A DNA stretch of 64,000 nucleotides, taken from Niameybacter massiliensis (GTDB lineage Bacteria > Bacillota > Clostridia > Lachnospirales > Cellulosilyticaceae). Shown in pieces: positions 1 through 64,000 of the stretch. The DNA is taken from positions 75,278-139,277 of the forward strand of contig NZ_LN875035.1 of NCBI RefSeq assembly GCF_001282685.1. The letters run 5' to 3'. The first letter of the stretch is position 1, and each line of letters starts with the position of its first letter. The notes below the pieces were generated by a model, which did no database searches, was not told where the DNA came from, and worked only from the letters and a program-made list of their open reading frames with translations. The translations under genes and the position numbers were made by a program.

Positions 1-1
1 T

Positions 2-55
2 CTAAGCATCTCCGTTTATGCCGAGTTATATACATCGATTTTAGATTTTTTATAG
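2..55 (+). CDS. 3' end of an upstream gene (partial)
   Basis: An open frame enters from the left edge and stops at TAG 53-55, reading ...SVYAELYTSILDFL. It ends just before the ribosome binding site of the next gene, as expected for the previous member of an operon. Only 17 codons are visible, so the product cannot be named and the frame itself is uncertain. Confidence 0.35.
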   Translation, partial: LSISVYAELYTSILDFL

Positions 56-65
56 GAGGAATTTT

Positions 66-464
66 ATGCGATTAGGAAGTATAGAAGTATGCTATATCTC
101 GTACAATAAGAGCCAGTATCAGATTGCTAGAGAAGAAATGGCTAAGGTTACATTAAGTGAATTGAAAAGCATTGTGGTAGGTGCTAGTTTTTTAATGGCT
201 ACTACAGTTAATATGCTTTATGCAAAAGTTAATGTTAATAGCTTTACAGATAAAGTCAATACAGAAGGATACAAGGTGCTAGGTATGCTACAGGCAATAG
301 GGTACTGGGCGGCGATAGTATTTGCAGGAATAGATATAGTAAAGAACTTTAAGAAACAGGATATTAGTGGGATTATATCAACTGTATTGAAGTATTTTGT
401 AGCAGTAGCAGTTTTATATGGTCTACCAGATATATTTGATTTAGCACGTAGTTTCTTTGATTAA
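66..464 (+). CDS. small membrane protein, VirB2/Maff2-like conjugation pilin candidate
   Basis: This 132-residue protein starts at ATG 66 behind a strong AGGAGGA. It has a hydrophobic stretch at about residues 36-52 that could be a signal or membrane segment. Two membrane helices follow, at about 74-90 and 103-122, separated by a short basic loop (KNFKKQD). This order of leader, helix, charged loop and helix is that of VirB2/TrbC pilins and the Maff2-type proteins of Firmicute conjugative elements. It lies in a tight same-strand cluster ending in a conjugation-type ATPase. The pilin role is inferred from topology and context, not from a recognised signature. An internal ATG at 138 would shorten it but lacks a good ribosome binding site. 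Confidence 0.55.
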   Translation: MRLGSIEVCYISYNKSQYQIAREEMAKVTLSELKSIVVGASFLMATTVNMLYAKVNVNSFTDKVNTEGYKVLGMLQAIGYWAAIVFAGIDIVKNFKKQDISGIISTVLKYFVAVAVLYGLPDIFDLARSFFD

Positions 465-476
465 GGAGGTATGTAT

Positions 477-611
477 ATGTTAATGGCATGTAAGATAGTT
501 GGAACAGTAGGTATCATTATGCATATATGTAAGATTCAAAAAGGCAGAGATATAGCAGTAGGAAGTAGCATAGTAGCTATTACCTGGGAGATTATAAAGG
601 CGGTGATATAG
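477..611 (+). CDS. 44-residue hydrophobic peptide of the conjugative element
   Basis: A short frame starts at ATG 477, six bases after AAGGAGGT, and ends at TAG 609-611, two bases before the next ATG. The product has two hydrophobic stretches around a basic patch (CKIQKGRD). This makes a small two-helix membrane peptide likely. The tight spacing and ribosome binding site support translation. In-frame ATGs also occur at 471 (too close to the Shine-Dalgarno) and 483. Function is unknown; many conjugation operons carry tiny membrane proteins next to the pilin gene. Confidence 0.55.
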   Translation: MLMACKIVGTVGIIMHICKIQKGRDIAVGSSIVAITWEIIKAVI

Positions 612-613
612 TA

Positions 614-871
614 ATGGGGCAGATAATACATTTTCCGAACAGCAAAAAAGATGATAGTAATATTGATGTTGTTCAGGTATCAAAAGATAAAATAATTATA
701 AATGGTGTTGAGTGTAAATGCATGGACCTAGAAGAGTTTATAATGGGTATGGATATTTCACCAGAATCAGAAGAACGATTTATCAAGGGGCTGTTTGAGA
801 TAATAAAAGAAGCTTGTTTTGAGGACATTAGAATATTAAAGATATTTAAAGAGATATTTAAAGGGAAGTGA
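614..871 (+). CDS. hypothetical 85-residue protein of the conjugative element
   Basis: This small soluble protein begins MGQIIHFP and has an acidic middle (MDLEEFIMGMDISPESEE) followed by an amphipathic, basic C-terminal helix ending IFKEIFKGK. It starts two bases after the previous stop and ends four bases before the ATPase start, so it belongs to the same transcript. I do not recognise the family. Like its neighbours it is rich in ATA isoleucine codons, which fits a shared foreign origin. Confidence 0.65.
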   Translation: MGQIIHFPNSKKDDSNIDVVQVSKDKIIINGVECKCMDLEEFIMGMDISPESEERFIKGLFEIIKEACFEDIRILKIFKEIFKGK

Positions 872-875
872 TTTA

Positions 876-3164
876 ATGAAGTCTATGCTACTAAGTAAAT
901 ACTTTGAAGTAGTTAACCCAACTTATACGACATTTATGATCACACCACACTCTAGCTGTAGAAACTATAATTCAAGTACAATAGCCAAAACTATGTCTAC
1001 GATAAGACATAGGATACATAAAGAAGAAAAGAAGTATGTAGTAGAAACTAAGATGAAGTGTGTTTACATGATAGATATTTATAAAGATGATGTTAGGTTT
1101 TATTTTGTAGTGCCTACTATGTATAAGACCATGGTAAAGGAAAAGTTAAGTGCAACATGGCCCACAGCTACTATAGAAGAAAGTGAAGAAGAAGTTAAGT
1201 TTAATAGTGATAGCGTATACTACACTTTACAGTACAAAAAGAATGATGCACTAGCACTTAACGTAGATAAGAAAAGTAATGTGCTTCTAAATAACATGCT
1301 CAATGTAATAGATGTAATGGAACAAGGAGATAGGATTACGGTTATGTATAATTTTGCCTACACAAACAACTGGGGATGGCAGACTAAGGCGGAACAGACA
1401 CAGAATAAGTACCTTAATAATATTCCTATACCCAAAGAGCCTACAGGGTGGGCTATTGGACTTAACTTACTTTATAAGATATGTGACTTCTTAGATGATT
1501 TAACAAATAAATTAATAGGGGCTAATGTATCAGATGTTAACCCCTTAACAGAACTAAAAAATGCACTTGTACAGAACCCTAAGAAGCTGTCTAATGAATC
1601 TATGCATAAAAGAAATGATACTATTCTAGGATTAAATATTGGCATTGTAAGCCATTCTGATAATAAGACCAGAGCAAACCAAAATGCTATTATGACTTGC
1701 CAAAGTTTTAGGTCACTAGATGGGGATAATAAGCTTGAATATTATAAGTGCCAGCCTAATAAGTATGCAGCTAATAAGATAGGAGTGGAAGAAAGTAGCT
1801 GTTTGCTACAGTTACCCGGGCGTGACCTATTGCAACAGCATAAGATAAACCATGTGAATGTTCTTGAGAGCAAAGTATATGATGAATTACTTGAAGGTAT
1901 TATAAAGGCGGGTAAAAGTACTTATAAAGGTAATACTGTGCAAACTTACTTTAGTCAAGATAAAGAAATCTCTAATTTGCCATTTATACTATTAGGACCT
2001 ATGGGAGCAGGTAAGACATTCCAAAATACGGAGTATGCTAAAGATGTTATAGAAGCTAAACAAGGGCTTATAGTGATAGACTATATTAAAAAGTGTGAGT
2101 TAGCAGATAGTATAAAGGCTATTACACCAAAGGATAGGTTGTTAGAAATAGATTTAAGCAAAGAAAGTAGTTTACAAGCGTTTGCATATAATGAGTATCA
2201 CATTACAGGGAACACGGTTTTTGAACGTGTAGAAAGTGCTAATTTACATCAACAACAAGTAACTGCTCTTATAGATGCAGTATACACCGGCGATCCATTG
2301 TCGGGGCAAATGAGAAAGTTTTTTACAAGTGCTGCTGATGTAGTACTTATAAATGATAACATGAGCCTAAGAGATGTTATTAGATGTCTAGAAAACTATG
2401 ACGCTAGACATGAATTTATCTCCAAAGTACCACCAGAATATATGGTGTACCTTGAAGAACAAATTGTAATGTTAAAACAGTTAGATGATGGAAAAATTAT
2501 TAAGACGAAAGAGAGTGGTGAAGACGGAAAAGAAGTGATTGTAGAAATTTTTCAAGGTGATACTCGCTATAGCAAGATCGAACATATCATGGATCGTGTA
2601 AATAGTTTGCGAGAAGATATTAGAATGAGAATGATGTTTAATAAACCATCTTGTGATAACATAGACTTTTCAAAAGCAATGGACCAAGGTAAGATTATCA
2701 TAATAAAGATGCCTGCTGATAAGTTTAGAAGCCAACACGTTAGAAATGTGCTAGTTACTTTCTTCATATCTAAAATATGGTTAGCGTGCAATATAAGAGG
2801 GGCACAACAAGATAGCTTATTGCCTTATCATGTATTACTAGATGAGATATTCCAGGCTCCTACAGCTTATAATCCACTTAGTAACATCTTAAGAGAGTGC
2901 CGTAAGTTTAAATTAAGACTAGGATTCACGGCTCATCAATTAGCTGACTTAGGAGAACTACAGAGTGGCCTTAAGAGTGCTGGTGCAAGCTATATACTTT
3001 TACAGGGAACTGATAAAGCAAACTTTGCATACCTAGAGCAAGAGTTTAAACAGTTTGGATTTACTGTAGATGATCTTCTAAATCTAAAGCGCTATCATTC
3101 ACTAAACTTAATTAAGTGCAGTAAAGGTTATTCTGCTTATGAATCTGACTTATATGTAAAATAG
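876..3164 (+). CDS. HerA/VirD4-type conjugation ATPase
   Basis: This 762-residue protein is a P-loop ATPase of the HerA-FtsK/VirD4-TraG kind that drives DNA or substrate transfer through type IV secretion machines. Walker A is GPMGAGKT at about residues 374-381, and Walker B is YHVLLDEIF at about 651-659. A later sensor-like stretch reads FTAHQLADL. The N-terminal third (about residues 60-105, VRFYFVVP...) resembles the alpha-beta domain that precedes the motor in HerA-like secretion ATPases. No clear transmembrane helix is visible at the N-terminus, so it may dock on a separate membrane protein. It is the last gene of the element operon. Whether it acts as coupling protein or as VirB4-like energiser cannot be told from one gene. 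Confidence 0.75.
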   Translation: MKSMLLSKYFEVVNPTYTTFMITPHSSCRNYNSSTIAKTMSTIRHRIHKEEKKYVVETKMKCVYMIDIYKDDVRFYFVVPTMYKTMVKEKLSATWPTATIEESEEEVKFNSDSVYYTLQYKKNDALALNVDKKSNVLLNNMLNVIDVMEQGDRITVMYNFAYTNNWGWQTKAEQTQNKYLNNIPIPKEPTGWAIGLNLLYKICDFLDDLTNKLIGANVSDVNPLTELKNALVQNPKKLSNESMHKRNDTILGLNIGIVSHSDNKTRANQNAIMTCQSFRSLDGDNKLEYYKCQPNKYAANKIGVEESSCLLQLPGRDLLQQHKINHVNVLESKVYDELLEGIIKAGKSTYKGNTVQTYFSQDKEISNLPFILLGPMGAGKTFQNTEYAKDVIEAKQGLIVIDYIKKCELADSIKAITPKDRLLEIDLSKESSLQAFAYNEYHITGNTVFERVESANLHQQQVTALIDAVYTGDPLSGQMRKFFTSAADVVLINDNMSLRDVIRCLENYDARHEFISKVPPEYMVYLEEQIVMLKQLDDGKIIKTKESGEDGKEVIVEIFQGDTRYSKIEHIMDRVNSLREDIRMRMMFNKPSCDNIDFSKAMDQGKIIIIKMPADKFRSQHVRNVLVTFFISKIWLACNIRGAQQDSLLPYHVLLDEIFQAPTAYNPLSNILRECRKFKLRLGFTAHQLADLGELQSGLKSAGASYILLQGTDKANFAYLEQEFKQFGFTVDDLLNLKRYHSLNLIKCSKGYSAYESDLYVK

Positions 3165-3372
3165 TTACCCAAATTGCTATGGGTAAAGTTTTGGGTAAAA
3201 GTTACTCATAAAACAGCCTATTTAAACTTAAATATAAAATCTAAACCGTATAGTTTGCAACGTATATACATGCTATTGTAGACATAGCAAACATACACAC
3301 CACGTAGAGACTATTGCTTATTTAGTTAAGTAATTCAACGGTTGTAAGGTTTTTAAAAGTATTAATGGGTAA
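3165..3372 (+). repeat. TGGGTAA repeats in the tail of the conjugative element
   Basis: Directly after the ATPase stop, TTACCCA (3165-3171) and TGGGTAA (3180-3186) form a small hairpin. The same TGGGTAA word recurs at 3192-3198 and 3366-3372. The region between has no gene and is very AT-rich. The repeats may be part of a terminator or of the element end, but no integration site can be defined from this side alone. Confidence 0.35.
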
Positions 3373-3384
3373 AAAATGGATAGA

Positions 3385-3433
3385 TTTAAATAATAAAAAG
3401 GGTAGAATCAATCTACCCTTTTTATTATTTAAA
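3385..3433. terminator. perfect 22-bp bidirectional terminator
   Basis: Positions 3385-3406 and 3412-3433 are perfect inverted complements around a 5-base loop. The A-rich and T-rich outer arms give a U-tract in both directions. It separates the plus-strand element operon from the minus-strand gene whose stop lies 15 bases downstream. Confidence 0.85.
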
Positions 3434-3447
3434 TGATGGATAAAGAC

Positions 3448-3918
3448 TTATAGATAAGCAAGTATTTGATTTAATAAGGAGTTGGCTTGAAGGATATCTT
3501 TTAAAAGTGAAAATTGAGTCAAGGAGTCTTCAGCAATTAAAAATTCATTAATTTGATCTTTAATAAATTTTAAATAACCACTTGCAACAACTAAGGTTTG
3601 AAGTTTGGAATTTTGTTCTTTTTCGGAGGAACTATTAATGGTTTCATGAACAAGTTTATTAGAGAAGTTATCAACATTACCTGAGTAAATAGAGAGTTGG
3701 CCAATAAGCTTATCATTGCTTTTTTGAGTCGTATTATTGGAGTAGCCTTTTTCTAAAATACTGAGGAGCTGTTTTTGATTCTCTCTAACAGTTTTGTAAT
3801 ACGTATCAATGGTTGTATCGAGCGAATTATTTTGTGTAGCAAAAGTCACAGAAGAAAGGCTCAAACAACATATAAAAATACCTATAAGGATGAAAAAATA
3901 ATGCTTGTTTTTAAACAT
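3448..3918 (-). CDS. secreted hypothetical protein
   Basis: This is a 156-residue protein with an N-terminal signal peptide: basic MFKNK, a hydrophobic core of about residues 6-24, then a likely cleavage near FATQ at about 27-29. The mature part is helical, polar and free of cysteine, with heptad-like patterns suggesting an extracytoplasmic helical bundle. GAGGT lies seven bases before the ATG. It is a single gene between the element terminator and the rib promoter, and I recognise no family. Confidence 0.7.
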   Translation of the reverse strand: MFKNKHYFFILIGIFICCLSLSSVTFATQNNSLDTTIDTYYKTVRENQKQLLSILEKGYSNNTTQKSNDKLIGQLSIYSGNVDNFSNKLVHETINSSSEKEQNSKLQTLVVASGYLKFIKDQINEFLIAEDSLTQFSLLKDILQANSLLNQILAYL

Positions 3919-4015
3919 AATGGTACCTCAATTTTAATTGATTTTTAAATATATTATGAACCATCAAGACATTACATATGTAGATAAAAATAGATTTTAT
4001 TTAAAATAGAAGTTA

Positions 4016-4044
4016 TTGACAAAATATGAGAAGACTGATATGAT
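4016..4044 (+). promoter_or_regulatory. sigma-A promoter of the riboflavin operon
   Basis: TTGACA at 4016-4021, a 17-base spacer and TATGAT at 4039-4044 give a near-consensus promoter. Transcription would start at about 4051, shortly before the FMN aptamer. Confidence 0.8.
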
Positions 4045-4063
4045 CACATTAATTGAATAGAAC

Positions 4064-4170
4064 ATCTTCAGGGCAGGGTGCAATTCCCTACCGGTGGTAT
4101 AGCCCACGAGCCGTAAGGCATGATTCGGTGTAATTCCGAAGCCGACAGTAAAGTCTGGATGAAAGAAGAT
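4064..4170 (+). promoter_or_regulatory. FMN riboswitch (RFN element)
   Basis: The leader contains the conserved RFN core: closing strands ATCTTC (4064-4069) and GAAGAT (4165-4170), the segment GGGCAGGGTGCAATTCCC, then CCGGTGG...AGCCC, and near the 3' side GTCTGGATG. This aptamer binds FMN and shuts down riboflavin genes. It lies directly upstream of ribD, with a terminator hairpin behind it, so control is most likely transcriptional attenuation. Confidence 0.96.
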
Positions 4171-4213
4171 AGATTATAAATGCTTTTTTTGCATTTTCTT
4201 TTAGTATAGTATG

Positions 4214-4245
4214 CTCTGGAATGATTTTTCATTTCAGAGTTTTTT
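4214..4245 (+). terminator. FMN riboswitch expression-platform terminator
   Basis: An 11-bp stem (4214-4224 with 4229-4239, one G-U pair) is followed by six T. It sits 43 bases after the aptamer, where the ligand-controlled terminator of an RFN leader is expected. Confidence 0.85.
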
Positions 4246-4305
4246 GTATTTAATACAAATGTGGATTATTACTAAACGCTTAAAAGCTATTTATAGAATT
4301 GTTGA

Positions 4306-4341
4306 AATGCCTTGAACCTGTTTTGTTCAAGGCATTTTTAT
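4306..4341 (+). terminator. second terminator-like hairpin in the rib leader
   Basis: A perfect 12-bp stem (4306-4317 with 4325-4336, 7-base loop) is followed by a T-rich run and ends a few bases before the ribD Shine-Dalgarno GGAGGA at 4345-4350. It is separate from the riboswitch terminator and lies wholly inside the untranslated leader. Confidence 0.65.
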
Positions 4342-4357
4342 TTTGGAGGAAAAGTGT

Positions 4358-5461
4358 ATGACTGACCAAGAGTATATGACACGTGCTTTAGAACTGGCTC
4401 GAAAAGGTTGTGGTTTTGTAAGTCCGAATCCTATGGTTGGAGCTGTGATCGTTAAAAATAATAAGGTCATTGGGCAAGGCTGGCATGAAAAATATGGACA
4501 GCTTCATGCAGAAAGAAATGCACTGGTAGGTTGTAAAGAATCCCCTCATGGTGCAACACTCTATGTCACTCTAGAACCCTGTTGTCATTATGGAAAAACA
4601 CCACCTTGTACAGATGCTATTTTAGAGAGTGGTATCACAAGAGTTGTAATCGGAGCACTTGACCCTAATCCACTTGTATCTGGAAAAGGTGTTTCAATCT
4701 TACAAGCTAAGGGAATTGAAGTGGTGAGCGGTGTATTAGAAAAAGAATGTCTAGAACTTAATCAGGTATTTTTTCATTATATCAAAACGAAGACGCCTTA
4801 TGTGGTCATGAAGTATGCCATGACTATGGATGGAAAAATTGCAACTTCTACAGGTAAATCAAAATGGATTACAGGAGATCAAGCAAGAATACATGTACAT
4901 AAAGAACGCCATCGCTATACGGGCATCATGGTAGGCGTTGGGACAGTAATTGCAGATAATCCTATGCTTACGTGCAGGTTAGAAAATGGATGTAATCCGA
5001 TTCGTATTATCTGCGACACCCATTTAAGGACACCTTTAAACGCTCAAGTGGTAGCAACAGCTTCTAGTGTAAGGACCATTATTGCAACGTGTTGTGCGGA
5101 AAAGGACAGATACATGCCCTATGAAATAGCTGGATGTGAGATTTTACTTATTCCTAAAAAAGATAATCATATTGATTTACAAATATTGATGCAGCAACTA
5201 GGCATATTAAAAATCGATAGCCTTATTTTAGAAGGTGGCGGGACACTCAATGCTTCCGCTATGCAAAGCGGTATTGTCAACAAGGTACAGGCTTATATTG
5301 CACCAAAGTTATTTGGTGGTGATGAAGCAAGGACACCTATTGGGGGTAGCGGTATTGATGAACCAACTTATTGCTTTAAAATGAAAAATCAAAAACTCAC
5401 ATGGTTTGGAGAAGATTTGTTATTAGAAAGTGAGGTGGAATATCTGTGTTTACAGGAATAG
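4358..5461 (+). CDS. ribD: bifunctional riboflavin deaminase/reductase RibD
   Basis: RibD carries out the deamination and side-chain reduction that turn the GTP cyclohydrolase II product into 5-amino-6-ribitylamino-uracil phosphate. The 367-residue protein has the N-terminal cytidine-deaminase-like domain with zinc ligands H50 (HAERNAL) and C75/C84 (PCCHYGKTPPC). The C-terminal reductase domain runs from about residue 145, with KYAMTMDGKIAT and an LILEGGGTLN motif. The start is ATG 4358, seven bases after GGAGGA; an in-frame TTG at 4343 would overlap that site and is rejected. It is the first gene behind the FMN riboswitch and overlaps ribE by 16 bases. Confidence 0.96.
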   Translation: MTDQEYMTRALELARKGCGFVSPNPMVGAVIVKNNKVIGQGWHEKYGQLHAERNALVGCKESPHGATLYVTLEPCCHYGKTPPCTDAILESGITRVVIGALDPNPLVSGKGVSILQAKGIEVVSGVLEKECLELNQVFFHYIKTKTPYVVMKYAMTMDGKIATSTGKSKWITGDQARIHVHKERHRYTGIMVGVGTVIADNPMLTCRLENGCNPIRIICDTHLRTPLNAQVVATASSVRTIIATCCAEKDRYMPYEIAGCEILLIPKKDNHIDLQILMQQLGILKIDSLILEGGGTLNASAMQSGIVNKVQAYIAPKLFGGDEARTPIGGSGIDEPTYCFKMKNQKLTWFGEDLLLESEVEYLCLQE

Positions 5462-6075
5462 TCGAAGAGATTGGTAAAGTACAAGGCATACAGAAGGGAA
5501 TGAAATCCTCTATCCTTATGATTACCGGGAATAAAATCTTTGAAGACTTGAAGATTGGTGATAGTGTATCTACGAATGGCGTATGCCTTACAGTGTCAAA
5601 GTTAGGGAATTGTACTTTTTATGCAGATGTGATGAATGAGACACTTTCTCGTTCTGCATTAGGAAACCTTACCATTGGAAGTTGTGTGAATTTAGAACGT
5701 GCCATGGCGAGTAATGGACGATTTGGAGGACATATTGTTTCAGGGCATATTGATGGTACAGGAAAAATTGTATCTATTCATAAAGATGATAATGCTATTT
5801 GGTATACCGTACAAACGGATTCTAAGATTATGAGATATATCATTGAAAAAGGTTCTATAGCCATTGATGGCATCAGCCTTACAGTAGCAAAAGTAGAAAA
5901 GGATCATTTTAGTGTTTCAATCATTCCCCATACAGCAAAAGAAACCATACTATCTCTAAAAAGGGTAGGGGAACTTGTGAATCTTGAAAATGACATCATT
6001 GGTAAATATATTGAAAAGTTTGTTACTCCCCAGAGTAACATTACAGAAGCATTCTTATTAAAACATGGATTTTAG
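5446..6075 (+). CDS. ribE: riboflavin synthase alpha chain
   Basis: This enzyme dismutates two 6,7-dimethyl-8-ribityllumazine molecules to riboflavin and the pyrimidine intermediate. The 209-residue product has the two lumazine-binding repeats of the family, one beginning MFTGIVEEIG and the second from about residue 98 (HIVSGHIDGTG). It starts at GTG 5446 after GAGGTGGA, inside the end of ribD, so the two are translationally coupled. Ribosomes reach it only through ribD transcripts, under the same FMN control. Confidence 0.95.
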   Translation: MFTGIVEEIGKVQGIQKGMKSSILMITGNKIFEDLKIGDSVSTNGVCLTVSKLGNCTFYADVMNETLSRSALGNLTIGSCVNLERAMASNGRFGGHIVSGHIDGTGKIVSIHKDDNAIWYTVQTDSKIMRYIIEKGSIAIDGISLTVAKVEKDHFSVSIIPHTAKETILSLKRVGELVNLENDIIGKYIEKFVTPQSNITEAFLLKHGF

Positions 6076-6084
6076 GAGGGTAAT

Positions 6085-7287
6085 ATGTTTGAGTATCATA
6101 CAATACCAGAGGCTTTAGAGGCATTAAGAAAAGGTGAGATCATTCTTGTAACAGATGATGAAGATCGTGAAAATGAAGGTGACTTTATTTGTGCCACTGA
6201 ATTTGCAACAACACAAAATATTAATTTTATGGCTACCTATGGCAAGGGGCTCATTTGTATGCCAATGGATGAAGCACTTTGTGAAAAGTTAGGACTTCAT
6301 CAAATGGTAACCAACAATACAGATAATCATACAACAGCTTTTACAGTGTCTATTGATCATGTGGATACAACAACGGGTATCTCAGCAGCTGAAAGAAGTA
6401 TAACAGCATTAAAAGCCATAGATGAAGAGGCATGCCCAGAAGATTTTCGTAGACCAGGACACATGTTCCCACTTTTAGCTAAGAAAAATGGGGTGCTTGA
6501 ACGTAATGGTCATACAGAAGCGACAGTTGATCTCATGAAGTTAGCAGGATTAAAGCCATGTGGGCTTTGCTGTGAAATCATGAGAGAAGATGGACATATG
6601 ATGCGTACACCGGAACTCATTGAATTTGCAAAAGATTGGAATATGAAGTTTATAACCATCAAAGCACTGCAAGAGTATCGTAAAAGATTTGATCACCTTG
6701 TAGAGTGTATGGCAACACCTATGCTTCCAACATCTTATGGTAATTTTAGAGCCTATGGCTATGTGAATAAACTTAATGGAGAACATCATGTAGCACTTGT
6801 TAAAGGTGACATTGGTGATGGAGAAGATATACTTTGTCGTGTTCATTCAGAATGTTTAACAGGAGATGTATTTGGTTCTTCACGTTGTGATTGTGGTGAT
6901 CAATTAGCTACTGCAATGAAACAAATTGAAAAGGAAGGTCGTGGCATTCTTCTTTATATGCGTCAAGAAGGCCGTGGCATTGGATTAATAAATAAGTTAA
7001 AAGCTTATGAACTTCAACAAGCAGGAATGGATACAGCCGAAGCCAATGTTGCTCTTGGTTTTGAAGAAGATTTGAGAGAGTATTATATTGGCGCACAAAT
7101 TCTTAAAGACTTAGGCGTCAAAACCATGAGACTATTAACTAATAACCCAGATAAAGTTTATCAACTTTCCGATTTTGGAATCAAGATTGTAGAGCGTGTA
7201 TCTATTGAAATAGAGGCGAACGAACATGATGCTTTCTATCTTAAAACAAAACAATGCAAAATGGGTCATTATTTAAACATACATTAA
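6085..7287 (+). CDS. ribBA: DHBP synthase / GTP cyclohydrolase II fusion
   Basis: This 400-residue bifunctional enzyme starts both branches of riboflavin synthesis. The N-terminal half (about 1-200) is 3,4-dihydroxy-2-butanone-4-phosphate synthase, with the acidic [12 protein letters not shown] metal site. The C-terminal half (about 205-400) is GTP cyclohydrolase II, with zinc cysteines C257, C268 and C270 in [15 protein letters not shown] and the RQEGRGIGL loop. AGGAGG precedes the ATG by five bases. Length and domain order match B. subtilis RibA. Confidence 0.96.
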
Positions 7288-7311
7288 TAAAAAATTAAGG
7301 AGATTAAAAAC

Positions 7312-7779
7312 ATGAAAATCTATGAAGGAAAATTGGTATCAACAGACATTAAAATTGGAATTGTAGTCGCAAGGTTTAATGAATTTATTACAAGCAAATT
7401 ATTAGGTGGTGCAGTAGATGCCCTTACACGCCATGAAGTCAGAGAAGAAAATATTGAAGTGGCATGGGTTCCAGGGGCTTTTGAGATTCCACTTATTGCA
7501 TCTAAAATGGCAAAAAGCAATAAATATGATGCAGTCATCTGCCTTGGAGCAGTGATTCGTGGTAGTACAACACACTATGACTATGTATGTAGTGAAGTTT
7601 CAAAAGGCATTGCTAGTGTTTCTTTGAGTAGTGATATTCCGGTTATGTTTGGCGTAGTCACCACAGAAAATATTGAGCAAGCTATTGAGCGTGCAGGTAC
7701 AAAAGCAGGAAATAAAGGTTTTGATTGTGCAATGGGTGCCATTGAGATGGTGAACTTAATAAGAGAAATAGAACAATAA
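7312..7779 (+). CDS. ribH: 6,7-dimethyl-8-ribityllumazine synthase
   Basis: RibH joins the ribitylamino-uracil with the butanone phosphate to form lumazine. The 155-residue protein has the family landmarks: VARFNEFIT near the N-terminus, [26 protein letters not shown] with the catalytic-region histidine, and the C-terminal [16 protein letters not shown]. It follows ribBA by 24 bases with an AAGGAGA site and is the last classic rib gene of the operon. Confidence 0.96.
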
Positions 7780-7781
7780 GC

Positions 7782-8474
7782 ATGCTGAACTTAGTATTTG
7801 ACTATGATGGCACACTTCATAATAGTATTGAAATCTATGCACCAGCATTTAGACTGGCCTATAAGGAATTAGTTGAAAAAGGATTTGCAGAGCCAAGAGA
7901 CTATTCAGATAAAGAAATAAGCTATTGGTTAGGGTTTTCAGCAGCTGAAATGTGGCATACGTTTATGCCCACATTAGAAGCATCTCAAAAACAACATGCT
8001 AGTATGAGAATTGGCAAAGAAATGATTGGGCTTATCAAAGAAGGTAAGGCTAAGCTCTATCCACACGCATTAGAAATTTTAGAACAACTTAAAATAAAGG
8101 GTTATAACCTTATATTCTTAAGCAATTGTAAGCGTGCATATATGGAAGCACATATTGAGGCCTTTCAATTAGAACAATACTTTACTGAATTTTATTGCTC
8201 AGAAGATTATGGCTTTATACCAAAATACGAAATCTTTAATGTGATCAAGACACGTTATACAGGTGACTTTATGATTATTGGTGATCGATTTCAAGATATG
8301 GAGATCGCTCAAAAATATCAACTTGAATCAATAGGTTGTTTATATGGTTTTGGTGATGAAAATGAATTAGAAATGGCAACTTATAAGATACATACTCTAG
8401 ATGAAATAGAGCAGACGATTTGTCTATTAGAGTATCCCATTAAAGATCATACAAGCGTTTTTATAAAGGAGTAG
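7782..8474 (+). CDS. HAD-family phosphatase, candidate riboflavin-intermediate phosphatase
   Basis: This 230-residue haloacid-dehalogenase-type hydrolase has motif I FDYDGTLHNS (D7, D9), motif II FLSNC, and a late DRFQDMEIA acidic motif. A helical cap between motifs I and II places it with the type-I-cap (phosphoglycolate phosphatase-like) HADs. It starts two bases after the ribH stop and shares the operon and its terminator. Riboflavin synthesis needs a phosphatase acting between RibD and RibH. The position makes that job likely, but the substrate is inferred from context only; a general sugar-phosphate or FMN phosphatase is the alternative. Confidence 0.8.
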   Translation: MLNLVFDYDGTLHNSIEIYAPAFRLAYKELVEKGFAEPRDYSDKEISYWLGFSAAEMWHTFMPTLEASQKQHASMRIGKEMIGLIKEGKAKLYPHALEILEQLKIKGYNLIFLSNCKRAYMEAHIEAFQLEQYFTEFYCSEDYGFIPKYEIFNVIKTRYTGDFMIIGDRFQDMEIAQKYQLESIGCLYGFGDENELEMATYKIHTLDEIEQTICLLEYPIKDHTSVFIKE

Positions 8475-8491
8475 CGAAGGCTACTCTTTTT
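8470..8491 (+). terminator. rib operon terminator
   Basis: AGTAGC and GCTACT form a 6-bp stem with a 4-base loop, followed by CTTTTTT. The stop codon of the HAD gene lies inside the stem. Confidence 0.75.
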
Positions 8492-8624
8492 TGATGTTAA
8501 TTTATTTTTGTCTATACGACACTATACTACACAAAATGCTCTATAAATTTGTTACAATACTACTATATTTTCAGATAATGGTTCAACTTATTTATAAGGA
8601 CAAGAAGGAACTGGGGGATAGCCA

Positions 8625-10229
8625 ATGTTAAAAGTATTTTTAGTCGAAGATGAATTTGCTGTACGCGAACGTATGAAAAAGAACATGGATTGGGAGGTAC
8701 ATGGGTTCTGCTTAGTGGGAGAAGCAGGAGATGGGGAATTAGCTTATCCTATGATTCAGGAATTACAACCAGATATTTTGATTACAGATATTCGCATGCC
8801 TTTTATGGATGGACTACAACTTATAGAACTCATAAAGCCAAGTATGCCTAAGATGAAAATTCTTATTTTAAGTGGCTATGATGAATTTGACTATGCAAAG
8901 GAAGCCATTCGTCTAGGTGTAACGGATTATTTACTTAAGCCCATTACATCTAAAAAGCTTCTAGAATCGCTAAGTGAAGTGGCCAATCTTATTAATAAGG
9001 AAAAACAACAAGAAGCGCACTATGAGCAGTGGCAGTTTGAAAACCAAGAAAAGTTTCAACTTGCTAAAAAGAAGTTTTTTTATGATTTAGTAACGGGTAG
9101 GCAAGGTATTCAGGCATTGATTGAAAAAGCTAAGGAATTGGAGCTAGATTTAACAGCCACAGCTTATAATATTATGCTTTTTAAAGTCTCATTTATAGAC
9201 AAGTTATCCCTAACAGATGAAGAAGCTTTAAGACAAACCTTAAAAAACTATTTAAGCTTACAAAAACAGCTATTAGTATGTGAACGAGATGGGGAGGGCT
9301 ATGCCATTTTATTAAAGGGCTCAGATGGAAATCTATCAAGTTTAGAACAAAATCTCATTACCCAAATTTCTGAACTTTTAAAAGCCTATCCTATTATGCA
9401 TTATACATTAGCACTAGGAGAAAAAGTCAGTAGAATGAGTGAAATCCCTCATGCCTATGATACAGCAAGCCAAGCTTTAGCTTATCGTTATCTTCTGAAT
9501 GACACACAAGTCTTACGCTATGATGCACTCAAAGATTATAATACCTTTGTTTCCAATCATTCTTTGGATTTACAGGAAGTTATCATTCCCAAAATAGATA
9601 AGAGGAAGTTAGAAAACTTTTTACATGACGGAAGAATTGAAGAGGTTCCTACTTTTATAAGTACCTATTTTAATCATCTGGATGAAAGTTTAGAGTCTTA
9701 TTTGTTCCGTCAGTATCTGGTGATGGATATTTATTTTAGTATGACTACTTTTTGTGAACAACTTGAAATACCACCAGAAAAAATTGAACAACTTTATGGC
9801 AATTTACAAAATGTAAATTGCTTTATGCAAGATAAAGCAATTTTTAAGCAAACCATTGAAAACTGGTTACTTCAGAGTATCAAACTTCGTGAGTCTATAA
9901 GTAGTAAGCGCTATAATGCATTAATCAATCAAGTTAAACGTTACTTACAAGATAACTATAATAAAGAAACCTTATCCCTCAATCAAGTCGCCGAGTATGT
10001 GGGGATTAGTCCTAGCCATCTGAGTACACTTTTTAGTCAAGAAACAGGCCAAACCTTCGTCTCTTATTTAACGGAAATACGTATGGAAAAGGCAAAAGAA
10101 CTTCTCCGTTGCACCAATATGAAGACGTTAGAGATCGGCTATGAAGTCGGCTATAAAGATCCACATTACTTTAGCTACCTTTTTAAGAAAACACAAAGTT
10201 GTACACCTAAAGAATATAGGAGAGCTTAG
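8625..10229 (+). CDS. YesN-type response regulator with AraC output domain
   Basis: This 534-residue regulator has an N-terminal receiver domain (about 1-120) with phospho-acceptor D55 in ILITDIRMP, the acidic pocket VEDE at 7-10, and K104 in LLKPI. A long middle region of the YesN kind follows. The C-terminal AraC/XylS double helix-turn-helix lies at about 430-534 (SLNQVAEYVGISPSHLSTLF and IGYEVGYKDPHYFSYLFKK). It is paired with the sensor kinase that starts one base after its stop. In Firmicutes such YesMN pairs control the sugar ABC transporter next door, here the YtfQ-type importer. Confidence 0.92.
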   Translation: MLKVFLVEDEFAVRERMKKNMDWEVHGFCLVGEAGDGELAYPMIQELQPDILITDIRMPFMDGLQLIELIKPSMPKMKILILSGYDEFDYAKEAIRLGVTDYLLKPITSKKLLESLSEVANLINKEKQQEAHYEQWQFENQEKFQLAKKKFFYDLVTGRQGIQALIEKAKELELDLTATAYNIMLFKVSFIDKLSLTDEEALRQTLKNYLSLQKQLLVCERDGEGYAILLKGSDGNLSSLEQNLITQISELLKAYPIMHYTLALGEKVSRMSEIPHAYDTASQALAYRYLLNDTQVLRYDALKDYNTFVSNHSLDLQEVIIPKIDKRKLENFLHDGRIEEVPTFISTYFNHLDESLESYLFRQYLVMDIYFSMTTFCEQLEIPPEKIEQLYGNLQNVNCFMQDKAIFKQTIENWLLQSIKLRESISSKRYNALINQVKRYLQDNYNKETLSLNQVAEYVGISPSHLSTLFSQETGQTFVSYLTEIRMEKAKELLRCTNMKTLEIGYEVGYKDPHYFSYLFKKTQSCTPKEYRRA

Positions 10230-10230
10230 C

Positions 10231-11688
10231 ATGAACTGGACCAATATGTCACTTAAAACCAAGCTTAAGCTTTTCATGTTTAGTGTACTGATACCTTTGG
10301 TGTGCTTAGTTCTTTATATGATTGTACGCTTTAGTACTTATACCGATCGCTATGTACCGATTATTAATGATATCAATATTGCCAATGCATTTGATATGCA
10401 CTTTAAACAAGATGTAGACTACGCTATGTATCGTATTGCCATAGGATCTGAAAAATTCGAAAATACACAGATTGAACAGATTCTAAAAAGGAGTAAGGTT
10501 TATTTTAAACAACTTGAAGATGGAACAAATTTAGAAAAAAGTCGCAAACAAGTACGTATGGCTCAAAGAAATCTTGAACTTTTAGAGAAAAAAATCTATC
10601 AAATCAAAGCCAATTGCGAAGAGAGCGGGCACTATGATGAGAATATGTTTATCTTAGAAAATGATATTTACGTTTTTACCGAACTGATTACAGATGAAAT
10701 CGAAGAATATGTTTATTATGAAGCCCTAGAACTTGAAAAAGTAAAACATGCTATTGAGAATGATATTAATCATATGCTCCAGATTATTTTACTTATTTTT
10801 GCATGTGTACTAGTGGTTACATGGCTGCTTATCATAGTCATCTCAGATAGTATTTCTAAACCACTTCAACACTTGTGTGAACTGACTAAGCAAGTAGGGG
10901 AAGGAGACTTTAGTATCAAACAACCTAAAAGTCGTGGGGATGAGGTCATGGCACTGGAGCAGAGCTTTCATACAATGGTTGGTAAAATAGAGAGCTTAGT
11001 GGAAAATGTAAAGCAAGAGCAAATTAACTTACGACAAATGGAACTTAAGCTACTACAAGTTCAAATTAATCCTCACTTTCTCTATAATACGTTAGATGCC
11101 ATCAGCTGGATGGCCGAAGATGGACAAACGGATCAGGTCGTTGAAATGGTTTCAGCATTATCTGAGTTTTTTAGGACAGGACTGAGTAAAGGACGTGACT
11201 ATATTACCCTCAAAGAAGAAGAAAGTCACATTAGGAGCTACTTACAAATTCAGAAGTTTAGATATGCAGATATATTGGAATATGAAATAGACATTCCTGA
11301 AGCTATTGGTGACTTTATGCTACTCAAATTAACGTTGCAACCTCTTATAGAAAACGCACTTTATCATGGCATCAAACAAAAAAGAGGTAAAGGGAAAATT
11401 ACAGTAACGGCAGACTATGATGTTTATTCCATATTCTTAAAGGTGAAAGATAATGGGATTGGTATGAAAGAAGATGAGTTGCAAGCTTTAAGAGAGCGTG
11501 TAGAAAGAGGTAATTTAGCCACATCCGATAAAGGTTTTGGTCTTGCTAATGTACATGAACGTATTAGACTAAATTATGGTAATGATTATGGTTTAGTGAT
11601 TGATAGTACCTATGGAGAAGGAACATGTGTAACCGTTTGTCTTCCGTCTCGTACAAGTCTCCCTAAAGAAAACTTACTTTTTCTATAA
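10231..11688 (+). CDS. YesM-type sensor histidine kinase
   Basis: This 485-residue membrane sensor has TM1 at about residues 15-34 and an extracytoplasmic helical sensor of about 150 residues. TM2 is at about 183-205, followed by a HAMP segment with DSISKPLQHL. The His_kinase domain carries the phospho-acceptor in INPHFLYNTLDAISWM, and the C-terminal HATPase has DNGIGM and GFGLANVHER. ATG 10231 follows the GGAGAG of TAGGAGAGCTTAGC. An earlier in-frame start inside the regulator gene lacks a binding site and would add a non-homologous leader. It should phosphorylate the adjacent response regulator on sensing an external sugar or its binding protein. Confidence 0.92.
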   Translation: MNWTNMSLKTKLKLFMFSVLIPLVCLVLYMIVRFSTYTDRYVPIINDINIANAFDMHFKQDVDYAMYRIAIGSEKFENTQIEQILKRSKVYFKQLEDGTNLEKSRKQVRMAQRNLELLEKKIYQIKANCEESGHYDENMFILENDIYVFTELITDEIEEYVYYEALELEKVKHAIENDINHMLQIILLIFACVLVVTWLLIIVISDSISKPLQHLCELTKQVGEGDFSIKQPKSRGDEVMALEQSFHTMVGKIESLVENVKQEQINLRQMELKLLQVQINPHFLYNTLDAISWMAEDGQTDQVVEMVSALSEFFRTGLSKGRDYITLKEEESHIRSYLQIQKFRYADILEYEIDIPEAIGDFMLLKLTLQPLIENALYHGIKQKRGKGKITVTADYDVYSIFLKVKDNGIGMKEDELQALRERVERGNLATSDKGFGLANVHERIRLNYGNDYGLVIDSTYGEGTCVTVCLPSRTSLPKENLLFL

Positions 11689-11850
11689 GAAAACACACCT
11701 TTTGTTCAAAAATTACTTGAGCTTTAAAAAATCAATAAAAAATTGAAATAAAATCAAAATATATTCTGTATTAAAAGATTTTATTTCTCTTTATAATAAG
11801 CTCATAGAAAGTGATCAAAGGTAGTCAAAAATTTGAGGGGGTATTTTAGG

Positions 11851-12930
11851 ATGAAAAGAAAATTTGTAAGTATTTTGTTAGGTATGACAATGCTTATGGG
11901 TTCATTAGTAGGCTGTAGTAGTGCACCAGCTGGAACAAGTAGCAATACTAACGATACACAAACCGAACAATCAAGTAGTACTCAGACCGAAGACACTGCT
12001 CAAGAAGAAACACCTGCTCCAGCAACTGAAACAGAAGATGAACCCATTACAATTGGTTTTTCACAAGTAGGTGCTGAATCCGACTGGCGTGTTGCTAATA
12101 CAGAATCTATGAAAGGTACACTTACACAAGAAAATGGCTTTAACTTAATTTTTGCAGATGCACAACAAAAACAAGAAAATCAAATTAAAGCTGTACGTGA
12201 CTTTATCTCTCAAGAAGTAGATGTCATTGTTATTGCTCCAGTTACGGAAACAGGTTGGGAAACAGTACTTGGTGAAGCAAAAGATGCTGAGATTCCAGTT
12301 ATTATTGTAGATAGGATGATAGATGTATCCGATGATTCTCTTTATACTTGTTGGGTAGGATCAGACTTCTATCAAGAAGGCCTTGATGCTGTAACATGGC
12401 TTACAGGCTATATGGATTCTCTTGGTAAAGGTAGTGATGCGTTAAATGTAGCTGTTCTTCAAGGAACCATTGGTTCATCAGCTGAAATTGGTCGTACAAA
12501 AGGTGTACGTGATGGTTTAGCTAAACATAGTAATTATCAAATTGTTCTTGAACAAACAGGTGAGTTTACCCAAGCAAAAGGCCAAGAGGTTATGGAATCA
12601 TTCCTTAAATCAGGTGAACGTATTGATATCCTCATTGCTCAAAATGACAATATGGCTTTTGGTGCCATTGATGCCCTTAAAGCTGTTGGTAAAAAACCAG
12701 CTGAAGATGTAGTTATCGTATCCTTCGATGCAGTAAAAGCAGCATTTGAATCGATGATTGCTGGTGAAATGAATGTTTCAGTTGAATGTAACCCACTTCA
12801 TGGACCACGTGTAGCAGAACTTGCTAAAGCTATCATGAAAGGTGAAACAGTAGAAAAAATTCAATATGTAGATGAAGGTGTATACCCAGCAGATACAGCT
12901 GCTCAAATCCTTCCTGAACGTGCTTATTAA
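11851..12930 (+). CDS. sugar-binding lipoprotein, YtfQ-like (galactofuranose type)
   Basis: This 359-residue protein is the substrate-binding part of the ABC importer. A lipoprotein signal peptide ends in the lipobox LVGC (about residues 20-23), followed by a Ser/Thr/Glu-rich linker to about residue 62. The binding domain matches the E. coli galactofuranose binder YtfQ closely in ITIGFSQVGAESDWR, QQKQENQIKAVRDF, VIAPVTETGWE and EIPVIIVDR. The start is ATG 11851, 12 bases after GAGGGGG; a TTG 18 bases upstream lies in that site. The substrate is assigned by similarity and could be another pentose or furanose. Confidence 0.88.
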   Translation: MKRKFVSILLGMTMLMGSLVGCSSAPAGTSSNTNDTQTEQSSSTQTEDTAQEETPAPATETEDEPITIGFSQVGAESDWRVANTESMKGTLTQENGFNLIFADAQQKQENQIKAVRDFISQEVDVIVIAPVTETGWETVLGEAKDAEIPVIIVDRMIDVSDDSLYTCWVGSDFYQEGLDAVTWLTGYMDSLGKGSDALNVAVLQGTIGSSAEIGRTKGVRDGLAKHSNYQIVLEQTGEFTQAKGQEVMESFLKSGERIDILIAQNDNMAFGAIDALKAVGKKPAEDVVIVSFDAVKAAFESMIAGEMNVSVECNPLHGPRVAELAKAIMKGETVEKIQYVDEGVYPADTAAQILPERAY

Positions 12931-12944
12931 AACTGAATCTTAGT

Positions 12945-12993
12945 AAAAGTGTGAACCATGAACCATGAGAAGGTTCTCGTTCACACTTTTTTT
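12945..12993 (+). terminator. intra-operon attenuating terminator after the binding-protein gene
   Basis: A perfect 12-bp stem (12945-12956 with 12979-12990) with a structured loop runs into seven T. It lies between the binding-protein and ATPase genes. Such partial terminators give more binding protein than transporter, so this is probably a leaky stop rather than the operon end. Confidence 0.8.
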
Positions 12994-13019
12994 ATCCAAT
13001 TTTAGAAAGGGTGAATAAT

Positions 13020-14549
13020 GTGTCAGAGCAAATGAATGTTTTAACCATGACCAATATCAGCAAAAGCTTCCCTGGGGTTCTTGCACTTTCTCATGTTGAT
13101 TTTTCTCTAAAACAAGGTGAAATCCATGCCCTAATGGGTGAAAATGGTGCCGGGAAATCTACACTTATAAAAGTACTTACAGGTGTGGAGGAGTTTGAAA
13201 CAGGAGAAATTCATATTGAAGGAATAAAAGGTGCCATTATTAATAGGTCACCACAAGAAGCTGGACTAAATGGAATTAGTACTGTTTATCAGGAAGTCAA
13301 CCTTTGTCCTAATCTATCTGTATCTGAAAATATCTTTATTGGAAGAGCGCCAAAGAAGTTTGGGCGTATTGATTGGAAGACAATGCATCAAAAAGCACGT
13401 GACATTCTTAAAAACTTGAATATTGAAATTGACGTTACCAAAAGTCTTGAAAACTACTCTGTAGCCATTCAACAAATGGTTGCTATAGCAAGAGCTATAG
13501 ATGTATCTTGTAAAGTACTCATTTTAGATGAACCAACAGCAAGTTTAGATGATCAAGAAGTAAAAAAGCTCTTTCATGTCATGAGAAAACTTAAAAGCCA
13601 AGGTGTAGGTATTATTTTTGTTACCCACTTCTTAGAGCAAGTTTACGAAGTCTGTGATCGTATTACCGTACTACGTAATGGGATGTTAGTTGGTGCTTAT
13701 GAAACAAAAGAGCTTCCTCGTGTACAGTTGGTTGCTAAAATGATGGGGAAAGATTTTGATGACCTTGCAAGTATAAAAAAAGAGCATATCTTATTCAGTG
13801 GTGATGCTCAAAAAGATGTTGTCATAGAAGCGAAAGGGTTAGGATGTACGAGTAAAATTCGTCCATTTGACCTAACCATTCATAAGGGAGAAGTGATTGG
13901 ATTATCTGGTCTTTTAGGTTCAGGTAGATCAGAACTTGCAAGAACTTTATATGGTGCTGATCGAGCAGATGAAGGCAATCTGAAGGTCCATAATACGCCT
14001 GTTCATGCACATACGCCTCTTCGAGCCATGAAAGCAGGTATGGCATTTTGCCCTGAAAATAGAAAAGATGAAGGGATTATTGCAGACTTGTCTGTGCGTG
14101 AAAACATTATTATTGCCTTACAAGCCAAAAGAGGTGTTTTTAAACTCTTAAGTCGCAAAGAACAAGAAGCCTTTACAGATGAATACATTGAACTTTTACA
14201 AATTAAGACAGCAGATCGTGAAACACCGATTAAGCAACTGAGTGGTGGCAATCAACAAAAGGTAATCTTAGGACGTTGGCTTTTAACCCACCCCGACTTT
14301 CTCATTTTAGATGAACCCACTAGAGGGATTGATATTGGAACAAAAACCGAGATTCAAAAACTTGTGGTCAAACTGGCAAGTGAAGGGATGAGTGTCATGT
14401 TTATCTCTTCTGAAATAGAAGAAATGCTTCGTACGTGTAACCGTATGGTAATTTTAAGAGATGGTCATAAAGTGGGAGAGTTGGAAGAAGATGAGCTCTC
14501 AGAAGAAAATGTAATGAAAGCGATTGCAGGAGGTGACAAAGATGAGTAG
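13020..14549 (+). CDS. sugar ABC transporter ATP-binding protein, YtfR-like
   Basis: This 509-residue protein is a duplicated ABC ATPase of the RbsA/MglA/YtfR type that energises sugar import. The N-terminal cassette has Walker A GENGAGKST and Walker B LILDEPTASLD. Its signature SVAIQQ departs from LSGGQ, as is common in this family. The C-terminal cassette has a degenerate Walker A (GLLGSGRSE), a full LSGGNQQ signature and LILDEPTRGID. I place the start at GTG 13020, five bases after AAGGGTGA. A GTG at 13011 is too close to that site. It overlaps the first permease gene by 8 bases. Confidence 0.92.
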   Translation: MSEQMNVLTMTNISKSFPGVLALSHVDFSLKQGEIHALMGENGAGKSTLIKVLTGVEEFETGEIHIEGIKGAIINRSPQEAGLNGISTVYQEVNLCPNLSVSENIFIGRAPKKFGRIDWKTMHQKARDILKNLNIEIDVTKSLENYSVAIQQMVAIARAIDVSCKVLILDEPTASLDDQEVKKLFHVMRKLKSQGVGIIFVTHFLEQVYEVCDRITVLRNGMLVGAYETKELPRVQLVAKMMGKDFDDLASIKKEHILFSGDAQKDVVIEAKGLGCTSKIRPFDLTIHKGEVIGLSGLLGSGRSELARTLYGADRADEGNLKVHNTPVHAHTPLRAMKAGMAFCPENRKDEGIIADLSVRENIIIALQAKRGVFKLLSRKEQEAFTDEYIELLQIKTADRETPIKQLSGGNQQKVILGRWLLTHPDFLILDEPTRGIDIGTKTEIQKLVVKLASEGMSVMFISSEIEEMLRTCNRMVILRDGHKVGELEEDELSEENVMKAIAGGDKDE

Positions 14550-15597
14550 GATTCAAGAAAGTATCAAAAAGGCAACAAAATATCATTTGTTTTGGCCGCT
14601 CATGTGTTTAGCTATTGTATTACTTTTTAATCTGATTAAAACACCCACTTTCTTTAACATCAGTTTGCAAAATGGTGTACTTTATGGTTATTTGATCGAT
14701 GTTTTAAATCGTTCTAGTGAGTTGATTATTCTTGCTGTGGGAATGACACTGGTTGTTGCTGCATCAGGAGGGACAGATATTTCTGTAGGTGCAGTAAGTG
14801 CTTTTTCTGGCGCTGTTTGTATCTTTGCTCTAGGAACAGGTAACACCTATCAAGTGCCATACATTGTGGGCATCCTTCTTGCCATGTTAACTGGCGCACT
14901 TTGTGGCGCATGGAATGGTTTCTTAGTTGCTAAGATGAAAATTCAGCCAATGGTAGCGACACTCATCCTATTTACTGCGGGTCGTGGTATTGCCCAACTC
15001 ATTACAGGTGGCAATATCCTTTATGTAAAAGTAGATTCTTTCAAAAGACTTGGTGCTTTTTTACCAAATGTTCCGATTCCAACGCCTATTTTTGTAGCCA
15101 TCCTTGTTGTTCTTGTTACTAGTTTTATCTTAAAGAAAACAGCACTTGGTCTTTATATTCAATCTGTAGGGATTAATGCTAAATCAGCCAAACTTGTAGG
15201 ACTTAACGCAACAGTGATTCAATTTATGTCTTATGTATTTTGCGGACTTTGTGCAGGGATTGCAGGACTTATTATTACTTCACGTATTTATTCCATAGAT
15301 GCCAATAATGCTGGACTAAACATTGAACTGGATGCAATCTTAGCTGTTGCATTAGGTGGTAATAGCTTAGGGGGAGGTAAGTTCTCTATCGCAGGAAGTG
15401 TCATTGGTGCCATTACCATTCAAGCGCTTACAACCTCTTTATATGCCATGAAAGTGACTGCTGATCAACTCCCTGTTTATAAAGCGATTGTTGTTATTAT
15501 TATCGTTACACTACAGTCACAAGAATTTAAGAAATTGATGAAACGTCTTCGTAATAAATGGAGTGTAAAAGGTGTTGAAGGGCAGGTGGAACAATGA
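14542..15597 (+). CDS. sugar ABC transporter permease, YtfT-like
   Basis: This 351-residue RbsC-family permease has about ten hydrophobic segments. The conserved start of the family core reads ILAVGMTLVVAASGGTDISVGA, and the coupling motif region reads LDAILAVALGGNSLGGGKFS. ATG 14542 lies seven bases after GGAGGTG, inside the end of the ATPase gene. It ends in an ATGA overlap with the second permease. Two unequal permeases plus a double ATPase is the YtfRT-YjfF arrangement. Confidence 0.9.
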   Translation: MSRIQESIKKATKYHLFWPLMCLAIVLLFNLIKTPTFFNISLQNGVLYGYLIDVLNRSSELIILAVGMTLVVAASGGTDISVGAVSAFSGAVCIFALGTGNTYQVPYIVGILLAMLTGALCGAWNGFLVAKMKIQPMVATLILFTAGRGIAQLITGGNILYVKVDSFKRLGAFLPNVPIPTPIFVAILVVLVTSFILKKTALGLYIQSVGINAKSAKLVGLNATVIQFMSYVFCGLCAGIAGLIITSRIYSIDANNAGLNIELDAILAVALGGNSLGGGKFSIAGSVIGAITIQALTTSLYAMKVTADQLPVYKAIVVIIIVTLQSQEFKKLMKRLRNKWSVKGVEGQVEQ

Positions 15598-16616
15598 TTA
15601 AGAAAATACGTGAACGTTTAGATGGCAATAGCTTTTTATTACTTATTACTATTGTACTTTTTATTGCACTCTATATTGCTGGAATGATTCTCTTTAATAA
15701 CAAAAACTTTGGAAAGCCTCAAGTATTCTTTAACTTATTTATTAATAATGCCAGTCTCATTGTAGCTGCTGTTGGCATGACTATGGTTCTTATTACTGGT
15801 GGTATTGATATTTCTATAGGTTCGGTTATAGGAATGACTTGTATGATGCTTGCTTGGATGATGGAAAAGCAAAGTATATCACCTTTATTAAGTATTGGGA
15901 TTGTTTTAGTGGCTGGTGCATGTTTTGGCCTTGTGCAAGGATTTTTTGTAGCATATCTCAAAATACAACCTTTCATTGTTACCTTAGCGGGGATGTTCTT
16001 TGCAAGGGGGATGACTGCTGTCATTAGTTCGGATATGATTAGTATTACCAATGAAACTTTCCTTAAAATGGCCAATTCCAAGATCTATTTACCTTTCTTA
16101 GCAACTGTTAATAAAAAGGGAAACTTAGTTTATCCTTATATTTATCCCAGTGTGATTATTGCCATTGTTATTTTAATTATTGCGTTTATTGTGTTAAAGT
16201 TTACCCCATTTGGTAGGTCTATCTATGCTGTAGGTGGAAATGAACAATCTGCGCTTTTAATGGGGCTTAACGTACGGCTGACAAAACTTAAAGTCTATGT
16301 ATTAAATGGTTTCTTAGCTGGACTTGCAGGCTTTGTCTTTTGTCTCAACTCCTGTGGTGGATTTGTTGAGCAAGCACGTGGCTTTGAAATGGAAGCTATT
16401 GCTTCATCTGTCATCGGTGGCACACTCTTAACAGGTGGTGTAGGCAGTGTGGTAGGAAGTTTGTTTGGTGTACTTATTAAGGGAACCATTGAATCCATTA
16501 TTACTTTCCAAGGTACACTTTCTTCTTGGTGGACGAAGATTGTTATTGCTGCACTTTTATGTTTCTTCATTATTTTACAAAGTATTTTTGCTAAATTAAA
16601 ACTGAAGAAAAAATAG
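15594..16616 (+). CDS. sugar ABC transporter permease, YjfF-like
   Basis: The second permease of the importer has 340 residues and the same RbsC fold, with AAVGMTMVLITGGIDISIGS, FFVAYLKIQPFIVTLAGMFF and EMEAIASSVIGGTLLTGGVG. It starts in an ATGA overlap with the previous gene, so translation is coupled. As the last gene before a strong terminator it closes the operon. The pair should form the membrane channel as a heterodimer. Confidence 0.9.
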   Translation: MIKKIRERLDGNSFLLLITIVLFIALYIAGMILFNNKNFGKPQVFFNLFINNASLIVAAVGMTMVLITGGIDISIGSVIGMTCMMLAWMMEKQSISPLLSIGIVLVAGACFGLVQGFFVAYLKIQPFIVTLAGMFFARGMTAVISSDMISITNETFLKMANSKIYLPFLATVNKKGNLVYPYIYPSVIIAIVILIIAFIVLKFTPFGRSIYAVGGNEQSALLMGLNVRLTKLKVYVLNGFLAGLAGFVFCLNSCGGFVEQARGFEMEAIASSVIGGTLLTGGVGSVVGSLFGVLIKGTIESIITFQGTLSSWWTKIVIAALLCFFIILQSIFAKLKLKKK

Positions 16617-16622
16617 TAGTTC

Positions 16623-16660
16623 ATCCTCAAAGTAAGTTTTACTTTGAGGATAATTTTTTT
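16623..16660 (+). terminator. terminator of the sugar importer operon
   Basis: A perfect 13-bp stem (16623-16635 with 16639-16651, 3-base loop) is followed by a long T tract. Confidence 0.85.
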
Positions 16661-16787
16661 TATTAAAATTATGAACTTGTATTTAAAATAAATAAGCTAT
16701 ATTATATAGTTATATATAAAAAAAACTAGAGTTTTGAAATTTCTTATAATATTTGCTTTAATTATGCTGAAAAGGGGCATTTGTAGT

Positions 16788-18815
16788 ATGAAAAATTTCT
16801 TAAATGTACTGAGTGAAAGTATATGCCTAATAGATGAAGCTGGAAAAATTAGCTTTATAAATTCAGCCTTTTTCAATATATTAGGCTATCAACAAAATGA
16901 AGTTGATTTTTCCAGTGTTGTACAAAATATATTTATACAAGAGAACGAAGTCAATAATAGCATTATTGCTTACTCCAAATCGGGACAACGATTAAAAGGT
17001 TCTTGTCAGTTTGAAACCGTTCATTTAGAAGGTATTAACTATAAAGGTTGTATCATCAAATGGATTCAAGAAGATAAAGGTGAATTTTTAGAAGCTTTTT
17101 TAGATGCAATAGAAGAAAGTGTATCTATAAAAGATTTAGAGGGTTATTACGTTTTTGCTAATCAAAAATGTGCTAAAAATTATAAAACGACGAAAGAAGC
17201 AATCATTGGTCAAACATCAGAAGCCTTTTCCACAGTTAAAGAAAGTAAACGCATTAGTGAAAATGAAGCCTATATTATGCGTACAGGCGAAAAACTTACA
17301 CTAGAACGACGAGAAGAAAAAGCTGGACTGGTTAACTATTTTGAAATTACAGGGATACCCTTATATGGTCCCAATGGAAATATGAAATATATAGGCATAT
17401 TCAAAAAAAATATAACAGTTACCAAAAACCTTGAGCACTTTGTATCTGAAAGTGAACATCTCTTTAGTAAAGCAAAGGAAAGTTATTTATACGATCAAGA
17501 AATTGATGTGGGAAGTGATGAACCATTAAAAGAATTGGGCAATTTACTCAAATATTATTTTAAAACAGACTATTATGACATATGGTTATACAATAAAAAA
17601 GAACAAAATATATATGCTTATTTTAAAAATGGTATGTTAAAAGATTATAAACCGAATAACTTCACTTTTCCTATGACTGATGAAATGCTTAAGAAGTATT
17701 CAGAAGAAGAGGATGGGCTTATTAAAGAAACATTTGAAGTACATATTAGTGATAACGAATATATTTATAGAAAAGAACCTTACTATCTTATAGAATCTAA
17801 AATTGTTTATCGTGGTGAGCTTTTAGGTATACTTGTCCTAGTGTATGAAAAATATCCACAGCATTTTTATGCTAGGCGTTATTTAATGGGTAAAATTTGT
17901 AATCAACTTGCATTGATTATTAAGAATAGAAATCTAACAGAAGCACTTCATTGTGCAATGGTTACAGAAAAAACTTTACTTCAAGAAAGAGCTGAAGCTG
18001 AGAAAGCACTTCAACTTGAACGCATGAGAAGTGAGTTTTTTGCCAATCTATCTCATGAATTTAGAACACCTCTAAATATTATTTTATCAGCCTCTAAGCT
18101 TTTAGAATATACCCTTCAAGAATATCCTAAAGATCCAGAAATAGAGAAGTATTTAACCTATATCTGTAATATTAAGCAAAATGGCTATCGTCTTTTGAAA
18201 TTGGTCAATAATCTTATTGATATAACACAAATTGACTCTGGTTACTATAAAATGTATTTTTCCAATTATAATATTATTTATATTGTAGAAGAGATTGTAG
18301 ATTCAGTAGTCAATTATGCTGAGAGCAATAATATAAGTATAATATTTGATACAGAGGTAGAAGAAGAAGTCATTGCTTGTGATCCAGAGAAAATTGAACG
18401 AATTATGCTCAATCTTCTTTCCAATGCCATTAAATATGCCAAATTACCCGGACATATTAATGTTCTCATTTCATTAGAACAGGAGTATATAGTTATTGCA
18501 GTTCAAGATAATGGTGTGGGGATTCCACCAGATAAGATTGAAACGATCTTTGAGCGTTTTATTCAAGTCAATGACCTACTCACTAGACCTAAAGAAGGAA
18601 GCGGAATTGGGTTATCTTTAACAAAAGCACTTGTAGAAATGCACGGTGGTAATATTAGTGTCTTAAGCACTTTAGGTGAAGGGTCAACCTTTGAAGTCCG
18701 TTTACCTAGAATTCAAGTGAAAGAAGAAAAACGATATACTGAATCTGAAAGATTTGGATTTGAATCAAATCTGGAAAGATGTCATGTGGAATTTTCTGAT
18801 ATCTATACCTTTTAA
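16788..18815 (+). CDS. cytoplasmic PAS-domain sensor histidine kinase
   Basis: This 675-residue kinase has no transmembrane segment. PAS1 lies at about 5-110 (ICLIDEAGKISFINSAFF) and PAS2 at about 112-230 (DLEGYYVFANQKCAKNY). A GAF-like region at about 235-390 and a short coiled coil follow. HisKA has H423 in FFANLSHEFRTPLN, and the HATPase has NLLSNAIKYA, DNGVGIP, FERF and GSGIGLS. ATG 16788 follows AAAGGGG by ten bases; earlier in-frame starts have no site. No response regulator is adjacent, so it is an orphan whose partner is elsewhere. It probably senses an internal signal such as redox state or a small ligand. Confidence 0.88.
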   Translation: MKNFLNVLSESICLIDEAGKISFINSAFFNILGYQQNEVDFSSVVQNIFIQENEVNNSIIAYSKSGQRLKGSCQFETVHLEGINYKGCIIKWIQEDKGEFLEAFLDAIEESVSIKDLEGYYVFANQKCAKNYKTTKEAIIGQTSEAFSTVKESKRISENEAYIMRTGEKLTLERREEKAGLVNYFEITGIPLYGPNGNMKYIGIFKKNITVTKNLEHFVSESEHLFSKAKESYLYDQEIDVGSDEPLKELGNLLKYYFKTDYYDIWLYNKKEQNIYAYFKNGMLKDYKPNNFTFPMTDEMLKKYSEEEDGLIKETFEVHISDNEYIYRKEPYYLIESKIVYRGELLGILVLVYEKYPQHFYARRYLMGKICNQLALIIKNRNLTEALHCAMVTEKTLLQERAEAEKALQLERMRSEFFANLSHEFRTPLNIILSASKLLEYTLQEYPKDPEIEKYLTYICNIKQNGYRLLKLVNNLIDITQIDSGYYKMYFSNYNIIYIVEEIVDSVVNYAESNNISIIFDTEVEEEVIACDPEKIERIMLNLLSNAIKYAKLPGHINVLISLEQEYIVIAVQDNGVGIPPDKIETIFERFIQVNDLLTRPKEGSGIGLSLTKALVEMHGGNISVLSTLGEGSTFEVRLPRIQVKEEKRYTESERFGFESNLERCHVEFSDIYTF

Positions 18816-18850
18816 AAAAGTCGCTACACGCCATGTGTAGCGACTTTTTT
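18814..18850. terminator. histidine kinase gene terminator
   Basis: A perfect 16-bp stem (18814-18829 with 18835-18850) with flanking A and T runs follows the stop. Confidence 0.88.
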
Positions 18851-18942
18851 GTTTATATTTCATTCTATTTGTTATTGATTAGAGTATGAAATACTTCCAA
18901 TTAGAAAATACTATAGGGATATAAAATTAACGGAGTGATTAG

Positions 18943-20205
18943 ATGAAACGTCAATCGATAGTAGGCTATACCACCTTGGTCATTATTATAGTGAGCTTTG
19001 TTTTTCTCTACTGGATGCGCACTAGGCCACCAGAAGTTAATGCCATACTAGAAAGTAAGTGTATTCCAGTAACGACCTATACCGTCACTGAAAGAGAAAT
19101 TGCAACCTATCAAAACTATTCTGGTAAGCTACAAAGTGGTGAAGAAGCAAAAATTATCCCACAGGTTCTATCTAAAGTTGTTGCTATCCATGTAAAAGAA
19201 GGCGATCTTGTAAACGTTGGAGATGCCCTTATGGATTTAGATACAACAACGCTTAATAACCAGATACAAAGTGCCTCTGAAGGTATTGAAAAACTAAAAT
19301 CTTTTAATGAGACACTGGAATCTGGGGGTGAAAAACTAGCATCTATACTGCAAGACATTGATCATCAAATAGCTGACATTGAATCCCATTTAGATCGACT
19401 AGAAAAAGAACAATCCACTATGTATGCAGGTACAACCTATAAGAAAAATATGACAGCCTTAGAAAGTGAATTGGAATCACTAAAAATGCTTAAGCAAACC
19501 CTTACTGCGATTACACCTAATACAACAGATTCTATAGACCGTTTGGATGCTTTAGAAGACGGTTATCAAATGCTTATAGGGATGAAGTCTCAATATCATC
19601 TTACGTCTCCATTAAATGGACGTATCGTTGCAGTCAACGCTAAAACAGGTGAAGTGCCCAATTTTTTAGCCCCTTCTTTTATTATCACAGGAACAGAAAA
19701 CTTAAAACTTAGCCTAGCAGTTCCGAAAGAACATTTGACTTATTTTCAAGATGTAAGTCCCTTAATAGTAGAGGTATTTACCTTAAAAGGGGAACCTTTA
19801 AATCTTGAAGGAAGGGTAGAAGAGGTCCATAATGAACCAGATGCAAAAACAGGGCTTTATGCAGTAAACATTGTCATGCCAAATCCAAACCTCCCTTTAG
19901 ATACAACGAGTTTTGGGAAAGTGCATATTCCTTTACTTACTAAGTCAAACGCTTGTGTCATTCCAAAAGATGCTATCATACGTACACAAAATGAAAACTA
20001 TATTTACATTTTAAGTTCAACCCTTCCCAATACCGTAGAAAAGCGTACAGTTAGAATTGGCATAGAAAATGATGATGAAATTGAAATCATTGAAGGGCTT
20101 ATAAAGGGCGATATCATTATTTTAGATGGAAATGCCTATCTTCAAGATGGAGATACTGTAGAAGTTGTTTCACCTCTAGAAACCCATTCCTCTACAACAT
20201 GGTAA
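18943..20205 (+). CDS. RND efflux membrane-fusion (adaptor) protein
   Basis: This 420-residue adaptor has an N-terminal membrane anchor (about residues 8-25). A lipoyl/barrel-sandwich half reads KIIPQVLSKVVAIHVKEGDLV, and a coiled-coil hairpin lies at about 105-190. The returning barrel half (SPLNGRIVAVNAKTGE) leads into beta-barrel domains. It is the partner of the RND pump that starts 19 bases later. In a cell without outer membrane the adaptor should help export across the cytoplasmic membrane and wall, as in the B. subtilis SwrC-type systems; the substrate is unknown. Confidence 0.88.
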   Translation: MKRQSIVGYTTLVIIIVSFVFLYWMRTRPPEVNAILESKCIPVTTYTVTEREIATYQNYSGKLQSGEEAKIIPQVLSKVVAIHVKEGDLVNVGDALMDLDTTTLNNQIQSASEGIEKLKSFNETLESGGEKLASILQDIDHQIADIESHLDRLEKEQSTMYAGTTYKKNMTALESELESLKMLKQTLTAITPNTTDSIDRLDALEDGYQMLIGMKSQYHLTSPLNGRIVAVNAKTGEVPNFLAPSFIITGTENLKLSLAVPKEHLTYFQDVSPLIVEVFTLKGEPLNLEGRVEEVHNEPDAKTGLYAVNIVMPNPNLPLDTTSFGKVHIPLLTKSNACVIPKDAIIRTQNENYIYILSSTLPNTVEKRTVRIGIENDDEIEIIEGLIKGDIIILDGNAYLQDGDTVEVVSPLETHSSTTW

Positions 20206-20224
20206 ATTTAGAAAGGAAAATACT

Positions 20225-23215
20225 ATGAAGCTAACAGATTTAAGTATTAAAAGGCCTGTGACAACCTTTATGGTTCTATGTATTATTTTACTTTTTGGTT
20301 TTATTGCCTTTTTTAAACTTAATATTGATTTACTCCCTTCTTTTGATCTTCCTATGTTGATGGTCATGACCCATTATACAGGTGCTAGCCCCAGTGAAGT
20401 TGAAGACCTGATTACAGAACCCTTAGAAGGTGTACTTGCGACGACAAATCAAGTGAGTAGCATAGATTCTATCTCATCAGAAGGTACTTCCATGATGATG
20501 CTTTCTTTTGCAGAGGGAACAGATATGGATTTTGCCGCTCTTGATGTCAGAGAAAAGGTTGACCTAATCAAGCCCTTATTGCCAAATGGTGTGGTATCCC
20601 CTATTATTATGAAACTCAATCCCAATATGATGCCTATTGGTCATTATAGTATTACTCTTAATGCACGTAGTCTGAGTGAAACGACGGACTTTGTAACATC
20701 TACACTTGTTCCCACTCTGAAACGTATACCAGGTGTTGCCAACATTCAAGTAACCGGTGGCGTCAATAGAGCACTTCGATTAGTTGCAGATATAGATAGA
20801 CTCAGTACGTATGGACTCAGTTTAAATCAGCTCAACCAACTGATTAGAAGTGAATATCGTACTTTACCAGGCGGGGTGATTGAAGAGAGCAACTCTAAAC
20901 TGAATATTCATGTTCAATCGAGTGCACTTACCAAAGAAGATCTGAAGCATTTAGTTGTCAGTAACCAAGACGGTAGACCTATTACATTAGATGAACTTGT
21001 AGAATTTGAAGAAGTTTATGCGGAAACTTCAAGTTATGCCAACGTAAATGGTGAGCCTAGTATTTTATTCTCTATACAGAAAGAGTCTACAGCAAACACT
21101 GTAACTGTTTCAGAAGAAGTTGAAAAAGTGTTAAAACAACTCCAAGTAGACAACCCTGGACTTTCCGTAGATGTCTTATTTAATCAAGGAGTGATCATTA
21201 ATCAGTCCATTAAAGCCATTGGAAGCAATGCTTTAATAGGTGCTTTATTAGCAGTTGTTATTCTCTTTTGCTTTTTAAAAGATTTCCGTACGACTTTAAT
21301 TATGGCCGTATCCATTCCTATATCTGTTATTACAACTTTTGTCTTTATTTATTTCTTTCATCTTACACTTAATATGATTTCATTAGGTGGTATCGCCCTT
21401 GGCGTTGGCATGCTTGTTGATAATGCCATTGTTGTGATTGAAAATATTCATCGTTTAAAGCAACAAGGACTTTCACCAGCTGAAGCTGCCTATAAAGGTA
21501 CAACAGAAGTAGCACAAGCTGTTACAGTTTCTACATTGACAACCATTAGTGTCTTTCTACCTGTTGTGTTTGTTCAGGGGATTTCTGCCCAAATCTTTAA
21601 AGAACTTGCTTTTACTGTTACCTTTTCTCTTGTAGCTTCCCTTGGTGTTTCGTTTACAATTGTGCCACTTCTTGCAAGTCGCCTTTTAAGCGTTGAATCA
21701 TTAGAGAAAAAGCACTTGATTTTAAATTCACTACGACATAAATATAAACAAGTCCTTATATGGGGATTACACACTAAGAAAAAGGTGACTGTTCTTGTAC
21801 TCCTTGTACTCATAATGGGTGGTTTTGCACTTCAAGGCGTAGGTTTTACCTTTTTTCCATCGGCCGACCAAGGTATTGTTTATGTTACAGTCAATCTTCC
21901 TAAAGGAAAGACAGATACTGCCGTACGTCTCGTATGCGACGAAGTCTTGCAGCGTATCAAAGGGATTGAAGATATTGAAACGATTTCACTTACAATGGAT
22001 AAGTCAAGTAGTCGTGCAGATATTATGCTTGTTCTTGACCCTTTACAAACGAGAAAGCTTACGGATAAGGATGTAACAAAGGCTATTATGGAGACAACTA
22101 AAAATATTCCAGGAGCCAAAATCTCAGCATCTACAGGTGGAAGCCTAATGAGTAGTGGGAATAACGGTATCACCATTAATATACTGGGAGAGGAGCTAGA
22201 GGAACTTGAAGTACTGGGGGATGCCATACAAGGTTTATCTAAATCTATAACGGGTGTTATGGAAGTTGCTTTTAAAGAAAGCCGAAGTGCCCCCTCTGTA
22301 GCCATACAAGTCAATCAAAGTGAGGCAAGCCAATATGGATTAAGTAGTGCCCAAGTTGCCAATGCCATTCAAAATGCCATGCGTCCTATTTCTGTTATGA
22401 CATTAGAGGATGAAGAGGGACCTATAGAGGTTGAACTTTATAGTCAAACAGCTTTAGGAAGTGGATTGACTGAAATCCAAAACTTAACATTAAGTTCCCT
22501 TAAAGGAAGTCGTGTACCTTTAAGTGCTGTAGCGACTTACCAAAGAGAAGTGGGGTATCACCAAATTGAACGGTCCAATCAAACCCATTTACTTAGTCTC
22601 GATGTAATCATAGAAGGGCGAACGATAGGACAAGTTTCAAAGGATCTTGAAAATGTATTTGAACAGTTAAATATACCAGAAGGATATCATGTGGTACTGG
22701 GTGGGCGGGTGGCACAAATGAAAGACTCCTTTAGCATGCTGTTTATGGCATTAGGGATTGCAGTATTATTGGTCTATATGATTATGGCTGCTCAATTTGA
22801 ATCGTTTATTCAACCTTTATTTATTATGATGATTGTACCTATTGCATTTGCGGGAGGCATTTTAGCTTTATTTATTGGCAATGTCCCTGTTTCTATGCCT
22901 GCTCTAATAGGATTTATCGTATTGTCGGGTATTGTTGTAAACAATGGGATTGTCCTTTTAGATTTTATAAATAAACTTAGAAAAGAAGGGAAAGGTGTAG
23001 AAGAGGCTATTATAGAAGCTGGAATGACAAGAGTCCAACCTATTTTGATGACCACTTTTACAACAGTCCTTGGACTTTTGCCTATGACCTTAGGAATTGG
23101 TCAGGGGGCAGAAATCCAGCTTCCATTAGCCTTAACGGTTACAGGTGGATTGCTACTTTCTACAGTTTTGACCCTTGTCGTTATTCCAGTCATTTATGAT
23201 CAATTTGTACAATAA
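20225..23215 (+). CDS. RND-family efflux pump (AcrB/SwrC type)
   Basis: This 996-residue proton-driven exporter has the two-fold repeated RND architecture. TM1 is near residue 14, large external loops lie at about 35-330 and 545-835, and two six-helix bundles follow. The TM4 proton-relay motif reads GMLVDNAIVVIENI, with one Asp followed by Asn where AcrB has two Asp; TM10 reads GIVVNNGIVLLDFIN. It forms an operon with the upstream adaptor gene and ends before a bidirectional terminator. Substrates could be lipopeptides, detergents or drugs. The gene is complete. Confidence 0.92.
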   Translation: MKLTDLSIKRPVTTFMVLCIILLFGFIAFFKLNIDLLPSFDLPMLMVMTHYTGASPSEVEDLITEPLEGVLATTNQVSSIDSISSEGTSMMMLSFAEGTDMDFAALDVREKVDLIKPLLPNGVVSPIIMKLNPNMMPIGHYSITLNARSLSETTDFVTSTLVPTLKRIPGVANIQVTGGVNRALRLVADIDRLSTYGLSLNQLNQLIRSEYRTLPGGVIEESNSKLNIHVQSSALTKEDLKHLVVSNQDGRPITLDELVEFEEVYAETSSYANVNGEPSILFSIQKESTANTVTVSEEVEKVLKQLQVDNPGLSVDVLFNQGVIINQSIKAIGSNALIGALLAVVILFCFLKDFRTTLIMAVSIPISVITTFVFIYFFHLTLNMISLGGIALGVGMLVDNAIVVIENIHRLKQQGLSPAEAAYKGTTEVAQAVTVSTLTTISVFLPVVFVQGISAQIFKELAFTVTFSLVASLGVSFTIVPLLASRLLSVESLEKKHLILNSLRHKYKQVLIWGLHTKKKVTVLVLLVLIMGGFALQGVGFTFFPSADQGIVYVTVNLPKGKTDTAVRLVCDEVLQRIKGIEDIETISLTMDKSSSRADIMLVLDPLQTRKLTDKDVTKAIMETTKNIPGAKISASTGGSLMSSGNNGITINILGEELEELEVLGDAIQGLSKSITGVMEVAFKESRSAPSVAIQVNQSEASQYGLSSAQVANAIQNAMRPISVMTLEDEEGPIEVELYSQTALGSGLTEIQNLTLSSLKGSRVPLSAVATYQREVGYHQIERSNQTHLLSLDVIIEGRTIGQVSKDLENVFEQLNIPEGYHVVLGGRVAQMKDSFSMLFMALGIAVLLVYMIMAAQFESFIQPLFIMMIVPIAFAGGILALFIGNVPVSMPALIGFIVLSGIVVNNGIVLLDFINKLRKEGKGVEEAIIEAGMTRVQPILMTTFTTVLGLLPMTLGIGQGAEIQLPLALTVTGGLLLSTVLTLVVIPVIYDQFVQ

Positions 23216-23268
23216 CTTTAGAGATTATCTAGCTAGTCTATAAAATGGATAGTTTATAAAAAGAGTAG

Positions 23269-23319
23269 AAAAGGTGGTATATGGAAATGACTCTATGTCA
23301 TTTCCATATACCACCTTTT
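23269..23319. terminator. perfect 23-bp bidirectional terminator
   Basis: Positions 23269-23291 and 23297-23319 are perfect complements around a 5-base loop. They separate the converging RND and asr operons. Confidence 0.88.
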
Positions 23320-23329
23320 AAGTTGATCG

Positions 23330-24367
23330 TTAATGTGTATGCATATATACATCTGGATTTTGTTTATCTTCAACCCAATAGAGTTTATCTGCGACAAGTA
23401 CTTCTTCATTTAGTTTAACAGGTACAACGCCTCTTGATTGAGCAAGTTCGCTGGTTCCTAGTATAAAGTCTCTAAAGACATTATAAGAGCCATCATCAAT
23501 TAAGTGACCAAAGTGTCTATAAATAGGTTGGCCATCTAGCATATAATCTTCAAATTTGAAGATATTACCGATGACTTCAAGAAGAGGTTCTTCTTTAATC
23601 CATTTAAACATGGTTTGGCCTGCACGAGGTGTTTGTTTGCCTGTACGACCACCAATTTTAACCCAATAGTATTTTTGAGGGTTACGGCTCCATGCTTGTG
23701 TTGGGCAAACTTTAACGCAAGCACCACAACCAATACATTTTCCCGGTTGTTTGATTGCTTTACCATTTTGTGCACCTAAGGCTGCTGTTACATGTTGCCC
23801 ACACTCGCGGACACAAGCACCACAGCCAACACAACGATTATAGTCCCAATCAATTTTAGACATACCCATAATACCGAAATCAGCCATATTGGCTTTTGCA
23901 CAGTCATTAGGACATCCTGCAATGACAACTTTTAAATGATAATGATTCGGATAAATAATTTTTTCTACTTTTTTTGCTAGTGCAACCGTATCGATATTGC
24001 CAAATGGACAGTGGATACTTCCTATACAGTTAATAATATTACGTGCACCAATACTTGCATAGCCTTCTTGGGTTGTATCCAGATCAATACCACATACATC
24101 AACTTCCATTGTTTTAATAATAGGCTCGAGAAGCTTATTGACTGCCTCAACATCTTTATAAGAGATGTTAGGAATAGACAGTTTTTGTCTTGTTTGCATA
24201 TGGATTTGCCCAGAACCATATTTATCAGCTATTTCTTGTACAATAGGAAGTAAACTTGATGGAAATAAACTTCCAGGAATACGAATACTTACCATAAACT
24301 CACCACGAACTTTAGATTCACGGTATTCATTACTTCTAAGTTTTGCAATATCAAGATTTCCAATCAT
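23330..24367 (-). CDS. asrC: anaerobic sulfite reductase subunit C (siroheme)
   Basis: This is the catalytic subunit that reduces sulfite to sulfide. The 345-residue protein has the siroheme-[4Fe-4S] cysteine pattern C-x5-C (NCIGSIHC) and C-x3-C (GCPNDC) around residues 120-160. Two ferredoxin clusters follow (CVGCGACVRECG and CIGCGACVKVCP). ATG 24367 is seven bases after AGGAGG; ATG 24370 directly before it is also possible. It is the last gene of asrABC, eight bases after asrB, and ends near the bidirectional terminator. Confidence 0.93.
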   Translation of the reverse strand: MIGNLDIAKLRSNEYRESKVRGEFMVSIRIPGSLFPSSLLPIVQEIADKYGSGQIHMQTRQKLSIPNISYKDVEAVNKLLEPIIKTMEVDVCGIDLDTTQEGYASIGARNIINCIGSIHCPFGNIDTVALAKKVEKIIYPNHYHLKVVIAGCPNDCAKANMADFGIMGMSKIDWDYNRCVGCGACVRECGQHVTAALGAQNGKAIKQPGKCIGCGACVKVCPTQAWSRNPQKYYWVKIGGRTGKQTPRAGQTMFKWIKEEPLLEVIGNIFKFEDYMLDGQPIYRHFGHLIDDGSYNVFRDFILGTSELAQSRGVVPVKLNEEVLVADKLYWVEDKQNPDVYMHTH

Positions 24368-24378
24368 CATGTCACCTC

Positions 24379-25194
24379 CTAATCTATAAGCTTTTTAGCT
24401 TGATCATATCTAAAGATTGGTCCATCTAAACAGACATATGTTTCATTAATTTTACAATGGCCACATTTACCTACTGCACAGCTCATATTACGTTCAAAAG
24501 AAAGCCAAATATGATGATCATTAATACCATAGTTACTACAAGCAAGTGCGGTCATCTTCATCATAATTGGAGGCCCAACAATAACAATATGAAGGTCTTG
24601 ATATTTATCTTTATCTTTTAATAGAGGAAGTTTATCTAAATGTTCGGTTACACGCCCACCTAAATAATGACCTACATTATCAGGTTCATCTAGTGTAATT
24701 TGAAGAGATAAACATTCTGACCAACGTTTGATATCCTCTTGAAAAAGGATTAAAGATTCATTTTTAAACCCAAATAATACGTTAATATCTTTAACCAGCT
24801 TCATATCATTAGCAATTGTATCCACCATAGAGCGTACAGGGGCTACACCAGAACCACCTCCAATAATAATGATTCTTTTGTCTTTATAAACTTCAAAAGG
24901 AAAACCGTGTCCATAAGGACCACGTAAATAGATATTATCACCAGGTTTAAGTTCAAAGAGGGCATCTGTTACTGTGCCTACACGTCGAATGAGAAGCTCA
25001 ATGATACCTTCATTTTTATCAAAACGACTTATAGAGATAGGTGCTTCACCAACTTTTGGTAAGGAGACTTGAACAAATTGTCCATATTGAATTTCATCAA
25101 TATGATCGAAAGTTACACGGAACAAATACTCTACAGGTGTTTGTGGAATAATTTCTACAAGTTTATAGGCTTTGGGTAAAAGATTATTTTTCAT
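24379..25194 (-). CDS. asrB: anaerobic sulfite reductase subunit B (flavoprotein)
   Basis: This 271-residue FAD- and NAD(P)H-binding subunit passes electrons to the reductase. It shows a ferredoxin-reductase-type FAD site (ISISRF), the nucleotide-binding GGGSGVAPVRS, and a C-terminal [2Fe-2S] cysteine set CAVGKCGHC...C. The fold is shared with PyrK/HydG-type electron-transfer subunits. Its place between asrA and asrC, overlapping asrA by 11 bases, settles the identity. Confidence 0.93.
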   Translation of the reverse strand: MKNNLLPKAYKLVEIIPQTPVEYLFRVTFDHIDEIQYGQFVQVSLPKVGEAPISISRFDKNEGIIELLIRRVGTVTDALFELKPGDNIYLRGPYGHGFPFEVYKDKRIIIIGGGSGVAPVRSMVDTIANDMKLVKDINVLFGFKNESLILFQEDIKRWSECLSLQITLDEPDNVGHYLGGRVTEHLDKLPLLKDKDKYQDLHIVIVGPPIMMKMTALACSNYGINDHHIWLSFERNMSCAVGKCGHCKINETYVCLDGPIFRYDQAKKLID

Positions 25195-26209
25195 GGAGAT
25201 TTTCCTCCTTTAATACTTTGGTTAAAGTATTAACCGCATCAATATAGGAGATATATTTAGGACAACTTTCTTCGCACCTTCCACAACCTACACACATATT
25301 CCCTTGATGGAAACGTTTTCTGAAGTCATAAACTTTGTGTAATACATGGAAACGGCCTCGTTCTCTTTGTGTATTACGGAAACTATGCCCACCAGCCATG
25401 TCAGTAAATTTTTTAAAGTGGCAAGATGACCATACACGTCTACGTTCACCAACTGTTTTATTTTCGTTATAGAAGAGGTCGGTTGTTGTAAAGCATGTAC
25501 ATGTTGGACAATTTAGGTTACAGCGCCCACAATCAATACAACGATCATAGGTTTCCCACATAGGATGTTCAAAGATTGCTCTTGGCATATCATCTACATC
25601 AGGTGGCGTAACGGTTACATCATTATGTTGTGGAAAAGTAAAGGTATAATCAACTTGTTCACTTTCAACACCTTCAAGATAGTTTGTAAAGGTATCGCCG
25701 TTTAGCTCAAGATAAATTTCTTGATCTTTAACAGTCATACCCATTACAAAATCGTCAGTTTGGTCACCCCCCATAGATTTACAGAAACAACTTCTAAAAC
25801 TATGTGGACACTCTAAAATAATAAAGTGTACTTTTTCACGTAAGCGATTGTAGTAGAAGTCAGGGTCACCATTTTTTTGATAGAGTGTATCTAGTCGGTG
25901 AATACCTGTAATGTCACAAGCACGTGCAATAACTAACTTTTCTTTAGAAGGAAGTTGAGGTACACGATACCCTGTTTCATCGAAATAGAGAATGGTTTGG
26001 GTAATTGGGAAAACCACTTCTTTTGCAGAGCTGTGAGAGCGTTCAGTCAGTTCCATCGTGCTATAGTCATGTACTTGATCATAGCGAATATAATCTGTAT
26101 CAGCAAAGCTACCTTTGCCAATAAAGCGTTTAGGTGCCCAGATTTCATATTCATTTTCTAGAGCTTGTAGGAGATCATTAAACGCTTTGATTTTGAGTTT
26201 ATAGCCCAT
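25184..26209 (-). CDS. asrA: anaerobic sulfite reductase subunit A (ferredoxin-like)
   Basis: This is the first gene of asrABC. The 341-residue electron-transfer subunit has two C-terminal [4Fe-4S] motifs, CIDCGRCNLNCPTC and CVGCGRCEESCP. The N-terminal part has a CDITGIHRLDTLY stretch typical of AsrA/HdrC-like proteins. AAAGGAG lies eight bases before the ATG. The operon is divergent from cvfB and should be induced by sulfite under anaerobic conditions; no characterised regulator site was recognised. Confidence 0.93.
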   Translation of the reverse strand: MGYKLKIKAFNDLLQALENEYEIWAPKRFIGKGSFADTDYIRYDQVHDYSTMELTERSHSSAKEVVFPITQTILYFDETGYRVPQLPSKEKLVIARACDITGIHRLDTLYQKNGDPDFYYNRLREKVHFIILECPHSFRSCFCKSMGGDQTDDFVMGMTVKDQEIYLELNGDTFTNYLEGVESEQVDYTFTFPQHNDVTVTPPDVDDMPRAIFEHPMWETYDRCIDCGRCNLNCPTCTCFTTTDLFYNENKTVGERRRVWSSCHFKKFTDMAGGHSFRNTQRERGRFHVLHKVYDFRKRFHQGNMCVGCGRCEESCPKYISYIDAVNTLTKVLKEENLHEK

Positions 26210-26240
26210 CTGTTATACTCCTTTTCCATAAAATTTACTT

Positions 26241-26302
26241 TAAAGGTAGTATGTCCCAAAATATCTTATTCATTTATTCTTTTTAAAAAAGTCCTACCTT
26301 TA
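26241..26302. promoter_or_regulatory. 9-bp dyad between divergent asrA and cvfB
   Basis: TAAAGGTAG (26241-26249) and CTACCTTTA (26294-26302) are perfect inverted copies 44 bases apart in the intergenic region of the two divergent genes. This could be a paired operator. It is short and no factor can be named. Confidence 0.3.
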
Positions 26303-26318
26303 TGTCTTTACCAATTTG

Positions 26319-26327
26319 TGTTATACT
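26319..26327 (+). promoter_or_regulatory. extended -10 promoter of cvfB
   Basis: TGT-TATACT at 26319-26327 is an extended -10 element about 40 bases before the start codon. No good -35 is visible, as is common with extended -10 promoters. Confidence 0.5.
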
Positions 26328-26366
26328 ACATCAATCAAAGGATTTATTGTAGTAAGGAGAAATAAA

Positions 26367-27206
26367 ATGATCGTATTAGGTAAAGTACAAACACTCAAAG
26401 CTGTAAGAAGAACAGATTTTGGAGTTTATTTAAAAGAATTAGAAGGAACAAGTGAAGAAGAAGTATTTATTCCTCGTCAAGAAGTTGAACAAGATTTAGA
26501 AATGGGGGCAGAACTTTCTGTTTTTGTCTACCGTGACACAGAAGACCGCCTTATTGCTACTGTGCATATTCCAAAATTAACACTTGGTAATGTAGCTAAG
26601 CTCAAAGTAGTTGATGTCACTTCTATTGGAGCGTTCTTAGAATGGGGACTTCAAAAAGACCTCTTCTTACCATTCAAACAACAAGTGGGTAAACCACAAA
26701 AAGATCAAGAAGTACTCGTTGGTCTTTATATTGATAAAAGTGACCGTCTCTGTGCAACAATGAAAATTTATGACATGTTAAAATGTGATGCACCGTACAA
26801 GCAAAATCAAAGTGTTAGTGGGATTGTTTATAGCATTAAGCCAGAACTAGGGGCTTTAGTAGCTGTTGAAGATGGTTACCATGGTCTTATCCCTACTAAT
26901 GAAATGATGAATTCAATCCGTGTAGGAGATCAACTTAACGTGCGTGTTAAGAACATTCGTCCAGATGGTAAACTGGTTTTAAGCTTGCGTAAACAAGCTT
27001 TCCAACAAATGGAGGATGATGCCACTAAAGTTATGAACCTACTTGAAGCTCAAGGTGGTACATTGGCTTTAGGAGATAAGAGCTCTCCACAAGAGATTAA
27101 AGCACAACTTGGCATCAGTAAAGCTTCTTTCAAACGTGCTATAGGACGCCTTTTAAAAGAAGGAGCCATTTCACTTACAGACACAGGTATCAAACGTAAC
27201 TGGTAG
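26367..27206 (+). CDS. cvfB: S1-domain RNA-binding protein CvfB
   Basis: This 279-residue protein of the CvfB/YitL family has tandem S1-like OB folds: about 1-60, 65-130 (LKVVDVTSIGAFLEWGLQKDLFLP) and 145-215 (SGIVYSIKPELGALVAVEDGYHGLIP). A C-terminal winged helix lies at about 220-279 (LGISKASFKRAIGRLLKEG). In staphylococci it affects virulence factor expression through RNA binding. ATG 26367 is six bases after AAGGAGA; a longer frame to 26316 begins inside the promoter and is rejected. Confidence 0.93.
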   Translation: MIVLGKVQTLKAVRRTDFGVYLKELEGTSEEEVFIPRQEVEQDLEMGAELSVFVYRDTEDRLIATVHIPKLTLGNVAKLKVVDVTSIGAFLEWGLQKDLFLPFKQQVGKPQKDQEVLVGLYIDKSDRLCATMKIYDMLKCDAPYKQNQSVSGIVYSIKPELGALVAVEDGYHGLIPTNEMMNSIRVGDQLNVRVKNIRPDGKLVLSLRKQAFQQMEDDATKVMNLLEAQGGTLALGDKSSPQEIKAQLGISKASFKRAIGRLLKEGAISLTDTGIKRNW

Positions 27207-27213
27207 TCCATTT

Positions 27214-27266
27214 AATCCCGTATTTGAGATAAGTCTTATAAAGACTTACTGAAATACGGGATTTTT
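27214..27266 (+). terminator. cvfB terminator
   Basis: AATCCCGTATTT pairs with AAATACGGGATT, with a second inner stem (AAGTCTT/AAGACTT), followed by TTTTT. Confidence 0.85.
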
Positions 27267-27287
27267 CTATATAAGAAGATAGATAGA

Positions 27288-27296
27288 TGCTATAAT
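27288..27296 (+). promoter_or_regulatory. extended -10 promoter of hydE
   Basis: TGC-TATAAT at 27288-27296 is a perfect extended -10, 55 bases before the hydE start. Confidence 0.6.
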
Positions 27297-27350
27297 ATTA
27301 TATAATTGTATAAAATTTAAGTCGTTTGCTAAGAATAAACGGAGGTCGTT

Positions 27351-28406
27351 ATGGAAGCAACAAAAAGTTTTTTATTACTTCAAAAGCTTTATGAAACTCA
27401 TGATTTATCGAAGGAAGAATGGCTTTATCTACTTGAACATTATACGGATGCATTAGCATGTAGCGCACGTGAACTTGCATATCAAGTAAGCACACATTAT
27501 TTTGGAAAACGGGTTTATTTAAGAGGGCTTATTGAGTTTACAAATATTTGCCATAGGCACTGCCTTTATTGTGGACTTAGAAGTGAAAATGAAAATGTCG
27601 TACGCTATCGCCTAGATCAAGAGACCATTCTTGCATGTTGTGAAGAGGGGTATAAGTTAGGTTATCGTACCTTTGTTCTTCAAGGAGGTGAAGATACTTA
27701 TTTTACGGATGAGCGTATAGAAGCATTGGTAAAAAGTATTCATGAGAGATATCCTGATTGTGCAATTACCCTCTCAATAGGTGAACGTAGTTATGCGTCT
27801 TATTTACGATTCTACCAAGCGGGTGCAAGACGTTTCCTATTGCGCCATGAAACAGCTTCTAAACAGCTTTATGAATCCCTCCATCCTCATATGAGCTTTG
27901 AACACCGTATAAAATGCTTAAAAGATTTAAAAACTATAGGCTATCAAGTAGGAGCGGGATTTTTAGTAGGCGTACCAGGGCAAACTATGGAGGATTTAGT
28001 AGAGGATTTTTGTTTCCTAAAACAATTAGATCCCCATATGGTAGGTATTGGTCCTTTTATGCCACAAAAAGATACACCTCTTGGTAACTTTACGAGTGGA
28101 ACAGCTGAGTTTACAACCTTCTTATTAAGTTTGATTCGTTTGATGCTTCCAGATGTATTATTGCCAGCGACAACAGCTCTTGCAACACTTGATCCTAAAG
28201 GTCGTGAAATGGGGCTTTTATCAGGCGCAAATGTTGTTATGCCAAACTTATCCCCTATAGAAGTAAGGGACCAGTATGCCCTTTATGATGGAAAAGTCTA
28301 TGTGGGAACAGAGTCTGCACTTTGTCAGCAACAAATCTTAAATAATATAGAAAATGTAGGATTTATACCTGATTTTTCTATAGGTCATAGTCCACGTTGT
28401 TGCTAA
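27351..28406 (+). CDS. hydE: [FeFe]-hydrogenase maturation radical SAM protein HydE
   Basis: This 351-residue radical SAM enzyme of the BioB-like superfamily has the cluster motif C-x3-C-x2-C in CHRHCLYCG, then VLQGGEDTYF and FLVGVPGQTMED. These match HydE, which helps build the dithiomethylamine part of the hydrogenase H-cluster. GGAGG lies six bases upstream of the ATG. No hydF, hydG or hydrogenase gene is in the window, so the maturation genes are scattered. The related PylB enzyme is the main alternative, but no pyrrolysine genes are near. Confidence 0.88.
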   Translation: MEATKSFLLLQKLYETHDLSKEEWLYLLEHYTDALACSARELAYQVSTHYFGKRVYLRGLIEFTNICHRHCLYCGLRSENENVVRYRLDQETILACCEEGYKLGYRTFVLQGGEDTYFTDERIEALVKSIHERYPDCAITLSIGERSYASYLRFYQAGARRFLLRHETASKQLYESLHPHMSFEHRIKCLKDLKTIGYQVGAGFLVGVPGQTMEDLVEDFCFLKQLDPHMVGIGPFMPQKDTPLGNFTSGTAEFTTFLLSLIRLMLPDVLLPATTALATLDPKGREMGLLSGANVVMPNLSPIEVRDQYALYDGKVYVGTESALCQQQILNNIENVGFIPDFSIGHSPRCC

Positions 28407-28413
28407 CTTATAT

Positions 28414-28441
28414 TTGACATACTCATCAAATATGCTATAAA
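28414..28441 (+). promoter_or_regulatory. sigma-A promoter of the brnQ gene
   Basis: TTGACA at 28414-28419, a 16-base spacer and TATAAA at 28436-28441 with a TGC extension form a strong promoter starting 7 bases after the hydE stop. Confidence 0.75.
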
Positions 28442-28488
28442 GGATAAGACGGAATAATTATACATAAACAGCATAAGGAGTAGACATT

Positions 28489-29778
28489 ATGAAAAAAAAT
28501 CAATCCATGCAAGAAATTATCATCTTAGGATTTGCCTTATTTGCCATGTTTTTTGGATCAGGTAACCTTATATTTCCACCTTTTCTAGGACGCTTAGTTG
28601 GTGAACAATACTTAGTTGCATGTATAGGCTTTATCGCTATGGGTGTCGGTTTGCCACTTTTAGGTGTTATGGCAACAGCTAAAGCTGATGGTCAGTTTCA
28701 CCTTGTTGCCGAACGTGTTGGAAAGGTATTTTCTATTGTTTTAATGACAGCACTCATTTTAGCAATAGGACCATTTCTTGCAATCCCAAGAACAGCAGCA
28801 ACAACTTTTGAAATGAGTATTAGACCTTTTTTACCCAACTTAAGTCCTGTTATTGTCATTGCACTTTACTTTTGTTTAACATTATTTTTTGTTTTTAAAC
28901 CTGGAAAAGTGATTGATGTCATTGGGAAGTTTTTAACACCAGCTTTATTAGTTATCTTAGCTATTATCATTATTAAAGGTATTTTCATTCCAATTGGTCC
29001 TTTAACTGAAAATACAATAGAACATGTCTTTACAACTTCTCTTATTGAAGGATACCAAACCATGGATGCTCTTGCAGCGGTATGTTTTGGCGGGCTGATT
29101 GTTGCTAATCTTAAGCAAAAAGGTTATTCAGATACATCGAGTATTATTAAAGCAACACTAAAATCTTCTCTGATTGCTTTAGTAGGATTAGGACTTATTT
29201 ATGGAGGATTAATCTTTGTTGGCGCCCATACTTCAACTCTTGTAGGTGAGTATGAAAAAACAGCACTTGTTATAGAAATTACACGTCAAATTCTTGGTGA
29301 GATGGGTGCAGTTTTCTTAGCTTTAGCAGTAGGACTTGCTTGTTTAACAACTTCTATTGGACTCACAACAACAGGTGCAAACTATTTTTCAAATCTCTCT
29401 AAGGGAAGACTCTCTTATAATCTTGTAGCAGTCTTAATCAGTTTATTAAGTTTTGCGATTGCCTTACTTGGAGTAGACAATATTGTTGGTTTAACCGTTC
29501 CAGTCCTTAAGATTCTTTATCCAATGATTATTGTATTAGTCATCTTTACATTAGCAGGAAAAGTAGTAGATGATGATAGAATTTATCGTATCACTACCTA
29601 TGTAACACTTATTGTCTCTATACTTGATGTACTAGGACAAAGTTTTAAAATCGAATTCTTACAAAATATTATAAGCTATTTACCTTTTGCAGCCTATGAT
29701 TTTAGCTGGCTTATACCAGCCGTAGTTGCTTTAATTCTTACCAAATTCTTTGTAATATTTAAAACAAAAAAAGCATAA
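28489..29778 (+). CDS. brnQ: branched-chain amino acid:cation symporter BrnQ
   Basis: This 429-residue polytopic membrane protein of the LIVCS family imports leucine, isoleucine and valine with Na+ or H+. It has about twelve hydrophobic helices. Family landmarks are GFALFAMFFGSGNLIFPP near the N-terminus, a conserved GPFLAIPRTAATTFE loop, and YQTMDALAAVCFG in the middle. It has its own promoter and terminator. Length is normal. Confidence 0.93.
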   Translation: MKKNQSMQEIIILGFALFAMFFGSGNLIFPPFLGRLVGEQYLVACIGFIAMGVGLPLLGVMATAKADGQFHLVAERVGKVFSIVLMTALILAIGPFLAIPRTAATTFEMSIRPFLPNLSPVIVIALYFCLTLFFVFKPGKVIDVIGKFLTPALLVILAIIIIKGIFIPIGPLTENTIEHVFTTSLIEGYQTMDALAAVCFGGLIVANLKQKGYSDTSSIIKATLKSSLIALVGLGLIYGGLIFVGAHTSTLVGEYEKTALVIEITRQILGEMGAVFLALAVGLACLTTSIGLTTTGANYFSNLSKGRLSYNLVAVLISLLSFAIALLGVDNIVGLTVPVLKILYPMIIVLVIFTLAGKVVDDDRIYRITTYVTLIVSILDVLGQSFKIEFLQNIISYLPFAAYDFSWLIPAVVALILTKFFVIFKTKKA

Positions 29779-29783
29779 AATTA

Positions 29784-29840
29784 AAAAGCAGTTTAAGCAG
29801 TTTAATAAACTTTGAAAGAGTTTTTAAACTGCTTTATTCT
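29784..29840 (+). terminator. brnQ terminator
   Basis: AAAGCAGTTTAA near 29785 pairs with TTAAACTGCTTT at 29824-29835. A repeated GCAGTTTAA gives an alternative stem. Confidence 0.65.
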
Positions 29841-29981
29841 TGAAAGTTGAATAAACATTTTTCTTTTTTATCATACTAGTGGAGTAACCCTTTCCGTTAA
29901 TTCGTGTGAAATAATTATTGACATCTCTTAAGTTGTGCATTAGTCTAATAAGGTTAAAACAAGAAAGTTAGAGGACGAAAC

Positions 29982-31553
29982 ATGAATCAACAAGACATTA
30001 TACTTAAAAAAGCCTTTCATGAGGAAATGATCGCACTTTACAAACGTATTGTCAAAGAGCTTAAATATAAATCACCACGTTTGCTTGAAATGATTAATAA
30101 GTATGGTGGGTATGAAGCAGCTATTAAAATTCTCCCAACAGATGCCCATACATTTGATTTTACTTTACTCTGGGAGCAACAGCGCCTAGATCTATCTATT
30201 GAAGCCTTAGTGACTAAAGAAAAATACCAACCCCTTTTCCCAGATGATGTCGTAAAACTTTGTCAGCGTAGATTGGACGAATATAATTACGCACCTAATC
30301 ATATTGAAGAAGAGGTAGAAGAAGAGATTACACCTTTTGTAGAAGACTTATCCCTTTTAAAAGAAGAGCTTCTTAACATGCCAAAAGAACAAGAGCCAGA
30401 GCCACTTATAAGTGAAGATTATATGGCAAAACCTATTTTAGCTGCTGATTGGGCAGACATTTTTATGAAAACAACGATTTTCACCAAAATGAATCAAGAC
30501 CTTATTCTAAAAATGTATAGTTTAGGAAGTCTTAATATCACACCAGAATTATTAGCGGAATTAGAAGGGTACTCTTCTAAATACCCATTTTATGAAGTTA
30601 TTCTCTCTCTTTGTAAACGTATCAAAGCTGCCCTTAAAATTGAAGTACCAAAAAATGATGATGGTAAACTTCTTTGGTGGCAGTTACTCTTTACAGGTTA
30701 TTATGAAAACAATCAGAAATTCTGTTTTAACCTTCGTATTGAATTAGACCAGGCACTTACAATGCTCATGGAAGAAAAGATGATTACACAAGTAGAGCGT
30801 GAACAGGCTCCAAATTATGAAACTTTAGAAGTTGAAGCTATTTTCCCACCAACTCCAGTGGACCTAGAAAACGAAGAGGCTAAAGCATCTAAAAAGTCTA
30901 TCTTTAGTGAAACAGGTCAATTACCTTCTTTAGATGACTTTATTGACTTTCTTATTGATGATACGCCAAAAGAGGTTAAACCTGCACCAACTCAAACACA
31001 AGAACAGCCACAAACACAAACACCTTCTAAGCCTCCAATGATGGCATATCACAGTGATACACACGAAAGTGAAGCTTTTGAAAGTGAAAAGCAAGATGAA
31101 ATTGTAGCTGATGAAGTAGCGGTTGAAGTTGAAAGACAAGAAGAAATACCAGTCATACCAACAGCACCAGTTAAGGTTGAACCTATTACTGAAGTTCTAC
31201 CAGAGTCCACAGCAGAAGAAGTCTCTATAGATGTAGTCCCTAAAGAAATAGTATCTGAAGTAGCCCCTGAAACGAATACTATATGGGAAGAAAAGAAAGC
31301 CGAATGTCTAAGCTACTATGGTGCAGTATGTGACCTTTGTGGTTTTGACTTTGGATATACTTATGGTCTAGAGTTTGAAGGACTGATTGAAGTGCATAAC
31401 TTACAACCTGAAAAAAATCTAGAATCTATTGATCCTCATCAAGACTTAATCCCTATTTGTCGCAACTGTAAAACTGTACTTCATGCAAGAACACCACATT
31501 TTACAGTAGAAGAAGTGAAAACTTTTATTGCAAAAGCTCAAGACGCAGAATAA
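29982..31553 (+). CDS. HNH-nuclease-like protein with N-terminal helical domain
   Basis: This 523-residue protein has three parts. Residues 1-105 resemble a small helical domain that I recall from uncharacterised restriction-associated proteins (LLEMINKYGGYEAAIKIL, LWEQQRLDLSIEALV). A second helical part lies at about 145-270, and an acidic low-complexity linker rich in Glu, Pro, Thr and Val follows to about 430. The C-terminal domain looks like an HNH nuclease with zinc cysteines C450/C453 and C493/C496. Positions usually HH and NCH read H472-N473 and N495-C496-K497, so the active site may be altered. It is monocistronic. Whether it cuts DNA is unknown. Confidence 0.6.
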   Translation: MNQQDIILKKAFHEEMIALYKRIVKELKYKSPRLLEMINKYGGYEAAIKILPTDAHTFDFTLLWEQQRLDLSIEALVTKEKYQPLFPDDVVKLCQRRLDEYNYAPNHIEEEVEEEITPFVEDLSLLKEELLNMPKEQEPEPLISEDYMAKPILAADWADIFMKTTIFTKMNQDLILKMYSLGSLNITPELLAELEGYSSKYPFYEVILSLCKRIKAALKIEVPKNDDGKLLWWQLLFTGYYENNQKFCFNLRIELDQALTMLMEEKMITQVEREQAPNYETLEVEAIFPPTPVDLENEEAKASKKSIFSETGQLPSLDDFIDFLIDDTPKEVKPAPTQTQEQPQTQTPSKPPMMAYHSDTHESEAFESEKQDEIVADEVAVEVERQEEIPVIPTAPVKVEPITEVLPESTAEEVSIDVVPKEIVSEVAPETNTIWEEKKAECLSYYGAVCDLCGFDFGYTYGLEFEGLIEVHNLQPEKNLESIDPHQDLIPICRNCKTVLHARTPHFTVEEVKTFIAKAQDAE

Positions 31554-31585
31554 TTCTGCGCCTTGTTTGTTTCTCGCTCTTCCTA

Positions 31586-31594
31586 TGCTATACT
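31586..31594 (+). promoter_or_regulatory. extended -10 promoter before the short-chain dehydrogenase
   Basis: TGC-TATACT at 31586-31594 lies 55 bases before the start codon; the -35 is poor. Confidence 0.4.
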
Positions 31595-31649
31595 TAATAT
31601 TAGATTTTGACTATTATACATAAGTGAGTTTGAGTAGGGAGGGATTATT

Positions 31650-32450
31650 ATGAGAACAGCACTTATTACAGGTGCAACTAGTGGAATAGGACTAGCTTAT
31701 GCTCAAGCATTTGCCGAAAGAGGTTATCAACTTATTCTAACAGGACGTAGGCAAGAAAAGTTAGAAGAAATAGCACATACCTTAAGTCATACCTATCATA
31801 TTCCAGTTACAATTTGTGTCGTAGACTTTAAAGATACAAAGGCATTTGAACGCTTTAGTGATTTTATTAAGGCTCAAAAAGATATTGAGATTCTTGTTAA
31901 CAACGCTGGTTATGGATTAAAAAAATCTTTCATAGAAGATGAATTAGAGACTCAACTTGAAATGCTTCAAGTTCATATTACAGCAAGTGTAACCCTTGCA
32001 CATCTTGTTGCAAATCAACTTAAAACAGCACATAAAAATGGGTGTATTATTAACGTTTGTTCCCTTGCTGCGTTTACACCATTACCTTCATCGGCTATGT
32101 ATTGCAGTACCAAACAATTTCTTATTAAGTTCTCTGAATCCTTAGCAATGGAACTTAAGCCTTATAATATCCAAGTACAAGCACTTTGCCCAGGGTTTGT
32201 ACATACAGATTTTCACAGTCGTTTAGATATCTCAGAAGAAGCATGTAAAAACTATGGTATTATTACTTGGGGAACACCAGAAGAAGTTGTTAAAGCTTCT
32301 TTACGTGGCCTTATTCATCATCAGGTGTTTGTCATTCCAGGCGGTTTCAACAAACTTTGTTACAATCTTCTAAAATGGATACCACGCCCTCTTTATTTAG
32401 AACTTGTTGGTCGTTATAGTGGTCAGTTCAGTTCAAAAAACAAAGAGTAG
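31650..32450 (+). CDS. short-chain dehydrogenase/reductase
   Basis: This 266-residue SDR-family NAD(P)-dependent oxidoreductase has the cofactor motif TGATSGIGLAYA at residues 6-17, the NNAG motif (VNNAGYG), and the catalytic Tyr-x3-Lys in MYCSTK with an upstream Ser. Of the classical subgroups it is closest to the DltE/YqjQ-like cytosolic SDRs. The substrate cannot be told. It is a single gene with GGAGGG eight bases before the ATG. Confidence 0.88.
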   Translation: MRTALITGATSGIGLAYAQAFAERGYQLILTGRRQEKLEEIAHTLSHTYHIPVTICVVDFKDTKAFERFSDFIKAQKDIEILVNNAGYGLKKSFIEDELETQLEMLQVHITASVTLAHLVANQLKTAHKNGCIINVCSLAAFTPLPSSAMYCSTKQFLIKFSESLAMELKPYNIQVQALCPGFVHTDFHSRLDISEEACKNYGIITWGTPEEVVKASLRGLIHHQVFVIPGGFNKLCYNLLKWIPRPLYLELVGRYSGQFSSKNKE

Positions 32451-32457
32451 GCATAAT

Positions 32458-32524
32458 AATCCTCCTTTTTACACATTTTAAAAGTGTTAGTGCGATAACA
32501 TTATAAAATGTACAAAGGAGGATT
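32458..32524 (+). promoter_or_regulatory. hairpin that pairs with the ribosome binding site of the amidase gene
   Basis: AATCCTCCTTTTTACACATTTTA (in two parts, 32458-32480) can pair with TAAAATGTACAAAGGAGGATT (32504-32524), with a two-base bulge. The 3' arm contains the whole AAAGGAGGA Shine-Dalgarno of the next gene, and the 5' arm is its anti-Shine-Dalgarno CCTCC. It follows the dehydrogenase stop but has no T tract, so it looks more like translational control than a terminator. Confidence 0.6.
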
Positions 32525-32530
32525 TATTTT

Positions 32531-33241
32531 ATGCACAAACTTATGCTTAAGCTTTTTATACCGATGATTCTTATTTTTAGTAGTCTTACTGTCTATGGTG
32601 CTGAGCCTACAAAACCCTTTATTGTATGTATTGATCCAGGGCACCAAGCTAAAGGGGATGGCAAAAGTGAACCTATAGCACCTGGAAGTGGCAACTGTAA
32701 AGCACGTGTTTCTTCAGGTACAGCTGGTGTAGGTACTAAGAAGGCTGAATATGTTGTCAACCTTGAAGCTTCAATGATTCTTAAACAATTGTTAGAAGAA
32801 AAAGGGTACACCGTATATGTGACACGTGAATCTCATGATGTGAACATAAGTAATGCGGAACGTGCAACTTTTGCCAATAATAAAGGGGCACAAATGACCA
32901 TTCGTATTCACTGTGATAGTATAGGGAATGGTGGAAAAACAGGTGCAACACTTCTTGTACCTTCAAAAGAGAGCCGTTATACTTCAAATATCTATGAACC
33001 AAGTTTTAAATTTGCTTCAGTTTTAAAAGAAAAGTTGGGATCTAAAGGGGTTAAAGTGAATGGAATTTTTGAAAGGGCAGATATGACCGGTTTTAACTGG
33101 TCTAAGGTACCTGTTGTTATCTTTGAAATGGGCTTTATGAGCAATTACAACGAAGACCGTATGCTTAGTGACCCATCTTACCAAAAGAAATTAATGGAAG
33201 CTGTTGTTGAAGCTTTAGACACTTATAAAGAAGCTCTATAA
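32531..33241 (+). CDS. secreted N-acetylmuramoyl-L-alanine amidase (Amidase_3)
   Basis: This 236-residue zinc amidase cleaves the bond between muramic acid and the peptide stem in peptidoglycan. A signal peptide covers about residues 1-23 (cleavage near VYGAEP). The catalytic domain shows zinc ligands in DPGHQ, an NLEAS glutamate and RIHCDS, plus the catalytic glutamate in FEMGFMSN. No wall-binding repeats are present, so it is a bare catalytic domain. Its ribosome binding site lies in the 3' arm of the hairpin at 32458-32524. Confidence 0.92.
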   Translation: MHKLMLKLFIPMILIFSSLTVYGAEPTKPFIVCIDPGHQAKGDGKSEPIAPGSGNCKARVSSGTAGVGTKKAEYVVNLEASMILKQLLEEKGYTVYVTRESHDVNISNAERATFANNKGAQMTIRIHCDSIGNGGKTGATLLVPSKESRYTSNIYEPSFKFASVLKEKLGSKGVKVNGIFERADMTGFNWSKVPVVIFEMGFMSNYNEDRMLSDPSYQKKLMEAVVEALDTYKEAL

Positions 33242-33263
33242 TTTTAAAGTTATATAAATTGAT

Positions 33264-33306
33264 AAAAAGTAGCCTTATACTGATAGAGTACAAGGCTACT
33301 TTTTTT
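33264..33306. terminator. terminator between converging amidase genes
   Basis: AAAAAGTAGCCTT pairs with AAGGCTACTTTTT; both arms have A/T runs, so it can serve both strands. Confidence 0.82.
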
Positions 33307-33317
33307 AGCAGTAAATT

Positions 33318-34514
33318 TTAATAGTGCACATCAATAAGATGGAAAGTAATTGATTTGTTACTCCAACCTAAATCATAAGGGACAAGAAGTCTATCTGTAT
33401 TATGACAAGTAACAAGTGGATAACCTTTAGAATCTAGTCCTGTTACAGTAGAAACATGGGTAATACGTCCTTTCTTTTCATAAGCTACAATATCACCTGG
33501 TCTTAACTGATAAGCAGCTTTATAGACTTCTTTATAGCTACCTTTAGCAATGCAAGAACCACGACCACTATTCACAAGATAGTTTTTAAGAGCTTGAGCA
33601 TTGACCCATGCTTTTGTACCATCATTAGTATAGTTCCAAGTATTATTTTTTTTGAACTTACCCCCCTCATGAAGTATCTGAGAGGCAAAATTTGCGCAGT
33701 CTCCTCCACGAGGATTACAATTTAAATAGTTTTTATTATATTTAAATAAATGTTCGCCATCTCCAATTCCACAATATTTATGGGCATAATCAATGGCATT
33801 TTGGGTACGTTCATCAGGTGTGTATTCAGGCGCTTTATGATCTGCAATATAACTTTTCATTTCTGCAGATTTTTCCTCTGTAATATCTAGTGAATCTGCA
33901 AAAGGATCTGTATACCATTCTTTCACAATAAGATAATTTTCACCATGTTCTTTGAGATGGATATAGTGTGATGTTCCAAGTCTAAAATGTGTAATATTAT
34001 CAGGATCATCATTATAACTGTAACTAAATTCTGTACTTATATTACAAGTCATCCCATATAAGCCATCTCCACGATCACGTACTTTACGCATATGGAGTGT
34101 AGAGTGAATATCTTGGAAAGTAACGCCTTGCTTATCTGCCCATTTATGCAAATATTCGCTTTTAATCTCTTCATTTTCAAAAGCATAAAGCCCTGTTTTA
34201 ATGCTTGTATTATAGAGACTTTTTAAACCTTCTACATTAGCATCTAACATATAAGCATTACGTTTTGTAATAATACCTTCTAAAAGATCTTTAAACTTAG
34301 CGGTAAGCTCCTCTTCGGAAAGAGTAGGAGGCGCTTGGGGAGTAGCTTCTTCCTCTTCGGGTGTTTCTTCTTTTAAAGATGGAAGTTCGATCTCAATAGG
34401 TAAATCTTCGGAGTAATTAATTGGCTCTGCATAAAGTTGTGAAACACTGCTTGCTCCTACCCACAACAATGTTAGTAATGCCCAAATTTTTGAATTCATA
34501 GAGAAAAATTTCAT
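33318..34514 (-). CDS. secreted Amidase_6 (CHAP-like) domain protein
   Basis: This 398-residue protein has a signal peptide at about 1-25 (cleavage near LYAEP), an acidic linker, a mixed middle domain with repeated aromatic strands, and a C-terminal Amidase_6 domain from about 240. The nucleophile motif is GGDCANFASQ, and a later THVSTVTG supplies a histidine; this is the papain-like NlpC/CHAP class. Start ATG 34514 is seven bases after AAAGGAGT; an ATG two codons earlier is directly against it. Likely cell-wall or peptide hydrolysis outside the cell. Confidence 0.82.
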   Translation of the reverse strand: MKFFSMNSKIWALLTLLWVGASSVSQLYAEPINYSEDLPIEIELPSLKEETPEEEEATPQAPPTLSEEELTAKFKDLLEGIITKRNAYMLDANVEGLKSLYNTSIKTGLYAFENEEIKSEYLHKWADKQGVTFQDIHSTLHMRKVRDRGDGLYGMTCNISTEFSYSYNDDPDNITHFRLGTSHYIHLKEHGENYLIVKEWYTDPFADSLDITEEKSAEMKSYIADHKAPEYTPDERTQNAIDYAHKYCGIGDGEHLFKYNKNYLNCNPRGGDCANFASQILHEGGKFKKNNTWNYTNDGTKAWVNAQALKNYLVNSGRGSCIAKGSYKEVYKAAYQLRPGDIVAYEKKGRITHVSTVTGLDSKGYPLVTCHNTDRLLVPYDLGWSNKSITFHLIDVHY

Positions 34515-34637
34515 AGGCATACTCCTTTCTCAATCATAACTGCTTACTTTATAGGTTTTGTAGATTTAATTATTTTATAGATGGAAAATATGTGAAGTAA
34601 CCTTTTTTATTAGGAGTAGAAAGGTTATACTAAATAG

Positions 34638-34646
34638 TGGTATAAT
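34638..34646 (+). promoter_or_regulatory. extended -10 promoter of miaB-mutS-mutL-miaA
   Basis: TGG-TATAAT at 34638-34646, 36 bases before the miaB start, fits an extended -10; no clear -35 is seen. Confidence 0.5.
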
Positions 34647-34681
34647 AAACGTCGAATAACTAATGAAATTGGAGGTTAATC

Positions 34682-36106
34682 ATGGGAAAAAGACAAGAAA
34701 TAGAAATTTCAACGACTGAAGCTAAAAGACAAATGGATATTATTTCCCAATTATCACATCATATACGAGACAAAAATCTTAAATTCTGTATTACAACATT
34801 CGGTTGTCAGATGAACGCACACGATTCTGAAAAAATCCAGGGTATGCTTACCCAAATGGGCTACACTGAAACCGATAAAGAGGCAGAAGCGGACCTTATC
34901 CTTTATAATACATGCTGTGTAAGAGAAAATGCTGAAAACAAAATTTTTGGTAAGCTAGGTTATCTTAAAAAACTTAAGCGTTTAAAGCCAGATCTTATGA
35001 TTGCTCTTTGTGGCTGTATGATGCAACAAGATATTATACTTGAAAACCTTAAGAAAAATTATCGTCATGTAGATATTATCTTCGGAACTTACAATATTTA
35101 TAAGCTTCCTGAACTTTTACAAACACGTTTTGAAACAGGTAAAAAAGTTATTGATATTTGGGATTCTCATCAAGATATCGTTGAAGATTTACCAAGTGAG
35201 CGTAAATTCCTTTTCAAAGCTTGTGTTAACATTATGTATGGCTGTAATAACTTCTGTACATACTGTATCGTGCCTTATGTAAGAGGACGTGAAAGAAGTC
35301 GTGAGCCACAAGATATCTTGAAAGAAATACGTACACTTGTAGAAGATGGTGTAAAAGAAATTATGCTTCTTGGACAAAATGTTAACTCTTATGGCAAGAC
35401 TCTAGATACACCAATGTCATTTGCAGACCTTATTCGTGAGGTAAATAAAATAGAAGGTCTTGAGCGTATCCGCTTTATGACTTCACATCCAAAAGATTTA
35501 AGTGATGATTTAATTGCTGCAATGGCTGAGTGTGATAAAGTATGTAACAGTTTACACCTTCCATTCCAAGCTGGTAGCACAAATGTTTTAACACGTATGA
35601 ATCGTCGTTATACAAAGGAACAATATTTAGAACTTGTTAGAAAAGTTAAGGCGGCAATGCCAGACATTGCATTAACAACGGATATTATTGTAGCCTTCCC
35701 AGGTGAAACAGATGAAGATTTTGAAGAGACTATGGATGTTGTACGTCAAGTACGTTTTTCAGGGGCATTTACTTTCGTTTACTCAAAACGTACAGGTACA
35801 CCAGCAGCAACTATGGAAGATCAAATTCCAGAAGAAGTATCAAAAGAGCGTTTTAATCGTCTTTTAGATCTTGTTAATAGTACACAAGCAGAACATATGC
35901 AATCCTTTATTGGTAAAGTGACAGATGTACTTTTAGAAGAAGTTAACAAACAGGATGCAACGCTTTTAAGTGGACGTACTTCAGAAGGTATACTTGTTCA
36001 TGTTAAAGCGGACCAAAGCTTTATTGGTGAAATTGTTAATATTAAAATCATTAGTGCAAAAACACATTATTTAATGGGAGAACTTGTAAGTGATGAGTGT
36101 GAATAA
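34682..36106 (+). CDS. miaB: tRNA-2-methylthio-N6-dimethylallyladenosine synthase
   Basis: MiaB adds the methylthio group to i6A at tRNA position 37. The 474-residue protein has the N-terminal MTTase domain with three cluster cysteines (TFGCQMN, NTCCVRENAENK, LCGCMMQQ). The radical SAM motif is CNNFCTYC followed by IVPYVRGRERSR, and a C-terminal TRAM domain starts at about 405. It precedes mutS by an overlap and, through miaA further down, shares the same tRNA modification pathway. GGAGG lies six bases upstream of the ATG. Confidence 0.97.
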   Translation: MGKRQEIEISTTEAKRQMDIISQLSHHIRDKNLKFCITTFGCQMNAHDSEKIQGMLTQMGYTETDKEAEADLILYNTCCVRENAENKIFGKLGYLKKLKRLKPDLMIALCGCMMQQDIILENLKKNYRHVDIIFGTYNIYKLPELLQTRFETGKKVIDIWDSHQDIVEDLPSERKFLFKACVNIMYGCNNFCTYCIVPYVRGRERSREPQDILKEIRTLVEDGVKEIMLLGQNVNSYGKTLDTPMSFADLIREVNKIEGLERIRFMTSHPKDLSDDLIAAMAECDKVCNSLHLPFQAGSTNVLTRMNRRYTKEQYLELVRKVKAAMPDIALTTDIIVAFPGETDEDFEETMDVVRQVRFSGAFTFVYSKRTGTPAATMEDQIPEEVSKERFNRLLDLVNSTQAEHMQSFIGKVTDVLLEEVNKQDATLLSGRTSEGILVHVKADQSFIGEIVNIKIISAKTHYLMGELVSDECE

Positions 36107-38909
36107 ATTAAATGTAACACCTATGATGAGACAGTACTTAGACATTAAAGATGAGAATCCTGATTGCGTAATCTTTTTCCGTATGGGTGACTTTTATGAG
36201 ATGTTTTTTGAAGATGCAGTAACTGTTTCAAGAGAATTAGAAATCACTTTAACTGGTCGTGATTGTGGCTTGTCAGAACGTGCCCCTATGTGTGGGGTAC
36301 CGTTCCACGCTGCAGATAACTACGTTGCACGTCTTGTAGAAAAAGGATTTAAAGTTGCAATCTGTGAACAATTAGAAGATCCTTCTACAACAAAAGGCCT
36401 TGTTAAACGTGGTGTTGTACGTATTGTTACACCAGGTACTATTTTAGAAGGTAGTACGATTCAAGAAGGTAAGAATAACTACATTACATCTCTTGTACGT
36501 ACAGAAGATCACTATGGTCTAAGCCTCTGTGACGTTACAACAGGAGAATGGCTTGTAACAGAAGTAAGCATTGACCAAGGAGACCATAAACTTATGGATG
36601 AATTGGCAAAATTCGCACCTGTAGAGTGTCTTTTAGATCACCGTGTTTATACTGATACTAAATTACCAACACATTTAAAAGACCGTTTTAATGCATTAGT
36701 AGAAGAAATACCAGACCATGTTTTAGATTATGATTTATGTGAAAAGTTACTCCTTAATCATTTTCATATTTTAGGATTAGATGGTATTGGTCTGAGTAAC
36801 CATCCAGCTTGTGTGCTTGCTTGTAGTAGCTTATTAAACTATTTAAAAGAAACACAAAAGAATGAGCTTTCTCATTTAGGTCAAATTACATTCTATAATG
36901 TAAATGAATTTATGCTTTTAGATAGCGCAACAAGACGTAACCTAGAACTTACAGAAACACTCCGTGAGAAAAAGCGTAAAGGTTCATTACTTCATGTCCT
37001 AGATCATACGCAAACAGCTATGGGAGCACGTTACCTCAGAAAGTGTGTAGAACAACCACTTATTCATCAAGAAGCCATTAATGCTAGACTCTCAGCAACT
37101 GAAGAACTTAAAGAAAGCTTATTTTTACGTGATGATATCAAAGCCTCATTAAGTGCTATTTATGATATGGAACGTCTTGTTGGACGTATTGCATATGGTA
37201 CATGTAATGCAAAGGACCTTATTGCTCTAAAAGAGTCCTTACGTGTACTGCCAGAGCTTCACGGTCATTTAGAGACAACTACAAGTCATGCACTTCGTGC
37301 TATGTACAATAGTTTTGATGACTTAAGTGATTTATTTGAACGTATTGATGTCTCTATCATTGATGAACCACCTATTTCGTTACGTGAAGGTGGGCTAATT
37401 AAAGGTGGTTATAATCAAGAAATTGATGAATTACGTGATGTCAAAACTCATGGTACCAACTGGCTGCGTGATGTAGAAACTAAAGAAAAAGAACAAACAG
37501 GAATCAAAAACTTAAAAATTAAATATAACAAGGTATTTGGTTATTTCTTAGAGGTTACTCAGTCTTATAACCATTTAGTACCGGATTATTTTATTCGTAA
37601 GCAAACATTATCAAATTGTGAGCGTTACATTACAGAAGAACTTAAAACAATAGAAGAAAAAATCCTAGGGGCAGATGAGAAACTCCAAGCTTTAGAGTAC
37701 AAGCTGTTTACAGAAATACGCGATTTTATAGCTGAACATATGGATCGTCTTTTACGTATGTCTCGTCTCGTTGCAGAACTAGATATGTTAACTTCTTTAG
37801 CGATTGCTGCGGAAGTGAATGGCTATGTCAAACCACTGATTGATGAATCAGATACTTTAAATATTGTGGGTGGACGCCATCCTGTAGTTGAAAAGATTAT
37901 AGGACAGCATCAATTTATAGCAAATGATGTCTATCTCAATGAAACAGATCATCAAATTAATCTGATTACAGGACCGAACATGGCTGGTAAATCTACTTTT
38001 ATGCGCCAAACAGCACTGATTGTTTTAATGGCACAAATGGGGTCCTTTGTTCCAGCAGAGTCTGCTCATATTGGTGTTGTAGATCGTATCTTTACACGTG
38101 TTGGAGCGTCAGACGATTTAGCCTCAGGTCAAAGTACATTTATGGTAGAAATGATGGAAGTATCTAATATCCTACATCATGCAACGAAGAAAAGCTTATT
38201 GATTTTAGATGAAATTGGTCGTGGAACAAGTACAATTGATGGTTTAAGTATTGCTTGGGCTATTATTGAACATATTGCAAACCATAATAAATTAGGCGCA
38301 AAAACACTTTTTGCCACTCATTATCATGAGCTTACTGAACTTGAAAAAACTATACCTTCTCTACGTAACTATTGTGTACAAGTTAAAGAAATGGGTGAAA
38401 CCATTATCTTCTTACACAAAATCGTACCAGGTAGTGTCGATCATAGTTATGGTATTCAAGTAGCTCATCTTGCTGGACTACCAAAAGAAGTACTTGACCG
38501 TGCTCATGCCATTATGGCAGAAATAGAAGGTGAAAGTTCAAGAGATTTACGTGCTGTAGTTGAAACTTCTTCAAAAGCTGTGGAAGAACATAAATTACAA
38601 ACGGAACAAAATACAGTACCAGCTTCTGCACACGTAGAAGCCTCACAAGCATCTCTAATAGCTGAACCTATTAGTCTAGCGCAAACTGTATCTCCCTCAG
38701 GACAAGTCTCCTTACTTGAGCCAGCACAAGCGACACCACCAGCTCAAATGAGCTTATTAGGAGGAAGTGACCTCCATGTGGAAATTATTGATGCATTAGA
38801 AGATGCAGATCTCATGAATATGACACCATTTGAGGCCATGCAACTATTATTTGAACTTAAAAATCAGCTAAATGGTAAAGGTTCTAAAAAGAAAAAATCT
38901 AGAAGGTAA
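36093..38909 (+). CDS. mutS: DNA mismatch repair protein MutS
   Basis: MutS recognises mismatches. The 938-residue protein carries the mismatch-binding Phe-x-Glu in MGDFYEMFF near residue 35, the connector and clamp domains, and the ATPase with Walker A GPNMAGKST. LDEIGRGTSTIDG and THYHELTELE follow. A low-complexity Ala/Ser/Pro stretch of about 70 residues lies between the ATPase and the short C-terminal dimerisation helix. ATG 36093 overlaps the miaB end; a GTG directly upstream is possible. Confidence 0.97.
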   Translation: MSVNKLNVTPMMRQYLDIKDENPDCVIFFRMGDFYEMFFEDAVTVSRELEITLTGRDCGLSERAPMCGVPFHAADNYVARLVEKGFKVAICEQLEDPSTTKGLVKRGVVRIVTPGTILEGSTIQEGKNNYITSLVRTEDHYGLSLCDVTTGEWLVTEVSIDQGDHKLMDELAKFAPVECLLDHRVYTDTKLPTHLKDRFNALVEEIPDHVLDYDLCEKLLLNHFHILGLDGIGLSNHPACVLACSSLLNYLKETQKNELSHLGQITFYNVNEFMLLDSATRRNLELTETLREKKRKGSLLHVLDHTQTAMGARYLRKCVEQPLIHQEAINARLSATEELKESLFLRDDIKASLSAIYDMERLVGRIAYGTCNAKDLIALKESLRVLPELHGHLETTTSHALRAMYNSFDDLSDLFERIDVSIIDEPPISLREGGLIKGGYNQEIDELRDVKTHGTNWLRDVETKEKEQTGIKNLKIKYNKVFGYFLEVTQSYNHLVPDYFIRKQTLSNCERYITEELKTIEEKILGADEKLQALEYKLFTEIRDFIAEHMDRLLRMSRLVAELDMLTSLAIAAEVNGYVKPLIDESDTLNIVGGRHPVVEKIIGQHQFIANDVYLNETDHQINLITGPNMAGKSTFMRQTALIVLMAQMGSFVPAESAHIGVVDRIFTRVGASDDLASGQSTFMVEMMEVSNILHHATKKSLLILDEIGRGTSTIDGLSIAWAIIEHIANHNKLGAKTLFATHYHELTELEKTIPSLRNYCVQVKEMGETIIFLHKIVPGSVDHSYGIQVAHLAGLPKEVLDRAHAIMAEIEGESSRDLRAVVETSSKAVEEHKLQTEQNTVPASAHVEASQASLIAEPISLAQTVSPSGQVSLLEPAQATPPAQMSLLGGSDLHVEIIDALEDADLMNMTPFEAMQLLFELKNQLNGKGSKKKKSRR

Positions 38910-38921
38910 GGAAGTGAGTAA

Positions 38922-40994
38922 ATGACGCAAATTCAATTATTAGATACGCATACCATTAATAAGATTGCAGCTGGAGAAGTCGTTGAACGCCCTGCATCTG
39001 TTGTCAAAGAATTAGTTGAAAATAGTATTGATGCAAAAGCTTCTTCCATTACCATTGAAATTAAAAATGGTGGCGTTGACTTTATTCGTATTACGGATAA
39101 TGGAAAAGGCATTCCAAAAGATGAAGTAGAAATTGCTTTTTTGCGTCATGCTACGAGTAAAATCACTTCAGCGGAAGACCTTGCCCATGTTTTATCTTTA
39201 GGTTTTCGTGGTGAAGCCCTGGCTAGTATTGCCTCTGTAGCCAAAGTAGAACTCCTTACAAAAACACCTAATGCTTTAACTGGCAAGAGAATAGAAGTAG
39301 AGGCAGGACAAATGCTTCATTCTGAAGAGATTGCCTGCCCTGTTGGTACAACCATTATTATGCGTCAGCTTTTTTACAATGTACCAGCACGTCGTGCTTT
39401 CTTAAAAGCAACGGCAACGGAGACAAGTAAAATTGCAGATGTTGTTTATAAATTAGCTTTAGCACACCCAGAGGTAGCCATTAAATATATTCAAAATAAT
39501 AAACTTGTTTTCCAAACAGCAGGTAACTATGATTTAAAACGTTGTGTCTTTAGCCTCTATGGCAAAGATACAGCTAAAGATACACTAGAAATGCAATACG
39601 AAGAAGAAGGCATTCAAGTCTCAGGACTTATTGGGCTACCTACTTTGACACGTGCTAATAGACAATACGAACAGTTCTTTATTAATGGACGTACAGTGAA
39701 AAGTAATTTACTTCAAAAGGCTACAGAAGAGGCCTATAAAACACTTGTGACTATTGGCAAATTTCCTTTTGTTATTTTGCATCTTAACTTACCACCAGAA
39801 GAAGTTGATGTAAATGTTCATCCGACTAAATTAGAGGTACGCTTTAGTGAGAGTGAACGTGTTTATAATGCTGTATATAATGGTATTCGTAAACATTTAC
39901 AAATAGAAAACCTAATCCCAGAGGTTAAAAGCCTTACTTCAACCCCCAATTATAAACCTGCGCCTATTCAGGCAACGGGTGATATTAAAGTTGAAAGTTT
40001 CTTTAATAAACCTCAGTTTAATAAGTCCTATGATCCAAGTAAGCTGGTTGAAGCACCCCTTAAACAAAAGGATGATTTTAATACAAGCCAATCAGTCTAT
40101 CAACCACTCTTTGGGAAGAAGGTAGAAGAAGTACCTATAAGTCCATCATCATCTACTTATACCACAGAAGCGTTAGAACAAATGCCTATAAATAAAGAAG
40201 AAACCCTAGCTTTTACAGATAGTAATAGGGTAAGTGAAACACCATTTGTTCCAATGACAGGTGAACAGTCAGCTTTAACAACATCTAGAACCTTAGGCAC
40301 AGCACAGGTAACCAATGAGTTGCCTTTAACAAGTGAAACAACATTAACGGATGAATCAAAAAAAATCACATCTGTTGTAGAAGTTATTGAAACGGAACCT
40401 TATAAACCTGTAGAAGGTGTGGATTATCAAATTATAGGTCAACTCTTTAATACGTATTGGATTTTAGAATATGGTAATGAAGTGTTACTCATGGACCAAC
40501 ATTCAGCCCATGAACGTGTCATGTATGACCAGTATATGAAAGACTTTACAACGAGCCATGTTTCGACACAGATTCTTCTAATGCCAGAGACACTTTATTT
40601 ACCAAGTCAAGAACTTCTTTTTATTGAGACACATTTGGACCTTTTACAAAAACTTGGTTTTGGTATTGAGCTCTTTGGAGAATCTTCTATTATTATACGT
40701 GAAGTTCCTTATCTCTTTAATCAGCCTATGTCTTTAACAGCCTTTCGTGATATGCTAGATAGTATTGACGTAAAGAAAACCTCTAATCTCTATGAAATGA
40801 GAGAAGAACATATTATTCAGCTTTCATGTAAAAGTGCAATTAAAGCACATGATCAGCTTACTAGAGCGGAGTGTAAAGCACTCATTGAATCACTACTTAC
40901 TTTAGAGAATCCTTATACTTGTCCACATGGTAGACCAACACTTGTTAAACTTAGTAAAACAGATATAGAAAAAATATTTAAACGAATTCAGTAG
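38922..40994 (+). CDS. mutL: DNA mismatch repair endonuclease MutL
   Basis: MutL links MutS to strand removal. The 690-residue protein has the GHKL ATPase half (IAAGEVVERPASVVKEL, DNGKGIPKDE, GFRGEALASI). A long Ser/Thr-rich linker lies at about 335-490. The C-terminal half has the endonuclease metal site DQHSAHERVMYD together with SCKSAIKAHD and CPHGRP. These motifs mark the nicking type of MutL found in bacteria without MutH. It lies 12 bases after mutS. Confidence 0.97.
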   Translation: MTQIQLLDTHTINKIAAGEVVERPASVVKELVENSIDAKASSITIEIKNGGVDFIRITDNGKGIPKDEVEIAFLRHATSKITSAEDLAHVLSLGFRGEALASIASVAKVELLTKTPNALTGKRIEVEAGQMLHSEEIACPVGTTIIMRQLFYNVPARRAFLKATATETSKIADVVYKLALAHPEVAIKYIQNNKLVFQTAGNYDLKRCVFSLYGKDTAKDTLEMQYEEEGIQVSGLIGLPTLTRANRQYEQFFINGRTVKSNLLQKATEEAYKTLVTIGKFPFVILHLNLPPEEVDVNVHPTKLEVRFSESERVYNAVYNGIRKHLQIENLIPEVKSLTSTPNYKPAPIQATGDIKVESFFNKPQFNKSYDPSKLVEAPLKQKDDFNTSQSVYQPLFGKKVEEVPISPSSSTYTTEALEQMPINKEETLAFTDSNRVSETPFVPMTGEQSALTTSRTLGTAQVTNELPLTSETTLTDESKKITSVVEVIETEPYKPVEGVDYQIIGQLFNTYWILEYGNEVLLMDQHSAHERVMYDQYMKDFTTSHVSTQILLMPETLYLPSQELLFIETHLDLLQKLGFGIELFGESSIIIREVPYLFNQPMSLTAFRDMLDSIDVKKTSNLYEMREEHIIQLSCKSAIKAHDQLTRAECKALIESLLTLENPYTCPHGRPTLVKLSKTDIEKIFKRIQ

Positions 40995-41002
40995 GTGACA
41001 CT

Positions 41003-41956
41003 ATGAAACAAAAACTTATACTCATTGCGGGGCCTACAGCTTCCGGAAAGACAAAATCAAGCGTACAGCTTGCAAAACGAATCAATGGCGAAATTATTTC
41101 TTGTGATTCTATGCAAATCTATAAAGGTATGGATATTGGAACAGCTAAAGTTACACAAGAGGAAACAGAAGGTATTCCACACTATATGATTGATTTGCTT
41201 GATCCAAGTGAAGGATGCAACATTGCGTGGTTTAAGGACGAAGTAGAAAAAGCTATCAAAACCATTGCTGCCAAAGGAAAGATACCGATATTAGTAGGTG
41301 GAACTGGTTTTTATCTCAATGCCATCTTATTTGATACACAGTTTGATGAAACAGAAGAAGACACAAGTTATAGAAAAGAATTAGAAGCGCTTGCAGATAT
41401 CCACGGTGTAGAATATCTTCATAACAAGCTAAAAGAAGTAGATCCAACAAGTGCTAAAGCCATTCATGCCAATAATGTAAAGCGTGTGATACGTGCACTG
41501 GAGTATTATGCACAAACAGGTACACCTATTTCTTCTCATAATGCATCTGAAAAAGAAAAGCGTGCAGCACAAGTATCACCTTACAATTATCAATTCTTTG
41601 CACTTGATATGAATAGACAAACACTTTATAACCGTATTAATTTACGTATTGATCAAATGTTAGAAGAAGGGCTAGTAGAAGAAGTAAGGCATTTTTATGA
41701 TGTTGGTTTACCGGAAGACTGTACAAGTATGAAGGCCATTGGCTATAAAGAATTTTTCCCTTATTTTAGAGGAGAAATGACATTAGATGCCTGTGTAGAT
41801 AAACTTAAACAAAATACACGTCATTTTGCTAAGCGCCAATTAACTTGGTTCCGACATCAATCCAATCCTATATTTATTCAAGTAGATCAGTTAAGCTTTG
41901 ATGCTGATGCTATAGTAAATGAAATGTCAAAATCTCTCCAAAATATTGTAGATTGA
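41003..41956 (+). CDS. miaA: tRNA dimethylallyltransferase
   Basis: MiaA prenylates A37 of tRNAs reading UNN codons, giving the substrate of MiaB. The 317-residue protein has the P-loop GPTASGKT near the N-terminus, SCDSMQIYKGMDIGTAK, the VGGTGFYL motif and the C-terminal TRHFAKRQLTWFRH. It follows mutL by eight bases, with GGTGA as a weak ribosome binding site, and stands before hfq as in many bacteria. Confidence 0.97.
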   Translation: MKQKLILIAGPTASGKTKSSVQLAKRINGEIISCDSMQIYKGMDIGTAKVTQEETEGIPHYMIDLLDPSEGCNIAWFKDEVEKAIKTIAAKGKIPILVGGTGFYLNAILFDTQFDETEEDTSYRKELEALADIHGVEYLHNKLKEVDPTSAKAIHANNVKRVIRALEYYAQTGTPISSHNASEKEKRAAQVSPYNYQFFALDMNRQTLYNRINLRIDQMLEEGLVEEVRHFYDVGLPEDCTSMKAIGYKEFFPYFRGEMTLDACVDKLKQNTRHFAKRQLTWFRHQSNPIFIQVDQLSFDADAIVNEMSKSLQNIVD

Positions 41957-42112
41957 CCCTATAATTAATTTGGAAATAGATGTATAATGTACTTAAATAA
42001 AGTGCATAATAGGAATAATGAATCTAGAAATTTTATGCAATATATAGACAAGTATAGTTTTATCCTATACAATGAACTTAATCAATTAAATCCTTAGGAG
42101 GGGTATGTTATT

Positions 42113-42349
42113 ATGAGTAAAGCTATCAATCTTCAAGACTTACTTTTAAATCAATTAAGAAAAGATCGTATTGCAGTTACTGTATTCTTAACAAATGGTT
42201 TCCAAATTAAAGGAACAGTAAGAGGTTTCGACAATTTTGTTGTTTTACTTGATAGTGAAGGTAAACAACAAATGATCTACAAACATGCTATTTCTACAGT
42301 TTGTCCATCAAAAGTTGTTAATTTAAACATTTCAGCTCAATCTGAGTAA
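42113..42349 (+). CDS. hfq: RNA chaperone Hfq
   Basis: This 78-residue Sm-like protein forms a hexameric ring that binds small RNAs and A-rich messages. It shows Sm1 ([20 protein letters not shown]) and Sm2 with the YKHAIST motif near residue 55. A strong AGGAGGGG lies before the ATG. It is separated from miaA by 156 bases that contain a TATAAT at 41983, so it may also have its own promoter. It ends at a good terminator. Confidence 0.97.
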
Positions 42350-42371
42350 GCTATAATCGTATAAGTTATTT

Positions 42372-42419
42372 ATAAGAGCATCTGGTATTGCATAATCAAT
42401 ACGGATGCTCTTATTTTAT
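42372..42419 (+). terminator. hfq terminator
   Basis: ATAAGAGCATC (42372-42382) pairs with GATGCTCTTAT (42404-42414), followed by TTTAT. The loop holds a further GGTATTG/CAATAC pairing. Confidence 0.8.
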
Positions 42420-42815
42420 AAGTTTATTAACGGAATTATCAGATATACAATTATTCTGATAATTTAAATATCATAAAATATATATAAAAATAGACATAGG
42501 TTGAATCTAGATTTAAAATAGATGCTTATGAAGATCTTAATCATGCAATATTAGATATTAGGCACAGAAACCAATGTATTTATGATCCTGGAAATAGGAT
42601 GGTAAAAATAGGTTTAAAATATAGAGTCTAAGATGCAGATTATTTATTAAAGTGATTAAAGATTTTAGATAGCATTTAAAAGATAAGCTATAAAATGTTA
42701 AAGGATCCAATAAAAATAAAGTAGTCATTTATTTTCTATAAGAAATCATATAATAAAAGGATATAAAATAAGAAGTATTATATAAGACAAAAATGGGTAT
42801 AAAGAAGCACTTTCG
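42420..42815. other. AT-rich spacer with a possible gene remnant
   Basis: About 400 bases hold no complete gene. On the plus strand an open frame at 42500-42631 (44 codons, no start codon) reads a protein-like stretch with DAYEDLNHAILDIRHRNQ and IGLKYRV before TAA. It may be the end of a decayed gene, but I recognise no family and chance is not excluded. Nothing else is seen. Confidence 0.3.
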
Positions 42816-42879
42816 TTTCCTTATATAAGCAAGTTTTCGTAAAACTTGTGTTTCGCGAATAGTTATTTATATAAGGAAA
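42816..42879. repeat. nested inverted repeat, possible structured RNA or old terminator
   Basis: TTTCCTTATATAA (42816-42828) and TTATATAAGGAAA (42867-42879) are perfect 13-bp complements. They enclose a second hairpin, CAAGTTTT-CG-TAAAACTTG, at 42830-42848 and a TTTCGCGAA palindrome. No coding frame spans it. Confidence 0.5.
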
Positions 42880-42898
42880 GCCCTCTTCTTATATAAAT

Positions 42899-42958
42899 AA
42901 CCCCACCTATAAGGCTCCTTGTTCTGCTATTGAACAGATTACTTTTATAGATGGGGTT
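42899..42958 (-). terminator. terminator for the minus-strand acetyltransferase genes
   Basis: AACCCCACCTATAA (42899-42912) and TTATAGATGGGGTT (42945-42958) pair with one exception. On the minus transcript that exception is a G-U wobble, on the plus transcript a mismatch, which supports the minus direction. The loop has an inner GTTC/GAAC pairing. Confidence 0.65.
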
Positions 42959-42969
42959 TGTTTATGTAC

Positions 42970-43245
42970 TTACATTCTAAACAAAGCCTTTGTAATTTCT
43001 AGATATGTTTCATCAGGTTCTAAAAATGTTGGTCTTGGTTTGCTCACAAACCCTATACGTTCGTAAAGACTCCAAGCCTTTTGATTAGCTGCTGTCGGCT
43101 CTACATAGCCTTTTGTGGCTAAGTTTAATTCAAACACTTGACCTATGGCATACTTTAATGCATAAGTTGCAATCTCTTTACCTTGTGCTTTAGGAATTAA
43201 TTTGATATCAAATGATGCCAAATCATGTGCTTGGATGATGCTTCT
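42970..43245 (-). pseudogene. GNAT acetyltransferase fragment, N-terminal half missing
   Basis: The open frame holds only the C-terminal part of a GNAT N-acetyltransferase. The coenzyme A motif is KLIPKAQGKEIATYALKYAI, followed by the NQKAWSLYERIGF strand-helix and a normal end. Upstream it meets TAA at 43246-43248 after a few codons, and no ATG or good ribosome binding site is present; only a TTG at 43221. The beta1-beta3 part (about 70 residues) is absent. It begins 13 bases past the stop of the next GNAT gene, so a deletion probably removed the front. Confidence 0.7.
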
Positions 43246-43258
43246 TTAATTATTTTGC

Positions 43259-44116
43259 TCATATCTTTAGTAAATACCCTTGGTAGCTACCTGAGTACTT
43301 AAACCCTATTTTTTCAGCTTCTTCATATAAAATAGGATCTGTTTCATCTATAAAAAATACAATGCAGTTAATATGAGCTTCATGATCAAGGATATCAATA
43401 AAGGCAACATTAAGGAGTGCTTCATAAATTTTTTGAAGATTTGTTTGATCTTTTACAGATACACCAAATACTTCTGCCATATTATCTTTGCATAAACGTG
43501 TAAAGATACTTCCTAAAATCTGATCTTCATCCTTATAGATATGAATGTACCAATTATCAAAATCCTCACCTAGTCTCGTACTATTCCAATACATTCCCTG
43601 TGTGTATGTATCATGAAATGCAGCATATCTACTAAAATCTTCTTTTGATAAACGTGAAACATAAGAATGGTTCTTGGTACTTCTTTTAAAATGAGTCACA
43701 TTCAATCGTAGATCATTACTTGCTTCAATACATGTATATCCATGAGCTTTTAACCACTGGATAGCCATTTTATTTTCTTTTGGATAACCCAATTGTACTT
43801 CAAACCCTTCATAATGTGTGTGTAAGTAGATAAGGAGTTCTTCCATTACTTTATCAAAGTGATTTAATACATATACTCTAGCCTGTATATACTTCTCAGG
43901 ACGTTCCACATATAGATTTATAACACCTTTTAGAGTATTCTCTTCAAAATAGCCTAAGACTTCATCATCAACATAATTAAACCCATTTTTAAGACCAGCA
44001 GCTAAGTCTTCTTTTGTTTTTCTAAGAGGATAACACGTTGTATGTATTTCTTTGCAACATGCCCATGCAAAGTCTATTGTCTGATTAATTTCTTCCCATT
44101 CTATAGTTGTTAACAT
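43259..44116 (-). CDS. two-domain GNAT-like acetyltransferase
   Basis: This 285-residue protein looks like two GNAT-type halves. The first has VRLGYPKENK-like core strands (EGFEVQLGYPKENKMAIQWLKAHGYT at about 104-129, a motif-B-like helix and strand). The second, from about 155, has EVFGVSVKDQTNLQKIYEALLNVAF and ends YEEAEKIGFKYSGSYQGYLL. The Q-x-x-G-x-G loop is poorly kept in both halves, so the fold is more secure than the activity. AGGGGGG precedes the ATG. The substrate is unknown. Confidence 0.65.
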   Translation of the reverse strand: MLTTIEWEEINQTIDFAWACCKEIHTTCYPLRKTKEDLAAGLKNGFNYVDDEVLGYFEENTLKGVINLYVERPEKYIQARVYVLNHFDKVMEELLIYLHTHYEGFEVQLGYPKENKMAIQWLKAHGYTCIEASNDLRLNVTHFKRSTKNHSYVSRLSKEDFSRYAAFHDTYTQGMYWNSTRLGEDFDNWYIHIYKDEDQILGSIFTRLCKDNMAEVFGVSVKDQTNLQKIYEALLNVAFIDILDHEAHINCIVFFIDETDPILYEEAEKIGFKYSGSYQGYLLKI

Positions 44117-44136
44117 CTTCTACCCCCCTTTATATT

Positions 44137-44341
44137 TTATTGAATCTTATTTTGTAATAGCCATTCTATTGTATCAAGTAAGTGTTCAGCTATATAAATA
44201 GGTTTGACGTCCTTCTATTTATCTTTATATTTTCCTAACGCTTCTTCCCCAGCGCCAGTTATCACTAAAATAGCTTATGTAATTGTTGTTACCAATCGTT
44301 CCATCACGATCAATAAATAAAGCTTCTATTGTGTAAGGTAT
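44137..44341 (-). pseudogene. gutted HAD-family phosphatase gene
   Basis: Reading the minus strand from 44341, a good AAGGAGG is followed by ATA where ATG would be expected, then PYTIEALFIDRDGTIG, the intact motif I of a HAD hydrolase. The frame soon jumps: a second frame encodes ILVITGAGEEALGKYKDK, a stop, and IYIAEHLLDTIEWLLQNKIQ with a final TAA. These are the two ends of a HAD-IIIA type phosphatase of about 170-190 residues. The whole middle is deleted, the start codon is lost and there is an internal nonsense codon. No functional product is expected. Confidence 0.75.
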
Positions 44342-44470
44342 AAGTCCTCCTTATTTAACTTTATATAAAATTAAATGATTATATAATCTTTTAATTTCTA
44401 GTTTTACTATAACATTTATTATGAGACTAAAAAACATATTTTAATTAAAAATAATAAATTATTAAAACTT

Positions 44471-44499
44471 TAAAACAATATCTAGTAAATATTGTTTTA
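44471..44499. repeat. 10-bp inverted repeat over the -35 region of the MATE promoter
   Basis: TAAAACAATA (44471-44480) and TATTGTTTTA (44490-44499) are perfect complements 9 bases apart. They cover the -35 element, so this could be an operator for a second regulator or a weak minus-strand terminator. Confidence 0.4.
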
Positions 44500-44545
44500 T
44501 TTAGGATGACAACATATAATAGTTATATCCCCTATAGGGGGTTAT
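44492..44545 (+). promoter_or_regulatory. MATE-csoR promoter with CsoR-type operator
   Basis: TTGTTT (44492-44497), a 17-base spacer and a perfect TATAAT (44515-44520) form the promoter. Directly behind the -10, over the expected start site, lies the palindrome CCCCTATAGGGG (44529-44540) in a TATA-flanked context. G/C tracts around a central TATA are the hallmark of CsoR-family operators. The second gene of the unit encodes such a repressor, so autoregulation is likely. Confidence 0.75.
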
Positions 44546-44568
44546 AAAATATTCAGGAAGGATATGAT

Positions 44569-45915
44569 ATGATTCATACATTTCTATCACACTCAAAGGT
44601 TATTCTATTATTAGCATTTCCTGTAATTATCGAAAACATTTTACAAGTTTTATTAGGTACAACAGATACTTATTTTGCAGGCAAGCTTGCACCAGAGGCT
44701 ATTGCAGCAATTGGCTCTGTAAATTTGGTTATGAATATTTTTATTGCTTTTATTACCACTATTAGTGTAGGGGCTAGTGCTATTATTGCACGTTACATAG
44801 GATTAAAAGAGCTAAAAAAAGCAAAGGTAAGTATGCAACAAGCAATAATCCTAGCATGTAGTATTGGGTTAGTGCTTGGCCTTCTAAGCTTTATTGTAGC
44901 TAAACCACTACTCTTACTTTTAGGTACAGAAACAAATGTTTTAAAATATGCCATTCCGTACTTTTATACAGTAGGTATTCCATGCGTCTTTTTAAGCTTA
45001 ATGATGATTCTATCGAGTACACTTAGGAGTATGGGCGATACAAAAACACCGATGATTGCTGCAGTTGTTGCTAATCTACTTAATATGATTCTAAACTATG
45101 TTTTAATTTTTGGACTTTTTAATATACCTGGACTAGGGATAGTTGGTGCAGGGCTTGCTACTACTCTTTCTAGGATTGTAGCAGTCAGTATTTTAATCTT
45201 TAAACTTTATCATGGAAATAGAATAATTAAATTTCAGCTAAGAGATTGCTGGATATTAGATAAAAAGGTTTTTCTATCTATCTTAGGCATAGGTATGCCT
45301 GCAGGTATTGAGAAGTTAATTATGCGTGCAGGACAAATGGTCTATGGATCTGTCATTCTTTCATTAGGCACAAGTGCTTATGTGGCACACAATATTGCAG
45401 GGACTATCGAAAGCTACTCCTACTTACCAGCAATGGGATTTGGCATTGCTGCGGCTACTTTAGTGGGGCAAAGCTTAGGTGCTAAAAACGTCCAATTGGC
45501 CAAACAATATGGATTAGTGGCTAATATACTTTCTACAATTGTTATGATTCTAATAGGTCTCTTTTTCTTTACTACTGCTCCGATACTTGCAAGTCTATTT
45601 ACTAATGATATGGAAATCCAAAGCCTTGTTGTAAATGTTTTAAGAATTATTGCTTTATTCCAACCGTTTCTATCCATTACAAATGTTATTGCTAGTGCAC
45701 TTCAAGGCGCAGGAGATACCAAATTCCCAATGTATGCGACTCTTATAGGGGTATGGGGGATACGCGTAGTATTTGGTTATTTTTTTGCCGTTATCTTTAA
45801 CTTAGGACTTGTTGGGATATGGCTTGCTTATTCTCTAGATATTTTACTTCGAGGACTTCTACTTATGTATCGCTTTTTAAGAGGAAAATGGTATACTACT
45901 ATTGTGCTTGAATAG
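44569..45915 (+). CDS. MATE-family multidrug exporter
   Basis: This 448-residue polytopic protein has the twelve-helix MATE layout in two homologous halves. It shows FPVIIENILQVLLGTTDTYFAG at the start, TLRSMGDTKTPM in the first half and ALQGAGDTKFPMYATLIG in the second. MATE proteins expel cationic drugs or metabolites with Na+ or H+. It is the first gene of a unit with a CsoR-type regulator 24 bases downstream, so expression should respond to the metal or reactive species sensed by it. Confidence 0.92.
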   Translation: MIHTFLSHSKVILLLAFPVIIENILQVLLGTTDTYFAGKLAPEAIAAIGSVNLVMNIFIAFITTISVGASAIIARYIGLKELKKAKVSMQQAIILACSIGLVLGLLSFIVAKPLLLLLGTETNVLKYAIPYFYTVGIPCVFLSLMMILSSTLRSMGDTKTPMIAAVVANLLNMILNYVLIFGLFNIPGLGIVGAGLATTLSRIVAVSILIFKLYHGNRIIKFQLRDCWILDKKVFLSILGIGMPAGIEKLIMRAGQMVYGSVILSLGTSAYVAHNIAGTIESYSYLPAMGFGIAAATLVGQSLGAKNVQLAKQYGLVANILSTIVMILIGLFFFTTAPILASLFTNDMEIQSLVVNVLRIIALFQPFLSITNVIASALQGAGDTKFPMYATLIGVWGIRVVFGYFFAVIFNLGLVGIWLAYSLDILLRGLLLMYRFLRGKWYTTIVLE

Positions 45916-45939
45916 TGAAAGCGAAAAGGAGATGAATCA

Positions 45940-46212
45940 GTGAAAAAACATAGCCATCCCAATCAAAAACAAGTGATTAATCGTTTATCACGTATTATTG
46001 GACATACAGAAGCTATTAAGAGAATGTGTATTGAAGAAAAAGATTGTACTGAAGTTCTCATACAAATAGCTGCTGTCAAATCTGCCTTAAATAATCTAGG
46101 AAAACTTATTTTACAAGAACATATTGAACATTGTGTCGTACATGCTATTGAAGAAGGTAATACAGAAGCGCTTGATGACCTTTACGAAGCTTTAAATAAG
46201 TTTGTTAAATAA
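45940..46212 (+). CDS. CsoR/FrmR-family metal-sensing repressor
   Basis: This 90-residue all-helical repressor of the DUF156 family starts at GTG 45940 behind AAAAGGAGATGA. It keeps Cys36, His61 and Cys65, the three residues that bind Cu(I) in CsoR, at the same numbers as in the mycobacterial protein, plus an extra Cys30. Formaldehyde (FrmR), nickel (RcnR) and persulfide (CstR) sensors differ at one or more of these. It should repress the promoter at 44492-44545. Copper sensing is inferred from the residues alone; no copper ATPase is nearby. Confidence 0.88.
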   Translation: MKKHSHPNQKQVINRLSRIIGHTEAIKRMCIEEKDCTEVLIQIAAVKSALNNLGKLILQEHIEHCVVHAIEEGNTEALDDLYEALNKFVK

Positions 46213-46213
46213 T

Positions 46214-46253
46214 AAAACCACCTATTAAGTTTAGGCAACTTATAGGTGGTTTT
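46214..46253. terminator. MATE-csoR terminator
   Basis: AAAACCACCTAT (46214-46225) pairs with ATAGGTGGTTTT (46242-46253), extended inside by TAAGT/ACTTA. Confidence 0.82.
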
Positions 46254-46256
46254 AGT

Positions 46257-46577
46257 TTACAATTCTAAGATATAATGAGTAGTTGTTTCTTTTATCTGTT
46301 GAAAGCCTAATTTTTCATAAAGCTTCTTTGCCCTAACATTTTGCTTAAAGCATCCGATACCGACTCTCATGTTATTTTGGTTTGCTGTTTTTAAAATATC
46401 TTTTAAGATAGAGCTACCAATTTGTTTACCTTGATATTCTGGTAGGAGCTCTAACGCGATAACATCTATTTTATGATCGTTAATAAAGGTTTTTAATAGG
46501 CCAATAGCTATACCTTTATAGAAGATGACCTGATGAGTTTTAGTGTCAAAGGAATTTGCAAAGAAAGCTTGCTGATT
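46257..46577 (-). pseudogene. GNAT acetyltransferase remnant without start
   Basis: An open minus-strand frame of about 106 codons reads QQAFFANSFD..., then LELLPEYQGKQIGSSILKDIL (the coenzyme A-binding motif A) and NVRAKKLYEKLGF, ending at TAA 46257-46259. It is bounded upstream by TAG at 46578-46580. There is no plausible start codon; the first ATG lies past the coenzyme A motif. Roughly the first 40-50 residues of a GNAT are missing. It abuts the 3' end of the kinase-like gene, 34 bases away. Confidence 0.75.
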
Positions 46578-46611
46578 CTATAGGATACCATTTATATTTT
46601 ATATCTCTAAA

Positions 46612-47574
46612 CTACCTTGTGTCGTATTGATTTATTAATAAGTCTTTTGCTAATAGATTTGCTCTTTTTAGATAATAATCAAAGTAATGATCTCTCTCTT
46701 TATCTGGATTTAGGAGTTCTTGTTCAATGAACTCAATACATTCATTTAAGCAAGCTAATTTAATATCCCATATAAACTGTTCATAGGACAAGTGGGTACG
46801 TACTAATTGCTTATAAACATTTTCAAGAAAAAGCATTCTTAGGTTATCTGTCATATAAAAAGGATCATCAACCTCTGCTCCGTGTGCAATAAGTCTTGCA
46901 ACATCTAGTGCATAAGGCATAATCCCACCAAAAGCCCAATCGATAAAGGTTACATTATCTTCATTATATAAGGCATTACATTGAAGTAAGTCACCATTAC
47001 AAAGTGTTCTTGGGCAAGTACGTTGCCTTGCCAAAAAAAGGTCATAGGCCTCTTTAAGTTGTGGAAGTTCTTTTAAACATTGTCTACGTCTATTAATACG
47101 CTCCCAATATTGCTCAAAACGATCATCTAGCTTAGTTACCTCAAAATTTTGTTCTTGCCAATAGGTATTAAATATTTTTGCAAGTTCTCTTGCACAAGCA
47201 AGGGCTATAGATTCATTGAATTGTTTAAGATCACGCCCTTGGATATGTTCGAGAAGAATCCAAGTTGTATCTTGTTCTTCTATATAACCTAATAGACGAG
47301 GTACAGCAAAATCACATGCACCTAAAAAATTCTCATAAATAGCTGCTTCCTTACGCTTGGTACGCTTTAGAACATATGTTCCCTCTTTGGTAATAAGTTG
47401 ATAAACATCATATGTACGCCCTTCTGGTTCTGAATGATCGTAATAATATCCTATTTTTATAAGATGTAACTCAGGTTTAATCTTATGACACAACATTTCA
47501 AGTTCTTTATAATCAGATGGATCATCAATCCATATAGGTTGGCAAGTCATTTGTTCGTGTGATTTATTAAGCAT
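46612..47574 (-). CDS. aminoglycoside phosphotransferase / CotS-like kinase family protein
   Basis: This 320-residue protein-kinase-like fold has an N-lobe ending in TWILLEHIQGRDL. The catalytic loop reads LCNGDLLQCNALY, where the family has H-G-D-x-x-x-x-N, so His is replaced by Asn. The metal-binding Asp follows in VTFIDWAFGG. The family includes antibiotic, choline and homoserine kinases and spore-coat kinases. No target can be named. AAAGGAG lies eight bases before the ATG. Confidence 0.8.
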   Translation of the reverse strand: MLNKSHEQMTCQPIWIDDPSDYKELEMLCHKIKPELHLIKIGYYYDHSEPEGRTYDVYQLITKEGTYVLKRTKRKEAAIYENFLGACDFAVPRLLGYIEEQDTTWILLEHIQGRDLKQFNESIALACARELAKIFNTYWQEQNFEVTKLDDRFEQYWERINRRRQCLKELPQLKEAYDLFLARQRTCPRTLCNGDLLQCNALYNEDNVTFIDWAFGGIMPYALDVARLIAHGAEVDDPFYMTDNLRMLFLENVYKQLVRTHLSYEQFIWDIKLACLNECIEFIEQELLNPDKERDHYFDYYLKRANLLAKDLLINQYDTR

Positions 47575-47615
47575 AAAGTGATTCTCTCCTTTATTAGTGG
47601 GTTTATGCGATAAGG

Positions 47616-48023
47616 CTACTGACCACTTTGTCTATTATAGTTGCGAAAACACATCGCCTTACATTCAAACATCTTAAAGCGTTTATAAAAGGCTGTAACT
47701 TCTTCATCACAAAGTAAATCTATCATATAAAGATGTTGAAGGCTTTCAAGCATGTGTTTAACTAATTCGGTTCCAATTCCTTGCTTTTGATAACTTGGTA
47801 AAACCTCTAAAAAAGGAATATAAGCACTTAATACATCATCTGAAATGGCTGTTATAAACCCTATAACCTGTTCAGTATCTTGGTCTATAGCTAACCAGAC
47901 ATAACTACTTTTTTCTAGAAGCTCCTTATGTTTGGTAATAGAGGGGGGATTAGGCCATCCCACAAAAAATCCGTCTAATTGACTATCATCAATATGGTCT
48001 AGGCTTGTCGTATATCTAATCAT
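47616..48023 (-). CDS. GNAT-family N-acetyltransferase
   Basis: This 135-residue single-domain acetyltransferase has the acetyl-CoA loop YQKQGIG in FLEVLPSYQKQGIGTELVKHM and a C-terminal AFYKRFKMFECKAM strand-helix-strand. Its length is typical of the small GNATs. It lies 41 bases upstream of the kinase-like gene on the same strand and may be cotranscribed with it. The substrate is unknown. Confidence 0.85.
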   Translation of the reverse strand: MIRYTTSLDHIDDSQLDGFFVGWPNPPSITKHKELLEKSSYVWLAIDQDTEQVIGFITAISDDVLSAYIPFLEVLPSYQKQGIGTELVKHMLESLQHLYMIDLLCDEEVTAFYKRFKMFECKAMCFRNYNRQSGQ

Positions 48024-48190
48024 TATGATTCTCCTTTAAATAGTTTATGTATTTGTACGTTAAATCTTATATTAATTAATCTGAATTTTTATATATTAAT
48101 TATAGTATATTATAAAAATAAATCATAACGTAAAAATACACTATATTTCGTGTTGGAATCATAAAATCATCGTCAATTTTTAACCTATAT

Positions 48191-48230
48191 AGGGCTTTTC
48201 CTTATGCTATAGATTGGAAAAGCCCTTTTC
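48191..48230. terminator. hairpin at the 3' end of metG
   Basis: AGGGCTTTTCC (48191-48201) and GGAAAAGCCCT (48216-48226) are perfect complements. The T-rich run follows on the plus-strand side, next to the metG stop, while the minus-strand side has only ATATAGGTT. It may stop metG transcripts weakly or block antisense ones. Confidence 0.55.
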
Positions 48231-48231
48231 T

Positions 48232-49815
48232 TTATTTTTCTAGACGGGTAAATAGGAGTTTAAGCTCTGGTAATGTCGTTTCTTTTAAACTTATAGGTTG
48301 CCAAGTTACATCCTCTAAATCTAAGAAGTTTCTGACCTCTTGTGAGGAAAAAGGTAAGAAAGGGTTTAATAAGTTACTGATATTAGCTATACAGTAAGTA
48401 CATTGATAAAGTGTATGGTAGCAGCGATCAGGCGCATCTTTAAAAGTTGACCAAGGTCTTTCTTCATCAAAGTACTTATTGGTTGCACGTATAAACTCAA
48501 AAATGTATTTGAGTGCAGCTTTGAATTCACCTTTTTCAATACATACACCAACTGCTTCATAAAGTGTATGAATCCTATCCATTAAATGTGACTCTACTTC
48601 ACACGTTCTAATTTCACCCCTAAAGCTTTTCTTAATAAATGCTAATGTGCGATTGACTAAATTACCATAAGCGCCTACTAAGTCTGCATTGTTTAAATTG
48701 ACAAGTTCTTTACAAGAAAAGTCTGCATCTCGCTTTTCAGGTCCATTGGCAAGTAAGATATAGCGAATACTGTCTGGATGATAAGTCTCTATAAGATCTT
48801 CTACCCAGATTGCCCAATTTTCACTGGTTGAAAGTTTACGGCCTTCTAGAGTAATATACTCACTAGAAATAATATGACTTGGCAAGCCATCTATACCTAA
48901 ACCTATAAGTAGTGCTGGCAAAATCACATTATGAAATGGAATATTATCTTTGCCATGTACATAGTAAGAACGTGTCTCGGCATTCCAAAAGTCTTCAAAA
49001 TCTTTTCCATGTGTGGATGCCCATTTTTTGCTTGCTGTAAAATAGCCTAATATGGCATCAATCCAAACGTAAATCTTTTTATCTTCGTAACCTGTAATAG
49101 GCACATCTATGCCCCATGGTAAGTCTCTCGTAATGGCTCGGTCTTGAAGACCTTCATTAATGTATCGTTCGGCTGTCTGTAGTGCATTGAATCGCCAATT
49201 TTCTTGGTTCTTTTTAACATAAGCTCTAAGCTCTTCTTCAAACTTAGAAAGTGCAAAATAAAGTTGTTTAGTCGGTTTCACAATAGGGGTATGACCACAT
49301 GTTTTACATACTCTTTCACTTAAGTCGAGAGGATCAAGTAAACTTTGGCAATAATCACACTGGTCTCCTCTTGCAGTCTGCCCACATATTGGACATTTAC
49401 CTTCTACATAGCGATCTGGAAGAAACTGCTTACATACTTCACAATAGACTTGATCGATAATCTTTTCATAAATATAACCTCTCTCATAAAGGGTTTTAAT
49501 AATGTCTTTAACTTCCTCTTTGTGGTAAGAATGATCTGTACGTGTATACAGGTCATAAGAAAAACCTAATTTATCAAAGCAATGTACAAAAGACTGATGA
49601 TACTTTGTAGCAATTGCTATGGGTTCTATGCCCTCTTTCTTTGCTCTTACCGATATAGGTGTTCCATGACAATCACTACCAGATACATAAAGTACTTGGT
49701 CTCCTTTTTGCCTATGGTATCTAGCGAGTACATCTCCTGGTACAAGTGCTGCGATTCTTCCTACGTGTAATGTGCCATTCGCATATGGCCATGCGCCTCC
49801 AATTAAAATATTCAT
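48232..49815 (-). CDS. metG: methionine--tRNA ligase
   Basis: This 527-residue class-I synthetase charges tRNA with methionine. The ATP-site signature reads PYANGTLHVGR (HIGH) near residue 11, and a zinc-knuckle region with repeated C-x2-C pairs follows (CEVCKQF, CPICG, CDYC, CKTCG) at about 120-175. The second signature is RKLSTSENW, where most enzymes have KMSKS. The anticodon-binding helices follow, and no C-terminal tRNA-binding OB domain is present. It is controlled by the T-box leader directly upstream. The zinc pattern and KLSTS loop suggest a divergent MetRS type. Confidence 0.93.
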   Translation of the reverse strand: MNILIGGAWPYANGTLHVGRIAALVPGDVLARYHRQKGDQVLYVSGSDCHGTPISVRAKKEGIEPIAIATKYHQSFVHCFDKLGFSYDLYTRTDHSYHKEEVKDIIKTLYERGYIYEKIIDQVYCEVCKQFLPDRYVEGKCPICGQTARGDQCDYCQSLLDPLDLSERVCKTCGHTPIVKPTKQLYFALSKFEEELRAYVKKNQENWRFNALQTAERYINEGLQDRAITRDLPWGIDVPITGYEDKKIYVWIDAILGYFTASKKWASTHGKDFEDFWNAETRSYYVHGKDNIPFHNVILPALLIGLGIDGLPSHIISSEYITLEGRKLSTSENWAIWVEDLIETYHPDSIRYILLANGPEKRDADFSCKELVNLNNADLVGAYGNLVNRTLAFIKKSFRGEIRTCEVESHLMDRIHTLYEAVGVCIEKGEFKAALKYIFEFIRATNKYFDEERPWSTFKDAPDRCYHTLYQCTYCIANISNLLNPFLPFSSQEVRNFLDLEDVTWQPISLKETTLPELKLLFTRLEK

Positions 49816-49852
49816 CTGATACGCCTCCTTAAATTAATCTTTTTTGAACAAT

Positions 49853-49896
49853 AAAAAAGACCTCGTTCTATAGCTATTTACTATAGAGACGAGGTC
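49853..49896 (-). terminator. T-box terminator of metG
   Basis: On the minus strand GACCTCGT pairs with ACGAGGTC, with an inner CTATAG/CTATAG extension, followed by TTTTTT. Its 5' arm lies just after the T-box sequence, as in T-box attenuators. Confidence 0.88.
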
Positions 49897-50165
49897 GTTA
49901 TAGACTCGTGGTACCACTCTAATTCACTTATACTTCACAGTATAAGCCTCTTCAAGTACGGCATCTTTAAGATGATTATACTCTATCGCTATAACAGGCG
50001 AACCTGTTGCACTCTAAATTTAAGAAATGACTTAAACTGTCGAGGGCACTACTCCAAGGCCATTTTCGATCTAGTAGACTTTGCTTCTTTTCAGCTTCCG
50101 AAGCTCTCTGTAAAAGACATTCTAAATGTACTTTCCTTTTCAATGTATTTGAGTTAATTAAATTT
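49897..50165 (-). promoter_or_regulatory. Met-specific T-box riboswitch
   Basis: The minus-strand leader contains the T-box core AGAGTGGTACCACG (about 49907-49920) before a terminator. A Stem I region with GAAAAGGAAAGTAC, AGAGAGCTTCGGAAGCTG and GAAAATGGCC precedes it. The ATG at 50061-50063 sits where the specifier codon is expected, which matches the methionyl synthetase it precedes. Uncharged tRNA-Met would favour the antiterminator and let metG be read. The specifier is placed by pattern, not by a folded model. Confidence 0.9.
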
Positions 50166-50171
50166 TATTGA

Positions 50172-50200
50172 ATATTAGCATAGATACAAATTGCTGTCAA
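50172..50200 (-). promoter_or_regulatory. sigma-A promoter of the metG T-box leader
   Basis: On the minus strand TTGACA (50200-50195), a 17-base spacer and TAATAT (50177-50172) with a TGC extension lie just upstream of the T-box leader. Confidence 0.8.
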
Positions 50201-50280
50201 GATGGTTCTATTTATAATATATATTTAAAAGTCTCTTAAAGTGCATACTTTAATTACTTGGAAGTCATATGGAGTCTAAA

Positions 50281-50322
50281 ATAAAAATATCTACTAGGCT
50301 ATTAGTTAGCAATAGTAGATAT
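50281..50322 (-). terminator. terminator-like hairpin downstream of the NUDIX gene
   Basis: ATATCTACTA (50287-50296) pairs with TAGTAGATAT (50313-50322). On the minus strand it is followed by TTTTTATTTT, so it would stop transcripts coming from the NUDIX gene before the metG promoter. Confidence 0.6.
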
Positions 50323-50368
50323 CACAAAATACATTAATAAATTAAGTAAACTGTTTTTTTTCATAATG

Positions 50369-50448
50369 CTTTTAAACCTCTTTTCTTTTTGAATCTTCTA
50401 CCCTTTTTTCGGGTAGATTTATAATTATAGGCCTTAGAGGTTTAAAAG
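50369..50448 (-). repeat. nested inverted repeats 3' of the NUDIX gene
   Basis: CTTTTAAACCTCT (50369-50381) and AGAGGTTTAAAAG (50436-50448) form a 13-bp outer stem around a smaller hairpin, TCTACCC/GGGTAGA (50397-50417). It lies just past the stop of the NUDIX gene and may be a 3' stabiliser, a small RNA or part of its terminator. Confidence 0.45.
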
Positions 50449-50473
50449 ACAAGTGAGAAATACTGGCAATGCC

Positions 50474-51064
50474 TTAAAGCATACCCAATATAAACTGTTG
50501 TAGGACTAAGTAGGTTTTAATATCCAATTTCGAACCGCTTTCAAGGATCTTTTGAGCCTCTTCTTTAGATACAAGTATAGGTTCTATTGTTTCATCTGCT
50601 TCTAAATACTCTGTAGAAACGGCTCCTTTACAAGTACAATAAACAAGGGTTACAGACTCATCAGTCATACCTGCTGATAAATAGAGTTTATCTTGTAAGT
50701 GAGTAACTTCTATAAGCTCAAGTCCCGTTTCTTCTCTTAGTTCACGTCCTATTGTACTGTTTGCATCTTCACCTTCATCGATAAGACCTGCTGGAAGTTC
50801 ATAGATAAAGTCATTGAGTGGCATACGGAATTGTCTAATGAGTACAAGCTGATGTGTCTCTTGGTGAATAGCTACAAGTACAACAGCATCTGTTTTTTCT
50901 TCTCCATGATTGAAGTAAAGGTTTTCGAGATCTTCATAGCTTTTGCGTGAAGCAATGATCCAGTGTTTAGGTTCACCTTTACGATTCTTATATTCAGCAT
51001 CATAAAGACTTAAAAAACGTGTTTTTGCAAGGGCTGTGAGTCTTTCCATTTTTGGTGATTCCAT
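50474..51064 (-). CDS. NUDIX hydrolase (ADP-ribose pyrophosphatase-like)
   Basis: This 196-residue protein has the NUDIX box GEDANSTIGRELREETGLE at about residues 97-115, which binds Mg and cleaves a nucleoside diphosphate-X. The preceding RQFRMPLNDFIYELPAGLID matches ADP-ribose pyrophosphatases. A role in NAD-breakdown housekeeping is probable. It is a single gene with AAAGGATG before the ATG. Confidence 0.88.
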   Translation of the reverse strand: MESPKMERLTALAKTRFLSLYDAEYKNRKGEPKHWIIASRKSYEDLENLYFNHGEEKTDAVVLVAIHQETHQLVLIRQFRMPLNDFIYELPAGLIDEGEDANSTIGRELREETGLELIEVTHLQDKLYLSAGMTDESVTLVYCTCKGAVSTEYLEADETIEPILVSKEEAQKILESGSKLDIKTYLVLQQFILGML

Positions 51065-51254
51065 TAAAGGTCATCCTTTCTATTCCTTTAAAGATTATTA
51101 TTAAACTGATCCCATCATATCAAAATTTAGATTAAAATTCAAATTATTATCTTCAACTTCTTGAATAAATGACCATTTTTGAACTCAAGAACATATGTTC
51201 GAATATGTTTTAAAGGGCACTTTTTCACCTTTATAGAGGGTATTTTCAATAATA

Positions 51255-51294
51255 AAACAGGAGTAATTGCTTATTTTAGCATCTACTCCTGTTT
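51255..51294 (-). terminator. terminator of the YitT-family gene
   Basis: AAACAGGAGTA (51255-51265) pairs with TACTCCTGTTT (51284-51294), followed on the minus strand by TATT. Confidence 0.7.
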
Positions 51295-51299
51295 ACTTC

Positions 51300-52184
51300 T
51301 TACATAATAGAATTATAATCTTCAATAAAGCCTTGACCTAAAACTTCTCGTACATCTGCTATGGTTACAAAGGCTTTTGGATCAATTTCTTGAATGAGAT
51401 TACGCAAATCAGAAATTTGCTTTTGAGAAACAACAACAAAAAGCATTTCTTTGGTATGCTTGGTATACATCCCTCTTGCACTTAAGCCTGTTACACCACG
51501 GACAATTTGTTCCATAATCCCTTTGGCGATGGCATCATTTTTTTCAGACATAATAAAGACGGCTTTGGCATAATGTAGACCTGCTAAAACGTTATTGACA
51601 ATACGTGTACTTACAAAGACAGCAACGATGGCATACATAGCCTTATCTGCACCAAATACAAAAAGTCCTGTAAGGATAATTAGACCATCAATCCCAAGCA
51701 TTAATTTGGCTATAGGAAATTTAGGATGGTTGAAACGAATAATAGATGCAAGCATATCTGTTCCACCTGTACTTGCCGAACTTCGAAGGACAAAGCCTAT
51801 CCCTAACCCGGAAAGAGCACCACCAAACAAACAACATACTAAAAGATCATCTCCTACCCAAAATGGATTAGGAATATGTTCTACAATGGCTAAGGCTACA
51901 GATAAACTAAGTACAGCAACTGCTGATTTCTTAGCAAAGGCAAACCCACGTTGCTTAATGCTTATGAGAAAAAGAGGGATATTAAGGACAATGGTGGTCA
52001 TCCATAGAGGAATAGAGAAACCTAAGAATGCACCGGATACATTTTGTAGAATAATCCCGATCCCAGAAATTCCTCCTGTTACAAGTCCATTAGGTGCTAA
52101 AAACCAGTTCACACCGAAAGCAACTAATAAGGTTCCAATAATAATAAAGGCATATTCTTTTACAAGTCTAGATTGTTTCATCAT
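51300..52184 (-). CDS. YitT-family membrane protein (DUF161 + DUF2179)
   Basis: This 294-residue protein has an N-terminal half with about five helices (VNWFLAPNGLVTGGISGIGI is the family hallmark) and a soluble C-terminal DUF2179 domain (GVTGLSARGMYTKHTKEMLF). The family is common in Firmicutes and its transport substrate is not established. The start is ATG 52184 after AAGGAGA; a longer frame to 52232 would begin inside the terminator of the upstream gene and is rejected. Confidence 0.88.
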   Translation of the reverse strand: MMKQSRLVKEYAFIIIGTLLVAFGVNWFLAPNGLVTGGISGIGIILQNVSGAFLGFSIPLWMTTIVLNIPLFLISIKQRGFAFAKKSAVAVLSLSVALAIVEHIPNPFWVGDDLLVCCLFGGALSGLGIGFVLRSSASTGGTDMLASIIRFNHPKFPIAKLMLGIDGLIILTGLFVFGADKAMYAIVAVFVSTRIVNNVLAGLHYAKAVFIMSEKNDAIAKGIMEQIVRGVTGLSARGMYTKHTKEMLFVVVSQKQISDLRNLIQEIDPKAFVTIADVREVLGQGFIEDYNSIM

Positions 52185-52215
52185 CTTCTCCTTGTCTTGG
52201 CACATTTTTTCAATC

Positions 52216-52257
52216 AAAAAAACACTTACCATTAGTGTAATGCGTAAGTGTTTTTTT
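52216..52257. terminator. terminator between the GNAT gene and the YitT gene
   Basis: AAAAAAACACTTAC (52216-52229) and GTAAGTGTTTTTTT (52244-52257) are perfect complements with A and T runs on both sides. Confidence 0.85.
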
Positions 52258-52279
52258 ATACGTTTTAAAGAAGAATCCC

Positions 52280-53131
52280 TTAATTTTTTGTAAAATGGAT
52301 TTGTTTTGTATAGCCAACTAACTGATAGCCGATGGCTTCATACATTTTGTTGGAGATAGGATTATCTCTATCTGCAAAAAGCGCAACAAAGTCATGGCCT
52401 TCATCTAAAAGTCTTTGACTAATTGTGCCTACACAGGCTGTAGCATAATGTTGGTTTCTAAAGTAAGGTGGGGTATAAACATTTGAAATGACGATTCCAT
52501 TTTTAAGTTGGCGCCCTTTGCCTACCATAGATACAGGGTGGTTATCTTTCCATATATAAAACCTTTCATTTTCAAGACTTGTTTCTATGCTCTTAACAAT
52601 GGTATCAAAGGATGATGGAGGCAAATGACACTCTTTAATAAAGTGTTCTTGCCAATAAGGAAGATAAGAAAGCGCATCTAATGTTGCACATTCTAAAGAA
52701 CCTTTAATAGCTTGATAAGCATTGACGGTAGTAAGTTTATAGGCATTAAGTCTCATTATTATTTTACTTAGTTGACGTGTATACGTACAATAAAATAAAC
52801 TAAAGGTCTCTGCAGTCTCATCTTCACCGATAACACCTGGTATACTTATTTTTTTCTCATAAAGTGTTTTAGCTAAAAACTGTAATGCTTCTTGTGCTTT
52901 AGCCTTTGGAGGTGTGTAGAGGCAAAGATTAAAAGGTGGTGTATGAACAGCTATGACAAGGATGTTACCAGCTTCATCTTTGACTGTTGCCATAAAACTT
53001 CCTTCTATAGGACTTTTTTCTAATCTTAATATATTGCCAACAAGTAAGTTATTTGCTGCTTCATTTTTAAGTAACATAGGAAATGTTTCTTCTTTAAAAT
53101 GTGTTGCATTCTCATAAATGGTATAATACAT
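52280..53131 (-). CDS. GNAT-family acetyltransferase, intact paralogue
   Basis: This 283-residue two-part acetyltransferase has a helical N-terminal region (LLKNEAANNLLVGNILRL). The C-terminal GNAT core reads YTPPYFRNQHYATACVGTIS, the acetyl-CoA motif with R-x-x-x-Y/G-A spacing, and FADRDNPISNKMYEAIGY. The next gene upstream is a close paralogue that carries a nonsense mutation. The substrate is unknown; similar Clostridia proteins are annotated only as acetyltransferases. GAGGGGG precedes the ATG. Confidence 0.85.
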   Translation of the reverse strand: MYYTIYENATHFKEETFPMLLKNEAANNLLVGNILRLEKSPIEGSFMATVKDEAGNILVIAVHTPPFNLCLYTPPKAKAQEALQFLAKTLYEKKISIPGVIGEDETAETFSLFYCTYTRQLSKIIMRLNAYKLTTVNAYQAIKGSLECATLDALSYLPYWQEHFIKECHLPPSSFDTIVKSIETSLENERFYIWKDNHPVSMVGKGRQLKNGIVISNVYTPPYFRNQHYATACVGTISQRLLDEGHDFVALFADRDNPISNKMYEAIGYQLVGYTKQIHFTKN

Positions 53132-53240
53132 TCTTCTTGCCCCCTCACTTAACCTTTAAACTTACAAATTATAAATTCTAAAAATAATTATAAAAAAGTA
53201 AAATTATTCTGTAATTAGTATTTTTGATTATATAGTGCAT

Positions 53241-54095
53241 TTAGTATTTTGTAAAGACTATATCTTTTACATGCCCGATAAGTTTATACCCCATTTTTTG
53301 ATAGACCTTATTTGAGGAGATATTATTTCTATCTGCATACAGTACAGTAAAGGTATTTCCTTCAGCTAAAAGTTTCTCACTTAAAGCAGCAACACAACTA
53401 GATGCATATTGCTTTCCACGATAATAAGGTGGGGTATAAACTTAACATACTGCACATCCATTCATAAATTGTCTGCCTTTAGCTGCAATAGAAACGGGAT
53501 GGTCATCTTCCCATATGTAGGCGAATTGATGTTTAATAATATGCTCGATAGCCCTAAAGTTCTGCATCAATGTTGATGTAGGGAAATGACAATCTTTCTG
53601 AAAGTCTCTTAACCAATAAGGTAAAAAGTATAAATCTTCATAAGTTATGGGTCTTAACCGTCCCTTAGCTTTTACTAGAGGTATAAGCTCTGTTAACTTA
53701 TACACATTAAGATACATACGTACTCTTGGACGCACGTTTTGATAGATGCTATAAAATGTACTAAATACATCAATTAGATGCTCATTCCCTACAATCCCTT
53801 GGAAAGCAATTTGTCTTTCAACCATTATTTTAGCTAAAAAGCTTAATACCTCTTGACACTTGGTATCTTCCTTTGCATAAATACAAAGACTATATGGTGT
53901 AACTTTTCCGATAATAGCTTGTATTTCACCCTTCTCACTCTTCACGGTACCCATGACATGATCTTCTAGATGTGTGTATTCATATTTGAGTATACTTGCA
54001 ATAAGTAAGTTGTTCTCTGCTTCATTTTCAAGTAGTACAGGCAAAGTTTCTTCTTTAAAAAGTAATGTATCATGATAGGAGGTATAGAAATACAT
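53241..54095 (-). pseudogene. GNAT paralogue broken by one stop codon
   Basis: The frame from ATG 54095 encodes a protein alignable along its length with the 283-residue neighbour (LLENEAENNLLIASILKYE, AYIWEDDHPVSIAAKGRQFMNG). It stops at TAA 53442-53444. Past that codon the same frame continues with VYTPPYYRGKQYASSCVAAL and ADRNNISSNKVYQKMGYKL to TAA 53241-53243, giving a full length of 284 codons plus stop, within a residue of the paralogue. The stop replaces Asn of NVYTPP. The truncated product of 217 residues lacks the acetyl-CoA motif. Confidence 0.85.
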
Positions 54096-54116
54096 GGAGC
54101 TACTCCTTTCTTTTTA

Positions 54117-54160
54117 ATAAAAAACCGTAGTGCTATTCTAAAAAGAAATAGCTCTACGGT
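54117..54160 (-). terminator. adenine deaminase terminator
   Basis: On the minus strand ACCGTAGAGCTATT pairs with AATAGCACTACGGT (one internal mismatch), followed by TTTTTTATT. Confidence 0.75.
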
Positions 54161-54232
54161 CAAAGTTTTATCAAGAATATATCTCTAACATATGATACTT
54201 ATTTTAAATTTATACATTAAATTTACTATGAT

Positions 54233-55960
54233 TTATTCTGGCTGAATAGGAATATGTTTAAAGGCACCTACATCAAAGAGCCCTCTATCTGTCAATTTAA
54301 GCTCTGGAATAACAGGGAGTGCCATAAAGGCTAAAGTTAAGAATGGATCAATCTTATCATTAATTCCCAAAGTTTTTGCAACCGCTAAAAGGGCTGCTAG
54401 TTTATCCGTTACTTGGCTCGCACTTAAGTGGCTCATAAGTCCTGCAATTGGAAGGTTGAGGTGATCGACGACTTTTCCTTCTGATACAATGACAATCCCC
54501 CCTTGTTTTTCAATGAGTGTATTCACTGCAAGCACCATATCTTGGTCATTATCCCCTACACATACAATGTTATGGGAGTCATGAGCAATGGTTTGAGCAA
54601 TGGCACCTTTACGGATATTAAAGTTCTTGATAATGGCAAGACCTTTTTGGCCTGTGCGGTGGTGACGTTCAAATACAGCAAGCTTTGAATAGGTTTCATT
54701 TGCTTTAAAGTGACCCGCTTCGGTTGGTACTTCACAAACTAATTTACTTGTGAGAATTTGGAAGTCAATAAGTCCCATAACATAGGCTTGATTACCTACT
54801 AATGGAATCACTAAGTCTTCTTCTTTGATCGGGTCACAATTAACGGAATTGAAAATACCTGGTATTTCTTCATAACGTCTATCTACATTATTAAGTAGAG
54901 TTGAACCTACATTTTCGCCTGCTATATATTGCCAGTTTCCATTAGTCATAACATGAGTAGGGCTTATTGCTTGTAAATCATCAAAGATAACAAGATCTGC
55001 ATCGTAACCTGGTGCAAGTGCCCCCTTCTTATTTAAGTGGTAAAGGCGTGCTGGATAGTAAGTTGCCATACAAATGGCTTCAATTGGATCAATACCAAGG
55101 GCAATGCTTTCACGAATATTACTATTGATATGACCATCTTTAAAGATATGTTCAATATGTTTGTCATCTGTACAAAATACACAGCGATCAAGTGGTAAGT
55201 TAGTCTTTACCAGCTCACTAACAATATCATAGAGATTATTCGCTGCAGAACCTTTACGAATTTGTACGGCCATTCCTAAACGCAAACGTTGTAATACCTC
55301 ATCCATTTCACTACACTCATGATCTGTTTGAATGCCTGAAAAGGCATAAGCAACTAAGTCATCACCTTTTAATCCAGGTGCGTGACCATCTATCACTTTA
55401 TCACCAGCCACTTTAAGTTTAGCATGAACATTAGGGTCTCCAAACAAAACACCAGGGAAGTTCATCATTTCGCCAAGACCTAAAATACGTGGGTGATCCA
55501 TTAAAACTTGTAAATCCTCTGCTTCTAAAATAGCACCACTACTTTCCATTGGTGTTGCTGGTACACAAGATGGCATCATATAGTAAATAGAAACAGGTAA
55601 ATTTTCGCTTTCTTTAAGCATATAACGAATACCATTTAAACCACTTACATTGGCAATCTCATGTGGATCTGCAATTAATGTAGTTGTTCCAAAAGGTAGT
55701 ACTGTATGGCTGAAGGCATAAGGGGAGATCATACTGGACTCAATATGGATATGGCTATCGATAAAACCAGGTACAACGAAGCGCCCTGATAAGTCTTGCT
55801 CTTCGACTCCAACATAAGATCCAATCCCAATAATGCGTCCGTCACAGATAGCTAAGTCACCTTCTATCCATTCTTTTGTAAATACATTTAAGATTTTAGC
55901 ATTTTTTAATACGAGATCAGCTTTTTGAAGCTTACGGCATACATCTAAATAGCGTTTCAT
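54233..55960 (-). CDS. ade: adenine deaminase
   Basis: This 575-residue amidohydrolase converts adenine to hypoxanthine and ammonia in purine salvage. The metal-binding start of the barrel is GFIDSHIHIESSMISP at about residues 61-76, with DPHEIANV later, GHAPGL with the bridging histidine, and FCTDDKH near 260. A C-terminal domain typical of AdeC (AHDSHNIVCVGDND) follows. AAAGGAG lies ten bases before the ATG. It stands alone in its own transcription unit. Confidence 0.95.
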   Translation of the reverse strand: MKRYLDVCRKLQKADLVLKNAKILNVFTKEWIEGDLAICDGRIIGIGSYVGVEEQDLSGRFVVPGFIDSHIHIESSMISPYAFSHTVLPFGTTTLIADPHEIANVSGLNGIRYMLKESENLPVSIYYMMPSCVPATPMESSGAILEAEDLQVLMDHPRILGLGEMMNFPGVLFGDPNVHAKLKVAGDKVIDGHAPGLKGDDLVAYAFSGIQTDHECSEMDEVLQRLRLGMAVQIRKGSAANNLYDIVSELVKTNLPLDRCVFCTDDKHIEHIFKDGHINSNIRESIALGIDPIEAICMATYYPARLYHLNKKGALAPGYDADLVIFDDLQAISPTHVMTNGNWQYIAGENVGSTLLNNVDRRYEEIPGIFNSVNCDPIKEEDLVIPLVGNQAYVMGLIDFQILTSKLVCEVPTEAGHFKANETYSKLAVFERHHRTGQKGLAIIKNFNIRKGAIAQTIAHDSHNIVCVGDNDQDMVLAVNTLIEKQGGIVIVSEGKVVDHLNLPIAGLMSHLSASQVTDKLAALLAVAKTLGINDKIDPFLTLAFMALPVIPELKLTDRGLFDVGAFKHIPIQPE

Positions 55961-56154
55961 AGTACGAGTCTCCTTTGCGCTAGGTTTTTATTTTTTAACG
56001 ATTATATTAGCAGAAAAAACTCAACTTGTCATTAATTTTTTTCACGTCTACAAAAAGTTCCAAAAGTGTGTCTATTTAGGCAGCTTCATGCTAAGTCTAG
56101 CCAATCTAAAAACAAAAGGTTATAATAAAATTATACTAAAGGAGGACGCAAAAT

Positions 56155-56877
56155 ATGAAAATACAACATTTACTCAGCTACGTTCGCCGTGCTGTTCAAG
56201 ATTATAATATGATTGAAGAAGGAGATCGTATTGCTATTGGGATCTCCGCTGGAAAAGATAGTTTAGCCCTTCTTGTTGCCCTTAGACATTTACAATACTT
56301 CTATCCTAAGAAGTTTGAGTTAGAAGCTATTACGATTTCACTAGGTTTTGATAACTTTGACCTTAGTGCTGTCAAGGCATTCTGTGAAAAATTAGGTGTA
56401 CGCTATACAGTTTATGAGACACAAATTGCTCAAATTGTATTTGATGAACGTAAAGAATCTAATCCATGCTCCCTTTGCTCTAAAATGCGTAAAGGTGCTT
56501 TAAATGATATTGCTAAAGAGCTTGGTTGTAATAAAATTGCTTTAGGACATAATAAAGATGACATCAATGAAACATTACTTATGTCACTATTTTATGAAGG
56601 ACGTATCCATACTATGAGTCCGGTGACCTATTTAGATCGTAGTGAAGTGACACTGATTCGCCCACTTGTTTATGTACCTGAAAGAGATATTAAGTACTTT
56701 GCAAAAAAAGAAGGCCTACCTGTTGTCAAAAGCCCATGTCCAGCAGATGGTGTCACACGTCGAGAGACAACTAAGCAACTTATTTATTCACTTGAAAAAG
56801 AAATCCCACAACTTTCAAATAGACTCTTTGGTGCAATTGAGCGTAGTGAAATAGACGGTTGGAAATCAAGGGAGTGA
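56155..56877 (+). CDS. TtcA-like PP-loop tRNA sulfur-transfer protein
   Basis: This 240-residue ATP-pyrophosphatase has the PP-loop read as SAGKDS (usual SGGKDS). The cluster cysteines are in CSLCSKMRKGAL and SPCPADG, and LGHNKDD is also present. This is the TtcA/TilS superfamily, in which TtcA puts sulfur on C32 of tRNA using a [4Fe-4S] cluster. AAAGGAGG precedes the ATG. The tyrosine recombinase gene starts four bases after its stop. Confidence 0.85.
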   Translation: MKIQHLLSYVRRAVQDYNMIEEGDRIAIGISAGKDSLALLVALRHLQYFYPKKFELEAITISLGFDNFDLSAVKAFCEKLGVRYTVYETQIAQIVFDERKESNPCSLCSKMRKGALNDIAKELGCNKIALGHNKDDINETLLMSLFYEGRIHTMSPVTYLDRSEVTLIRPLVYVPERDIKYFAKKEGLPVVKSPCPADGVTRRETTKQLIYSLEKEIPQLSNRLFGAIERSEIDGWKSRE

Positions 56878-56881
56878 GAAT

Positions 56882-57937
56882 ATGTCAAGCTATACTGACC
56901 AAAGACAAAAACATATTACTAAAATGATGCGTGAAATCTTAAGTGAGCTTCCACCTTATCTTTTTGACTTTTTCCGTGGTATTGAGCATACAACCAGTAT
57001 GAATACACGCCTTGCTTATGCCTATGACTTAAGACTTTTTTTCGAGTATCTTTATAAAGAATATCCACCTTGTAAAGCACTTAATAGTATACGAGAGATT
57101 CCACTAGAACTCATTGAAAAGGTTTCACCACGTGACCTAGAGATGTACTTAGAATACTTAACCTACTATGAAAAAGAAGAAGGTCATGAGGATATAGTGA
57201 GCCATCAAAATGGATTAAAAGGAAAGGCTAGAAAGCTTTCTTCTCTTAAAAGCTTTTATCAATACTTCTATAAACAACAACGTATCTTAACGAATCCAAG
57301 TGCGCTTGTAGATATGCCTAAAATTCATGAGAAGCCTATTGTCAAATTAGATGTGGATGAGGTGGCAAGACTCTTAGATACTGTTGAAGACGGTACAGAT
57401 CTGACCGATCACCAAAAACGTTATCATGCTTATACAAAGAAGCGTGACCTAGCCATTATTTCCCTTCTACTAGGGACAGGTATTCGTGTTTCCGAATGTG
57501 TAGGGCTTAATATAGAGGATATCGACTTTAACTACAATGGTATCCGTATTACAAGAAAAGGTGGTAATGAAACCATTATTTACTTTGGAAATGAAGTTGA
57601 ACGTGCCCTTCTAGACTATCTAGAAGAACGGGAAGAAAAGGTTTGTAAAGAGGATGATACCCCACTTTTCCTCTCGCTTCAAAATAAACGTATGAGTGTA
57701 CGAAGTGTTCAAATCCTTGTCAAGAAATATAGTCAGCTTGTGACTCAGCTTAAGACCATTACCCCTCACAAGCTACGTTCTACATACGGTACTACACTCT
57801 ATCAAGAAACAGGAGATATTTATCTCGTAGCAGATGTTCTTGGACATAAAGATGTGAATACCACTAAGAAACACTACGCTCAAATGGATGACGCAAGACG
57901 TCGTATGGCAGCTGGAATTGTTAAATTGAGAGATTAA
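56882..57937 (+). CDS. tyrosine recombinase (XerC/XerD-like)
   Basis: This 351-residue site-specific recombinase has an N-terminal SAM-like core-binding domain at about 20-145 (MNTRLAYAYDLRLFFEYLY). The catalytic domain has Arg in GTGIRVSE, Lys in TRKGGNE, His-x-x-Arg in PHKLRSTYG, His in LGHKDVNTT and Tyr in KHYAQ, so all active residues are present. It is cotranscribed with a tRNA-modification gene and has no att-like repeats or mobile genes around it. This points to a resident recombinase, perhaps one of the cell's Xer proteins, rather than a phage integrase. Confidence 0.9.
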   Translation: MSSYTDQRQKHITKMMREILSELPPYLFDFFRGIEHTTSMNTRLAYAYDLRLFFEYLYKEYPPCKALNSIREIPLELIEKVSPRDLEMYLEYLTYYEKEEGHEDIVSHQNGLKGKARKLSSLKSFYQYFYKQQRILTNPSALVDMPKIHEKPIVKLDVDEVARLLDTVEDGTDLTDHQKRYHAYTKKRDLAIISLLLGTGIRVSECVGLNIEDIDFNYNGIRITRKGGNETIIYFGNEVERALLDYLEEREEKVCKEDDTPLFLSLQNKRMSVRSVQILVKKYSQLVTQLKTITPHKLRSTYGTTLYQETGDIYLVADVLGHKDVNTTKKHYAQMDDARRRMAAGIVKLRD

Positions 57938-57947
57938 ATAGAAGATA

Positions 57948-57994
57948 AAAAAGTAGCAGTTTTCTCTACTCATAGAGAAAACTGCTACTTTTTA
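57948..57994. terminator. bidirectional terminator between recombinase and nitroreductase genes
   Basis: A 20-bp stem (57948-57967 with 57974-57993) has A and T runs on both sides. It overlaps the stop codon of the minus-strand nitroreductase. Confidence 0.88.
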
Positions 57995-58495
57995 TTCGAA
58001 TACTTCAAAATGTACACGGGTTACTTCATATCTATTTTGAGGTTTAGGTTCGTTAGCTGGATAGCCAAAAGGAACAATCGCATAGGCTTGTAAATATTCC
58101 GGAAGGTTAAAAACTTCTGAAACATATTGCATACGCTCTTCAAGAGGTGCAATGCCTAACCATACGCCACCTAATTCTAAATGTACTGCTTCCAAAAGCA
58201 TATTTTGCGTTGCAGCGCCTAAATCTTGTTGCCAATAGTCAAGATATTTTAGAGCTTTCTTATTAGCAAGTACAACAATGGCGAGTGGGGCTTCAGCTAG
58301 ACTCCTTGCATAGGGGCTCACACCAGAGAGCTTGCATAAAGTTTCTTTTGCTTCTACAACAATAAATTCCCAAGGTTGCTGATTACCTGCAGATGGTGCT
58401 GCCATGGCTGCTTGAAGTAATTTTTCAATTTTTTCACGTTCTACTTTTCTTTCTTTAAACTTTCTAACACTTGCTCTAGAAAAGATTTCTTTCAT
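57992..58495 (-). CDS. nitroreductase-family FMN protein
   Basis: This 167-residue FMN-dependent oxidoreductase has RASVRKFKER at the start, AAPSAGNQQPWEFIVV (the FMN-phosphate loop) and the C-terminal IVPFGYPANEPKPQNR. It probably reduces quinones or nitro compounds with NAD(P)H. It lies 25 bases after the flavin reductase gene in the same unit, divergent from an HxlR regulator. Its stop codon is in the shared terminator. Confidence 0.9.
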   Translation of the reverse strand: MKEIFSRASVRKFKERKVEREKIEKLLQAAMAAPSAGNQQPWEFIVVEAKETLCKLSGVSPYARSLAEAPLAIVVLANKKALKYLDYWQQDLGAATQNMLLEAVHLELGGVWLGIAPLEERMQYVSEVFNLPEYLQAYAIVPFGYPANEPKPQNRYEVTRVHFEVFE

Positions 58496-58520
58496 CCTCT
58501 AACCCCTTGCTTATCTTAAA

Positions 58521-59150
58521 TTAACGAATAAAGTTGGTAAACACTTTTGGCTCATATACTGGTGCACTTGTCTTTGCGTTCCCAAGTACTTTCATTAAAT
58601 GGGCCATGTTCTTACCTAAAACACTCATAATTTGCATCCCTTCATCATCTTTATAAACTTCAGCGGGTGCACCACCATGAATGATGTTCCAGTAATTTGT
58701 TGTTGGCATATACATCTCTGCATAATTAAGATAATGATTTAAACCATCAAAAGTCACACTACCGCCACTTCTTCTTACACTTACCACTGCTGCCCCTACT
58801 TTATGACGGAATAGTCCCCCATTGGTTGAATGAACATAGAAGACACGATCTAAAAAGGATTTCATAGTTCCTGCAATCCCAGCAAAGTGTACAGGTGAGC
58901 CTAATAAAATACCATCGGCTTCTTTCATCACTTGAATCCATTCATTGACATCATCTGTTTTTAAAGCACATTGTTCATTTTTGTTTTTGGCACATTGACC
59001 ACATGCAATACAACCACGAATCGCCTTGTTTCCTACATGGATAATTTCAAAATCAACACCGTTTTTTTCAAGTTCATCGCCTACCATTTTAAGTGCATGA
59101 TACGTATTACCTTCTTTTTTTGGACTTCCATTAAATGCTACAACCTTCAT
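58521..59150 (-). CDS. NADPH-dependent FMN reductase / iron-sulfur flavoprotein
   Basis: This 209-residue flavodoxin-fold protein has the FMN phosphate loop NGSPKKEGNTYHAL and the isoalloxazine loop LLGSPVHFAGIAG. The segment CIACGQC-x8-C could hold a [4Fe-4S] cluster as in Isf-type proteins of anaerobes. It is the first gene of a two-gene unit with the nitroreductase, with AAAGGAG before the ATG, and is divergent from hxlR. Confidence 0.9.
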   Translation of the reverse strand: MKVVAFNGSPKKEGNTYHALKMVGDELEKNGVDFEIIHVGNKAIRGCIACGQCAKNKNEQCALKTDDVNEWIQVMKEADGILLGSPVHFAGIAGTMKSFLDRVFYVHSTNGGLFRHKVGAAVVSVRRSGGSVTFDGLNHYLNYAEMYMPTTNYWNIIHGGAPAEVYKDDEGMQIMSVLGKNMAHLMKVLGNAKTSAPVYEPKVFTNFIR

Positions 59151-59245
59151 TATTGTCTCCTTTTTAAACCATACGTTATTTTATGCTTAACTGATAGGGT
59201 TATAGTAAACGATATAGAACAATACCACAAGTACTTACATTTTTA

Positions 59246-59275
59246 TCATATACTATCCTTTTTGACAGTATGATG
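59246..59275. promoter_or_regulatory. candidate HxlR operator dyad
   Basis: ATACT (59250-59254) and AGTAT (59267-59271) are inverted halves 12 bases apart, with weaker flanking symmetry (ATCAT...ATGAT). The dyad lies between the divergent flavoprotein and hxlR genes. TACT/AGTA half-sites fit operators known for HxlR-family regulators such as YodB, but the spacing differs. Confidence 0.4.
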
Positions 59276-59311
59276 TTATAGTTAATGGTACATAAATCAC
59301 TGGAGGTACAC

Positions 59312-59665
59312 ATGGCAAGTTTACAAAAAAACTATCAATGCTCTTTTGAGCTTACAATGGATTTAATAGGTGGCAAGTGGAAACTGATTATTCTCTGGCA
59401 TCTTCTAGATGGTGCTAAGCGCTTTAATGAACTGGATAAGCTTATGCCAGCTATTACACAAAAGATGCTCACAACACAATTAAGAGACCTAGAAGAAAAA
59501 GGATTAGTGCATCGAGAAGTTTATCCGGAGATTCCACCTAAAGTAGAATATTCTTTAACTGAGCGTGGACGTAGCCTAGATCCGATCTTACATGATATTT
59601 GTAAATGGTCTACAGATTATGCCAATGCGAATGATATTACTATTGGCTGTAACAAAGAACAGTAA
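59312..59665 (+). CDS. HxlR-family winged-helix regulator
   Basis: This 117-residue MarR-like DNA-binding protein has CSFELTMDLIGGKWKLIILWHL at the start and RFNELDKLMPAITQKMLTTQLRDLEEKG as the recognition region. It keeps the N-terminal Cys that senses quinones or aldehydes in YodB/HypR-like members. ATG 59312 follows GGAGGT; an ATG 27 bases earlier has no site. Position opposite a nitroreductase and flavin reductase suggests it represses them and is released by electrophiles. Confidence 0.9.
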   Translation: MASLQKNYQCSFELTMDLIGGKWKLIILWHLLDGAKRFNELDKLMPAITQKMLTTQLRDLEEKGLVHREVYPEIPPKVEYSLTERGRSLDPILHDICKWSTDYANANDITIGCNKEQ

Positions 59666-59708
59666 AAAGCAGGAACAATCGTGGTTTACGATGGCTCCTG
59701 CTTTATTT
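59666..59708. terminator. hxlR terminator
   Basis: AAAGCAGGA (59666-59674) pairs with TCCTGCTTT (59696-59704); A/T runs lie on both sides, so it may serve the converging esterase gene too. Confidence 0.8.
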
Positions 59709-59728
59709 ATTTATCACCTAAAGAAGTA

Positions 59729-61132
59729 TTACTTATTATGAAGGTTTACTTTGGCTTTGTTAAAAAGTAAAAGGGGAAGTTGACCACCACGATCAATAGG
59801 TACAACCCCTCTTGGAAATCGTCCTTGACCACAACTTACATAACAGTCGCCTTCAGGCTTCCTACTCATCTTGAACTGGATACGATTGCCTAGAAGTTGG
59901 TAACTTGCAAGTTCAATTTTACCTATAGAATCTTCTATTTGGAAAGCTAAGTCGCTTACAGCCACATCAAAACTTTCTAAACGTTCATAAACAGGTGCAA
60001 AGGTAAGTTCTATGCACCCTGTATCTAATAAAGAAGCAGATTGAAGATTGGGTGGGGTTCCTTCAATACCTTTGTCATAAAGTTGCTCTAGGGCAAGTCG
60101 TGCCATTCTTTCACCTAATACCATATTAGCTGGAGAAGCATTATGAATTGCATCTGATAAAGTAGAATCAATAGATGGGATTATATACACATTATCTATT
60201 ATCATTGTTGCTTGACGTTGCGCTTCTCTTACCATAGACCACCCTTCATCGGAACGATTTTGTGCAGTTTCATTACCTAAGTTATTAACAACCCGGTTTA
60301 ACTGAACCGTCAATATTGGAAGTTCGGGTTGATTTAAGTCTTTTCTTAATGCCTGTACCATTGTCTTAAAACGTTCTAAATAAGAATGAGCTAAATCTAA
60401 GGTATCTGTATCAGTACATCCTTGATACCATAATACACCTTTAATCTTATCTGTCGTTGATTGGATTACTTCTAACATATTGTGGTATAAATAGCCTTCT
60501 TCTTCAGGATTCCACGCACTAAGTGGTGAACCGCCTAAAGCCGTCTGAATCAATCCAATAGGATAGGCTAAGTCTCTTTTTAAGCGTTTGGCAAAACTTA
60601 AATAAGGTGAATGACCTGGATTAGCCCCTTCACGATTTATACTATGAAGCGTATGGGTAGATTCATTAAAAGGATGGCTCGCTAAGTCCCATTGTCCACT
60701 ATTTCGGAGTAAGTGAATGCCTAATTCTGGTGGATCAAATACGGGTCCTTTGCCATATCCAGCAGAATTACTTTGCCCAGCTATAACAAAGAGATCACCG
60801 ATCCCAACATGGTGAATCATATCCCCGCGAATCGCCCATTCTATAGGATTCCCTATATTTTCTTTTAAGCAAGTTTCAATACGATAGAGGCCACCTGCAG
60901 GTACCTCTTTTAAAATGATTTCCCATTCGCCATCTTGCATTTTAGTAGCTTCTTGCCATCTGATAACATTTTCAAAGGTATCTTCTAAGACAACTCTTGC
61001 CCAGACTCTAGCTTCTTCACAATGTGCATGAACATCATATGTACCTTTTAACGTAATATTTGCTTTTCCTTCAACTTGTTGGATGATTTGCCAAGGTTGT
61101 GGTCCTTGTGTAATAATGGCTCCAATATTCAT
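59729..61132 (-). CDS. sialate O-acetylesterase-like (SASA) carbohydrate esterase
   Basis: This 467-residue protein has the SASA-domain block FVIAGQSNSAGYGKG, with the catalytic serine of the SGNH fold, plus LIQTALGGSPLSAWNP, VLWYQGCTDTD and DAIHNASPANMVLGERMA with the catalytic-region histidine. The family removes acetyl groups from sugars. A beta-sandwich-like N-terminus precedes the esterase. No signal peptide is visible, so it acts in the cytoplasm on imported oligosaccharides. It follows the SGNH-alpha/beta hydrolase gene by 12 bases with AAGGAG, so the two are cotranscribed. Confidence 0.82.
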   Translation of the reverse strand: MNIGAIITQGPQPWQIIQQVEGKANITLKGTYDVHAHCEEARVWARVVLEDTFENVIRWQEATKMQDGEWEIILKEVPAGGLYRIETCLKENIGNPIEWAIRGDMIHHVGIGDLFVIAGQSNSAGYGKGPVFDPPELGIHLLRNSGQWDLASHPFNESTHTLHSINREGANPGHSPYLSFAKRLKRDLAYPIGLIQTALGGSPLSAWNPEEEGYLYHNMLEVIQSTTDKIKGVLWYQGCTDTDTLDLAHSYLERFKTMVQALRKDLNQPELPILTVQLNRVVNNLGNETAQNRSDEGWSMVREAQRQATMIIDNVYIIPSIDSTLSDAIHNASPANMVLGERMARLALEQLYDKGIEGTPPNLQSASLLDTGCIELTFAPVYERLESFDVAVSDLAFQIEDSIGKIELASYQLLGNRIQFKMSRKPEGDCYVSCGQGRFPRGVVPIDRGGQLPLLLFNKAKVNLHNK

Positions 61133-61144
61133 GATGATGACTCC

Positions 61145-62797
61145 TTAGTTTGAAATTTGTTCTATGGATTGGATAAATGTAACAATTGGGCTTGGATCTT
61201 CTAAGCTGTGAGGATGATGCCCAATATGAGGTTTTACGATAACTGTAATGTCTCTTTCTTGGGCTTTGCATAAATGGACTAATTTCTCACCATTTTCTTC
61301 ATAAGGCACCACTTCATCTGCATCTCCAGCCACTAAAATAATAGGAATCTGTGTGTTCACTAAGTCATTCATTGCTTCTAAAGCTTTTGATTTAAAATAA
61401 GTTTTTGCATCTTTTTCATCTAAAGCATACTGCCAGAGGGCTTGTTGCCAATCTAAAGATGAGCCAATCCCTTTTCCTAAACTACCTGGCCAACTACATA
61501 GGTCGAGTACAGGTGCATCAAGATAAATACTTCTTAATGCTTCAGGGTACTGGGTTGCATAATGCATCGTATAAAGGCCACCTCTACTAAATCCAAATAA
61601 ATCTACTTGAGAATTCAAGTTAAAGTCTTTAACAACTTTTGTATAGAAGTCGTGCATCAGTTCAACAGATTGAGGATTGCCATACATATCACTTAGATTA
61701 CAGTATGCAAGATGCCAACCAGCTTCAAGAAGTGCCATGTCTGCATAGCTAAAAGCATCGAAGAACTCTGCACGCCATACCCAGTGACGCATCTTGGTTG
61801 GTACTTTAGGTTCGATGAGGATACATTCTCTTCCTTGGCTATAAAATTGATAGCCTTTATACCCTTTAAAAGTGATCGTCTCAATGGCTTCACAAGGTTG
61901 TTCTTGTAAAAGGAGTTCATTAATTTGTATTTGCACAGCTTCAACTTTTGATTGTAAGTTTTCAATCCCAACAGATTGTAAAACTAATGCTTCATTCCCA
62001 TGTCCAATATCCTCAAGTAATGTATCACTAATAAGGTGATTCTTGTACTCGATAAGTTTATAGAGTGCATTTTGTTCTGGATATTCTACATATTCAGGGA
62101 CACGCTCAAGAGAAATATTAAAAAGTTGCTTTAATAGAGCTTTTGTAAATAAGAAATGTCCCATGCTACAAACATGGATGCCATCACCTGATACATAGTG
62201 AGGATCTTCTAAACGTTTTGCATCAATATAGGCTGCAACGTCACTATAAATATCAATAGTGCCTAGACCTAGCGGTTCTGACATAAGCCACTTACCATAG
62301 TCTTGTAAAACTTGATCATATCCTTCATAAGGTTTCATAAACCCATAGTCATCCCCATACGCGTCTTTGAGACAAGTTGGATCTATCATCTGTGCATCAA
62401 AGGGTGGTGGCGTTAGGCAAACCAAATCACAACCTTTTTGTTCCACTATTTTTGCCAGTTGTCTCATACCCTTTTGATATGCATCCAAGCGCTCGTCACT
62501 TGGTGGATGATAAATGCCATCATTCATCCCATAACATGCGATGACTAAATCAGGCTGAATCTTCTCTAGAGTAGGCTCAAGTCTTTGAAAGATGCAAGGT
62601 CTTAAGAAAGGATGATGAGCTTCTGAAAGACCTGAAGCCGTTTCACTACTCAATCCTAAATTGATAAGCATAGGTTTTGATTCATTAAAATGTGTTGTTA
62701 AATACGTATCCATATAGTTCACATAGTGTGCAAGATAAGTGATACTATCCCCTAGAAATAAAATCTTTTTGTAATGCTGTAGGTCTATAGGTTTCAT
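61145..62797 (-). CDS. SGNH esterase fused to alpha/beta hydrolase
   Basis: This 550-residue protein joins two different hydrolase folds. The N-terminal half (about 8-235) is an SGNH/GDSL esterase with ILFLGDSITYL, YGMNDGIYHP and a late GDGIHVCSMGH supplying Asp and His. The C-terminal half (about 305-550) is an alpha/beta hydrolase with nucleophile elbow GFSRGGLY, LDAPVLDLCSWP and GDADEVVPY plus a terminal HIGHHPHSL. There is no signal peptide. The downstream gene is a SASA-type esterase, so a two-gene deacetylation unit for acylated sugars is likely. The exact substrate is unknown. Confidence 0.82.
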   Translation of the reverse strand: MKPIDLQHYKKILFLGDSITYLAHYVNYMDTYLTTHFNESKPMLINLGLSSETASGLSEAHHPFLRPCIFQRLEPTLEKIQPDLVIACYGMNDGIYHPPSDERLDAYQKGMRQLAKIVEQKGCDLVCLTPPPFDAQMIDPTCLKDAYGDDYGFMKPYEGYDQVLQDYGKWLMSEPLGLGTIDIYSDVAAYIDAKRLEDPHYVSGDGIHVCSMGHFLFTKALLKQLFNISLERVPEYVEYPEQNALYKLIEYKNHLISDTLLEDIGHGNEALVLQSVGIENLQSKVEAVQIQINELLLQEQPCEAIETITFKGYKGYQFYSQGRECILIEPKVPTKMRHWVWRAEFFDAFSYADMALLEAGWHLAYCNLSDMYGNPQSVELMHDFYTKVVKDFNLNSQVDLFGFSRGGLYTMHYATQYPEALRSIYLDAPVLDLCSWPGSLGKGIGSSLDWQQALWQYALDEKDAKTYFKSKALEAMNDLVNTQIPIILVAGDADEVVPYEENGEKLVHLCKAQERDITVIVKPHIGHHPHSLEDPSPIVTFIQSIEQISN

Positions 62798-62913
62798 TAC
62801 GCTTCTCCTAGTTTTAATTATAAAATAATTATAGACTAGTTCATTTTATAACACTAAATAATGAAATTCTATAGTCATATTTATCGAATTCAAGTACTCA
62901 TTTATGATACATT

Positions 62914-64000
62914 TTACATCTTGTCAGGGACTTCAATACCTAATAAATCTAAGCAAGTTGTAAGGATCGACTTAGTAAGGGTAATGACTTGAATCCATGA
63001 GTATTGTTTAACCTGATCTTGCTCTATAAGAATCTTATGTTCATGATAAAATCTATTAAATGTATTGGAAAGCTCATAGATATACTGACACATTTTGTGA
63101 GGGGCATATTCATTAAAGCTTGTTGTGAGCACCTCATTAAATTCAACGATTTTGAGCATAAGATTACGTTCGCTTTCCGTATAAGGCACTTGTAAATTGA
63201 ATTTGTCGCGTTCTACTAATGTATGACTACTATAAAATTTAGATAAGATAGACTCAATACGTACTACAGTATATAAAATATAAGGCCCTGTATTGCCTTC
63301 AAAAGAAGTAAAACGTTCTAAGTCAAAAACATAATCTTTGGTAATTTGATTGGATAAATCACCGTATTTTAGTGCGGCAATACCAACCTTGTAGGCAATT
63401 TGTTTAGCTTTAGAATCGTCTATTTCTTTATTAGTGGTTACTTTTTGATACACTTTATCAGCCACTTCTTTTATTAGACTTTCTAGGCGCATTACGCCTC
63501 CATCGCGAGTTTTAAAAGGCTTGCCATCTTTTCCGTTCATCGTTCCAAAACCTAAAAAGGTGAGCTTAGTATGTGGATCTACTAAATGCCCTTTTCTTGC
63601 ACATCTAAAAACTTGTTCAAAGTGTATTTCTTGTCTTTTATCAACGATATAAATGATTTCATCAGGATGATAAAGTGCCATTCTTTCCACGATCGTCGCA
63701 AGGTCAGTGGTACTATACAATGTGGCACCGTCAGACTTCACTAAGATGCATGGTGGCATTTCTTTTGTATCACTGGCTTCTTTCACATCAACCACAAGTG
63801 CACCTTCACTTTCATAAGCTAATCCTTGCTGCTTCAAACTTTCAATCATGTCAGGAATGTAAGGCTGTGCATCACTTTCTTTCTTCCATAAATCAAAGTA
63901 AACATTGAGGTTGGCATAATTCTTCTTAAGATCATAGATAGAGACATCTAAAATATGCTGCCACAGCGCAACATAACCTCTATGTCCCGTTTGGAATAAA
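62914..64000 (-). CDS. argS: arginine--tRNA ligase, 3' part (5' end outside the window)
   Basis: The minus-strand frame is open to the right edge and encodes the C-terminal 361 residues or so of a class-I arginyl-tRNA synthetase. It shows ...FQTGHRGYVALW, then PCILVKSDGATLYSTTDLAT, DEIIYIVDKRQEIHFEQVF and the ArgRS-specific anticodon-binding DALR domain (FTSFEGNTGPYILYTVVRI to the LDLLGIEVPDKM end). An ATG at 63849 is an internal methionine, not the start. The gene ends about 115 bases from the esterase start. Confidence 0.95.
   Translation of the reverse strand, partial: LFQTGHRGYVALWQHILDVSIYDLKKNYANLNVYFDLWKKESDAQPYIPDMIESLKQQGLAYESEGALVVDVKEASDTKEMPPCILVKSDGATLYSTTDLATIVERMALYHPDEIIYIVDKRQEIHFEQVFRCARKGHLVDPHTKLTFLGFGTMNGKDGKPFKTRDGGVMRLESLIKEVADKVYQKVTTNKEIDDSKAKQIAYKVGIAALKYGDLSNQITKDYVFDLERFTSFEGNTGPYILYTVVRIESILSKFYSSHTLVERDKFNLQVPYTESERNLMLKIVEFNEVLTTSFNEYAPHKMCQYIYELSNTFNRFYHEHKILIEQDQVKQYSWIQVITLTKSILTTCLDLLGIEVPDKM

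Follow-up and report, generated by a model that had tools for sequence, protein, structure and literature searches.

Fused CE6-CE1 acetyl-feruloyl esterases of Bacteroidetes carry an SGNH-fold (CE6) and an alpha/beta-fold (CE1) domain in one protein, and the whole B. ovatus CE6-CE1 protein reportedly boosts a xylanase more than its separate domains do (PMC7110780). Fll4 contains three esterase domains, and similar domains constitute three separate esterases in D. mossii (PMC12247016). In the gut Firmicute Roseburia intestinalis, two cytoplasmic acetyl esterases, RiCE2 and RiCEX, are reported as jointly deacetylating imported manno-oligosaccharides (PMC6385246).

The stretch of DNA analysed here (the window, 64,000 nucleotides of the Niameybacter massiliensis genome) resembles the CE6-CE1 case in that an SGNH-fold and an alpha/beta-fold hydrolase (ABH) are joined in one protein of 550 amino acids plus stop (61145–62797, minus strand), as identified from the ORF, Pfam and a structure model. 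The original prediction of two serine hydrolase folds in a single protein is thus borne out, as are its coordinates, to which the strand can now be added, and its motifs GDSIT and GFSRGG, which occupy residues 16–20 and 402–407. The window protein can be aligned over its full length with 29 other proteins, and an AlphaFold2 model built from an alignment of 30 SGNH-ABH proteins is confident (pLDDT 87.8, pTM 0.88); the structural comparison proposed with the prediction finds both folds in this model, with the catalytic residues of each complete. The fusion is present as a single copy in the genome (search at E up to 0.001), and the ORF upstream of it on the same strand matches arginyl-tRNA synthetase.

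The SGNH domain (residues 1–240; 62078–62797, minus strand) matches Lipase_GDSL_2 (PF13472) over residues 14–139 with 35.8 bits, above the curated cut-off of 32.9. SGNH hydrolases are defined by the block residues Ser, Gly, Asn and Asp-x-x-His, which correspond here to Ser18 (of GDSIT), Gly48, Asn92, Asp205 and His208, and these positions are conserved: in the alignment of SGNH homologues, Ser, Gly and Asn are invariant in 32/32 sequences and the Asp/His pair is kept in 31/32, the sole exception being the frameshifted L028. Four loci were left out of this alignment, namely L019 (contig end), L060 (insert), L096 (weak match) and L045. In the last of these, an SGNH-ABH ORF of Cohnella fermenti (7254–8744), both GDSIT and DGIH are gone from the SGNH half but the ABH half keeps its residues, and the ABH domains of L055 and L063, which have no SGNH domain, are nested among SGNH-ABH rows of the ABH tree; two sites are therefore not always needed. 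The suggestion that one half serves as a binding domain only does not fit the residue conservation, to which L045 is a clear exception.

The best profile match of the SGNH half among solved structures is BT4096 (7br2, E 2.8e-18), to which it is also similar in fold (Z 22.3 over 271 residues, model residues 1–303). A difference is that BT4096 is not among the chains to which the ABH profile gave a match. The acetyl xylan esterase Axe2 of Geobacillus (3w7v and 5bn1; profile E 7e-13 and 4.5e-13, respectively) has the same SGNH fold (5bn1: Z 20.4, 187 residues, 22% identity) and an intracellular role, but it is a single-domain protein of 219 amino acids. The BT4096 alignment spans a helical extension that follows the SGNH domain (residues 241–303; 61889–62077, minus strand; delineated from the alignment and the structure model) and in which relatives carry the conserved stretch AWKEHVGHTNPNK. 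The extension is missing in L035. In L029 and L031, where SGNH is a protein of its own, that protein ends with the same extension, which therefore looks like a component of the SGNH module and not like a fusion linker.

The ABH domain (residues 304–550; 61148–61888, minus strand) belongs to the alpha/beta hydrolase superfamily by its G-x-S-x-G elbow, its Asp and His residues and its fold matches. Several alpha/beta hydrolase Pfam models match it, their best stretches lying between residues 381 and 527: Abhydrolase_1 scores 31.8 bits, Peptidase_S9 31.7 bits (cut-off 22.6) and the CE1-type Putative esterase family (PF00756) 28.7 bits (cut-off 22), below the other two. The candidate catalytic residues are Ser404 (GFSRGG), Asp494 (GDADEVVP) and three histidines, His527, His528 and His530 (HHPHSL). 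The Ser, the Asp, all three His and both glycines of the nucleophile elbow are invariant in 85/85 aligned domains, the second elbow residue being F, L or V. This alignment comprised 78 of the 80 best loci described below, L017, L020, L021, L022, L024, L026 and the window; L043 and L067 (copies of L020 and L026) and the near-copies L018, L019 and L025 were dropped. The possibility that homologues lack a triad, which would have weakened the case for two activities, is thus realised in L045 for the SGNH half, against intact residues in all aligned ABH domains and in all but one of the aligned SGNH domains.

In fold comparisons, S9 peptidases fill much of the list for the ABH half (Z about 19–21), slightly above BD-FAE (6tkx, 6xyc; Z 19.1–19.2, with 19.2 for 6xyc), an alpha/beta carbohydrate esterase with a Ser-Asp-His triad (PMC8165983). 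Its identity to the ABH half is only 12–13%, and the sequence matches are partial. No close solved relative of the ABH half was found by sequence or profile comparison with solved structures. By these comparisons with solved structures, the ABH half appears to form a family of its own. The CE19 enzyme BT1017 is described as having a cap domain and, close to its triad, a Zn site built from two Cys and two His (PMC7939467).

These features set the window fusion apart from the known systems. The fusion protein gave no match to the SASA family (PF03629) at E up to 0.1; lacking SASA/CE6 character in its SGNH half, it falls outside the CE6-CE1 type. Its ABH half, as noted, stands as a family apart, and inspection by eye reveals no export signal. 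CE6-CE1 and Fll4 differ further in being encoded in xylan utilisation loci (PMC7110780, PMC12247016). RiCE2 and RiCEX provide the closest model of how the window system may work; they differ in that both are of the SGNH type and come from two genes of a mannan locus (PMC6385246). That the fusion was not known as a characterised enzyme holds in so far as literature searches, which left most subscription papers outside their reach, found no paper on the SGNH-ABH domain pair, but fusions of SGNH and alpha/beta esterases as such are known. We conclude that the fusion is real, conserved and not found described, and that its kind is already known.

The next gene, as predicted, encodes a SASA-type esterase (59729–61132, minus strand; 467 amino acids plus stop) that matches PF03629 with 170.6 bits against a cut-off of 24.8. 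SASA enzymes carry the motifs GQSN and D-x-x-H, represented here by Ser121 (GQSN) and by Asp327 and His330 (DAIH); the Ser, Asp and His are kept in 8/8 rows of the SASA alignment, from which L096, cut at a contig end, was omitted. The structure model of this protein is of moderate quality (pLDDT 69.5). Neither its N-terminus nor that of the fusion protein resembles a signal peptide by eye, in agreement with the prediction. At the junction (61133–61147, minus strand), the TAA stop of the fusion overlaps AAGGAG (TAAGGAG), a Shine-Dalgarno-like sequence by eye, and the SASA ATG follows the stop after 12 bases, as predicted. The ATG lies one stop and four codons away in the same frame, and read-through of the stop to give one three-esterase protein was considered; it was rejected as the default because a Shine-Dalgarno-like site overlaps the stop and because the in-frame arrangement arises by chance in one of three adjacent gene pairs. 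Promoter and terminator scans gave numbers near those of shuffled sequences (12 vs 13.2 and 3 vs 2.1, respectively).

A scan of genome contigs with the ABH-half alignment returned at least 570 related stretches in species genomes. A single-sequence scan of the same contigs had found no relative; since the alignment gave at least 570, that negative is a matter of sensitivity. The best 80 of these loci were kept and typed by local profiles. An SGNH-ABH fusion in one ORF is found in 27 of them (L045 included), the reverse ABH-SGNH fusion in one (L028), and separate adjoining ABH and SGNH genes in two (L029, L031). SASA adjoins ABH in six and is fused to it in one ORF in one (L096), a second such ABH-SASA ORF (L021) lying outside the count of the best 80. 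In the other 43, a partner was undetected by the local profiles, or in 42 if L098 is set aside, where an SGNH of a different type is fused to ABH behind an N-terminus that is signal-peptide-like by eye. The partners are thus rearranged: SGNH-ABH fusions, reversed ABH/SGNH neighbours, ABH-SASA ORFs, SASA genes beside ABH genes and ABH genes alone all occur, and the partners stay together in varying order, fused or not. Of the two partners of ABH, SASA is the less frequent and was found with it in Clostridia only in this survey. As a constant companion of the fusion it fails, for among the SGNH-ABH loci, several of which are on short contigs, it was found near the fusion in the window only.

In the taxonomic order to which the window belongs, 14 of 392 genomes were matched, four of them by weak SGNH-only hits near E 1e-4. 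The SGNH-ABH fusion is present in three other genomes of the order (G100, G159 and G179, the last cut at a contig end); in G145 the two halves lie at two contig ends, four genomes (G009, G011, G012, G178) have ABH without a detected SGNH, and G347 has ABH-SASA in one ORF. A phylum-wide search with the ABH profile (E up to 1e-3) hit 32 of 398 genomes; all matches outside the own genome (343.6 bits) scored under 33 bits, so 1/398 was counted as a family member. Phage records gave zero matches to the query, and plasmids gave partial matches in two records.

The partnership was quantified in a family other than that of the window, f56, in which the SGNH and ABH halves were searched separately in 187 genomes (E up to 1e-20) and the rows matched by hand. 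SGNH is present in 31 genomes, ABH in 21 and both in 15, compared to 3.5 expected (Fisher p 1.8e-9, uncorrected for relatedness). In all 15 the two are either fused (12 genomes, one open frame of 530–782 amino acids, with G882 matching only half of the ABH profile) or adjacent (G861, G951 and G922, the ABH of G922 being broken). Unpaired, SGNH occurs without ABH in 16 of its 31 genomes and ABH without SGNH in six. SASA (E up to 1e-40) gave 22 matches in 14 of the 187 genomes, five of which also have ABH; 0 of these 22 matches adjoin ABH. The SGNH-ABH partnership is therefore strong in f56, and a SASA partnership is not seen there.

The ABH tree was computed with a quick method from 85 rows, with SH-aLRT support only, and two of its labels were assigned by hand: L022 as SGNH-ABH, since the two halves lie at two contig ends in that genome, and L098 as another SGNH type. 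On this tree the SGNH partnership requires at least seven changes and the SASA partnership three. One group is made up of the six loci with SASA adjoining ABH (support 98), and a second one of the two ABH-SASA ORFs (support 99); the branch of the window row is long and its place unsure. A SASA tree of 13 rows, in which L096 contributes only 26% of the columns and from which L171 was dropped (stops), also separates the six adjacent loci from the ABH-SASA ORFs, and the window SASA is not firmly placed. Gene order differs as well: in the six adjacent loci SASA precedes ABH, and in L021, L096 and the window it follows. Given these separate groups and the differing order, the SASA-ABH association is likely to have arisen separately more than once.

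The surroundings of these genes vary. When 100 genes neighbouring SGNH+ABH loci and 113 neighbouring other loci were scanned with Pfam, no constant cluster emerged, and the idea that the fusion travels with glycoside hydrolase genes found no backing as a general rule. In 100 of the 185 SGNH+ABH neighbours, AraC-type regulators were the commonest Pfam family (8), ahead of ABC transporter domains (5); HpaB occurred in 4 and GH88 in 2. Sugar-linked genes are matched in frequency by unrelated ones, among them regulators, transporters, an amidohydrolase and an aldo/keto reductase. A glycoside hydrolase was found in 0 of 10 further window ORFs scanned (43 ORFs of at least 200 amino acids were listed). 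Some members do have sugar-linked neighbours: two fucosidase-family genes accompany the L021 ABH-SASA gene, one about 40 nt before it and another upstream; the solo SASA of L168 adjoins fucosidase, GH106 and GH42 genes; GH88-like genes stand beside L056 and L063 (the L063 match just under the cut-off); and a WbsX gene adjoins L062. An assignment to RG-II or another pectin was considered on the basis of the fucosidase, GH106, GH42 and GH88-like neighbours and set aside, as they occur in too few loci.

Combining these findings, we propose, with a probability of about 50%, that the fusion is a cytoplasmic two-site serine esterase, that the SASA protein adds a third site, and that all three act on one acyl-decorated substrate. 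Each fold of the fusion, both sites being active, would form an acyl-serine intermediate through its own Ser-Asp-His, and the SASA gene would supply its site from the same message, as the short gap (12 bases) and the ribosome-binding sequence overlapping the stop suggest. The enzymes would remove acyl groups, most probably acetyl, possibly in a relay, from different positions of the same imported decorated substrate, which would then be open to cutting by other enzymes. This substrate is most likely a sugar chain, presumably a plant-type oligosaccharide. The predicted cytoplasmic three-activity module on imported oligosaccharides thus survives in part: the predicted sites are complete and the fusion is conserved, but SASA is inconstant and we infer the oligosaccharide substrate.

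Several observations could be read otherwise. The pair might hydrolyse small-molecule esters, such as plant secondary metabolites or drugs, instead of oligosaccharides, given that the nearest solved SGNH structure, BT4096, is titled a diltiazem-metabolising enzyme, that genes of HpaB-type aromatic hydroxylases lie upstream of four fused genes (L030, L033, L040, L073), and that a constant sugar gene cluster was not seen in the neighbour scans. These four loci, however, form one small Paenibacillus clade (support 97), about 490–690 nt separate the end of their HpaB genes from the fusion ORF, the names of Axe2 and of the listed SASA enzymes point to carbohydrates, and the fucosidase, GH88-like and WbsX genes directly adjoin some members, which makes this reading rather unlikely. 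A related question is whether ABH is the working enzyme and SGNH and SASA are exchangeable helpers that widen its specificity or only stabilise it. The 42 of the best 80 ABH loci without detected SGNH or SASA would agree with this, as would the dead SGNH half of L045 and the nesting of L055 and L063, but these 80 loci came from an ABH query, hence ABH is present in them by construction. With an SGNH query, 16 of 31 SGNH-bearing f56 genomes proved to be without ABH, so SGNH also stands alone, and its active-site residues are kept as described; we consider a mere helper role unlikely.

That the ABH half is an S9-type peptidase, making the fusion an esterase plus a peptidase, is highly improbable: Peptidase_S9 is among its best Pfam matches and S9 peptidases are prominent among its fold matches, but general esterase and hydrolase families score about equally, Pfam finds no propeller domain, and the partners seen are of the SGNH and SASA esterase types. 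Near-fused and broken states do exist, as in L031 (7911–9623), where the ABH gene precedes the SGNH gene in the same frame and only one stop codon divides them, and in its close relative L028, which has no such stop and is frameshifted later in the SGNH part; they might suggest that a sequencing or assembly error has joined two genes in the window. As the same fusion recurs as one ORF in 27 of the best 80 loci and in 12/187 f56 genomes, and the window protein is alignable over its whole length with 29 others, the chance that it is an artefact is negligible.

Returning to the proposed joint esterase, we suggest tentatively a broader version, in which ABH founds an uncharacterised carbohydrate esterase family that has repeatedly recruited SGNH and SASA, be it by fusion or by adjacency. 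The window, with the fullest form encountered in this survey, would then encode three esterases on one message that jointly strip a complex acetylated, perhaps pectin-like, oligosaccharide inside the cell. Esterases limit the breakdown of decorated plant glycans, and their families are incompletely mapped. Here, two known esterase types partner a family that numbers at least 570 related stretches and has no closely related structure among those solved, and the rearrangement of the three types around this uncharacterised family is a point worth following. The fusions are concrete esterase pairs for testing, and what each half contributes can be measured directly in natural variants with a dead SGNH half, with split genes or with the order swapped.

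Some further observations were made in passing. A 762-amino-acid ORF of the window (876–3164) is without a Pfam match at E up to 1e-5, and two adjoining ORFs of 283 and 217 amino acids (52280–54095) have starts that are similar by eye, the second appearing shortened. At 16734–23215 of the window, a gene for a PAS histidine kinase precedes genes for a membrane-fusion-type protein and an AcrB-type transporter; the named relatives of the genome here are mostly Clostridia. The Cohnella fermenti strain of L045 has a second ABH without SGNH (L063). Beside the SASA gene of L170 lies a 995-amino-acid protein (4999–7983) in which Pfam recognises only a C-terminal acetyltransferase, the rest looking GH106-like by eye. 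In L106 (271–2444), an ABH gene is followed after about 29 nt by a gene for a membrane-bound O-acyltransferase (MBOAT).
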